This document shows, one piece after another, positions 1 to 37,167 of a stretch of DNA of 37,167 nucleotides. The position numbers and the translations under genes were made by a program. Every line of letters begins with the position of its first letter. The stretch's first letter is position 1. The notes under the pieces were generated by a model. The model made no database searches. It was not told the DNA's origin and worked only from the letters and a program-made list of their open reading frames with translations. This DNA comes from Sulfuritalea sp. (GTDB lineage Bacteria > Pseudomonadota > Gammaproteobacteria > Burkholderiales > Rhodocyclaceae), in assembly GCA_030696505.1 (NCBI GenBank), contig JAUYSD010000331.1:1-37167 (forward strand), written 5' to 3'.

Positions 1-49
1 TGCGGGCGACGCTTGTATTGTTTATCTCTGATCCGCGAGGAGTAGCCTC

Positions 50-775
50 ATGTCGCAATCAATCACCCGCGAGGCTGCGCTGCGTGTGGCCCTGGCCGCA
101 CGCGAACTGGACAATATCCCGGTCAGGGAACTGGTCTCGGCCTTGGCCGCGCGGCTCGACCTGCCGCTGACCGAAGCCAAGCTGAAAACCGTGACGGTCG
201 CCGACCTGCAGTTGATCCTGCAGGGCGACGATATCGTCGAGACCGGCACGCCGAAGGAACAGCTCAAGCAGGCCGTGCGCCTGTTGTGGGGCGAAGGCGT
301 CAGCGGCAGTGACCTGCCGCTGCCGGAGTCTTATGAGGAAGGCGAGCTGCCAGGCTCGATCCGCGTCGCCTGCGCCTCGAACAATGGCGTACTGCTCGAC
401 GGCCATTTCGGCTCCTGCGAGCGCTTCCTGATCTACCAGGTGTCGCCCACAGAGGCGCGGCTGATCGACCTGCGCCCGACCCTGGAAGCCGACCACGCCG
501 AGGACCGCAACGTCGCGCGCGCCGCGCTGATCAAGGATTGCCAGGTGGTCTATGTGCAATCGATCGGCGGCCCGGCCACGGCCAAGGTGGTGCGTGCCGG
601 TGTGCATCCGGTGAAAGTCGCATTTGACAAAAATTCGGGCGGCACGGCGCTTGATACGCTGGCCAAGCTGCAGCAGGCGCTGAATTCACCGCCGCCCTGG
701 CTGGCGCGCGCCATGGGCGTCGAGGCCGGCTCGCTGGCGAAGTTCGTTGCCGCGGCGGAGCGCGCCGACGCGTGA
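50..775 (+). CDS. nifY: NifY/NafY-type nitrogenase cofactor carrier
   Basis: The 241-aa protein belongs to the NifX/NifY/VnfX cofactor-binding family. Known members hold FeMo-co or its precursor and bind apo-dinitrogenase until cofactor insertion. The N-terminal ~95 residues are a helical domain like that of NifY/NafY. Residues ~103-225 form the dinitrogenase cofactor domain, with IRVACASNNG followed by GHFG, where the His is the expected ligand region. The ATG is preceded by a GAGGAG ribosome site (38-43). The stop overlaps the GTG of the next gene, so the two are probably co-translated. Position upstream of nifEN matches nifY in Azotobacter-like clusters. NafY is the alternative name for the same fold. 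Confidence 0.85.
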   Translation: MSQSITREAALRVALAARELDNIPVRELVSALAARLDLPLTEAKLKTVTVADLQLILQGDDIVETGTPKEQLKQAVRLLWGEGVSGSDLPLPESYEEGELPGSIRVACASNNGVLLDGHFGSCERFLIYQVSPTEARLIDLRPTLEADHAEDRNVARAALIKDCQVVYVQSIGGPATAKVVRAGVHPVKVAFDKNSGGTALDTLAKLQQALNSPPPWLARAMGVEAGSLAKFVAAAERADA

Positions 776-1554
776 TTGCCGCCCGCATGTTCGAACGCAT
801 CGAAGCTTCGACCGCCATCGGCGAGGACGCAGCGCATTGCGCGCACTGCAGCTACGCCGCGACACTGCTCGTCGCCGGCGCCTGCGACCCCCATGACGTT
901 TGCGTCATGGCGCAGAGCGGGCGACGCATCGAGCGTTTCTTCAAGCGCCACCCGCAGTACGCCGAGAGCTGCCTGCGCGATGAGTTCTGGGAACGCCGCG
1001 CGATCGCCGCGCGTTACGCGCCGCTGGCGGCGATCCTGTCGCTGGTTCGGGATGCGGACGAGGCGGTGCGCCGCGTCGTCGCCTCGCGCCTGGCGCCGGA
1101 AGACGCGGCTGTACTGATGCACGACCCCGACCGCGAGGTGCGCATCACCGTGGCGCAGCGATTGGCACCCGGGCAGTTGCTGAAAATGGCCGGCGACCCC
1201 GACTACATGGTGCGCGTGGTGGTGGCGCGGCGCCTGTCGCACGGCAAGCTGTCGCGCCTGATCGACGACCCCGAGCGCGAAGTGCGCAAGACCGTGGCGC
1301 GCCGTCTGCCGGCCTTTGCCCTGGCGCGGCTGCTGGACGACCCCGAAGTCGAGGTGCGGCGCATCGTCGCCGAACGTGCCCTGCCGCAGGAAGCCCTGCG
1401 CCTGCTCGACGACGACGATTGGCTGGTGCGCCTGGCGGCGGTGCGGCAGGCGCCGGTGGATGCCGTGCGCGGTCGGCTCGACGATGCGGAAGCCGAGGTG
1501 CGCCGTGCGGCCTGGGAGCGCCTGCAAGGTGCGGGAACAAGGGAGCAGAAATGA
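772..1554 (+). CDS. LRV (leucine-rich repeat variant) 4Fe-4S protein
   Basis: The 260-aa protein has an N-terminal Cys cluster (C23, C26, C38, C44, pattern C-x2-C-x11-C-x5-C), as in the LRV FeS4 domain. It is followed by ~24-residue helical repeats rich in 'DDPExEVRxxVARRL' from ~residue 80 to the end. The first described LRV protein comes from the Azotobacter vinelandii nif region. Its function there is not settled, and a protein-docking or cluster-handling role is inference. GTG at 772 overlaps the nifY stop (GTGA). An in-frame ATG at 787 is the alternative start. The stop overlaps the next ATG by four bases, which supports one operon. Confidence 0.85.
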   Translation: MIAARMFERIEASTAIGEDAAHCAHCSYAATLLVAGACDPHDVCVMAQSGRRIERFFKRHPQYAESCLRDEFWERRAIAARYAPLAAILSLVRDADEAVRRVVASRLAPEDAAVLMHDPDREVRITVAQRLAPGQLLKMAGDPDYMVRVVVARRLSHGKLSRLIDDPEREVRKTVARRLPAFALARLLDDPEVEVRRIVAERALPQEALRLLDDDDWLVRLAAVRQAPVDAVRGRLDDAEAEVRRAAWERLQGAGTREQK

Positions 1555-2525
1555 ACCAGCAGACCAAGTGGGACGAACTGTCGCGCAGGATTGCCGAACT
1601 CTGCGTGCGGGTGCCGGCATCGGCTGGCCCGGAGGTGCTGGCGCGGGCATTGTCGGCGCTGGCGTCTGAGCTGGTCTTCCGCGAAGTGCTGGTGCGCGGC
1701 GGCTGGTATCGCCTCGGCGGCGTGGTCGAGGCGGACGGCGTGCAACTGGCGGACGACCTGGAACAGTGGGCTGGCGCCGAGCTCGCCGCGCGCGGCGACG
1801 ACATAAGCGCGCTGTGCGAGGACTATGCCGGGCGCGGCCTGCGCGCGACGCGACTCTCCGGCCGCACGCATTACTTCGTCGCTGCCAGCGGACCCCAGGC
1901 CACCGATTTCGTTCAGATCGAAATCGAGGAGCTGCAGGAAGTGGTTTGTCACGCCTTGTTCGCGGGCGACACCGTGCCGACCGGCATCGAGGAGCTGGTC
2001 GATCCGCGCGGCGGCGAGGGCGGCTGCGGCGCGGCCGCGCGGCCGCTGGCGGCACCCTTCCTGGCGCTGCGCCGGCTGACGCCGATCGACGCTTTCGTCG
2101 CCCGCATGCGCGCCCAGAAACCGGAGCCGCAGCCTATCCATCGTTTCATCGCGGCCTGGGGAAAATCCAGTGCCGGCGCCGTCACGCAGTTCTCCAACCA
2201 TTGGGTGCTGGCGCTGCGCGAACATCTCGACCGCTACCGGCAACCCGTACTGCATGCCAAACCGGTCGCCGCGCTGAACGGCGATCCGCCCCAATTCGCC
2301 GCCGCCTTCGGCATGCAGGGCCTGGCGCTGCGCGACGCGCTGGCACGCTACGACAAGGCCGCCGGCTATCCGATGGCCTGGTTCTTCCACATGCTGACGA
2401 CGCGCAGCGCGCCGCACGCGCTGGCCGCTGCCGTGATCGACGACCTGCAGGCCGACTTCCACTACCTGCCCGACCGCGATGCCGCGGTGGTCAAGGACTG
2501 GCTGTACCAGCCCTACGGCTTCTGA
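1551..2525 (+). CDS. Conserved-looking nif-cluster protein of unknown function
   Basis: The 324-aa product starts MNQQTKWDEL. ATG 1551 overlaps the LRV stop as ATGA and follows a GGGAGCAG ribosome site, so it is chosen over upstream in-frame positions. I recognise no domain. The protein looks soluble, with no signal peptide or membrane segment and a few scattered Cys that form no cluster motif. Visible features are a Trp/Tyr-rich patch (GGWYRLGG) near residue 52 and an aromatic C-terminus ending WLYQPYGF. Coupling to nifY and lrv, and position just before nifE, suggest an accessory role in nitrogenase maturation. This rests on neighbours only. Confidence 0.7.
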   Translation: MNQQTKWDELSRRIAELCVRVPASAGPEVLARALSALASELVFREVLVRGGWYRLGGVVEADGVQLADDLEQWAGAELAARGDDISALCEDYAGRGLRATRLSGRTHYFVAASGPQATDFVQIEIEELQEVVCHALFAGDTVPTGIEELVDPRGGEGGCGAAARPLAAPFLALRRLTPIDAFVARMRAQKPEPQPIHRFIAAWGKSSAGAVTQFSNHWVLALREHLDRYRQPVLHAKPVAALNGDPPQFAAAFGMQGLALRDALARYDKAAGYPMAWFFHMLTTRSAPHALAAAVIDDLQADFHYLPDRDAAVVKDWLYQPYGF

Positions 2526-2534
2526 CGGGAGTCC

Positions 2535-3110
2535 TCAGACTTCGGGGCCGAAGCAGACCGAATAGTCGCAGCAAGCGGCGCAACTCGGCGACTTGCAGAT
2601 CAGCACTTCGGCGGCTTCGCACAACTGGCGGTAGAAGAACTTCTTCCACTTCATGTCGCCGGCATTCTTCGCCTTCAGTGCGGTAAAGCGCGACTGCATC
2701 AGGGCGTTGAGTTCGACCCGGCTGGGCAGGCCGAGGTCCTGCCAGAGGTGGTTGTCGGCCATGCTCGCGGTGGCGATGGCGTGGGCCAGCCAGCGCGAGT
2801 CGGGCGCGTCGCTGGTCCGGTGGGCCAGCAGCAGGTCCACCAGTTCGTCGAATTCGTCCATGTCGGCGCGCGCCTCGGCCTCGGCCTGTTCGCGCCAGAT
2901 GTGCAGCAGCGGGCGCAAGGGCGCCGCGGCGGGGAAGTAGCTCAGCAGCACCGCGTCGAGTTCGCGCGCGCCGAGGCCGGCCAGCGGCGCGCGCCAGGGT
3001 CCGCGCCGGCGCGGCGCCAGTGCGATGGTGCCGGCCAGCGCCAGCGTCTCGGGCAGATCCGGGTAACTAGCGAAGGCCAGCAGATGCGGGCGCAGGTCGG
3101 TGGCATTCAT
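2535..3110 (-). CDS. nifQ: NifQ, molybdenum donor for FeMo-co synthesis
   Basis: The 191-aa protein ends with the NifQ signature C-x4-C-x2-C-x5-C ([15 protein letters not shown]). In known NifQ this binds the Fe-S/Mo-Fe-S cluster that supplies molybdenum to NifEN. ATG 3110 ([11 protein letters not shown]) is chosen. The frame stays open upstream to 3272, but that extension would run through the NifA site and sigma-54 elements and has basic, low-quality sequence. The gene faces away from nifE, is the only inverted gene in the nif block, and converges on the unknown gene ending at 2525. A -24/-12 element at 3124-3138 would place the transcript start almost at the ATG, so the leader is very short or the start lies further in. 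Confidence 0.9.
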
Positions 3111-3123
3111 GCCGATCGGTATT

Positions 3124-3138
3124 GCATGAACAATGCCA
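3124..3138 (-). promoter_or_regulatory. Candidate sigma-54 -24/-12 promoter of nifQ
   Basis: On the minus strand the sequence reads TGGCATTGTTCATGC. The invariant GG (-24) and GC (-12) are separated by exactly ten bases. The -12 half is ATGC rather than the usual TTGC. The element ends only ~14 bases before the nifQ ATG, leaving almost no leader, which lowers confidence. Confidence 0.45.
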
Positions 3139-3178
3139 GGCGCCAAAGCCGCGCTGCTCCGCGGGATCTGCAAGCGCA

Positions 3179-3194
3179 TGTAGCAAATCCGACA
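3179..3194 (+). promoter_or_regulatory. NifA upstream activator site (nifE/nifQ)
   Basis: This is TGT-N10-ACA, the exact palindromic consensus for NifA binding. It lies 72 bases upstream of the nifE -24/-12 element and ~40 bases from the nifQ candidate promoter. One bound NifA could therefore serve both divergent genes. Confidence 0.7.
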
Positions 3195-3266
3195 AAACAA
3201 TGTGCGGCCTGCCGCATCGCCGTGTCGCCAGCGCCAACTCTTCAGCGTCGTCAAGGGCTTGCGCCC

Positions 3267-3281
3267 TGGCATGGGGCTTGC
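3267..3281 (+). promoter_or_regulatory. Sigma-54 -24/-12 promoter of nifE operon
   Basis: The sequence is TGGCATGGGGCTTGC, with GG and GC spaced by ten bases and a consensus TTGC at -12. It ends 30 bases before the preferred nifE ATG (3312). Together with the NifA site at 3179-3194 it indicates nitrogen-fixation-specific, RpoN-dependent expression of nifE and the genes after it. Confidence 0.8.
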
Positions 3282-3311
3282 GAATCACTGGGCAACCCTA
3301 TGAGGCCCCCG

Positions 3312-4748
3312 ATGAAAGCCTTTGAGATCGCCGAACTGCTGAACGAGCCTGCCTGCGCCCACAACAAGAAGGAGAAGTCCGGCTGCGCCAAGACCAAGCC
3401 CGGCGCCACGGCCGGCGGCTGCTCCTTCGACGGCGCGCAGATCGCGCTTTTGCCGATCGCCGACGTTGCCCACATCGTGCATGGCCCGATCGCCTGCGCC
3501 GGCTCCTCCTGGGACAACCGCGGCACACGCTCCAGCGGGCCGACGCTCTACCGCATCGGCATGACCACCGACCTCACCGAGCAGGATATCGTCATGGGTC
3601 GCGGCGAGAAGCGGCTGTTCCATGCGATCAAGCAGGCGATCGACGATTACCAACCTGCAGCCGTGTTCCTCTACTCGACCTGCGTTCCGGCGCTGATCGG
3701 CGACGACCTCGGCGCGGTGGCCAAGGCCGCCACCGAGCTGTGGGGCGTGCCCGTGGTGCCGGTCGATTGCGCCGGCTTCTACGGCACCAAGAACCTCGGC
3801 AACCGCATCGCCGGCGAAGCCATGTTCAAGCACGTGATCGGCACCCGCGAGCCGGAGCCGGTGCCGGACAGCGCGCAGCGCCCCGGCATCGCCGTGCATG
3901 ACGTGAACCTGATCGGCGAATACAACATCGCCGGCGAGTTCTGGCATGTCGCACCCCTGTTCGACGAACTCGGCCTGCGCATCCTGTGCTCGCTCTCGGG
4001 GGATGCGCGCTTCCATGAAGTGCAGACCATGCACCGCGCCCAGGCCTCGATGGTGGTCTGCGCCAAGGCCTTGCTGAATGTGGCGAGGAAGCTCGAAACC
4101 GATTACGGCGTGCCATTTTTCGAGGGCAGCTTTTACGGCATCACCGACACCTCGCAGGCCTTGCGCGACTTCGCCCGCCTGCTCGGCGACGATGATCTGA
4201 CGGCGCGCACCGAGGCGCTGATCGCGCGCGAAGAAGCGAAGATTCGCACGGCGCTGGAGCCCTGGGCCGATCGCCTCAAGGGCAAGCGCGTGCTGCTCTA
4301 TACCGGCGGCGTCAAGTCCTGGTCGGTGGTCTCGGCGCTGCAGGACCTGGGCATGAACGTGGTCGCCACCGGCACCAACAAATCCACCGAGGAAGACAAG
4401 GCGCGCATCCGCGAAATCATGGGTGAGGACGCGAAAATGATCACCGACGGCAGCCCCAAGGCGCTGCTGCAGGCCTACAAGGACTACAACGCCGACATCC
4501 TGATCGCCGGCGGGCGCAACCTCTACACGGCGCTCAAGGCGCGCATTCCCTTCCTCGACATCAACCAGGAACGCGAGTTCGGCTACGCCGGCTACGAGGG
4601 CATGCTGGAACTCGTGCGCCAACTCGCGCTGACCCTCGAAGCGCCGGTGTGGAGCAGGGTGCGCAAACCCGCGCCTTGGGCGGCACAGAAGGCGGTCGGT
4701 GAACCATTGACAGACATTCGGACGGCACTGGAGGCCAGCCATGGCTGA
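3312..4748 (+). CDS. nifE: NifE, alpha-like subunit of FeMo-co scaffold
   Basis: The 478-aa protein forms the NifE2N2 complex on which the NifB product is turned into FeMo-co. Cys ligands fall at C37 (GGCSFDGA), C62 (IACAG) and C124 ([11 protein letters not shown]), the positions known from Azotobacter Nif[13 protein letters not shown] is also typical. ATG 3312 is preferred because GAGG lies six bases upstream. An in-frame ATG at 3300 would add four residues (MRPP). The frame is open far upstream (to 2748), but that part is antisense to nifQ and crosses the promoter. The stop overlaps the nifN start by eight bases. Confidence 0.95.
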
Positions 4749-6138
4749 GATCTTCAAACGCAGCAAGCCGCTGGCGGTGAACCCGCTCAAGGCCAGCCAG
4801 CCCATAGGTGCGGCGCTGGCCTTCCTTGGCCTGAAAAATGCCATTCCGATGCTGCACGGCTCGCAGGGTTGCACGGCCTTCGGCAAGGTGTTCTTCGTGC
4901 GCCATTTCCGTGAGCCGATTCCGCTGCAGACCACGGCCATGGACCAGGTGTCGTCGATCATGAGCGCTGACGACAACGTCATCGAAGGCCTGCGCGTGAT
5001 CTGCGAGAAGAACGCGCCGGACGTGATCGGCCTGCCGACCACGGGCTTGTCCGAGACACAAGGCGTGGACATCAAACGCCTGGTGCGCGAGTTCCGCGAT
5101 AAGCATCCGCAGTTCGCGGCGACGGCCGTGGTGCCGGTGAACACGCCGGACTTTTCCGGCTGCCTCGAATCGGGCTTTGCGCTGGCCATGGAAGCCATCA
5201 TCGATGTGATGGTTGAAGAGTCGGTCGTGGTGGGACGCCGCAAGAAGCAAGTCAATGTCCTTTGTTCGTCCATGCTGACGCCGGGCGACACCGAAGCGAT
5301 CAAGGAATGGATCGAAGCCTTCGGCCTGCGTCCGGTGCTGCTGCCCGACATCGGCGATTCGCTCGACGGCCACCTGGTCGATGCCGAAACCACGCCGCTG
5401 ACCCTGGGCGGCACGCCGAAGGGTGAGATCGCCAGCATGGGCGAATCGGCCGCGACGCTGGTCATCGGCCGTTCGCTGGCCAAGGCCGCCGATCTGCTGA
5501 AGCAACGCACCGGCGTGCCCGATTTCCGCTTCGACCACCTGCTCGGACTCGACGCCTGCGATGCCTTCACCCTGGCACTGGCGCAGATTTCCGGCCAGCC
5601 GGTGCCGGCCCGGATCGACCGCCAGCGCGCGCAACTGCAGGACGCGATGGTCGATACGCATTTCATGACCGGCTTCCTGCGCGTGGGCATCGCCGCCGAC
5701 CCCGACCTGCTGCTCGGACTTGGAACATTCCTCGCCGGCGTCGGCGCAGAAATCGTTTCGGCGGTTGCCCCGGCGCGCGCCGAGACCCTGGCCGAGGTGC
5801 CGGGTCATTCGGTACAAATCGGCGACCTCGAAGACCTCGAACGCGGCGCGCTGAAACACCGCGCGCAGTTGCTGATTTCCAATTCGCACGCCGCGCAGGC
5901 CGCCGCAAGTTTGCAGATTCCGCTACTGCGCGCCGGCTTTCCGCAGTACGACTGGGTCGGCGGCTATGCGCGGACCTGGGTCGGCTATCGCGGCGCGCGC
6001 GCGGCCCTGTTCGACATCGCCAACCTATTCCTGGGCAACCATCATGACACCCCTGCCTATCGATCCATCTACCGCACCGACGCCGGACTCGATCCGCAAG
6101 AACGGGCGCCGGCTGGCGCTGGCCTGGTCCGCCACTAG
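4741..6138 (+). CDS. nifN: NifN, beta-like subunit of FeMo-co scaffold
   Basis: The 465-aa protein is the partner of NifE in the cofactor assembly scaffold. The N-terminus ([16 protein letters not shown], then [13 protein letters not shown]) is diagnostic for NifN, and C44 matches the conserved cluster ligand. The length fits the family. ATG 4741 lies inside the end of nifE with an eight-base overlap. NifX starts four bases after the NifN stop, so E, N and X form one tight unit. Confidence 0.95.
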
Positions 6139-6142
6139 CGCG

Positions 6143-6577
6143 ATGTCAAACAAGCCGGCCATGCTCAGGCTCGCCTTCGCCTCCGACGATCGCGCCACGG
6201 TCAATCAGCACTTCGGCGCCGCCGTCGGCTTCGCCATCTATGCGCTGGACGGCGAACGCTGGCAACTGGTCGAACTCGCCGAGTTTCCGCCCGAGACCAT
6301 GGACGGCAACGAGGGCAAGCTGCCGGCCAAAATCGCCGCGCTGGCCGGTTGCGCCGCCGTGTATTGCCTCGCCGCCGGCGGCTCGGCGGTCAAGCAGTTG
6401 CTGGCCGCAGGCGTGCAGCCGATGCGCCTGGACGACGAGACGCCGATCGATGCGCTGCTGAAGCAGGTCAGCGCGGCCATCAGGGACGGCGGCATTCCCT
6501 GGGTGGACAAGGCGCTGCGCCGCGGCGGCGATGCCGCGCGCTTCGAGCGCATGGCGCTGGAAGCCTGGGAAGAATGA
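6143..6577 (+). CDS. nifX: NifX, NifB-co/FeMo-co precursor carrier
   Basis: The 144-aa protein of the dinitrogenase cofactor-binding family shuttles NifB-co and the VK-cluster around NifEN in known systems. LRLAFASDDRATVNQHFG near the N-terminus carries the expected HFG motif, and the length fits single-domain NifX. ATG 6143 (MSNKPAML) lies four bases after the nifN stop. An in-frame ATG at 6044 would add 33 low-quality residues overlapping nifN and is not favoured. It is homologous to the C-terminal half of the nifY product in this window. Confidence 0.9.
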   Translation: MSNKPAMLRLAFASDDRATVNQHFGAAVGFAIYALDGERWQLVELAEFPPETMDGNEGKLPAKIAALAGCAAVYCLAAGGSAVKQLLAAGVQPMRLDDETPIDALLKQVSAAIRDGGIPWVDKALRRGGDAARFERMALEAWEE

Positions 6578-6611
6578 AACGCCGCAAACAATTTACCTAC
6601 GGAGAAACGCC

Positions 6612-7091
6612 ATGACTGCTGTCCTCACCCTCGCTGCCGAAACCACCGACGACCCGATCTACCAGACCGACTTCATCGTCGAGATGCTGCGCCAGACGCG
6701 TGCGCTCGACAGTTACGGCCAGTGGGACGGCAAGACGCCGCAGCAGATCCTCGACAGCTACGTGCTGACCAAGGAGCGGAAGCGCGAGATTCCTGTCATC
6801 GGCGACCCGGACGAGCAGATCATTGCCCGCGTCAAGTCCTTCCACAACGCGATCGCGGTGCTGATCGAAAAGGAATGCGGCCTGATGGCGGTGCCCTTCG
6901 TGCAACTGACTCACGAAGGTTTCGGCCGCGCCCTGATCGTGGTCGGCAAGCTGGTGGTGATGGACCGCACCCTGCGCGACGTGCATCGCTTCGGCTTCGA
7001 GAGCCTGTCGAAGATGAAGACCGAGGCCGACAAGTATCTCGGCGTTGCGCTGGAAATCATCGGCAAGTATCCGGAAGTGGCAGGGCTTTGA
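6612..7091 (+). CDS. NifX-associated nitrogen fixation protein (DUF269)
   Basis: The 159-aa protein matches the small, soluble NifX-associated family that almost always follows nifX. Recognisable parts are DPIYQTDFIVEMLRQTRALD near the N-terminus and VGKLVVMDRTLRDVHRFGF in the C-terminal half. Its biochemical role is not established. ATG 6612 is preceded by GGAGAA (6601-6606) and lies 34 bases after nifX. The distance to the next gene is unusually large and holds a repeat element. Confidence 0.88.
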   Translation: MTAVLTLAAETTDDPIYQTDFIVEMLRQTRALDSYGQWDGKTPQQILDSYVLTKERKREIPVIGDPDEQIIARVKSFHNAIAVLIEKECGLMAVPFVQLTHEGFGRALIVVGKLVVMDRTLRDVHRFGFESLSKMKTEADKYLGVALEIIGKYPEVAGL

Positions 7092-7110
7092 AATGAAACC
7101 TGGGGTTTGG

Positions 7111-7378
7111 TGCGCGAACGGGCCGGCGTGGCGTTTCCTCCCGTGCGCGAACGTGCCGGTGGGGTGCTCTGCGCCGCTCATGTCACCCGTCGTCGGCCTG
7201 CGGCCTCCTCCTCCTTCTTTACTTCGCTATGCAGAGCACCCCACCGGCCCGTTCGGGATAGGCCGTGGGTGTTTGGCGGCCAAGAACCGCGGGCGTATCC
7301 CGCCGTGGGTGGCAGGGGGCCGACATGGCGAAGTAAAGAAGGAGGACCGGGCGCAGCCCGGTCCGGGTGACATGAGCG
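7111..7378. repeat. Palindromic intergenic repeat element (REP/BIME-like)
   Basis: The 378-base gap 7092-7469 holds no convincing gene but several related repeats. An 18-base near-direct repeat occurs at 7111-7128 and 7144-7161. Inverted arms 7148-7172 and 7231-7255 match over 25 bases with one mismatch. A longer inverted pair, 7175-7227 against 7328-7378, matches at both ends (CGCTCATGTCACCCG and CTCCTTCTTTACTTCGC). A perfect 9-bp hairpin lies at 7344-7364. The layout is like interspersed palindromic elements. It splits the nif run and could fold in mRNA. Confidence 0.75.
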
Positions 7379-7469
7379 ATGGCGGCCCCCTGTCGCCCTC
7401 GGCGCCCGCCGCCAACCAAGAAGGCGATTCTTGCGTCGTGTGTGGCGCAACGCGTGATGGAGTAAAGAC

Positions 7470-7688
7470 ATGACCGACGAAGAACTCAAGGATCTCGACA
7501 AGGAGATCCGGAAACTCAAGCGCATCGCCAGCGAATGGGCCGGAAAGCTGCACGACCTGGTCGAAGAGCGCTTGCCGGCCGGCTATGCCGAAATTCCCGA
7601 AATCTCACAAGGCACGCTGCAGGCCTGTCAGGCATGGGCGGACGCCACCGCGCGGCTGCAGGCGGCGCAGAAAGGGCTTGCATCATGA
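7470..7688 (+). CDS. CCE_0567-family small nif protein (DUF683)
   Basis: The 72-aa helical protein (TDEELKDLDKEIRKLKRIASEWAGKLHDLVEERLP) matches the CCE_0567/DUF683 family common in nif clusters. The cyanobacterial member is a Rop-like helical hairpin reported to bind metal. Its role in nitrogen fixation is unproven. A GGAG lies upstream of the ATG, and the stop overlaps the fdxB start as ATGA, so the pair is translationally coupled. No promoter of the sigma-54 type is visible in the gap before it, so read-through from nifE is likely. Confidence 0.85.
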   Translation: MTDEELKDLDKEIRKLKRIASEWAGKLHDLVEERLPAGYAEIPEISQGTLQACQAWADATARLQAAQKGLAS

Positions 7689-7975
7689 ACGCCAGTGTCG
7701 GTCTCACCCGCGGCGGCACCGAGTGGACGCCGCAGTTCGCCGTCGCCATCGATCCGAAGAAATGCATCGGCTGCGGCCGCTGCTACAAGGTCTGCCCGCG
7801 CAGCGTGCTCGATCTGGTCGAGCGCGGCGAGGACCAGATGGATGAAGACGAGGACTATGACGACGACCAGATGATGGTCATGACCATCGCCGACGGCGGC
7901 GACTGCATCGGCTGCGGTTCCTGCGGCCGCGTCTGTCCCAAGGGCTGTTACAGCTATTCCAGCGCGGAAGCGTGA
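7685..7975 (+). CDS. fdxB: Nif-specific ferredoxin III, 2[4Fe-4S]
   Basis: The 96-aa ferredoxin has two clusters. The first is C27-x2-C30-x2-C33-x3-C37-P. The second is C74-x2-C77-x2-C80-x3-C84-P-x2-C88. Between them is a strongly acidic insert (residues ~49-62, EDQMDEDEDYDDDQ), as is usual for FdxB/ferredoxin III of nif clusters. It probably supplies electrons to cofactor assembly or nitrogenase. It overlaps the previous gene by ATGA and the next by GTGA. Confidence 0.9.
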   Translation: MNASVGLTRGGTEWTPQFAVAIDPKKCIGCGRCYKVCPRSVLDLVERGEDQMDEDEDYDDDQMMVMTIADGGDCIGCGSCGRVCPKGCYSYSSAEA

Positions 7976-8313
7976 GTTCAGAGTCGGCACGCGCCGCCGG
8001 CGAGGCCGTGCTGGATCGGCTGCGTGCCGAAGCGGCGCACTACGGCGTCGAGCTGCCGGACCTGGTCTGGGAGTCGGCGCATTTCGATCGGCAGCGCGAT
8101 CCGCTCAGTGGCCTCGATGCGCTGCTGGCGCGTTGGCAATGCGCCGGGCGCAGCGTGCAACTTGTCCTGCGGCCCGATGGCCACGTCTATGGCGAATGCG
8201 ATCTGCTGATCGACCATCCGGCGCGGCCGGGTTTCTGGATGGATACGCTGGCCGTCTGGGGTTTGCCGCCGGCACTCCGATGCGAACCCAACCTGATTGC
8301 AAAACCCGACTGA
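7972..8313 (+). CDS. Hypothetical protein coupled to fdxB
   Basis: The 113-aa product begins with GTG 7972 inside the fdxB stop. The frame is GC-rich with normal codon use up to 8313. I do not recognise a family. It has three Cys (in WQCAG, GECDLL and RCEP) with no cluster motif, no signal peptide and no membrane segment. The overlap with fdxB and the following NifA-controlled promoter place it as the last gene of the nifE transcript. A small nitrogenase accessory factor is a guess from context only. Confidence 0.6.
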   Translation: MSSESARAAGEAVLDRLRAEAAHYGVELPDLVWESAHFDRQRDPLSGLDALLARWQCAGRSVQLVLRPDGHVYGECDLLIDHPARPGFWMDTLAVWGLPPALRCEPNLIAKPD

Positions 8314-8320
8314 GTGCGCT

Positions 8321-8336
8321 TGTCATGTTTGCGACA
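8321..8336 (+). promoter_or_regulatory. NifA upstream activator site (iscA-nifUS)
   Basis: This is TGT-N10-ACA in the 145-base gap before the IscA-type gene, 52 bases upstream of its -24/-12 element. Same consensus and arrangement as at 3179-3194. Confidence 0.7.
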
Positions 8337-8388
8337 AGGCCGCCGTGTCACCAGCGCCAACTTTCACATAAACAATAAGTTGCAAGCG

Positions 8389-8403
8389 TGGCACGGGCTT
8401 TGC
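8389..8403 (+). promoter_or_regulatory. Sigma-54 -24/-12 promoter of iscA-nifUS
   Basis: TGGCACGGGCTTTGC has a consensus TGGCAC at -24, TTGC at -12 and ten bases between GG and GC. It lies 55 bases before the ATG at 8459, with AAGGAGAA as ribosome site just ahead of the start. It defines a second nif transcript for Fe-S cluster supply. Confidence 0.85.
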
Positions 8404-8458
8404 GCTGTATCGCCTGACGCAACCAAAAACTACATCCAGCCCCCTAAGGAGAAATGCC

Positions 8459-8785
8459 ATGATCAATCTGACTCCCGCCGCATCGAAAGCCATCAACCGC
8501 TTCATCAAGGGCGCCGAGAATCCGGTCGCCGGCTTGCGCATCTTCGTTTCCGGCGGCGGTTGCGCCGGCCTGCAGTACGGGCTGCGCCTGGAGCAGGAGA
8601 AGGCCGAGGACGACTATGAATTCGACATCGGCGCCGGCGCCAAGCTGCTGGTCGACCCGATGAGCCGGCCGATGCTGGAAGGCCTGACCGTTGATTTCGT
8701 CGACAGCCTGACGCAGACCGGCTTCAAGTTCAACAACCCGAACGCCACCGGCGGCTGCGCCTGCGGCCAGTCGTTTTCCGCCTGA
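8459..8785 (+). CDS. iscA: Nif-type IscA iron-sulfur carrier
   Basis: The 108-aa A-type carrier has the three conserved Cys at C35 (SGGGCAG) and C100/C102 (GGCACGQ). Such proteins accept clusters from NifU and hand them to nitrogenase-related targets. It is directly preceded by a sigma-54 promoter and followed by nifU, as in the Azotobacter order iscA(nif)-nifU-nifS. It is often named nifIscA to separate it from the housekeeping isc gene. Confidence 0.9.
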   Translation: MINLTPAASKAINRFIKGAENPVAGLRIFVSGGGCAGLQYGLRLEQEKAEDDYEFDIGAGAKLLVDPMSRPMLEGLTVDFVDSLTQTGFKFNNPNATGGCACGQSFSA

Positions 8786-8806
8786 CTTACGTTTAGGAGC
8801 ACGGCC

Positions 8807-9694
8807 ATGTGGGATTACTCCGAGAAAGTCCGCGAGCATTTCTTCAACCCAAGGAACTCCGGTCCGCTGGAAAATGCCAATGGCACCGGCGACGTCGGCT
8901 CGATCAAGTGCGGCGACGCGCTGCGCCTGATGTTGAAGGTGAATCCCGAGACCGAGATCATCGAGGACGCGCATTTCCAGACCTTCGGCTGCGGCTCGGC
9001 CATCGCGTCGAGTTCGGCACTGACCGAGATCATCAAGGGCAAGACGCTGGACGAGGCACTGCAGGTCAGCAACCAGGACATCGCCGATTACCTCGACGGC
9101 CTGCCGCCGGAAAAGATGCACTGCTCGGTGATGGGCCGCGAGGCGCTGCAGGCGGCGGTGGCCAACTATCGCGGCGAGGTCTGGAGCGACGATCACGAGG
9201 AAGGCGACCTGGTCTGCAAGTGTTTCGCCATCGACGCCGTGATGATCGAAGACACCATCCGCGCCAACGGCCTCAAGACGCGTGAGGAAGTCACCAACTA
9301 CACCAAGGCCGGCGGCGGCTGTTCGGCCTGCCACGAGAAGATCGAGGACGTGCTGATCGCCGTGAATGGCCGGCTGTATTCGAGCGAACCGAAGCCGAAC
9401 AAGGCTCCGGCGAATTTGCCCAGCGAATCCCCGGTCAAACCCAAGCTCACCAACTACCAGCGCATCCGCAAGATCGAGGACACGCTGGAAGCCATCCGCC
9501 CCATGCTGCAGCGCGACCACGGCGACGTGACGCTGATCGAGGTCGACGGCAAGAAGATCTACGTCGCGCTGTCCGGCGCCTGCCAGGGCTGCCAGATGGA
9601 AGCAGCGACCCTGGGCGGCATCCAGCACAAACTGGTCGAAGCGCTGGGCGAACTGGTGCAGGTGCTGCCGGTCGGCGCCATGGCGCACAACTAG
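8807..9694 (+). CDS. nifU: NifU, three-domain Fe-S scaffold
   Basis: The 295-aa protein has the full NifU layout. An IscU-like N-domain carries C35, C62 and C106. A central [2Fe-2S] ferredoxin-like domain carries C137, C139 and the GGGCSACH pair. After a Pro/Ser/Lys-rich linker (~195-215), a C-terminal Nfu domain carries GACQGCQM. It builds clusters from sulfur delivered by NifS for NifH and NifB/NifEN. The ATG follows TTTAGGAGCACGGCC. NifS starts ten bases after the stop. Confidence 0.95.
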
Positions 9695-9704
9695 GATCGT
9701 CGCC

Positions 9705-10922
9705 ATGAAACCCATCTACATGGACAACAACGCCACCACGGCCTGCGATCCGGCGGTGGTCGAAGCCATGCTGCCTTTCTTCACCGAGCAGTTCGGCAAT
9801 GCCTCGTCGATCCACAGCTTCGGCGCGCAGGTCGGCAAGGCGCTCAAGGAAGCGCGGGGCAGGGTGCAGACCCTGCTCGGTGCGGCCCACGATTCGGAAA
9901 TCGTATTCACTTCCTGCGGCACCGAGTCGGATTCGACCGCCATTCTCTCGGCGATCAAGGCCCAGCCAGAGCGGCGCACGATCATCACCACGGTGGTCGA
10001 GCATCCGGCGATCCTGACCCTGTGTGACCAGCTCGAAAAAGAGGGCTACGTCGTGCACAAACTGAAGGTCAACAAGAAGGGCCGTGTCGATCTCGACGAG
10101 TACAAATCGCTGCTGGGACAATTCGGCGACCGTGTCGCCATCGTTTCGGTGATGTGGGCCAATAACGAGACCGGCACGCTGTTCCCGGTCGAGGAAATGG
10201 CCGAGATGGCCCATGAAAAAGGCATCATGTTCCACACCGACGCGGTGCAGGCCGTGGGCAAGCTGCCGATCGACCTAAAGAGCACCAGGATCGACATGCT
10301 CTCGCTTTCCGGCCACAAGCTGCACGCGCCGAAAGGCATCGGCGTGCTCTACCTGCGGCGCAACACGCGCTTTCGGCCGCTTTTGCGCGGCGGACACCAG
10401 GAGCGCGGCCGGCGCGCGGGCACGGAAAACTCGGCCTCCATCGTCGGCCTCGGCGTCGCCTGCGAACTGGCCATGGCGCACATGGAAGCGGAGAACACCG
10501 TGGTCAAGCGTCTGCGCGACCGGCTGGAGCGCGGCATTCTGGGCAAGGTGCCCAACGCCTTCGTCAATGGCGACACGCTCTACCGCCTGCCCAACACCGC
10601 CAGCATCGCCTTCGAGTACGTCGAAGGCGAGGGCATCCTACTCATGCTGAACAAGCAGGGCATCGCCGCATCGAGCGGCTCGGCCTGCACCTCGGGCTCG
10701 CTGGAACCCTCGCACGTGATGCGCGCGATGGGCATACCGTACACGGCCGCGCACGGCACCATCCGCTTTTCGCTGTCGCGCTACAACACCGAAGAGGAAG
10801 TCGATCGAGTCATCGCCGCCGTGCCGCCCGTCATCGCACAACTGCGCAAGCTGTCGCCTTATTGGAGCGGCGAGGGTCCGGTGCCGAATCCAGAACAGGC
10901 GTTTCAACCCGAGTACGCCTGA
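9705..10922 (+). CDS. nifS: NifS cysteine desulfurase
   Basis: The 405-aa PLP enzyme releases sulfur from cysteine for cluster building on NifU. The PLP lysine is in SLSGHKLHAPKG (K205), and the persulfide Cys is in ASSGSACTSGS (C328). The N-terminus (MDNNATTACDPAV) is typical of NifS. It is the last nif gene in the window. nifV, which follows nifS in Azotobacter, is absent here, and the next genes are a minus-strand secretion operon. Confidence 0.95.
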   Translation: MKPIYMDNNATTACDPAVVEAMLPFFTEQFGNASSIHSFGAQVGKALKEARGRVQTLLGAAHDSEIVFTSCGTESDSTAILSAIKAQPERRTIITTVVEHPAILTLCDQLEKEGYVVHKLKVNKKGRVDLDEYKSLLGQFGDRVAIVSVMWANNETGTLFPVEEMAEMAHEKGIMFHTDAVQAVGKLPIDLKSTRIDMLSLSGHKLHAPKGIGVLYLRRNTRFRPLLRGGHQERGRRAGTENSASIVGLGVACELAMAHMEAENTVVKRLRDRLERGILGKVPNAFVNGDTLYRLPNTASIAFEYVEGEGILLMLNKQGIAASSGSACTSGSLEPSHVMRAMGIPYTAAHGTIRFSLSRYNTEEEVDRVIAAVPPVIAQLRKLSPYWSGEGPVPNPEQAFQPEYA

Positions 10923-11249
10923 CCAGCCGACTGTAAGGCAGATTCGCGATATGGCTGCGCGCGCAAATAGTGCTGCCAAGTGATTGTGGGACATGGCTAT
11001 CCAGTTCTCGTCCCTTGGTGGAAGGGCCACATTCCTGCTGGTACTCGATCGGTGATTGTCGGCGTCGCGACTTCGGTCGAATGCGAGGCTGGCCTTCTCG
11101 AGAGGAAGCGCTGGCAGTATTGAGGCAACGCAAAAATGCCTTTGGGGGCTAATGTCAAAAAAGACGCCGTAGTCACGGCTGCGGGGCATTTGCCGATGCG
11201 AGAGACAAGTCTTCTTCGTGCCGCGTTCAATTTCAGCGAAGAACCCTGT
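10923..11249. other. Gap between nifS and the secretion operon
   Basis: The stretch is 327 bases between two converging transcription units. I find no convincing gene, no strong hairpin with a T-run and no clear repeat. Both units must end here, so a terminator is expected, but none is obvious from sequence. Confidence 0.5.
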
Positions 11250-11714
11250 CTACTTCGGCACGTAGGAAAACACCCATTCCGATGTTCGCGTCTTGCCTTC
11301 CAGGCCCGCCAGTTGCTGTGAGAAATTTGCCCGTTTCCAGGCCACGACATCGTCGTGCAAACTGAACACTCCCATAATCCCGCCATCCGGCGCACGCAAC
11401 AGGCCCCATTGCGCCGTTCCGGACATCGGGTCGCGATAGATTCGCCGCAGATATCGTCGGGTCGCCGGAAATCTGGAGTCCTGAAGCAGGGCGTCGAGGG
11501 TCGGTGGATACTTCTTCTCGAGGACGCCGCTCTCGTAGTACTGCTGGATTGCCCGCCGGAATTGCTCTCCCACAAACAGCAGCTCGCGCTCTTTCTCCCG
11601 CTGACTTGCCTCGCTCCACACGACCCCGGCCGCAGCGATCCCGACGCCGATAACGGCGATGGCGATCAGCAGGGCGAGATAGGCAATCCCCTGTTCGTGC
11701 TTACCAGCTCTCAT
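11250..11714 (-). CDS. Minor pseudopilin-like protein lacking Glu5
   Basis: The 154-aa product starts MRAGKHEQG followed by a hydrophobic helix (IAYLALLIAIAVIGVG), then a coiled and soluble part with PPTLDALLQDSR and YRDPMSG, typical of small GspG-like pseudopilins. If cleavage occurs after the Gly, the mature residue 5 is Ala, not Glu. Glu5 is normally needed for packing within the pilus, and its lack is a feature of tip subunits such as GspK. ATG 11714 overlaps the previous gene by 14 bases. An upstream ATG at 11750 would lengthen the leader with Arg-rich residues. It is the last gene of the operon. Confidence 0.75.
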   Translation of the reverse strand: MRAGKHEQGIAYLALLIAIAVIGVGIAAAGVVWSEASQREKERELLFVGEQFRRAIQQYYESGVLEKKYPPTLDALLQDSRFPATRRYLRRIYRDPMSGTAQWGLLRAPDGGIMGVFSLHDDVVAWKRANFSQQLAGLEGKTRTSEWVFSYVPK

Positions 11715-12099
11715 ACGCCGAGCCATCGCGCGAGGCACCCGGGGCGCCACTTTTCACGTCGTAGACACCTCCCTTTTGCGGATCGGACGGAGGGATCACG
11801 ACCCAGCTGCGGTCGCTGTCGGTGACCGGATCGGGCGGAATCTTCCGGAGATACTTCTGGGTCACCAGATCCTCGAGGCTGGCCGGGTAACGTCCTCGGT
11901 CGGCATAGAACTTGTCGATCGAGTCGCGCATCTGGTGCAGGTTTTCCTTGAGCACCGTTTCCTTGGCCTTGTCGATGCCGCTGAAATAGCGTGGCGCGGC
12001 GAGCGACAGTAGCAGGGCAATGATCGCCATCGTGACCAACAGCTCGATCAGCGTGAAGCCGCCGGCTCTTGTTGATCTTGGTGACAACCGTACCTTCAT
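11701..12099 (-). CDS. Type II secretion/T4P-like pseudopilin
   Basis: The prepilin signal is basic leader, then G|FTLIELLVTMAIIALLL, with Glu at mature position 5. The body carries YADRGRYPASLEDLV and KIPPDP, as in GspG-like pseudopilins. ATG 12099 (MKVRLSPRS) gives a 14-15-residue basic leader. ATG 12114 overlaps the upstream stop and is an equal alternative. Prepilin peptidase and methylation would act on this site; no peptidase gene is in the window. It probably forms part of the periplasmic pseudopilus with the gspG product at 19950-20387. Confidence 0.85.
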   Translation of the reverse strand: MKVRLSPRSTRAGGFTLIELLVTMAIIALLLSLAAPRYFSGIDKAKETVLKENLHQMRDSIDKFYADRGRYPASLEDLVTQKYLRKIPPDPVTDSDRSWVVIPPSDPQKGGVYDVKSGAPGASRDGSAYESW

Positions 12100-12107
12100 G
12101 TCCGCGA

Positions 12108-12575
12108 TTACCATTCCCGGTACAGAACGCCGTTGATGCCCGTGCCCGGTGCGAGTGAATAAACGTCGTAGACGTCGTCTCCTGGCCGCGGTCGGTCGGG
12201 CGGGCTCTGATAACTGCGTTTGCCCCAAGTGTCTTCAGGCTTGAGCGTCGGATCGGCAAACGGATCCCGCGGAATCCTTCTCAGGAAGTTAATCCTCGCG
12301 CGTGTCGGGCTGCGGGCATCCTCGATCCCCTCGACCAGGACATTGAGCGACCGCGGATAACTTGAGTCGCCGGCACGCAGGATAACGCGACCTTCATCGA
12401 CGGCCTGTTTGTACGCATCGAGCCCTTCCCTGATCTGGCGCAATGCGCTGCGTAGCTCGCCTTCCCTCAGGCGAAGCGTCGTCAGCTCGGCGACCGGGAG
12501 CGCGATCGATGCCACGAGTCCGATCAACGCCAGCGTGACCAGCAATTCGATCAGCGTAAAGCCTCGTACTCGCAT
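12108..12575 (-). CDS. Type II secretion/T4P-like pseudopilin
   Basis: The 155-aa protein has a very short basic leader (MRVRG) and then FTLIELLVTLALIGLVASIALP with Glu5. The body includes YPRSLNVLVEGIED and RRIPRDPFADP. It is therefore a GspG/PilE-like pseudopilin. It starts six bases after the secretin stop. The three pseudopilins at this end of the operon, plus gspG at the other end, may be the major and minor subunits of one pseudopilus. Confidence 0.87.
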   Translation of the reverse strand: MRVRGFTLIELLVTLALIGLVASIALPVAELTTLRLREGELRSALRQIREGLDAYKQAVDEGRVILRAGDSSYPRSLNVLVEGIEDARSPTRARINFLRRIPRDPFADPTLKPEDTWGKRSYQSPPDRPRPGDDVYDVYSLAPGTGINGVLYREW

Positions 12576-12581
12576 GGCCGG

Positions 12582-14915
12582 CTATGGGGTGACTGTCACG
12601 CCGATGAGCGCCGCCGCCGTTTGCTGGGTTGGCCGTCCGGCACCACTCGTCGCCATTGTGGGCAGAACGGTCACGAGGCTGTTTTGCACCGGTTTCAGTG
12701 CCTTGAATTCGAACTCGACCAGTTCACCGTCGCCGCGGGCGCCGTCGCCAGAGACATTCTGTGTCACAAAGATCATTCCAGCCGCACCAACGATACGTTT
12801 CGTGAAATCAACTTTCTTGTCAGGTTTGGCGAGAAAGCCTCCGGCTCGTGCGTCGATCGCCTCCAGCACCAGCGGGTCATATTTCACCTGGACCGGCAGA
12901 GCGGAAATCGCATCTCGAGCGGACACGCTCAGTTTGAGTTTCATGGTTGCGCCGATCTTGGCCACCGGGCTTCCTTCCCAGCGCAAGGTCGGCGCGGCAA
13001 CGGATTGCCCGCTGTCGGGAGACGCAAGCGGAACCGCGGCAGCACCCTCTGACGCGACCGAAAGCATCGTCGGCACGACACTGTTCGTCGCCACCTGCAC
13101 CACCGCCGCTCCTGCAGATGCTACGGGCGGCGCGAGCGACGTGGTCGCCAAGGCAGCCAGTGGCTTCAGCATCGGATTGTTTTCCGTGCCGGACCAGAAT
13201 TCGGTGGGTACATGCGTCGGCGGCACCAGGCCGCGCACGAGCCGCGGCGTGATCGACAGCACGAGTTCGGTCTTCTGGTTGTCGTCCTTCTGGCTGGCAA
13301 ACAGCCGGCCGACGACCGGCAGGTCGCCCAGGCCCGGAACGCGCTGGGCGGACTTGCGTTCGGAATCGTTGATCAGACCGCCAAGAATCTGCGTCTCGCC
13401 GTCCTTCAGGCGCAGCACGGTCGAGGCATTGCGGGCGCCTATCTGGTAAGACAGACTGCCAGCCTTGCTCGTGACTTCCTTGACCACGGAACTGACCTCC
13501 AGCGCGACCTTGATGGAGATTTCATCATCCGGATAGATGGTCGGCTCCACTTCGAGCTTGAGGCCAACGTCGACGTATTGAACACTCTCGGAAACAAATC
13601 CGGTCGATGTCGATGTGGTCGTGATCACCGGAACGCGATCGCCGATCTTGATCACCGCTTTTTCGCGGTTGTGCGTACGTACCCGCGGATTGGCGAGCAG
13701 GTTGGTGTCACCGACCTCGCGCCGCAAGTTCAGGACCAGCGGCGAAATTGTCGCCCCCGTACGACTCGAATTGGACGTGTTGAGATCACGCAGCGTAAGC
13801 GTCGTACCTGAGCTCGGCAGGGGCACGAGAGAAAGCTGGTTCGGAAACTGGATGCCGAGTTCCGTCAGGCGCGAGCGCTGCACCTCGATCACCTCGACCT
13901 CGAGCATGACTTCCGGTTCGCTGATGTCCTGCGTGGCCACCAGGCGCTCGGCAAGCCGGATCATCGTCGGCGTGTCGCGCAGGATGACCAGATTGAGCTT
14001 GTCGTCTACGAACACGTTCTTCGCCTTGAGCACGGTCTTGAGCATGTCGGCCGTCTGCTTCGCCGCGGCATTGGCGAGAAAGAAGCTCTTGACCACCAGT
14101 TCCTGATTGGCGGACTGCTTCGCCGCCGTGTTCGGATAGATCAGGAGTGTGGTGTCGTTGAGTACGCGCCGGTTGAGCTGATGAGTGGCGAGCAACACAT
14201 CCAGCGCATCTTCCACCGTGACATTACGCAGGAACACCGTGGTCGGCAGATTCGCGGGCACTTCCTTGTCCAGGACGAAGTTGAGGCCGCTGTGGCGTGC
14301 CAGCACCTCGATCACCTGTTTGAGGTTCGCATCGCGGAATTCCAGGGTCACTGGCTTCTTGAAGGTGTTGCGCAGCGTGCTCGGCGATGCCTGATTGCGG
14401 CCCAGGCGGTCATCGATCTTTCGCCGCAAGGACCGTGCTTCAGGAAGTTGCGGGTTTTCCTGGAGTACCCGGTTGAGTCGCAGTTCGGCGGCATCGACGT
14501 TGCCGGCGTCAAACTGCGCGTTGGCATCCTTGAGCAGGGCGGCGATACGCCGTGTCTGCTCAAGGCTCGTGAGCCCCGAGACGGCCCCCTTGTTGTTCGG
14601 ATCGATCTTGATGACGCGTCGGTAGATGGTTTCGGCCTCGTCAAGGCGTCCGGCGCCGCGCTCACGCTGTGCTTCCCCTATAAGGCGTGAACCCGCTGTT
14701 TCACGCGCCGTTATAAAGCGCATGCGAAACTCGGAATTATCCGGCGCTTCCGTGGCGGCCCGCTCGAGTGCGGCGAGCCCCTCCTCAAGCCGCCCATCGG
14801 CGAGCAGCTGCATGCCTTCGCGGTGCGCCATCTGGCCGGCGCAACCATAGAGCGTCAGGATCGCGGCGACCAGAAGCGCGTGGCCGATGCCGCGGAATGT
14901 CATGAAGTCAGTCAT
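12582..14915 (-). CDS. Outer-membrane secretin lipoprotein with TPR and cohesin domains
   Basis: The 777-aa GspD/PilQ/MshL-family protein has a lipoprotein signal ending LYGC, with C25 as the lipid site. TPR-like helical repeats occupy ~30-170 and secretin N-domains ~190-330. The secretin core contains VPGLGDLPVVGRLF and ends TELVLSITPRLVR (~540). An Ala/Val linker follows, then a cohesin-like beta domain (~650-777, LSVSARDAISALPVQVKYDP). It forms the outer-membrane channel. ATG 14915 overlaps the upstream stop by eight bases. An in-frame start at 14930 is less likely. The cohesin tail is not part of classic GspD. Confidence 0.9.
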   Translation of the reverse strand: MTDFMTFRGIGHALLVAAILTLYGCAGQMAHREGMQLLADGRLEEGLAALERAATEAPDNSEFRMRFITARETAGSRLIGEAQRERGAGRLDEAETIYRRVIKIDPNNKGAVSGLTSLEQTRRIAALLKDANAQFDAGNVDAAELRLNRVLQENPQLPEARSLRRKIDDRLGRNQASPSTLRNTFKKPVTLEFRDANLKQVIEVLARHSGLNFVLDKEVPANLPTTVFLRNVTVEDALDVLLATHQLNRRVLNDTTLLIYPNTAAKQSANQELVVKSFFLANAAAKQTADMLKTVLKAKNVFVDDKLNLVILRDTPTMIRLAERLVATQDISEPEVMLEVEVIEVQRSRLTELGIQFPNQLSLVPLPSSGTTLTLRDLNTSNSSRTGATISPLVLNLRREVGDTNLLANPRVRTHNREKAVIKIGDRVPVITTTSTSTGFVSESVQYVDVGLKLEVEPTIYPDDEISIKVALEVSSVVKEVTSKAGSLSYQIGARNASTVLRLKDGETQILGGLINDSERKSAQRVPGLGDLPVVGRLFASQKDDNQKTELVLSITPRLVRGLVPPTHVPTEFWSGTENNPMLKPLAALATTSLAPPVASAGAAVVQVATNSVVPTMLSVASEGAAAVPLASPDSGQSVAAPTLRWEGSPVAKIGATMKLKLSVSARDAISALPVQVKYDPLVLEAIDARAGGFLAKPDKKVDFTKRIVGAAGMIFVTQNVSGDGARGDGELVEFEFKALKPVQNSLVTVLPTMATSGAGRPTQQTAAALIGVTVTP

Positions 14916-15417
14916 TGGCGTTACCAACAAAAATGGTTTGACGGATGTTCAGCGGCAGATACACGAGATGCAGTTGTGTCCCGTCGAACTTGTCGACGAG
15001 ATAGGCGGGCTCGATGCGATCGCCGATGCGGACGATGATCATTTCAGTACCGCGCGTCAGGATGAAGCTGGGCGCCTGACCCGCATCGACGATGCGTCCA
15101 AAAAACTTGAAAGGCAGGGGAGGCGCCTGCGGTGGCGGCGGTGGAGCAGGCGTCGACACGACTGGAGGCGGCGGCTCCCAGGTGCGCAGTGCAAACAGGT
15201 CAACTCTGTCGCGGCCGGGTTCCGGCGTCGCGGCATCCGCGCCAACGAGGGGGAGGCGGCCTGCGGACGAATCCGCAATCGGCGTGTGCGATCGGGAGAC
15301 CGCGGTGTCACCCACTGGCTCGTTCACAAACCAATAGGCGGTCGTCGCCAATAACGCCGCCAAGACGAGATTCCGGCTCCATCGCGCATGCATTGGGACG
15401 GCGAAGGCGGTTTTCAT
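14908..15417 (-). CDS. PilP/GspC-like inner-membrane protein
   Basis: The 169-aa protein has one N-terminal membrane segment (NLVLAALLATTAYWFV, ~15-30) and a Pro-rich linker (EPPPPVVSTPAPPPPPQAPP). A small beta domain follows (FKFFGRIVDAGQAPSFILTRGTEMIIVRIGD). This is the layout of GspC homology-region and PilP proteins, which link the inner-membrane platform to the secretin. It lies between the PilO-like gene and the secretin gene, overlapping both (4 and 8 bases). Confidence 0.8.
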   Translation of the reverse strand: MKTAFAVPMHARWSRNLVLAALLATTAYWFVNEPVGDTAVSRSHTPIADSSAGRLPLVGADAATPEPGRDRVDLFALRTWEPPPPVVSTPAPPPPPQAPPLPFKFFGRIVDAGQAPSFILTRGTEMIIVRIGDRIEPAYLVDKFDGTQLHLVYLPLNIRQTIFVGNAND

Positions 15418-15926
15418 TTGGCGTCCAGTTCGAACGACAGCTTCAGGTCTGCATCGAGCACCTGATCGGTAGCCCGGGCGCGCTGGAGCACGAGGCTGTC
15501 TATTTGTGCGCTGCGGCCGACCGTCAGGGCTTCGCGCAGGTAGCTTCTGATCGGCAGGTAGCCGCCCTTGGTTGGAAGGCTGACTTTAATGCGCCTGCGA
15601 CCGTCCTTGTCGGAAATCGTGTAGGACGATCGATCGATCGTGATGGCTGCCGTTTCTGCGGCAGCATTGAGGCGACGAATGATCTCGATGGGGTCAGAGG
15701 CAGGCTTGAGGCCGGTCGACGACGCATCGGCTTCGACGATAGCCACGTGGACGTTCGGCTCGGGTGCGCGAAGGGTGGCGGCGAGTTTCCGGGCGTCACT
15801 CCTGGCGGAGTCCAACTGGATCTGCGCCGGCGCGAGTGCGCTGAAATAGAACGATGCGCAGAAGAGGAGCAGCCCAACCCCGACGAAACCGGGGATTCCG
15901 AGCACCTGGAGGTAGCGCGAGTTCAT
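15414..15926 (-). CDS. PilO/GspM-like assembly platform protein
   Basis: The 170-aa bitopic protein has a single membrane helix (~12-30, GFVGVGLLLFCASFYFS) and a periplasmic coiled and ferredoxin-like part, as in PilO/GspM. Sequence identity to named families is low, and the call rests on length, topology and the order M-N-O-P-secretin. ATGA overlaps occur on both sides. Confidence 0.7.
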   Translation of the reverse strand: MNSRYLQVLGIPGFVGVGLLLFCASFYFSALAPAQIQLDSARSDARKLAATLRAPEPNVHVAIVEADASSTGLKPASDPIEIIRRLNAAAETAAITIDRSSYTISDKDGRRRIKVSLPTKGGYLPIRSYLREALTVGRSAQIDSLVLQRARATDQVLDADLKLSFELDAK

Positions 15927-16441
15927 CGCGGCGCCTCCTGCCAGTTTGCCCGTACCGAGAACCTGATGGGACGCCGAGGATGGTCGCGAGCGATTTCGTG
16001 CTCGGTCAAGCTTACGTCTGCCAAGACGGAGAGACTCGACAGTCGTTTGACGTAGTCCGTCACGGTGGTGAAGTCCTTGGCTTCGCCACGCAGGGAGATC
16101 TCGGCGGATCCCGGCTCAAGGGACAGCAACGTGACGGTTTCGTCAGCCGCCGCTTCCAATCCGCCGAACAGCGCTTCCCACTGCTCGGCTGACCGTGTCA
16201 TCCGCGTTGGTGCTTTGTCGTTCGCCGGGCGATTCTCCGATCGAGCATCAAACAGGCGCTGGCGTTCCACGTCGCGCTTCAGCCGCGCCACGCTCCCTTC
16301 AGCGCGCGTCAGTTCATCACCCACGTCGACATGATGTTGGAGCAGCGCCGCCGTTAGGCCGATACCGGCGATCAGCAAAACAATACCTGGCAGCGGCCAG
16401 GTCTCAGGCTTCTTTTGGAAATCGAGATCCAGTCGCTGCAT
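15923..16441 (-). CDS. PilN-like assembly platform protein
   Basis: The 172-aa protein has a short cytoplasmic N-terminus (QRLDLDFQKKPETWP). PilN uses such a stretch to bind PilM. A membrane helix (~18-36) is followed by a coiled coil (~40-65) and a periplasmic alpha/beta domain ending in RFSVRANWQ. Function is inferred from layout and from its place directly after the PilM-like gene. Confidence 0.75.
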   Translation of the reverse strand: MQRLDLDFQKKPETWPLPGIVLLIAGIGLTAALLQHHVDVGDELTRAEGSVARLKRDVERQRLFDARSENRPANDKAPTRMTRSAEQWEALFGGLEAAADETVTLLSLEPGSAEISLRGEAKDFTTVTDYVKRLSSLSVLADVSLTEHEIARDHPRRPIRFSVRANWQEAPR

Positions 16442-16446
16442 CGGGA

Positions 16447-17238
16447 TCAGGCCAGGAAGGCGGCGGCGGGATGGCCGGGCCAGGGAACAGGCACGGGTCG
16501 AACCCGTCCGGTCATGTCAGCCGGAATAGCGGTAGTCCCCGTCAGATCGCGAATCCAGAGTGTGGTATTTTCGGGGAAGGGACAAAATGCGGCCTCTTCC
16601 TCCAAGGCATGTGCGAAGGCATTCGCGTCGTCGAGTGGCACGAGGCGACTGGTGATCGATTTCCACGCGCCGTCCGCAACGTGCGCAATCGTCGCCCGTC
16701 CGGATTCGACCAGCGCGAAGATCGCCGGGCTGTCTTTCAGGCTTGCGCCGACGCGGTTGAAAGTCTCCATGAGGTCAGGACGGATCGAGTGGATTCTGCA
16801 GCCCTTGCCGACGCTGGCACGCAGATCTTCGAGCAGTCCGGATGGAATGGCGGCGCCCAGTGTCGATAGTCCTTTCGGACTTTCGCTCAGGGTGATGTGC
16901 CAGTCTTGGCAGAGGCTGCCGAAGGTCTTGCGAAACACAATGACGCCCAGGGCGGCGCGCTCGTCCGCTGTTTGTGCGTGCGGATCGCCGGGGATCACGG
17001 CATAGCGCACGAAGTGACTCGACAGAACGAAATCGATACTTGCCGTTTGCCATTTCGCGTCGCGAACTAGGTCGTGAAATGCGGCGAGGCATGGGCGCCA
17101 CGGCGTCGTCGAATCGGCATCGAGGCGCACCTCACATTGCCTGATCGGACGCGGACGCAAGCCCCTGCCGAGGCGGACCGCCGTCAACCGGTCCGGCGCC
17201 AGGCCGACGATCAGCCGGTCACGCCACAAAGGTGACAC
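16447..17238 (-). CDS. PilM/GspL-cytoplasmic-like actin-fold protein
   Basis: The product is 263 aa from GTG 17238 (VSPLWRDRLIVGLAPDRLTAVRLG). I choose this start because it overlaps the gspE end by 20 bases and begins exactly at the first beta strand. The frame is open further upstream but antisense-like. The beta-strand pattern at the start and the 'FVLSSHFVRYAVIP' stretch resemble PilM/GspL ATPase-fold domains. It would couple the GspE ATPase to the PilN/O platform. Confidence 0.72.
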   Translation of the reverse strand: MSPLWRDRLIVGLAPDRLTAVRLGRGLRPRPIRQCEVRLDADSTTPWRPCLAAFHDLVRDAKWQTASIDFVLSSHFVRYAVIPGDPHAQTADERAALGVIVFRKTFGSLCQDWHITLSESPKGLSTLGAAIPSGLLEDLRASVGKGCRIHSIRPDLMETFNRVGASLKDSPAIFALVESGRATIAHVADGAWKSITSRLVPLDDANAFAHALEEEAAFCPFPENTTLWIRDLTGTTAIPADMTGRVRPVPVPWPGHPAAAFLA

Positions 17239-18757
17239 GGTTGATCTCCTCGAGTGTGGATTGCCCCTGTCGAACCAGTTCCAGTGCGGCCTCCCGCAAG
17301 GAGCACATGCCGTCGCGTGCGGCGGATTCGCGCAGCTGGCGGGTCGGCGCACCGGCGACGATGGCTTCGCGCATATCGTCGGTCAGGCGCAGCAGCTCGG
17401 CAATCGCGCGCCGCCCCTTGTATCCGGTACCGCGACATTGCGCGCAGCCGCAGCCGCGGCGGAACGAAAACGTCGGGCGACTTTCCGTGGCGATGCCGGA
17501 TTCCGCCAGCAATTCGTCCGCGGGATGGTCTTCAACACTGCAGTTCGTGCAATTGATCCGCACCAGCCGCTGCGCCAGGATGCCGTTAATCGCCGAGACG
17601 AAGCTGTGCGCCGGTACGCCCATATGGAGAAAGCGGCTGATGACGTCGAAGACGTTGTTGGCGTGCACCGTGGTCAGCACCAAATGCCCCGTCAGCGCTG
17701 ATTGCACGGCGATTTCGGCCGTCTCCGAATCGCGGATTTCGCCGACCATGATCTTGTCCGGGTCGTGGCGAAGAATTGAGCGCAGTCCGCGGGCGAAGGT
17801 CAGCCCCTTCTTTTCGTTGACCGGAATCTGGAGGACATTGGGCAATTGGTATTCGACCGGATCCTCGATAGTCACAATCTTGTCACGGCCGTCGTTGATC
17901 TCGCTGATGACGGCATACAGTGTTGTGGTCTTGCCACTGCCGGTCGGACCCGTGACCAACAGCATGCCGTAGGGCTCGCGGGCCAGCCGGCGCACCCGTC
18001 GGATCGTGTCTTGCTCGAAGCCGAGCGACTCCAGGGTCAGGCTGCTCAGCTGGTCGGTCAGGGCGTGCTTGTCGAGAATGCGCAGGACGGCATCCTCGCC
18101 GTAAATGCTCGGCATGATCGACACGCGGAAATCGACATCGCGACCATCGATCGATACCTTGAAGCGCCCATCCTGCGGCACCCGCCGTTCGGCGATGTCG
18201 AGCTCGGCCATGACCTTGATGCGCGAGATCACGTGTTCGGCGGTCTGGACGCTGCGTCGCTCTGCAATGCGCGAGAGGACGCCGTCGAGACGATACTTGA
18301 CGCGTAATCCGTCGGCGGTCGTTTCGAGATGAATATCGCTGGCGCCGGCGCGGTAGGCGTCGTACAGGGTCGAATTCGCCAGGCGAACAATCGGGCTGGC
18401 GTCGGCGTGAATCGTATCGAGCTGAAGCGACTCGATCGAATCGTCAGTGGCGTCAGTAGCGCCATCTTCCGCATCAATGGCATCCATTGCGCGCACATCA
18501 TCGGAATGGCTTGCAAGGACAGCAGAGATATCGCCTCGCTGCGCAAAGCACAGCGAAAATGGCTCTGCGAGCCGAGCGCCGGCCCAGGGCAGGAAATCGG
18601 CAGCCGCTTCGCAGTCGATGGCCAGCAGCAAGCGGCCGTCCTCGCTGCGCAGCGGAAGGCAGGCACGTTGCGCAGCTTCGCCATAGGGAAGGACATCGAA
18701 CGCAGGTGTGAGGGCGTGGAGATGATCGATGCCCAACACGGAGATGGCGGCGTTCAT
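17219..18757 (-). CDS. gspE: GspE-type secretion/assembly ATPase
   Basis: The 512-aa ATPase has a short N-terminal domain, then the PulE core. Visible motifs are SDIHLE, Walker A GPTGSGKTTTLYAV, Walker B ILRHDPDKIMVGEIRDSETAEIA, the His box LTTVHANNVFDVI and the zinc-binding C-x2-C pairs (INCTNC and CGCAQC). It drives pseudopilus growth. ATG 18757 (MNAAISVLG) overlaps the gspF end by four bases. The frame is open upstream through gspF, but that part is a shadow. PilB/MshE-like naming is possible. Confidence 0.93.
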   Translation of the reverse strand: MNAAISVLGIDHLHALTPAFDVLPYGEAAQRACLPLRSEDGRLLLAIDCEAAADFLPWAGARLAEPFSLCFAQRGDISAVLASHSDDVRAMDAIDAEDGATDATDDSIESLQLDTIHADASPIVRLANSTLYDAYRAGASDIHLETTADGLRVKYRLDGVLSRIAERRSVQTAEHVISRIKVMAELDIAERRVPQDGRFKVSIDGRDVDFRVSIMPSIYGEDAVLRILDKHALTDQLSSLTLESLGFEQDTIRRVRRLAREPYGMLLVTGPTGSGKTTTLYAVISEINDGRDKIVTIEDPVEYQLPNVLQIPVNEKKGLTFARGLRSILRHDPDKIMVGEIRDSETAEIAVQSALTGHLVLTTVHANNVFDVISRFLHMGVPAHSFVSAINGILAQRLVRINCTNCSVEDHPADELLAESGIATESRPTFSFRRGCGCAQCRGTGYKGRRAIAELLRLTDDMREAIVAGAPTRQLRESAARDGMCSLREAALELVRQGQSTLEEINRVTFVA

Positions 18758-19956
18758 TGCAGGCTGCCCGCCAGTTCGAAAATCGGCAGGTACAGGAGCA
18801 CGACTATCAAGGCGATGAAGAGACCGATGCCCAGCATCAGCAGCGGTTCGAACAGCTTGACGAACCGCTCTATCCAACGCGAGGTGTCGGCATCGAGAAA
18901 GTCGGCGATGCGAATCATTTTTTCGCCGATGTCGCCGGACTTCTCGCCAATCTTGAGCAGGTCGCTGGCGACCGCGGGTGCCAGTCCGCTTTCTTCGAGG
19001 GCTGTCGATAAGGTCGATCCGGCGCGGATCCGGGTAATCGCAGTCTCCATTGCGCTGCGACGTTCCTCGTTGAGCAGGACGCGAGCCAGTTCGAGCGCAC
19101 CAACAATAGAAATGCCGCTCTGCACTAGCGTGCCGAGTGTCCGGTAGAAGCGGGCCAGAACGAATGCTTGATAGTGGTTCCGCAGCGCCGAGCGGGACGT
19201 GAGGTTGCGCCACAGGCGCCTTGCACCGTCCTGCTTCCTGAATATCCAGGCAGCAAGAACTGACAAGAAGATGAATCCAATCGCGAGTGCGGCGCCATAA
19301 TCCTGCACCAGCGTCCCCCATTGCATCAGCAGCTTCGACATCCAGGGCAGGTCGCGACCAAAGTCTTCGTAGATTCGGCTGAAACGGGGGACCACGTAGG
19401 TCATCAGAAAGGCGATGACGAGGCCACCGACTCCGAGCAGCAAAGCCGGATAAATGGCGGCAGACTTCACACGTTCGCGCACGACATCCATCTGTTCGCG
19501 GTACACGATGAAACGGCGCAGGGCTTCGGAAAGGCCGCCAGTGCGCTCACTGGCCGAAATCAACGCTACATAGAGCGGTGGAAATATCTCCGCCTTCGTG
19601 CTTACGGCCATGGAGAATGGCTTGCCTTCGCGCAGTTCGCGGATCAAGACATCGATTACGGCACGGCGTCCCGGTATCTGTTCCTTGCGTGCCAAAGCAC
19701 CGAGCGCTTCGATGATCGACAGACCGGCATCAAGCAATGATCGCAATTCGTGGCTGAACAACAGGACATTGAAGCTCGCTTGTTGTCTCAGCGACACGGC
19801 GTGGTGCCACTGCTGCCGGATCGAGATGACGTCCATGCCATCGGCCGACAACCGGGCGCGGGCTTCCTCTGCATTCGGGGCTTCCAGCGAGCACAGCACA
19901 ATGCCGTCGCGGGGATGAAGTGCCTTGACCTCGAAGTGCACGGAATGCGCTACCAA
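18754..19956 (-). CDS. gspF: GspF-type inner-membrane platform protein
   Basis: The 400-aa protein has two T2SSF repeats, each preceded by a helical bundle, and three membrane segments (~168-190, ~220-240, ~370-392). Typical stretches are LLFSHELRSLLDAGLSIIEALGAL and SGISIVGALELARVLL. It is the polytopic platform partner of the ATPase. It overlaps gspG by seven bases and gspE by four. Confidence 0.93.
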   Translation of the reverse strand: MVAHSVHFEVKALHPRDGIVLCSLEAPNAEEARARLSADGMDVISIRQQWHHAVSLRQQASFNVLLFSHELRSLLDAGLSIIEALGALARKEQIPGRRAVIDVLIRELREGKPFSMAVSTKAEIFPPLYVALISASERTGGLSEALRRFIVYREQMDVVRERVKSAAIYPALLLGVGGLVIAFLMTYVVPRFSRIYEDFGRDLPWMSKLLMQWGTLVQDYGAALAIGFIFLSVLAAWIFRKQDGARRLWRNLTSRSALRNHYQAFVLARFYRTLGTLVQSGISIVGALELARVLLNEERRSAMETAITRIRAGSTLSTALEESGLAPAVASDLLKIGEKSGDIGEKMIRIADFLDADTSRWIERFVKLFEPLLMLGIGLFIALIVVLLYLPIFELAGSLQ

Positions 19957-20387
19957 TTGGTGATGTCGGCGTCTTCGCCGCTACCGCCCGAACGCCCGTC
20001 GCGGCCGAGCGAGGAAAGGTCGTACTCGCCATGCTCGCCCGGGTTCTTGTAAATGTAGGACTTGCCCCACGGATCGAGCGGCACGTCCTTCTTGAGGTAG
20101 GGGCCAGCCCAGCGCGAGGTGCCTGCCGGCTTTGCATTCAATGCGCTGAGGCCTTGTTCGGTGGTGGGATAGCGGCCGACATCCAGACGATATTGATCGA
20201 GGGCCTTGTCCAGTGCATCGATCTGCGCGCGCGCCGCCTTGACTTCGGCCTTGCCGAGTTGGCCGAAGTATTTCGGGCCGACGTAGCCGGCCAGCAAGCC
20301 GATGATGGCGACGACGACCAGCAATTCAAGCAAAGTGAATCCGCTGAATTCCCCGAACGGTATCCGCGAGCGTGTCGTGCGACGCAT
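19950..20387 (-). CDS. gspG: GspG major pseudopilin
   Basis: The 145-aa protein has leader MRRTTRSRIPFGEFSG, then FTLLELLVVVAIIGLLAG with Glu5. The body has the GspG marks RYPTTEQGLSAL, GPYLKKDVPLDPWGKSYIY and the calcium-loop region GEYDLSSLGRDG. ATG 20387 has a strong GGAGG ribosome site upstream. The frame extends to 20630, but that addition has no signal features. It is the first gene of the minus-strand operon, so its promoter should lie just above 20388. Confidence 0.95.
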   Translation of the reverse strand: MRRTTRSRIPFGEFSGFTLLELLVVVAIIGLLAGYVGPKYFGQLGKAEVKAARAQIDALDKALDQYRLDVGRYPTTEQGLSALNAKPAGTSRWAGPYLKKDVPLDPWGKSYIYKNPGEHGEYDLSSLGRDGRSGGSGEDADITNW

Positions 20388-20746
20388 TGTTGTGAGTTCC
20401 TCCCCGACGCGGATTCTATACGCTGCATGAGGGGCAGGGCAGTGCCCATGCGCAACTCGGCTACCAAGGGGATGCCACGCCACTGGGAATTCTGCTCGCA
20501 GCGGATTTTGCGAGGTTTCGCTGCGCCGCACCAACAAGGACTTCGACGTAATCGCTCGACGCAGATGCTTAGGAAACAACCAGCATATTTGTTTCTGCCG
20601 CTGCGTAAGTATTCTGCCCGCAGAATGCATAGGGAGGTTCCTGGCACGCCAGAGAAGTCTCGAATCAATCGAATCGACGTAGATCGATCGCTAAAGACAT
20701 TCGTATTTCATCGAATAATGATATATGCAAGCGGGCTACAAAAACA
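20388..20746. other. Divergent intergenic region, secretion operon / RHS
   Basis: I see no gene here. GC content falls clearly past ~20560. On the minus strand a weak -10-like TATAGA near 20408-20413 could serve gspG, but no good -35 goes with it. Short AT-rich repeats (AATCGAATCGAC-like) occur around 20660-20690. Confidence 0.4.
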
Positions 20747-20775
20747 TTGACATAATTGACTGCAATACAGATACT
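20747..20775 (+). promoter_or_regulatory. Candidate sigma-70 promoter of RHS locus
   Basis: TTGACA at 20747-20752 is perfect. It is followed by a 17-base spacer and GATACT at 20770-20775 (4 of 6 to TATAAT). It lies ~290 bases before the likely RHS start and within AT-rich sequence. This implies a long untranslated leader. Confidence 0.5.
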
Positions 20776-20950
20776 CGTCCTCCATAAAGGGAAGTGGGTC
20801 ATTTTGAAGTACGTACGAATCAGAAGAGTCCATCAAAAGATCACGGGTTCCTGTCAAAAACTAATTGAGGTTGGCTGTTCCAAGTTATAGGTCTCGGGGC
20901 GCGCAACGCTTTCTGTTTTGAAGAGCCACTTAAGTAGCTGTGTGAGATGA

Positions 20951-20986
20951 ATCGGGGCTGTCTTTGAGGCAGCACCGATTTTATAA
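20951..20986 (+). terminator. Leader hairpin with T-rich tail before RHS gene
   Basis: ATCGGGGCTGTC and GGCAGCACCGAT can pair around TTTGA (one mismatch plus one G-T pair), followed by TTTATAAAA. This looks like an intrinsic terminator placed in the RHS leader, between the candidate promoter and the start codon. Attenuation is an inference. Confidence 0.45.
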
Positions 20987-21063
20987 AACAGTAAGTCATG
21001 GCTTGGCTATTGGCATGTTCCATCAGTGGTTTTCGTCCTGGTTTTTGGTCGGGGAGATTATTT

Positions 21064-24000
21064 TTGTCTAATTCGCTACGCTCACTGGTAACGGTGCTGC
21101 TGCTCGCGGTGGGCTTTGGTCCGTTTCTCGCACAGGCTGAATCGGTCCCGGCGGATTTAGCGTTCGGGCAGCAGGGATACCGGATCAATCAAAACCCGGC
21201 GTATGGGTGGTGGCGAACGTATCAGGAGGCAATGGTGGCGCTTTGTCCAGGTGGTACGACGATTTACAATGCGTCGGGTCTGCCGTTGAATATTGAATTC
21301 ATTTGCAATGCCTCTGGTGGTCATGGACTATTGTCGCAGTCCTGCTCCAATGCGTCCGGTGGTTGGTTCACGGGAGGCGCTCCTTGCGCACCAACGGGTG
21401 GGTATTCCTGTCCAGCCGGCCAAAACTGGACCCTCTCCGGTACGCAATGCGCCCGTCCCGACTGCACGCAATACCAGACACGGGACGCATCGACCGGCAT
21501 ATGTCGGATCACTTCCTGCCCTGCCGATAGCGAATTCGTTGATGGAGTCTGCCTAAAAAAATGCTTGCCTGATGAGTTCGGTATTCCTGGCGCCTGCAAT
21601 GTTAGTCTCGCCCCCAAACAAGTCGGTCCGCCAGAGAAGGATGCGCTGACCTGTCCTAAAACCAAACTCGCACTGCCCGCCACTGGCCTCCCCATCACCC
21701 TGGGCACCGGCAACAAATACCTTCCCGAGTCAGACTACGTCGGCAGCGGCATCTCCTCATTGACTCTGGTTCGCACGTACAACAGCGCCCCCTCGAACCG
21801 GGCGAAGTACGACCTGGCGAACCAGTGGTCGCTCGGAATCCAGCGCGGCCTCAGCCTCGACTCCACGAGTGATCTCACGATAGCGGTGGCCGTCCGACCC
21901 GACGGCAAGGCGCTGCGCTTCACCCTGAGCGGCAGTGTGTGGATCGCGGACGCCGACATTGTCGACCGCCTGACCCAACTCAAGACCGGCGCCACGATCA
22001 CCGGCTGGCGCTACTGGAACGCTGCCAACAACGCCCAGGAAGACTACGACGCCAGCGGACTGCTGCTGCGCATCACCGCCGCCAACGGCCTCGTCCAGCA
22101 ATTCTCCTATAGCGACGGCAATGGCGGCCTCCAGTACGCCACCACCGCCCACGTGAACGGCTACCAGGCCCCGACCTGCACCCGACCCGCCGGCTTCTCC
22201 GTTCCGACGACTGCCGGTGTTCTGATGTGCGTCAGCGACGGCCAAGGCCGCCAGCTCAACCTCAGCTACGACGCATCGAATCGCCTCGACCGCTTCGCTG
22301 ACCCCCTGGGCCAGATCACCCAGTACGCGTTCAACGCCAACAACAACCTCGCCAGCGTCACCTACCCGGACGGCAAGACCCGGACCTACCACTACGAAGA
22401 CGCCACCTACAAGAACGCGCTCACCGGCATCACCGACGAGAACGGCGCAAGACACGCCACCTACGGCTACGACAGTCAAGGCCGGGCCACCACCGAGCAC
22501 CTCGCCGGCGGCGCCCTGGCCACCACGCTCGCCTTCGGCACCAACAACACGACGGTGACCGACGCCCGCGGCACCGCGCGGACCTACAACTTCCAGACCA
22601 TCCTCGGCGTCACCAAGAGCACCGGCGCCAACCAGCCCGGCGGCAGCGGTTGCGGCCCGGCATCCAGCGCCCTGAGCTACGACGCCAACGGCAACATCGC
22701 AACCCGCACCGACTTCAACGGCACCGTCACGACGTATGCCTACGACCTCGCACGGAACCTCGAAACCCAGAGGATCGACGCCAGCGGCAGCCCCGAAGCC
22801 CGCACCCTCAGCAACCAATGGCACAGCACCTGGCGCCTGCCCGTCAAGATTGCCGAACCCCTGAAGCTCACCATCCTCATCTACAACGGAGACAGCACCA
22901 ACGGCTCGACCATCACCTGCGCCCCGGCGACCGCGACGGTCCCCGGCCCCACGGGAAGCAGCACCGTCCCCCTCAGCGCCCTGTGCCAGAAGATCGACCA
23001 AGCCACCACGGATGCCAACGGCAGCCAGGGTCTCAATGCCACGCCCAGTGGCAGCCCGCGGACCTGGGCCTGGACCTACGACAGCTACGGCCAGATCCTC
23101 ACCGCCGACGGCCCCAGAACCGATGTGAGTGATGTCACCACCTATACCTACTACCCAGCCACCGATCCCGACCTCGGCAAACGCGGCAACCTCACCACCA
23201 TCACCAACGCCCTGGGCCACATCACGCGGATCAGCGCCTACGACGCCAACGGCCGGCCGCTCACCATCCTCGACCCCAATGGACTCACCACCACGCTGAG
23301 TTACGACCCCCGCGGCCGGCTCACCGGCAAGACCGTCGGCACCGAGACCACCACCTACCAGTACGACGGCGTCGGTCAACTCATCCGACTGACCCTGCCC
23401 AACGGTGCCACACTGAGCTACACCTACGACGCCGCCCATCGCCTCACCGGGATCAGCGACGGCCTGGGCAACACGATCAGCTACACGCTCGATGCCCTGG
23501 GCAACCGCATCAAGGAAGACGTCAAAGACCCCAACAATCAACTCAGCCGTACCAAGAGCCGCGCCTTCGACGCCCTCAACCGGCTCTACCAGGACATCGG
23601 CGCGCAGAACCAGACCACCACCTACGCCTACGACCCCAACGGCAACCTGACCGGCATCCTCGATCCGCTGAACCGGCTCACCGGCAACACCTACGATGCC
23701 CTGAACCGGCTCATCCGCATCACCGACCCCGCCAACGGCCAGACCATGCTCGCCTACAACGGCCAGGACCGCACGATCGCCGTCACCGACCCACGCAACC
23801 TCGTCACCCGCTACACCGTGGATGGCCTGGGCAACCTCACCGGACAGACCAGTCCCGACACCGGCAGCACCCAGATCGACGTCGATGCCGCCGGCAACCC
23901 GGTGCGCCGCACCGACGCCAAGGGCCAGACCACCATCACCCAGTACGACGCGCTCAACCGGCCCACGCAGATCAGCTACGCCGACGGACGCCAGGAACGC

Positions 24001-25014
24001 TTCACCTGGGATCAGCCCAGCGGCGCCGGCGGCGGGGGCAGTGGCGGCAGCAGCGGAGGAGGGGGCAGTGGTGGTAACGGCGCCCTGGGTCGCCTCATCC
24101 AGATCGACGAACTGCAGAACACCGCACTCATCGCCAGCACCCAGTACGGCTACGACCCCCAGGGCCGGGTGATCAGTGAAACTCGCACTGAGCCCCGGAC
24201 CGAAGGCACGCTGACGCTCGCCACCGGCTACACCTGGAGCAACGGCGATCTCATCGGTCTCACCTATCCCTCCGGCAAGCAGCTCGCCTATGGCCGCGAC
24301 AGCCAGGGTAGGGTCACCCAGATCACCCTCACCGACAACGGCGTGACCCGGACCGTCCTCAACCAGGTCCAGTACCACCCCTTCGGCGGCATCAAGAGCT
24401 ATGTCACGGGAGCGGGGCAGACCATCACGCGCAACCAGGATCTCGATGGACGCATCAACGCCTATAGCCTGGGCACCGGCCTGTGGCAAATCGGCTACGA
24501 CGATGCGGGGCGCATCGGCTACCAGACCGACACCACCAATGCCGCCAACACTGCCAGCTACGGCTACGACAGCCTGGACCGGCTGACCGGCACGGTCCTG
24601 CCCACCACGAACCTGGGCTACGGCTATGACGCCACCGGCAACCGGACCAATCAGAGCGTGGGCGGGGCGACTTACAGCTACCAGATCAGCCCCACCAGCA
24701 ACCGCCTCACCGGCATCAACACGGCCCCGCCCAAGAGCTACGCCTACGATGCCAACGGCAGCGTCATCGGCGACGGACAGAACAGCTTCGGCTATGACGC
24801 CCGGGGGCGTATGACCCAGGCCGTGACCGCCGCGGGCAATACCCAGTACCGGCTCGATGCCCTGGGCCGCCGGATCGCCAAGACCAACAGCACGGAAGAC
24901 ACCCGTTTCGTCTATGACCGCGCCGGCCACCTGATCAGCGAGACCGATGCCGCGGGCCGACCCAAACGGGAATACCTCTGGCTCGGTGATCTGCCGGTGG
25001 GAGTGCTGCAATGA
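21064..25014 (+). CDS. RHS/YD-repeat shell protein lacking the RHS core (split RHS, part A)
   Basis: The protein has ~1316 aa from TTG 21064. This start has GGGGAG at seven bases and gives a clean signal peptide (SLRSLVTVLLLAVGFGPFLAQA). ATG 20998 adds 22 residues and has no clear ribosome site. Counting from 20998, residues ~70-225 are Cys-rich (13 Cys) and ~235-320 match the RHS N-terminal (DUF6531-like) domain. From ~400 to ~1330 there are many YD repeats (YDANGN, YDALNRL, YDPQGR). A Gly/Ser linker lies at ~1009-1028. It ends at REYLWLGDLPVGVLQ, exactly where other RHS proteins continue into the DHLGTPR core. That core is in the next gene, whose ATG overlaps this stop. Confidence 0.88.
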   Translation: MSNSLRSLVTVLLLAVGFGPFLAQAESVPADLAFGQQGYRINQNPAYGWWRTYQEAMVALCPGGTTIYNASGLPLNIEFICNASGGHGLLSQSCSNASGGWFTGGAPCAPTGGYSCPAGQNWTLSGTQCARPDCTQYQTRDASTGICRITSCPADSEFVDGVCLKKCLPDEFGIPGACNVSLAPKQVGPPEKDALTCPKTKLALPATGLPITLGTGNKYLPESDYVGSGISSLTLVRTYNSAPSNRAKYDLANQWSLGIQRGLSLDSTSDLTIAVAVRPDGKALRFTLSGSVWIADADIVDRLTQLKTGATITGWRYWNAANNAQEDYDASGLLLRITAANGLVQQFSYSDGNGGLQYATTAHVNGYQAPTCTRPAGFSVPTTAGVLMCVSDGQGRQLNLSYDASNRLDRFADPLGQITQYAFNANNNLASVTYPDGKTRTYHYEDATYKNALTGITDENGARHATYGYDSQGRATTEHLAGGALATTLAFGTNNTTVTDARGTARTYNFQTILGVTKSTGANQPGGSGCGPASSALSYDANGNIATRTDFNGTVTTYAYDLARNLETQRIDASGSPEARTLSNQWHSTWRLPVKIAEPLKLTILIYNGDSTNGSTITCAPATATVPGPTGSSTVPLSALCQKIDQATTDANGSQGLNATPSGSPRTWAWTYDSYGQILTADGPRTDVSDVTTYTYYPATDPDLGKRGNLTTITNALGHITRISAYDANGRPLTILDPNGLTTTLSYDPRGRLTGKTVGTETTTYQYDGVGQLIRLTLPNGATLSYTYDAAHRLTGISDGLGNTISYTLDALGNRIKEDVKDPNNQLSRTKSRAFDALNRLYQDIGAQNQTTTYAYDPNGNLTGILDPLNRLTGNTYDALNRLIRITDPANGQTMLAYNGQDRTIAVTDPRNLVTRYTVDGLGNLTGQTSPDTGSTQIDVDAAGNPVRRTDAKGQTTITQYDALNRPTQISYADGRQERFTWDQPSGAGGGGSGGSSGGGGSGGNGALGRLIQIDELQNTALIASTQYGYDPQGRVISETRTEPRTEGTLTLATGYTWSNGDLIGLTYPSGKQLAYGRDSQGRVTQITLTDNGVTRTVLNQVQYHPFGGIKSYVTGAGQTITRNQDLDGRINAYSLGTGLWQIGYDDAGRIGYQTDTTNAANTASYGYDSLDRLTGTVLPTTNLGYGYDATGNRTNQSVGGATYSYQISPTSNRLTGINTAPPKSYAYDANGSVIGDGQNSFGYDARGRMTQAVTAAGNTQYRLDALGRRIAKTNSTEDTRFVYDRAGHLISETDAAGRPKREYLWLGDLPVGVLQ

Positions 25015-28000
25015 AGGCCGCGCTGAGCTTCCTGCCCCGTCTGACGACAACGGTCTTGCGGATGCGCCGTCTGGGTCTTGGGCTCGTCGTCTTGATGACT
25101 GCGTTCGCCACCGTCCTTCCCGCGGCCCAAGCCGCCGATCGCGATGATCGCGGGAGCGTGCGTCAGGAGCGACGCGATGACGACCATCAAGCCGGGCCGG
25201 GGGAGCAGGGCGGACGGGCGTCCGACAAGGACCAGGCGCGGGAGAAGGAGCGGAATGACGATCGGGACCGCGCCAAGGTTCAGGTCAGCCTCACGGCCCC
25301 GGTCACCGGCACCATCGTCACTGCCCCGGCGACGATCACCCTGACGGCCGCGGCACAGTCCTCGCAGAAGAACCATCCGGTCACCCACGTCGAGTTCTAT
25401 CAGGGTGCGACGCTGATCGGTACCGCGACGACTGCACCCTATACGGTGACGTGGAGCGCCATCCCGGCGGGCAGCTACCGCCTCACGGCGAAGGCTTATA
25501 CCGACAAGGCCGACCAGCGCGAGGCCAGAGGTAAAGAGAAGGATAAGGATAAGGCCAAGGACGAGAAGGCCAAGGACGTCGCTGTCTCGGCGCCGGTGGA
25601 TATCCTGGTCAATGCCCCGCCCGTCGTCGTGCTGACCAGCCCAAGTGCCAATCAGGTGGCCAATGCCCCGGGCAGCGTCACTATGACTGCGAATGCCATG
25701 GACAGCGACGGCACCATCGCCCAGGTCGAGTTCTACAACGGCGCCACCTTGATCGGCAGCGCGACGGCCGCACCCTACACCATCACCTGGAGCAACGTCC
25801 CGGCCGGGACCTACAGCCTCACCGCCCGTGCCACCGACAACCACGGCGCCAGCACCACCACCATCGCCCTGCCGGTGATCGTCAATGCCTTGCCAGTGGT
25901 ATCGCTGGGCACGAGCGGCGCGCCCTATGTCGCCCCGGCCAACGCTACGCTGACCGCGACGGCCGCTGATAGCGACGGCACGATCGCCAAGGTCGAGTTC
26001 TACAACGGCACGACCTTGGTCGGCACCGCCACCAGCGCCCCCTATGCCGTCAGCCTGACCGCCCTGGCGGCGGGAACCTACAGCCTCACCGCCAAGGCTA
26101 CGGACAACCAGGGCGGGGCGAGGACCTCGCCCGCCGTGACGCTGACGGTCGCGCCCAACCAGTTGCCGACCATCACCTTGACCAGTCCGGCCCCCAATCA
26201 GATTGTTGTCGCGCCGGCCACGCTCACCGTGACGGCGAATGCCACGGACAGCGACGGCACCATTGCCAAGGTCGCCTTCTATCAAGGCAGCACCCTGATC
26301 GGCACCGCCACGACGGCGCCCTACAGCATCACCTGGAGCAACGTCCCGGCCGGCAGCTACAGCCTCACCGCCGTGGCCACCGACGACAAGGGCGGCATCA
26401 CCACGTCAGCGGCAGTATCGGTGACGGTCAATGCCTTGCCCGTGGTCACGCTGACCAGCCCGAATCCGGACCAGATGGTCAATGCGCCCGGCAGCTTTAC
26501 GCTGACCGCGAACGCCACGGACAGCGACGGCATGATCGCCAAGGTCGAGTTCTATCAAGGCGCCACCCTGATCGGCACCGCCACTACGGCACCCTACACG
26601 GTCACCTGGAACAACGTCCCGGCCGGGACCTACAGCCTCACCGTCCGTGCCACCGACAACCTCGGCGGCAGCACTACCTCGAGTCCGGTCTCGGTGATCG
26701 TCAATGCGCTGCCGACCGTCAGCCTCACCAGCCCGACGGCCAATGCCATCATTGCCGCCCCGGCCTCGGTCACCGTGACGGCGAATGCGTCAGACACCGA
26801 TGGCAGCATTGCCAAGGTCGACTTCTACCAGGGCGCCACCCTGATCGGCACCGCCACGACCGCCCCCTACAGCATCACCTGGAGCAACGTGCCCTCGGGC
26901 AGTTACAGCCTCACTGCCACCGCCACAGACAACCTGGGCGGGCAGGAGAGCTCGACACCGGTACCGATCACGGTGGATGCACCGCCCACGGTGGCGCTGA
27001 CCAGTCCCAGTGCCGGATCGGTCGGCATCGCCCCGGCGAACTTCACCCTGACGGCGAATGCCGCCGACAGCGACGGCACGATTGCCAAGGTCGAGTTCTA
27101 CAGCGGAACAACCCCGATCGGCACCACCACCACGGCACCCTATACGCTGAGCTGGAACGCCGTCAGTCCCGGCAACTACAGCCTCACCGCCATAGCCACG
27201 GACAACCTTGGCCTTCAGACCACCTCAGTGCCGATCACCATCAGCGTGATCGCCAACAGCCCACCGACGATCAGCCTGACCAGTCCGACCCAGAACCAGA
27301 GTTTCAAGGCGCCGGCCAGCATCACGCTGACGGCGAACGCCAGCGACCCGGACAACAATCTGGCGAAGGTGGAGTTCGTGCAGAACGGGACCCTGATCGC
27401 GACGGTGCTGAGCCCTCCCTACACCGCCACCTGGAGCAACGTCGCGCAGGGCAGCTATCAGATCACGGCGGTCGCGACCGATGCGGTCGGGGCGCAGACG
27501 ATGAGCGACCCGGTCACGATCACGGTGACCCCGGCCCAGGCCAGCCTCTACTTCATTCATCCCGATCATCTGGGGACGCCGCGGCTGGTGACGGATGAAA
27601 CGAACACCATCGTCTGGCGCCACCTGCCGACCACGGAGCCCTTCGGCAACACGCCGCCCGAGGAAGATCCCCAAGCCGCCGGCAGGCGCTTCGAGATGCC
27701 GCTGGCGTTTCCGGGGCAGTACCGGGACCGGGAGTCCAACCTCAATTACAACTTCTTCCGGGACTATGATCCGGGCAGAGGTCGGTATGTGCAGAGCGAT
27801 CCGATCGGACTGGCGGGCGGCATCAATACCTACAGCTATGTCAATGGGAATCCGATTAGCCGCATCGATCCGCTCGGGCTAGATTCATATCTCGTCAACA
27901 GAAGCCTCCAAGCCGTGCAGGTTTTCGGATTCGACGTGTCTGCTTCATCGCGACTGAACCCACTGACGCATACCCTTGTGGCGATCACTAATCCTGACGG

Positions 28001-28319
28001 ATCAGTAGCCACGACATACAGTTGGGGCAACGAAGCCAATATGCGGGGATGGAATGTAAATCAGCCGCTTGATCTGTCAGCAGCGGCTGAGGCTATTCAG
28101 AAAGGAAGAGCAGAAAGAGTTGGTGGAACCGACCTAGACCCATTTGTCGCTCAGGCATTTGGCCTAGTCAACAGCGAGCCACAACATTCCAATGGGGTTG
28201 TTACCTTTAATTGCAAGCTCGAAGCTGATCACCTTTTGTACAAGGCGAAACAGCTCTATCGTCAGTCAACGAGATCAGGACCAATTGTCGATGGCTTCCC
28301 AATTCGGCCAAAGTACTAA
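25011..28319 (+). CDS. Ig-like repeat protein with RHS core and toxin tip (split RHS, part B)
   Basis: The 1102-aa protein has a signal peptide (~1-41, ending PAAQA), a highly charged stretch (43-88), and eight Ig-like beta repeats (~89-844). The RHS core follows (845-957): IHPDHLGTPRLVTD, LAFPGQYRDRES, FFRDYDPGRGRYVQSDPIGL and DPLGL. The ~145-residue variable tip has lower GC. It has H987 in THTLVAI and N1067-C1068 in FNCKLEADHLL, the His-before-Cys order of permuted papain-like (NlpC/P60) toxins. A hydrolase role is inference. GGGAG lies seven bases before the ATG, which overlaps the stop of part A. Confidence 0.85.
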   Translation: MKAALSFLPRLTTTVLRMRRLGLGLVVLMTAFATVLPAAQAADRDDRGSVRQERRDDDHQAGPGEQGGRASDKDQAREKERNDDRDRAKVQVSLTAPVTGTIVTAPATITLTAAAQSSQKNHPVTHVEFYQGATLIGTATTAPYTVTWSAIPAGSYRLTAKAYTDKADQREARGKEKDKDKAKDEKAKDVAVSAPVDILVNAPPVVVLTSPSANQVANAPGSVTMTANAMDSDGTIAQVEFYNGATLIGSATAAPYTITWSNVPAGTYSLTARATDNHGASTTTIALPVIVNALPVVSLGTSGAPYVAPANATLTATAADSDGTIAKVEFYNGTTLVGTATSAPYAVSLTALAAGTYSLTAKATDNQGGARTSPAVTLTVAPNQLPTITLTSPAPNQIVVAPATLTVTANATDSDGTIAKVAFYQGSTLIGTATTAPYSITWSNVPAGSYSLTAVATDDKGGITTSAAVSVTVNALPVVTLTSPNPDQMVNAPGSFTLTANATDSDGMIAKVEFYQGATLIGTATTAPYTVTWNNVPAGTYSLTVRATDNLGGSTTSSPVSVIVNALPTVSLTSPTANAIIAAPASVTVTANASDTDGSIAKVDFYQGATLIGTATTAPYSITWSNVPSGSYSLTATATDNLGGQESSTPVPITVDAPPTVALTSPSAGSVGIAPANFTLTANAADSDGTIAKVEFYSGTTPIGTTTTAPYTLSWNAVSPGNYSLTAIATDNLGLQTTSVPITISVIANSPPTISLTSPTQNQSFKAPASITLTANASDPDNNLAKVEFVQNGTLIATVLSPPYTATWSNVAQGSYQITAVATDAVGAQTMSDPVTITVTPAQASLYFIHPDHLGTPRLVTDETNTIVWRHLPTTEPFGNTPPEEDPQAAGRRFEMPLAFPGQYRDRESNLNYNFFRDYDPGRGRYVQSDPIGLAGGINTYSYVNGNPISRIDPLGLDSYLVNRSLQAVQVFGFDVSASSRLNPLTHTLVAITNPDGSVATTYSWGNEANMRGWNVNQPLDLSAAAEAIQKGRAERVGGTDLDPFVAQAFGLVNSEPQHSNGVVTFNCKLEADHLLYKAKQLYRQSTRSGPIVDGFPIRPKY
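25275..27542 (+). repeat. Tandem array of eight Ig-like domain repeats
   Basis: The coding repeat period is ~273 bases (91 residues). Units begin near 25275, 25618, 25890, 26163, 26437, 26710, 26983 and 27262. Each unit has LTSP near the start, then DSDGTIAKVEFY, GTATTAPY, TWSNVPAGTYSLTA, ATDN and a closing VTVNALP. Unit 1 is longer and carries a Lys/Asp/Glu-rich insert (KEKDKDKAKDEKAKD). High identity between units suggests recent duplication or gene conversion. Confidence 0.85.
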
Positions 28320-28596
28320 GCTCCTCGTACTTGCAACCAGTACCTTAGCCATATTGCTGGCAGCATATTTGTGGCTATTGCCGACATTTCCTGCTTACAG
28401 CGCTTGGAGCTACGTCTTGGCGTGGGTCTCAATGTTGGTATGCTTCATTGGCTCAACTGCTATCTCCTTGAGGGCAATGGATGCCAGCCGACCCGGATGG
28501 TCAAACGCGCTCCGCGGACTGTCAGTTGGATTGGTGGTCACGGCGGCGGTGCTTATGATTTACTTTGTGGTTGCCGTCAAGATACGTGGTTCTTGA
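28291..28596 (+). CDS. Small three-helix membrane protein, probable immunity to RHS tip
   Basis: The 101-aa protein has three predicted membrane segments (~11-30, ~38-60, ~73-97). ATG 28291 overlaps the end of the RHS tip gene by 29 bases, and base composition is lower GC like the tip. Genes placed directly after RHS tips usually encode immunity proteins. A membrane immunity protein would suit a toxin acting in or through the envelope. No family recognised. An upstream start at 28192 would overlap the tip by more and is less likely. Confidence 0.65.
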   Translation: MASQFGQSTKLLVLATSTLAILLAAYLWLLPTFPAYSAWSYVLAWVSMLVCFIGSTAISLRAMDASRPGWSNALRGLSVGLVVTAAVLMIYFVVAVKIRGS

Positions 28597-28793
28597 GCAC
28601 ATGTAAGTGACAAGGCCAGGCGGGAATTGAATTTGCATAACTGTTGAAAGTCGGCGCTGATGAAGCCCCTGCGCAGCAGGGCGGTCGAGCAGAAGACGCT
28701 CTCCTCGCCGCTGCGGATGGCGACACGGCGATAGTCTGTAGTAGAAGTAAAAAACCTTCCCCACCCGCTGCGGCGGGTAGCTGCTGAATCGAG
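28597..28793. other. Left junction region of mobile element, possible gene remnant
   Basis: There is no intact gene. On the minus strand one frame encodes a protein-like stretch (TTDYRRVAIRSGEESVF, then STALLRRGFISADFQQLC) without a start or clear end, perhaps a remnant. GC content rises from the RHS tip into the element here, so one element boundary probably lies in this stretch. I found no direct repeat that matches the right side. Confidence 0.35.
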
Positions 28794-28815
28794 AAGGGCC
28801 GCGCTTGCGGCCCTT
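28794..28815 (-). terminator. Hairpin after PIN toxin gene
   Basis: A perfect 9-bp stem (AAGGGCCGC / GCGGCCCTT) with a GCTT loop lies 4 bases past the PIN gene stop on the minus strand. No T-run follows on either strand, so termination is likely but not typical. Confidence 0.5.
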
Positions 28816-28818
28816 CGT

Positions 28819-29241
28819 CTATCCGCCGACGAGTGGCACCGCCTGAGCCGGCGTGACGATGGCGATGCCCTGATACTGCCCACCCAGCTTGAGCAGATGC
28901 TTGTCGCCGGAAACGATGAGATCGGCTTGGGCCGTCAGGGCGCAGGCCAGCACATGATCGTCGTCCGCATCATCGGCGACGACGCGCGGCACGTCGGTGG
29001 GCGTCGCCATGGTAGCCAGCCGCCGAATCTCGCCGACGATCCCGAGCGGCGTCAAACCCGCTGTCGCCAGTCGCTTGGCGAACTTCTCGCGTGACACCAC
29101 ATCGAGCAACTCCGCCATCAGCACCGGACTGCTGCACAACTCAAAAACCTGCGCCCGCGCATCGTCGAGTAGGCGGCGGGGCGGGCCATGGGGCGAGAGC
29201 AGCGCTGAGACCAGGGTATTGGTATCGAGTACGACCCGCAC
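28819..29241 (-). CDS. PIN-domain ribonuclease toxin (VapC-like)
   Basis: The 140-aa protein belongs to the 'putative toxin component, PIN family'. It has MRVVLDTNTLVSALLS with the first acidic residue D6, E44 in LMAELLDVV, VADDADDDHVLACAL with the second acidic cluster, and DLIVSGDKHLL with the last. These residues hold the metal for RNA cleavage. The start is GTG 29241, two bases after the upstream antitoxin stop, so the pair is coupled. On a mobile element it may act as an addiction or defence module (inference). Confidence 0.85.
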   Translation of the reverse strand: MRVVLDTNTLVSALLSPHGPPRRLLDDARAQVFELCSSPVLMAELLDVVSREKFAKRLATAGLTPLGIVGEIRRLATMATPTDVPRVVADDADDDHVLACALTAQADLIVSGDKHLLKLGGQYQGIAIVTPAQAVPLVGG

Positions 29242-29243
29242 GA

Positions 29244-29483
29244 CTACGCGCGCCGTACGGCGCGTTCCTGGCGCGCGGTCTGGATCTCTGCCGCGATCTC
29301 CTCATCGGAGAGCGGCGGTAGATTCAAGGCATCGAGCTTGGCCAGCGATGCCCCGAGGCGCTCGCCGGCCTCGGCGCGCGCCTCGCGCGCCGCCAGGAAT
29401 TCCACAAAATCCGCCACCTCCGCCAGGCGTTGCGGCGGCAGCTTCTGGAGCTTCTGAATCAAATTCGGTTCGATTGCGGCCAT
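29244..29483 (-). CDS. Antitoxin partner of PIN toxin
   Basis: The 79-aa helical protein (MAAIEPNLIQKLQKLPPQRLAEVADFVEFLAARE) resembles DUF2281/VapB-type antitoxins in its N-terminal 'L-Q-KLPPxxLxEVxDFVEFL' stretch. The acidic C-terminus (LPPLSDEEIAAEIQTARQER) is of the kind that wraps the toxin. ATG 29483 is chosen because AGGAG lies seven bases upstream. An in-frame TTG at 29498 is less likely. It lies eleven bases after the XRE gene and two before the toxin. Confidence 0.8.
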   Translation of the reverse strand: MAAIEPNLIQKLQKLPPQRLAEVADFVEFLAAREARAEAGERLGASLAKLDALNLPPLSDEEIAAEIQTARQERAVRRA

Positions 29484-29494
29484 CTTCCTGCTCC

Positions 29495-29875
29495 TCAAAC
29501 GGATTGACGTGCTTGCTGGGCCAGCACGGTATCGATCATCTGCGCCACAAAACGCTGCTGCGTCTTGGGTAGCTGGGCGATAGCCTCGATCTGCTGCTGC
29601 CAGCGCGGCACCGGGCCGCGCTTGCGTGGCATGGTGGTCGTTGGCTCGGTTTCGCCGAACAGTTCCTCCAGGGAAACGGACAAGGTATGGGCGACGACCG
29701 GCAGCGCCGAAACGGGAATGCGCCGACGGCCGACCTCGTAGGCTTGAAAGGTTTGCTGCGACACGTTGAGAGCCTCGGCCAATTGGACTTGCGTAACGTT
29801 GCGGCTCTTGCGCAGTTGCGCGATGCGCGTGCCGAGTTCGACAAAGAACTCGCGTTCCTGATTGCTGATGGTCAT
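29495..29875 (-). CDS. XRE-family helix-turn-helix regulator
   Basis: The 126-aa protein has an HTH_3 domain at ~14-70 (LGTRIAQLRKSRNVTQVQLAEALNVSQQTFQAYEVGRRRIP). A C-terminal part follows with LPKTQQRFVAQMIDTVLAQQ. It resembles phage-type repressors that act at the divergent promoter of the element. ATG 29875 is used, and ATG 29911 is an in-frame alternative. It leads the XRE-antitoxin-PIN operon and faces the primase gene, so it probably controls both directions through the repeats at 29948-29976. Confidence 0.85.
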   Translation of the reverse strand: MTISNQEREFFVELGTRIAQLRKSRNVTQVQLAEALNVSQQTFQAYEVGRRRIPVSALPVVAHTLSVSLEELFGETEPTTTMPRKRGPVPRWQQQIEAIAQLPKTQQRFVAQMIDTVLAQQARQSV

Positions 29876-29940
29876 GGTGTTTGCCGTCGAGTGATGCGAA
29901 AGGACAGCCATAACCTTAACCCCCGTTTTACGCGATGCGA

Positions 29941-29976
29941 TTTGGAGTACTACGAAACGGAGTATACTACGAAACG
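29941..29976 (+). promoter_or_regulatory. Divergent promoter with paired operator-like repeats
   Basis: TACTACGAAACG occurs twice (29948-29959 and 29965-29976), 17 bases apart. The repeats bracket TATACT (29963-29968), a good -10 with TTTGGA sixteen bases upstream (29941-29946), pointing toward the primase. A regulator bound to the repeats would cover this promoter. The XRE protein is the obvious candidate (inference). Confidence 0.55.
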
Positions 29977-30026
29977 AGATATTTTTATCCAAACCCCCTT
30001 GACAGCTTTTTAGCGGAGACCCGGAC

Positions 30027-33000
30027 ATGGCACGCATCCCCGAAGCAGAAATCGAGCGGCTAAAGAATGAAGTCAGCGTCGAGAGGCTGGTCGAGGCTTC
30101 CGGGATCGAACTCAAGAAGGCCGGCAAGGATTTGCTGGGCCGCTGCCCGTTCCACGAAGACGATACCGCCAGCCTGGTGGTGACGCCCGCGAAGAACTTG
30201 TGGCATTGCTTTGGCTGCGGCATCGGCGGCGGGCCGATTGACTGGATCATCAAGAAGAACGGTGTTTCCTTCCGTCATGCCGTCGAACTCCTGAGGGATG
30301 GCGTGAGCGAGATGTCTTCTTTAGCTGCCGGGTCCGAGCCGATCAAGCGCAGCACTGTGCGCGCCTTGCCGCCGCCGGTGGCTCTCGATGCCGACGACCA
30401 GGCTTTGCTGGGCCAGGCCATCGACTACTACCATGAGACCTTGAAGCAAAGCCCGGAAGCCCTGGCCTACCTCGCTTCGCGCGGCATCGCTGGCAGCGTG
30501 GCGCAGGACGCCATCGACACCTTCAAGCTGGGCTTCGCCAATCGCACCCTGGGCCTGCGCCTCCCGGAAAAGAACCGCCTCGCCGGCGCCGAGATCAGAA
30601 CCCGCCTGCAGAAGATCGGCATCTACCGCGACTCCGGCCACGAGCATTTCAACGGCAGTCTGATCGTGCCGATCCTGAGCGCAGGTGGGCCAATGAGCGG
30701 CCATGTCGTCGAGGTCTACGGCCGCAAGCTGCGCGACGACCTCCGGGCCGGCACGCCCAAGCATCTGTACCTGCCCAGCCAGGAAGGGCGGGGCCGGGGC
30801 GTGTTTAACGTGCAGGCGCTGGCCGCCAGCCGCGAAATCATTCTCTGCGAAGCCCTCATCGACGCGCTGACCTTCTGGTGCGCCGGCTATCGCAACGTCA
30901 CCAGCGCTTACGGCATCGAAGGTTTTACGGACGAGATGGCGGACGCCTTCCAGCGCCACGGCATCGAGCGCGTGCTGATCGCCTTTGACCGCGACGAGGC
31001 CGGCGAGCGCGGCGCCGCCAAAGTCGCCGAACGCCTGATGGCCTGTGGCATCGAGTGTTTCCGCATCCAGTTCCCGAAGGGCATGGACGCCAACGAGTAT
31101 GCGCAGAAGGTCACGCCGGCCGCGAAGTCGCTGGGGATCGTGATTCGCAAGGCGGTGTGGCTGGGCAAAGGCGCCGCGCCCACGCGGCCGGAGGCGGTGG
31201 CCGTGGTGGTCGAGGCCACGAAAACGCCCGCCCCATCGGCCTTGGCGGCTGATTCTTCCTTAGCCGCTGCTCCTGCTGCTGAATCTCACGAACCGCTGCC
31301 CGCCGCCGCCGTACCGCCAGCGCCGACTCTTGACGCCCCGGCCCAGGTGAGCGAGCGCGAAATCGTCCTGAGCTTCGGCGACGGCAAGGACGCCCGTCGC
31401 TACCGCGTGCGCGGCCTTGGCAAGAACCTGGCCGTCGACGTGCTCAAGGTCAATCTGATGGTCGCCCAGGGCGAAGCCTTCCACGTCGACACCCTGGACC
31501 TCTACGCCGCCAAACCGCGTGCCGCCTACATCGCCCAGGCCGCGCAGGAGACGGGTATTGCCGAGGCCATCCTCAAGGCCGATCTCGGCCGCGTGCTGCT
31601 GGCCCTCGAAGGCTTGCAGGACGAGAGCATCCGCGCCACCTTGCAACCCGAGCCGCAGCCAGCCATGGCGGACACCGAACGCGACGCCGCGCTGGCGCTG
31701 CTGCGCGCGCCCGACCTGCCGGCGCGCATCCTGGCCGACTTCGCCGCCTGCGGCCTGGTCGGCGAGGAAACCAACAAGCTGGTGGGCTACCTCGCGGCAG
31801 TAAGCCGCAAGCTCGACCGGCCGCTCGGCGTGGTGATCCAGAGCAGCAGCGCTGCCGGCAAGAGCAGCCTCATGGATGCCGTGCTCGCCTTCGTCCCCGA
31901 CGAAGACAAGGTCAAGTACAGCGCCATGACCGGGCAGAGCCTGTTCTACATGGGCGAGACCAACCTCAAGCACAAGGCCCTGGCCATCGTCGAGGAAGAG
32001 GGCGCCAGCCGCGCCAGCTATGCCTTGAAGCTGTTGCAGTCCGAAGGTGAATTGACGATTGCATCGACCGGTAAAGACCCGGTCAGCGGCAACCTCATCA
32101 CCCAGCAATACCGCGTCGAAGGCCCGGTGGCGCTGCTCATCACTACCACGGCGCGCGACCTCGACGAAGAACTGATGAACCGCTGTCTGGTCCTGGCCGT
32201 CGACGAAGGCCGCGAGCAGACCCGCGCCATTCACCAGTTGCAGCGCGACCGGAGGACGCTGGCCGGCCTCATCGCCCGCCGCGAGAAGGATGCCCTCATC
32301 ACGTTGCACCAGAACGCCCAGCGACTGCTGCGGCCGCTTGACGTGCTCAATCCTTACGCGCAGTTCTTGACCTTCCCCGACCAGACCACGCGCCTGCGCC
32401 GCGATCATGAGAAGTACCTCACGCTGATCGACACCATCGCCTTCCTGCATCAGCACCAGCGGGAAGTGAAGCGCGCGCAACGCGCAGGTGACAGCAATGA
32501 GCAGGCCATCGAGTACATCGAAGTCACGCTGGCCGACATCGCGCTGGCCAACCGCATCGCGCATGACGTGCTCGGCCGCAGCCTCGACGAACTGCCGCCG
32601 CAGACGCGGCGCCTGTTGAAGTTGATCGACGGCCACGTCGGCGCCGAGAGCCAGCGCCAGGGCGTCAAGCGCGCCGATGTCCGCTTCAGCCGCCGCGCCT
32701 TGCGCGAGGCGATCCAGTTGGGCGACTCGCAACTGAAGCTGCACCTGGCGCGCCTGGTTGAGTTGGAATATCTCATCACCCATCGCACCAAGACGGGCGG
32801 CTTCGACTTCGAGCTGGTCTATGACTTGGGCGATGCCGATGGCGTACTGCGCTTCCCCGGCCTGGCCGACATCGAGGCGCTGACCCATGCCTACGATGCC
32901 CGGTGGACGGAACAAAACACCACCCGGCCGGCCCCTGGCCGGGGTGTGGACGGGGGCCAGCCGGGGGCTGGCCGGGCTACCGAATCGCCCGCAGATGCCC

Positions 33001-33125
33001 AGTCCGTGCAGCCTTCCGGCGATTCCACCAACCCGAGCAGCAAAACCCACGTCCACAAAGGCAACGGCCGCAGCCGGTCCTACCCGCAACCCGCCGCCGC
33101 TTCCTTAGCCGCTGCCGCCGCCTGA
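30027..33125 (+). CDS. CHC2 zinc-finger/Toprim primase fused to P-loop ATPase
   Basis: The 1032-aa protein has a CHC2 zinc ribbon (C40, H43, C61, C64) and a DnaG-like Toprim part (CEALIDAL near 273, AFDRDEAGERGA near 320). An Ala/Pro-rich linker follows (~385-440). A P-loop ATPase/helicase-like domain has Walker A SSSAAGKSS near 605 and an Asp/Glu Walker-B-like stretch AIVEEEG. The low-complexity tail is Gly/Pro/Ser/Ala-rich. It probably primes and unwinds DNA for replication of the element. ATG 30027 opens the plus-strand operon. The stop is one base before the integrase ATG. Confidence 0.88.
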   Translation: MARIPEAEIERLKNEVSVERLVEASGIELKKAGKDLLGRCPFHEDDTASLVVTPAKNLWHCFGCGIGGGPIDWIIKKNGVSFRHAVELLRDGVSEMSSLAAGSEPIKRSTVRALPPPVALDADDQALLGQAIDYYHETLKQSPEALAYLASRGIAGSVAQDAIDTFKLGFANRTLGLRLPEKNRLAGAEIRTRLQKIGIYRDSGHEHFNGSLIVPILSAGGPMSGHVVEVYGRKLRDDLRAGTPKHLYLPSQEGRGRGVFNVQALAASREIILCEALIDALTFWCAGYRNVTSAYGIEGFTDEMADAFQRHGIERVLIAFDRDEAGERGAAKVAERLMACGIECFRIQFPKGMDANEYAQKVTPAAKSLGIVIRKAVWLGKGAAPTRPEAVAVVVEATKTPAPSALAADSSLAAAPAAESHEPLPAAAVPPAPTLDAPAQVSEREIVLSFGDGKDARRYRVRGLGKNLAVDVLKVNLMVAQGEAFHVDTLDLYAAKPRAAYIAQAAQETGIAEAILKADLGRVLLALEGLQDESIRATLQPEPQPAMADTERDAALALLRAPDLPARILADFAACGLVGEETNKLVGYLAAVSRKLDRPLGVVIQSSSAAGKSSLMDAVLAFVPDEDKVKYSAMTGQSLFYMGETNLKHKALAIVEEEGASRASYALKLLQSEGELTIASTGKDPVSGNLITQQYRVEGPVALLITTTARDLDEELMNRCLVLAVDEGREQTRAIHQLQRDRRTLAGLIARREKDALITLHQNAQRLLRPLDVLNPYAQFLTFPDQTTRLRRDHEKYLTLIDTIAFLHQHQREVKRAQRAGDSNEQAIEYIEVTLADIALANRIAHDVLGRSLDELPPQTRRLLKLIDGHVGAESQRQGVKRADVRFSRRALREAIQLGDSQLKLHLARLVELEYLITHRTKTGGFDFELVYDLGDADGVLRFPGLADIEALTHAYDARWTEQNTTRPAPGRGVDGGQPGAGRATESPADAQSVQPSGDSTNPSSKTHVHKGNGRSRSYPQPAAASLAAAAA

Positions 33126-33126
33126 C

Positions 33127-34272
33127 ATGCCGCGTTTGGGCCAGCGCATCAAGACGCGCAAGGCCGCCGCCACCAAGCCGCTTGGCCCCGCGCATCGCCC
33201 GGACGATGCCCTGGCCAGGAACCGTCTGACCCGCTACATGGACGAACACTTCGAGTGGATGAAATTCACCGGCTACAGCCTCGACACGGTCCGCGCCCGG
33301 CGCATCGCCATCCGCCGCTTCATCGCCTGGTGTGACGAGCGCGGCATCGACGATCCGAGGGAAATCACCAAGCCGATGCTGGAACGCTACCAACGCCACC
33401 TGTTCTACTACCGCAAGGAGGATGGGGCGCCGCTCACGCTGGGCACGCAGTTGGGGTGTCTCGCCCCGCTCAAGACCTGGTTCCGCTGGCTCTCTCGCGA
33501 GCACCACATCCTGGCCAACCCCGCCGCCGACATCGACTTGCCGCGCCAGCCCAAGCGCCTGCCGCGCGCGGTGCCGAGCGTGCAGGAAGTCGAAGCCATC
33601 CTCAGCGAGGCCGAACCCGACACGGCGCAAGGCCTGCGCGACCGGACCTTGCTCGAAGTGCTGTATGCCACGGGCCTGCGCCGCATGGAGATCGTCGGCG
33701 TCGCCCTCTACGACGTGGATCTGGCGCGCGGGCTCTTGTGGGTGCGCCACGGCAAGGGCGGACGCGAGCGCGTGGTGCCGCTCGGGGATCGGGCCATGGC
33801 CTGGCTCGACAAGTACCTGACCGAGGCCCGCCCGGAACTGCTGGCCGCTGACACGGATGCGCTGTTCCTCAGCGACTACGGCGAGCCGATCCAGCCGCAT
33901 CAGGTGGCCGACAAGGTGAAGCGCTACATGCGCTTTGCCGGCGTCGACCGGCCCGGCAGCACGCACCTGCTGCGCCATGCCTGCGCGACCCACATGCTCG
34001 AAGGCGGGGCCGACATCCGCTACATCCAGGAGATGCTGGGGCACGCCAATCTGGAGACGACGGAGATTTACACGCACGTCAGCATCGACAAGCTGATTGC
34101 AGTGCATCGGGCGACGCATCCGAGCCGATTGCAGCGGCGCCGGGACGCGGGCGATGGGAGAGGCCCACCCGGACCGCAGCAACGCGGCAGCGGCGGTTCT
34201 GGACGCCCTGGCAGGGTGGGCCGGCGAAGACGAGTGATCCTCACTTCAACGCCACCACCAGCAGCACCATAA
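33127..34272 (+). CDS. Tyrosine recombinase/integrase (XerC/D-like)
   Basis: The 381-aa recombinase has an N-terminal SAM-like core-binding domain (~35-135) and a catalytic domain (~150-320). Catalytic residues are visible: Arg in ATGLRRMEI, Lys in HGKGGRER, His-x2-Arg in HLLRHACATHML, His in LGHANLETTEIYTHV and Tyr in the same stretch. It would integrate and excise the element. The C-terminal ~60 residues are Arg/Gly/Pro-rich and of doubtful relevance. A 25-codon gene lies antisense to this tail. It follows the primase by one base. Confidence 0.9.
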   Translation: MPRLGQRIKTRKAAATKPLGPAHRPDDALARNRLTRYMDEHFEWMKFTGYSLDTVRARRIAIRRFIAWCDERGIDDPREITKPMLERYQRHLFYYRKEDGAPLTLGTQLGCLAPLKTWFRWLSREHHILANPAADIDLPRQPKRLPRAVPSVQEVEAILSEAEPDTAQGLRDRTLLEVLYATGLRRMEIVGVALYDVDLARGLLWVRHGKGGRERVVPLGDRAMAWLDKYLTEARPELLAADTDALFLSDYGEPIQPHQVADKVKRYMRFAGVDRPGSTHLLRHACATHMLEGGADIRYIQEMLGHANLETTEIYTHVSIDKLIAVHRATHPSRLQRRRDAGDGRGPPGPQQRGSGGSGRPGRVGRRRRVILTSTPPPAAP

Positions 34273-34318
34273 AACCCAGCACCACGGCCAGGGCCATCAT
34301 CAGCTTGAGTATCAACAT
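34241..34318 (-). CDS. 25-aa hydrophobic membrane peptide
   Basis: The short open frame encodes MLILKLMMALAVVLGFMV with a LLVVALK end: one membrane helix flanked by Lys. GGAGG sits four bases before the ATG (34323-34327), the best ribosome site in this area. It lies antisense to the last ten codons of the integrase and extends past them. Size and character are those of small membrane peptides, including type I toxin-like ones. It could also be chance. Confidence 0.5.
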   Translation of the reverse strand: MLILKLMMALAVVLGFMVLLVVALK

Positions 34319-34730
34319 AGTTCCTCCGGCTCCGCAAAAAGGATCGATCACCGCCACTGTGGCAAGGACGGCTGCGTCCGGTCAGGGGGAAGCTCTTCGG
34401 TCCCCGGCGTCCCCGGCGTCCCCACATACGCAGCAGCATCCCGTTTCACCTGAAAACTCATCGCAGCTTCGATCATTGGACCACGCATGGCGCGAGGATC
34501 GGGTGATGGAAACGCCGTTGCAGCGGACGCTCCGCAAGCGTCGCGCCGCTGAACGTGACGCGCTGTCGCCCCTGGACCGCCCGTCACGCGGCTTGCCCGG
34601 CGTGCAACGAGGGAGCCAGGGCACGGCAAGCCGCGCGCCGGGCTACGCCGGTGGTGACTCGACCGCCGTGCCTCCGGCGAGCGCCGAAAGGGCGCCGTGC
34701 CGCCACGGCTGACTTTGCGCGCCGTCTCGC

Positions 34731-34759
34731 CAGCGCCGACTCTTGAAAGTCAGGCGCTG
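34731..34759. repeat. Strong hairpin (29 bases)
   Basis: CAGCGCCGACT and AGTCAGGCGCTG pair around TCTTGAA with one bulged base. It runs directly into the first GGCGCTGCGCGC motif copy. Confidence 0.6.
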
Positions 34760-35061
34760 CGCGCAAGGGTACGAACACAGGCCACGGCCGGCATCGAGCC
34801 GGCCATGTCCTGGCCGCCGGTCCGGGGTAAATCGCAAGCGATTGAACATAACCGCGCATTACCCAAACCAGGCCAGTCGCTGCGCAAGCTCCGCTTGGTG
34901 GCCTGGCGCTGCGCGCCCTGCGGGTTCGGGTAATGGTCGGTTATGTCTGGCGCCCCGGCCCGTCGGCCGCGGTGCCAACTACGTTCGCACCGCTAACAGC
35001 CGCATGGCGTGCTCGCGCTGCGCGCCAACACGGAATGTTTAGCCAGGCGCTGCGCGCAAGG
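34751..35061. repeat. Dispersed motif GGCGCTGCGCGC, four copies
   Basis: Copies lie at 34753-34764, 34905-34916, 35015-35025 (one base shorter match) and 35046-35057. The first and last extend to an identical 18-mer, CAGGCGCTGCGCGCAAGG (34751-34768 and 35044-35061). The core is nearly self-complementary. Confidence 0.65.
34847..34945. repeat. 99-base nested inverted repeat
   Basis: Outer arms 34847-34869 and 34923-34945 pair at 20 of 23 positions (CATAACC-type end, GGTTATG partner). Inside, CCAGGCCA pairs with TGGCCTGG around a short GC-rich loop region. The structure could form a cruciform or a folded single strand. Its size and imperfect pairing recall integron attC or Y1-transposase ends, but the attC core triplets do not fit well. 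Confidence 0.6.
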
Positions 35062-35291
35062 TGGAGTACAAGCCCCCGCCCGCCCACGTCGTCAAGGCCG
35101 GGCGGCTCGCACTGCGTTGCTCGTTTCCGCCCGTCCCTGCCGCCGTCCCCGTCCGCCCCCAAGGGGGCTCCCCGAAGGTCAAAGGCAACCCCAACGGCAA
35201 CCCCGGACCGTGGGGAGAAAGCTCCCACCGTTTGCCCAGGGAGCATAGCGCCGTGCTCGCCGCGAGGGCCGGGCCAACACAGGAGAAGACC

Positions 35292-35525
35292 ATGAAACGC
35301 AAGAACCGAATCACCATCGATCTGCCGCCGGAGTTCGTCGCGCTGTGCGCCGCCGATGGCGTCGAGCCTGCAACCGTGCTGCGCGGCTTCATCGCCGACC
35401 TGGCCGGCATCATGAATTGGGCCGACAGTCCGCGCGCCGATGGCTACGGCAGCAACGGTTCCGACGAGCGCCGCTATGCCATGGAGTATTACGAGCGCGT
35501 CGGCTATCCGTACTGGAAGCGGTAG
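35292..35525 (+). CDS. Small element-borne hypothetical protein
   Basis: The 77-aa protein starts MKRKNRITIDLPPEFVALCAADGVEP, which looks like a ribbon-helix-helix-type or CopG-like beginning (ITIDLPPEFVAL). The Tyr-rich end is MEYYERVGYPYWKR. AGGAGAAGACC before the ATG is a good ribosome site, and a terminator hairpin follows the stop. It is the last gene of the mobile element. A DNA-binding role is only a suggestion. Confidence 0.7.
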   Translation: MKRKNRITIDLPPEFVALCAADGVEPATVLRGFIADLAGIMNWADSPRADGYGSNGSDERRYAMEYYERVGYPYWKR

Positions 35526-35530
35526 CCCCT

Positions 35531-35554
35531 GGGGCGGCTGCGCCGCCCCTCTTT
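35531..35554 (+). terminator. Intrinsic terminator after the 77-aa gene
   Basis: A perfect 8-bp stem GGGGCGGC / GCCGCCCC with a TGC loop is followed by TCTTT. It sits 5 bases past the stop of the preceding gene. Confidence 0.75.
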
Positions 35555-35721
35555 AGCCGCTTCGCGGCGCGGCTAGACAAAATACCGCTTGCATCGCGCG
35601 CGCCTGTTCGGCGAAACTCGCGTCTACGCAAAAAACCTCGAATTCAGGGAGAGTCGTCTTCGTTTCCTGCCCGCAAGCCCGCACGGCGTCTAGAGAAATT
35701 GGCCTCGACTACGATCAACTC
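35555..35721. other. Right junction of element with RHS remnant
   Basis: No complete gene is present. GC content drops from ~35574 on. Just before 35722 the frame of the next tip is open and reads EIGLDYDQL, which matches the end of the RHS 'SDPIGL' core. The displaced tip therefore keeps a short piece of RHS core. The element's right boundary probably lies here. Confidence 0.4.
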
Positions 35722-36252
35722 GTGTCGGGGCGAACTATTTATACCTATGTCGGGGGCAATCCGGTTTCGAGGATTGATCCAAGCGGCCTGCGCGATGTAG
35801 TAGTTGCCATATGGCAGTCAAAACTGCTTGGCTACTTGAATGGAGAGGGATCGGTTGGCCATGTCTTTGTAGGTGAGATGAATGGCGCCGTCCTGCTAAG
35901 TCAGTTCCCTTCTCCCCATGGCATAGAAGGGGTCAATTCAAAGCTGTCTTGGCAGGATACTGTTGGGATAGAAGGCCGTTCGCCAGATAACGTATACAAG
36001 GTCAACGTGCCAGATGACGCGGCCTTTGATGCAGCGGTTGCGAACCTTGCCGCTATGCCCACGTGGTACTTCTTGCCTGATGGATCCACGTCTACCCATT
36101 GCGCGAACTCAGCTGCGAACGCACTCCGAAGCGGTGGTGTGACGGGACTATCTTCTTCAAATCCGCTCCTTCCTAACAACGTGAATTCACTTCTATGGCT
36201 TAAGAGTAGATTTGGATCCGGCACCTCTGTGCTCCCCACAGTACCTTGGTAG
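35722..36252 (+). CDS. Orphan RHS C-terminal tip (H/C hydrolase-like)
   Basis: The frame is 176 aa from GTG 35722. It starts inside the RHS core (IYTYVGGNPVSRIDPSGL, residues 6-23) and continues as a variable tip. H47 (GHVFVGE) and H126-C127 (STHCANSAANALRSGG) are arranged like the His and Cys of permuted papain-like/NlpC-type toxins. This activity is inferred from two motifs. No RHS body or signal peptide is attached, so it is probably silent until recombined into an RHS gene. Low GC and different codon use suggest transfer. A membrane protein gene follows six bases later. Confidence 0.75.
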   Translation: MSGRTIYTYVGGNPVSRIDPSGLRDVVVAIWQSKLLGYLNGEGSVGHVFVGEMNGAVLLSQFPSPHGIEGVNSKLSWQDTVGIEGRSPDNVYKVNVPDDAAFDAAVANLAAMPTWYFLPDGSTSTHCANSAANALRSGGVTGLSSSNPLLPNNVNSLLWLKSRFGSGTSVLPTVPW

Positions 36253-36258
36253 CATATT

Positions 36259-36594
36259 ATGTTTTCAGATAGATTTTCACGCGCAATATATTGCGGACTG
36301 ATTCTGGCAGGGTTGTATGTTGTCTACTTCGGTGCCACCTTACTGGCATGGACGCATAAAGGAAGCTGGGATGCGCAAATCGCTGCCGCTATCGCTTCCT
36401 TCCCAACGTCTGCATTGTTCTTGGGACTAACGCGCCCTTTGCTTCCCATGTTGGGAGAATACGGATCAGCTGCCCGTGATATTGCTGTGTGGGTAATCAT
36501 CTTTGCATCCGGGACCATCCAATACTTTGTGCTCGGATTCGCAGTCGTGAAGCTTTGGTTTACGAAAACCAATACGCCATCGGACTCTAATTGA
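36259..36594 (+). CDS. Membrane protein, probable immunity to orphan tip
   Basis: The 111-aa protein has membrane segments at ~8-31 and ~72-101 and a weaker one at ~41-60. It starts six bases after the orphan tip stop and has the same low GC. The gene order (tip, then three-helix membrane protein) repeats that at 27884-28596, although the two membrane proteins are not obviously alike in sequence. Function as immunity protein is by position. Confidence 0.65.
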   Translation: MFSDRFSRAIYCGLILAGLYVVYFGATLLAWTHKGSWDAQIAAAIASFPTSALFLGLTRPLLPMLGEYGSAARDIAVWVIIFASGTIQYFVLGFAVVKLWFTKTNTPSDSN

Positions 36595-36595
36595 A

Positions 36596-36997
36596 GTGCG
36601 CCTCCACGACTACGACGGGCAATCCAACCTTTACAGCTATGTTGATGGGAATCCGATAATGCTGTCTGATGCTCTAGGATTGGAGCCGGAGGATGGCCGT
36701 GGATTCTCAACCCATTATGGGAATTGGTGTGGAAAAAACTGGAGTGGAGGCCAGTCAGGGCCAATCATTTCGTCAAACCCGAAAGGACCAGTTGATAGCC
36801 TGGATGCCTGCTGCATGGCGCATGACTATTGCTACGCGAAGCTGGAAGATAAGTCGTGCCCCATTTCAAAAAGTGAGAAAAAGGAGGCGTTCGAGCAATG
36901 TGATGCAGCTGTCGCGAAGTGTTCGAGAGCGTTGTCCAATAACGGATCTGGCTGGCCATCCCCCACCAAGAAATGCGACAGACTCATACTTTTATAA
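36596..36997 (+). CDS. Orphan RHS tip with phospholipase A2 domain
   Basis: The frame is 133 aa from GTG 36596. Residues 5-29 are RHS core (DYDGQSNLYSYVDGNP, then DALGL). The tip has the secreted phospholipase A2 signature: calcium loop Y41-G42-N-W-C45-G46, then D70-A-C72-C73-M-A-H76-D77-Y-C79-Y80 with the catalytic His-Asp. Further Cys (C88 region, C100, C108) could form disulfides. PLA2 tips attack membrane phospholipids. It has no RHS body, begins one base after the upstream stop and has no immunity gene behind it before the next element. Confidence 0.8.
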   Translation: MRLHDYDGQSNLYSYVDGNPIMLSDALGLEPEDGRGFSTHYGNWCGKNWSGGQSGPIISSNPKGPVDSLDACCMAHDYCYAKLEDKSCPISKSEKKEAFEQCDAAVAKCSRALSNNGSGWPSPTKKCDRLILL

Positions 36998-37108
36998 ACA
37001 GAAATTGCAAAAAGCCTTCAAATAGGCGTTGAACTAAACCGCTGACGCGGTGGTGGCGCGAGTCACCGCCGCGTTCTGCATTTCAGGTATCGCTTGTTCG
37101 ATCCTGTC

Positions 37109-37128
37109 AGTCGGGAATGTTCCCGACT
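37109..37128. repeat. Inverted repeat upstream of terminal recombinase
   Basis: AGTCGGGAA-TG-TTCCCGACT is a perfect 9-bp palindrome 16 bases before the ATG at 37145. It could be an operator, a terminal repeat or a terminator-like stem for the RHS side. Confidence 0.55.
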
Positions 37129-37144
37129 TGACGAGGAGAACGAC

Positions 37145-37167
37145 ATGACTGAACTGCGCCAGCGGAT
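37145..37167 (+). CDS. Start of a recombinase gene (partial)
   Basis: Only seven codons plus two bases are inside the window (ATG ACT GAA CTG CGC CAG CGG AT..., MTELRQR). This N-terminus, after a GAGGAGAACGAC ribosome site, is that of the tyrosine recombinases commonly paired with IS91-type transposases. The remainder lies outside, so the call rests on very little. Confidence 0.45.

What the first reader, a model, noticed from the sequence alone, without database searches (positions are those of the whole stretch)
20998..28319. RHS protein split in two, with an Ig-repeat array and a second signal peptide at the break
Seen: part A stops at WLGDLPVGVLQ. Part B resumes with LYFIHPDHLGTPRLVTD after a new signal peptide, a charged linker and eight Ig-like repeats. 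The stop and start overlap as ATGA, with GGGAG seven bases before the second ATG. Known: in ordinary RHS proteins these two segments are contiguous in one chain that forms a closed shell around the tip. Inference: the shell and the core/tip may be made and exported as two chains that reassemble. The Ig rod might then anchor the tip to the surface or extend it. If so, this is a bipartite RHS delivery design I do not know as a described system.
Basis: partly seen in the sequence, partly recalled or inferred. Interest (0 to 1): 0.82.

Follow-up and report, generated by a model that had tools for sequence, protein, structure and literature searches.

The report
Two-chain RHS toxin cage with stalk
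A bacterial toxin cage that is usually built from one protein is here encoded as two exported proteins, a cage without its lid and a separate stalk-plus-lid-plus-tip, and the same cut recurs in related genomes, so it looks like a real design and not a broken gene.

Summary
Chain A (20998-25014) is an RHS shell that stops where the RHS-associated core should begin. Chain B (25011-28319) has its own signal peptide, eight Big_7 Ig domains, the core/autoprotease and a variable tip. It is neither an error nor general decay: 20 A chains in 18 genomes (five families of one order) stop within 0-2 codons of the same alignment column; 16 of the 20 are followed by a B gene with a core. B's stalk is a swappable module (1-8 Ig, dockerin/PKD, CBM96, Golvesin_C, or none), B genes outnumber A genes, and paralogous B chains differ mainly in the tip. 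A second, mid-shell break occurs in eight other pairs. TcB/TcC already build one RHS cocoon from two chains, so the kind is known; this cut site, second signal peptide and stalk are the new part. Unexpected: all eight type-1 genomes tested carry a cohesin domain, typically on a type II secretion (T2SS) secretin, and 4 of 15 type-1 loci tested lie beside T2SS genes. Best reading: both chains are Sec-exported, B closes and arms A, and the T2SS carries the complex out. Reassembly and T2SS export are inferred; structure prediction failed (pLDDT 33).

The parts
20998..25014 (+). chain A: signal-peptide-like start, cysteine-containing N-terminal part without a family match, DUF6531, RHS shell; stops where the core would begin
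25011..28319 (+). chain B: signal peptide, charged linker, eight Big_7 Ig domains, RHS-associated core, tip
24999..25014 (+). junction: GGGAG, seven bases, ATGA overlap of the A stop and the B start
25272..27535 (+). stalk: eight Big_7 Ig domains (approximate ends)
27543..27881 (+). RHS-associated core with the PxxxxDPxGL autoprotease motif intact
27882..28319 (+). variable tip, no Pfam or NCBIfam match
28291..28596 (+). small membrane-like ORF overlapping the end of B; possible immunity gene by position only, no family match
12582..14930 (-). secretin (GspD-like) with a C-terminal cohesin domain, PF00963 E 2.6e-9
14908..20630 (-). rest of the T2SS operon up to gspG (T2SSG) next to chain A; gspE by Pfam, gspF and the M/N/O/P-like names by position and recall

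Best explanation
This is a two-chain, Sec-exported RHS polymorphic toxin. Chain A is an RHS cage without its lid. Chain B is an adhesive or tethering stalk, then the RHS-associated core that in one-chain RHS proteins spirals in, closes the cage and cuts off the tip, then a toxin-like tip. The overlapping or closely spaced genes are translated in coupled fashion. Each chain crosses the inner membrane by its own signal peptide; B's core then caps A with the tip inside and the stalk projecting from the lid; the neighbouring T2SS with the cohesin-bearing secretin moves the complex out. The split lets one cage serve several interchangeable stalk-lid-tip chains. SHOWN: the two-gene architecture, its conserved break point, modular stalks, variable tips, the surplus of B genes, the association with T2SS. 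INFERRED: reassembly, export by the T2SS, what the stalk binds, toxicity of the tip. The confidence is for the whole mechanism; for the two-chain architecture as a conserved design alone I would say 0.95.
For: Same stop column in 20 A chains of 18 genomes, 16 with a core-bearing B right behind. Signal-peptide-like start in 15 of those 16 B chains by my rule and in 7 of 9 A chains. Stalk plus core dN/dS 0.11-0.48 in seven comparisons. Paralogous B chains share stalk and core and differ in the tip; 10 A chains against about 18 B genes in eight genomes. A-end and core distances correlate over nine pairs, r 0.63, p 0.002. In solved one-chain RHS proteins both segments lie in one chain and the core seals the cocoon (PMC8765631 passages). 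Cohesin in 8 of 8 type-1 genomes against 20 of 83 others; 4 of 15 type-1 loci beside T2SS genes.
Against: No direct evidence that A and B bind; both structure predictions failed. G1299 has an A chain with no core-bearing B in the fetched stretch; G219, G229 and G304 have Ig-core B genes but no A match at 1e-15 and no cohesin. G018's pair looks decayed. dN/dS of A is 0.58-0.66, only weakly constrained. The A-core correlation is also expected from plain co-inheritance. In the eight genomes tested, 11 of 15 loci were not beside T2SS genes or ended first. B would carry an unshielded tip until it meets A.
Confidence: 0.55

Rival explanations
1. The two proteins work apart: B is a stand-alone stalked toxin or adhesin whose core only frees the tip, and A is an open YD shell with another role.
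For: B-type genes without an A match in G219, G229, G304; an A without a core-bearing B in G1299; B genes outnumber A genes.
Against: A ends exactly where the core begins in one-chain relatives (35 of 37 frames with both segments join them through 4-15 residues); B follows A at once in 16 of 20 cases, and 3 of the other 4 are cut by the contig end.
Confidence: 0.22
2. YD-shell adhesin rather than toxin: as in teneurins, the shell serves contact with other cells or surfaces and the tip is not a delivered toxin.
For: Stalk modules are adhesive or carbohydrate-binding in kind: Ig, CBM96, Golvesin_C. The window's tip has no family match.
Against: Tips are polymorphic behind a conserved core, one relative's tip is Ntox37, and orphan tips lie downstream in the window, the usual marks of polymorphic toxins.
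Confidence: 0.12
3. Readthrough or frameshifting at ATGA makes one fused chain.
For: Overlap of stop and start in the window and four other pairs.
Against: Stops are TGA, TAA or TAG; many pairs have spacers of 5-108 nt; B has its own signal peptide, which would be internal in a fusion; a ribosome-site-like stretch precedes several B starts.
Confidence: 0.03
4. Broken or misassembled gene.
For: One-chain relatives exist, for example G001 of the same genus (L048) and G1431 (L235). G018's pair does look decayed.
Against: Same break in 17 other genomes, with separate signal peptides and different stalks inserted; dN/dS below 1 on stalk and core.
Confidence: 0.02

Closest known systems
TcB-TcC cocoon of Tc (ABC) toxins
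   Same: Two separate chains form one RHS cocoon; the C-terminal core is an aspartyl autoprotease and the variable tip lies inside (PMC8765631, passages).
   Different: A has no SpvB or beta-propeller match; here both chains have signal-peptide-like starts, the break is at the lid and not inside the shell, and B carries a stalk. The second type of pair found here (mid-shell break) is closer in layout.
One-chain T6SS RHS effectors (RhsA, Tse5, Tse15)
   Same: Shell and core match by sequence. Cleaved pieces can stay together without a covalent bond: Tse5 elutes as one peak, its fragments part in urea (PMC9637101, passages).
   Different: One chain; no PAAR domain match in A; signal peptides instead.
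Signal-peptide RHS polymorphic toxins with adhesive modules
   Same: RHS toxins assigned to T2SS-type export, with Ig or carbohydrate-binding modules at the N-terminus, among the repeats or near the tip (PMC3482391, passages).
   Different: No split into two exported chains in the passages I saw.
rhs C-terminal displacement and orphan tips
   Same: Tips exchanged behind a conserved core and left downstream (PMC2935791, title and start of abstract in a search listing; details recalled).
   Different: In several relatives the repeated unit is a whole second chain with signal peptide, stalk and core (L036, L038, L086, L103).
Cohesin-dockerin pairs
   Same: Cohesin on the secretin; Dockerin_1 on B chains of G079.
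   Different: Cohesin sits on a secretin and dockerin on a toxin-like chain; binding untested; the window's genome has no dockerin match.

Membership tests
RHS/YD-repeat polymorphic toxin | array of RHS/YD repeats | tested here: met
   RHS_repeat 3.2e-88, 20 stretches in A
RHS/YD-repeat polymorphic toxin | RHS-associated core with PxxxxDPxGL motif | tested here: met
   TIGR03696 1.3e-22; motif read in B; cleavage itself untested
RHS/YD-repeat polymorphic toxin | variable tip behind a conserved core | tested here: met
   tips 10-32% identical per block in eight comparisons of relatives' B chains
RHS/YD-repeat polymorphic toxin | immunity gene behind the tip | tested here: inconclusive
   small ORF 28291-28596 without family match
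RHS/YD-repeat polymorphic toxin | toxicity of the tip | not testable with these tools
   none
TcB-TcC of Tc toxins | SpvB and beta-propeller part on the shell chain | tested here: not met
   only RHS_repeat and DUF6531 in A at E up to 1
TcB-TcC of Tc toxins | two chains that form one cocoon | not testable with these tools
   no complex prediction available; single-sequence models failed
TcB-TcC of Tc toxins | TcA partner gene | not tested
   none
T6SS RHS effector | N-terminal PAAR domain | tested here: not met
   no PAAR match in A
T6SS RHS effector | linked VgrG or T6SS genes | not tested
   only chosen neighbours were annotated
T2SS substrate | signal peptide | tested here: inconclusive
   signal-like by my own hydrophobicity rule in both chains
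T2SS substrate | loss of secretion without the secretin | not testable with these tools
   gene neighbourhood and co-occurrence only
cohesin-dockerin docking | cohesin and dockerin in one genome | tested here: not met
   window genome has cohesin but no dockerin match at 0.01; G079 has both

The most novel reading that the evidence does not exclude
A separate class of secreted RHS weapon: one shared, lidless cage (A) is closed by any of several interchangeable stalk-lid-warhead chains (B), and a dedicated cohesin-bearing T2SS exports or holds the complex, in some species by a dockerin in B's stalk binding the secretin's cohesin, so that the loaded cage stays on the cell surface.
Probability: 0.3. 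Interest if true: 0.82.

Novelty: new variant of a known kind. Interest (0 to 1): 0.63.

Why it matters
RHS cages are mostly read as one chain that folds around its own toxin, with TcB/TcC the known exception. A conserved cut exactly at the lid, with a second signal peptide and a changeable stalk, would mean that lid and tip can be loaded from outside the shell chain and mixed between cages. How RHS toxins with signal peptides leave Gram-negative cells is little tested; the linked cohesin-bearing T2SS is a direct candidate. Such pairs are easily taken for broken genes.

Tried and rejected
Decayed or misassembled gene: rejected, the same break occurs in 18 genomes. Ig array as the conserved feature: rejected, the stalk varies. 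ATGA as the conserved signal: only in part; the other pairs have spacers of 5-108 nt. Relatives on viral contigs: two scans gave none. One clade for all type-1 A ends: neither shown nor rejected (AU p 0.211); eight of nine group weakly (80/76) and L093 lies apart. Likeness of the tip to the orphan tip at 35722: none. AlphaFold on A (residues 216-1338) and on the end of B (last Ig, core, tip), single sequence: pLDDT 33, discarded, no fold search made. The genome-contig scan gave one relative, L003. Paper searches in which I saw no description of this design: (0 papers for six phrases such as split, bipartite, two-gene or two-component Rhs); listings only except the five papers of which I saw passages or a listing as cited; the library is open-licence PMC without preprints.
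Full report
OBSERVATION. Chain A is 20998-25014 and chain B 25011-28319, with ATGA at 25011-25014 and GGGAG at 24999-25003. A has DUF6531 and RHS repeats in 20 stretches, B has eight Big_7 stretches and the RHS-associated core at residues 876-957. The autoprotease motif, PxxxxDPxGL in the literature (PMC8765631, passages), reads PISRIDPLGL in B and is intact. A 1097-aa open frame on the minus strand at 21757-25050 I take to be an effect of composition; it was not tested.

SAMPLES. A search of 101 genomes of the same family with the window's core matched 30; several of the best hits sat in short open frames, as expected for a separate core gene. Two profiles, last Ig plus core (A1, seven rows) and the end of A (A2, four rows), were then used: A1 on 399 genomes of the order (92 with a match at 1e-20), 369 of the class (23 at 1e-35) and 398 of the phylum (15 at 1e-30); A2 on 395 genomes of the family (23 at 1e-30). 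The samples overlap. Stretches were fetched for chosen hits only, so the counts of architectures below are counts among what I fetched, not rates. Matches over the full Ig-plus-core profile were seen in the window's order and, outside it, in G1011.

TYPE-1 PAIRS. In 20 A chains of 18 genomes the stop lies 0-2 codons after the last column of the A2 profile: window, L036, L039, L041, L086 (two), L088, L093, L095, L103, L225-L232, L234, L236. Four of these rows (window, L036, L039, L041) built the profile. The genomes fall in five families (f1, f15, f24, f46, f50). L088 shows only the last 50 codons of A. Sixteen of the 20 are followed by a B gene with a core, in L041 a cut one. L231 has a B start with Ig at the contig end, L230 and L232 stop at the contig end, and L226 (G1299) shows no core-bearing B. 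The last residue is Q in 15 of 20, R in L093 and L230, E in L227, L229 and L234. By my start choice B begins in the ATGA in the window, L036, L095, L228 and L234; the other pairs have 5-108 nt between. A signal-peptide-like start was found by my rule in 10 of 10 B chains that follow an A, and in 5 of 6; the sixth, L228, looks alike by eye. For A chains the rule fired in 7 of 9. Among frames that hold both segments, 35 of 37 join them through 4-15 residues and two (L049, L055) have over 370 between. One-chain relatives include G001 of the same genus (L048) and G1431 (L235). G1307 (L238) is one chain with a 148-residue gap at this place, perhaps an intermediate. G018's pair looks decayed: A lies in two frames and the core is cut.

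WHAT VARIES. The stalk is a module: Big_7 from one to eight; Dockerin_1 with Big_7, and PKD in one of two, in G079; CBM96 with Big_7 in G301; five Golvesin_C stretches in G469; nothing evident in L236. In the six within-genome comparisons of B chains, identity is high through most of the stalk and core and falls after it; over all eight comparisons the tip blocks are 10-32% identical. dN/dS of stalk plus core was 0.11-0.48 in seven comparisons, and of A 0.58-0.66 in three. In the eight genomes with an A there are ten A chains against about 18 core-bearing B genes, not counting fragments in G018 and G301. G469 has one A and four cores in a row (L103), one of them in a short frame.

DESCENT. On a tree of 30 A ends, eight of nine type-1 rows group (80/76), the inner six better (98/94), and L093 is apart; one clade for all nine is not rejected (p-AU 0.211). 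On a tree of 75 cores, with few columns and many open forks, the window core, a long branch, falls in a set of 14 rows of which 13 are type-1 cores (96/86); type-1 cores as a whole need seven changes. So at least part of the family shares one old split, and more than one origin is open. A-end and core distances correlate over nine pairs (r 0.63, p 0.002), as expected for partners but also for plain co-inheritance. The 20 genomes of the window's own genus shown without a match have no A2 match at 1e-30, so the locus may have been acquired.

A SECOND BREAK. Eight other pairs are cut mid-shell, B having a signal-peptide-like start (by eye), some 480-600 residues up to the core, mostly repeats, then core and tip: L042, L043, L096-L099, L101, L102. 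In G013 (L051) an Ig-like part ends A, and B is signal peptide plus core.

THE T2SS LINK. The window's T2SS operon lies divergently, 367 bp from chain A, and its secretin ends in a cohesin domain (PF00963, 2.6e-9). Cohesin matched in 9 of 14 genomes: the eight with a type-1 A, and G095 (mid-shell pairs). It was absent from G219, G229 and G304 (Ig-core B genes, no A match at 1e-15), G001 and G013. Base rates: 33 of 200 genomes of the order and 17 of 80 core-bearing genomes, 20 of 83 with three positives that were left out there. Fisher, 8 of 8 against 20 of 83: 3.7e-5; with the three B-only genomes counted as type-1, 8 of 11: 0.0023. Neither is corrected for relatedness, the 83 were not all checked for type-1 pairs, and not every cohesin frame is a secretin. 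Of the seven other T2SS regions fetched, five keep the order gspG-F-E ... D-pseudopilins with some small genes below threshold (L191, L193, L195-L197), G316's is rearranged (L192), and G018's showed only GspD and pseudopilins (L194). T2SS genes lie beside chain A in 4 of the 15 type-1 loci searched for them: window, L103 (divergent, about 0.65 kb), L095 (same strand, about 2.4 kb) and L226 (same strand, about 0.5 kb); several of the others end soon. They are also near the one-chain loci L235 and L238. Dockerin_1 matched in 1 of 14 genomes, G079, four of its five places on B chains.

MECHANISM. In solved RHS proteins the C-terminal conserved region spirals into the cocoon and seals one end, and in RhsA and Tc toxins it is an aspartyl autoprotease (PMC8765631, passages); sequence matches put both segments in one chain there. 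The simplest reading is that B's core does this in trans for A. That pieces can hold together without a bond is plausible: Tse5 elutes as one peak and its three fragments are parted in urea (PMC9637101, passages). The stalk would then project from the lid. My two structure predictions failed and no complex prediction was at hand, so reassembly remains inference.

NOVELTY. Two-chain RHS cocoons are known (TcB/TcC), and RHS toxins with signal peptides and adhesive modules are known (PMC3482391, passages). PMC4612132 (passages) groups symbiont YD genes with TcB and TcC and showed nothing closer. I saw no description of a break at the lid with a second signal peptide and a stalk in the searches; subscription papers and preprints were not searched. 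I call it a new variant of a known kind.

Noticed in passing
window 35722-36252 and 36596-36997: Two orphan RHS tips with remnants of the core end; the second matches phospholipase A2 (PF00068, 5.8e-7, under the curated cut-off).
   Followed up: partly
window 29495-34272: HTH regulator, CHC2 primase-like protein and tyrosine integrase between chain B and the orphan tips: probably a mobile element inserted in the tip array (inference).
   Followed up: partly
window 28819-29241 (-): PIN-domain protein (PF13470, 6.1e-21).
   Followed up: no
window 12582-14930 (-) and L169-L177: Secretin with a cohesin domain; similar cohesin matches in frames of 750-920 aa in nine of 14 genomes.
   Followed up: partly
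L042, L043, L096-L099, L101, L102: A second kind of two-chain RHS pair, cut mid-shell, with signal-peptide-like starts on the second chain.
   Followed up: partly
L051 6473-14153 (-): Variant pair in G013: Ig-like part at the end of A, B is signal peptide plus core plus tip; a second B copy follows.
   Followed up: no
L238 3-2765 (+): One-chain RHS frame with a 148-residue gap between shell end and core, near T2SS genes.
   Followed up: no
L182 (G079:C125): A 4726-aa open frame in G079 also carries a dockerin match.
   Followed up: no
L053 (G000:C358): A second RHS core in the window's own genome, in a 677-aa frame open at the contig end.
   Followed up: no
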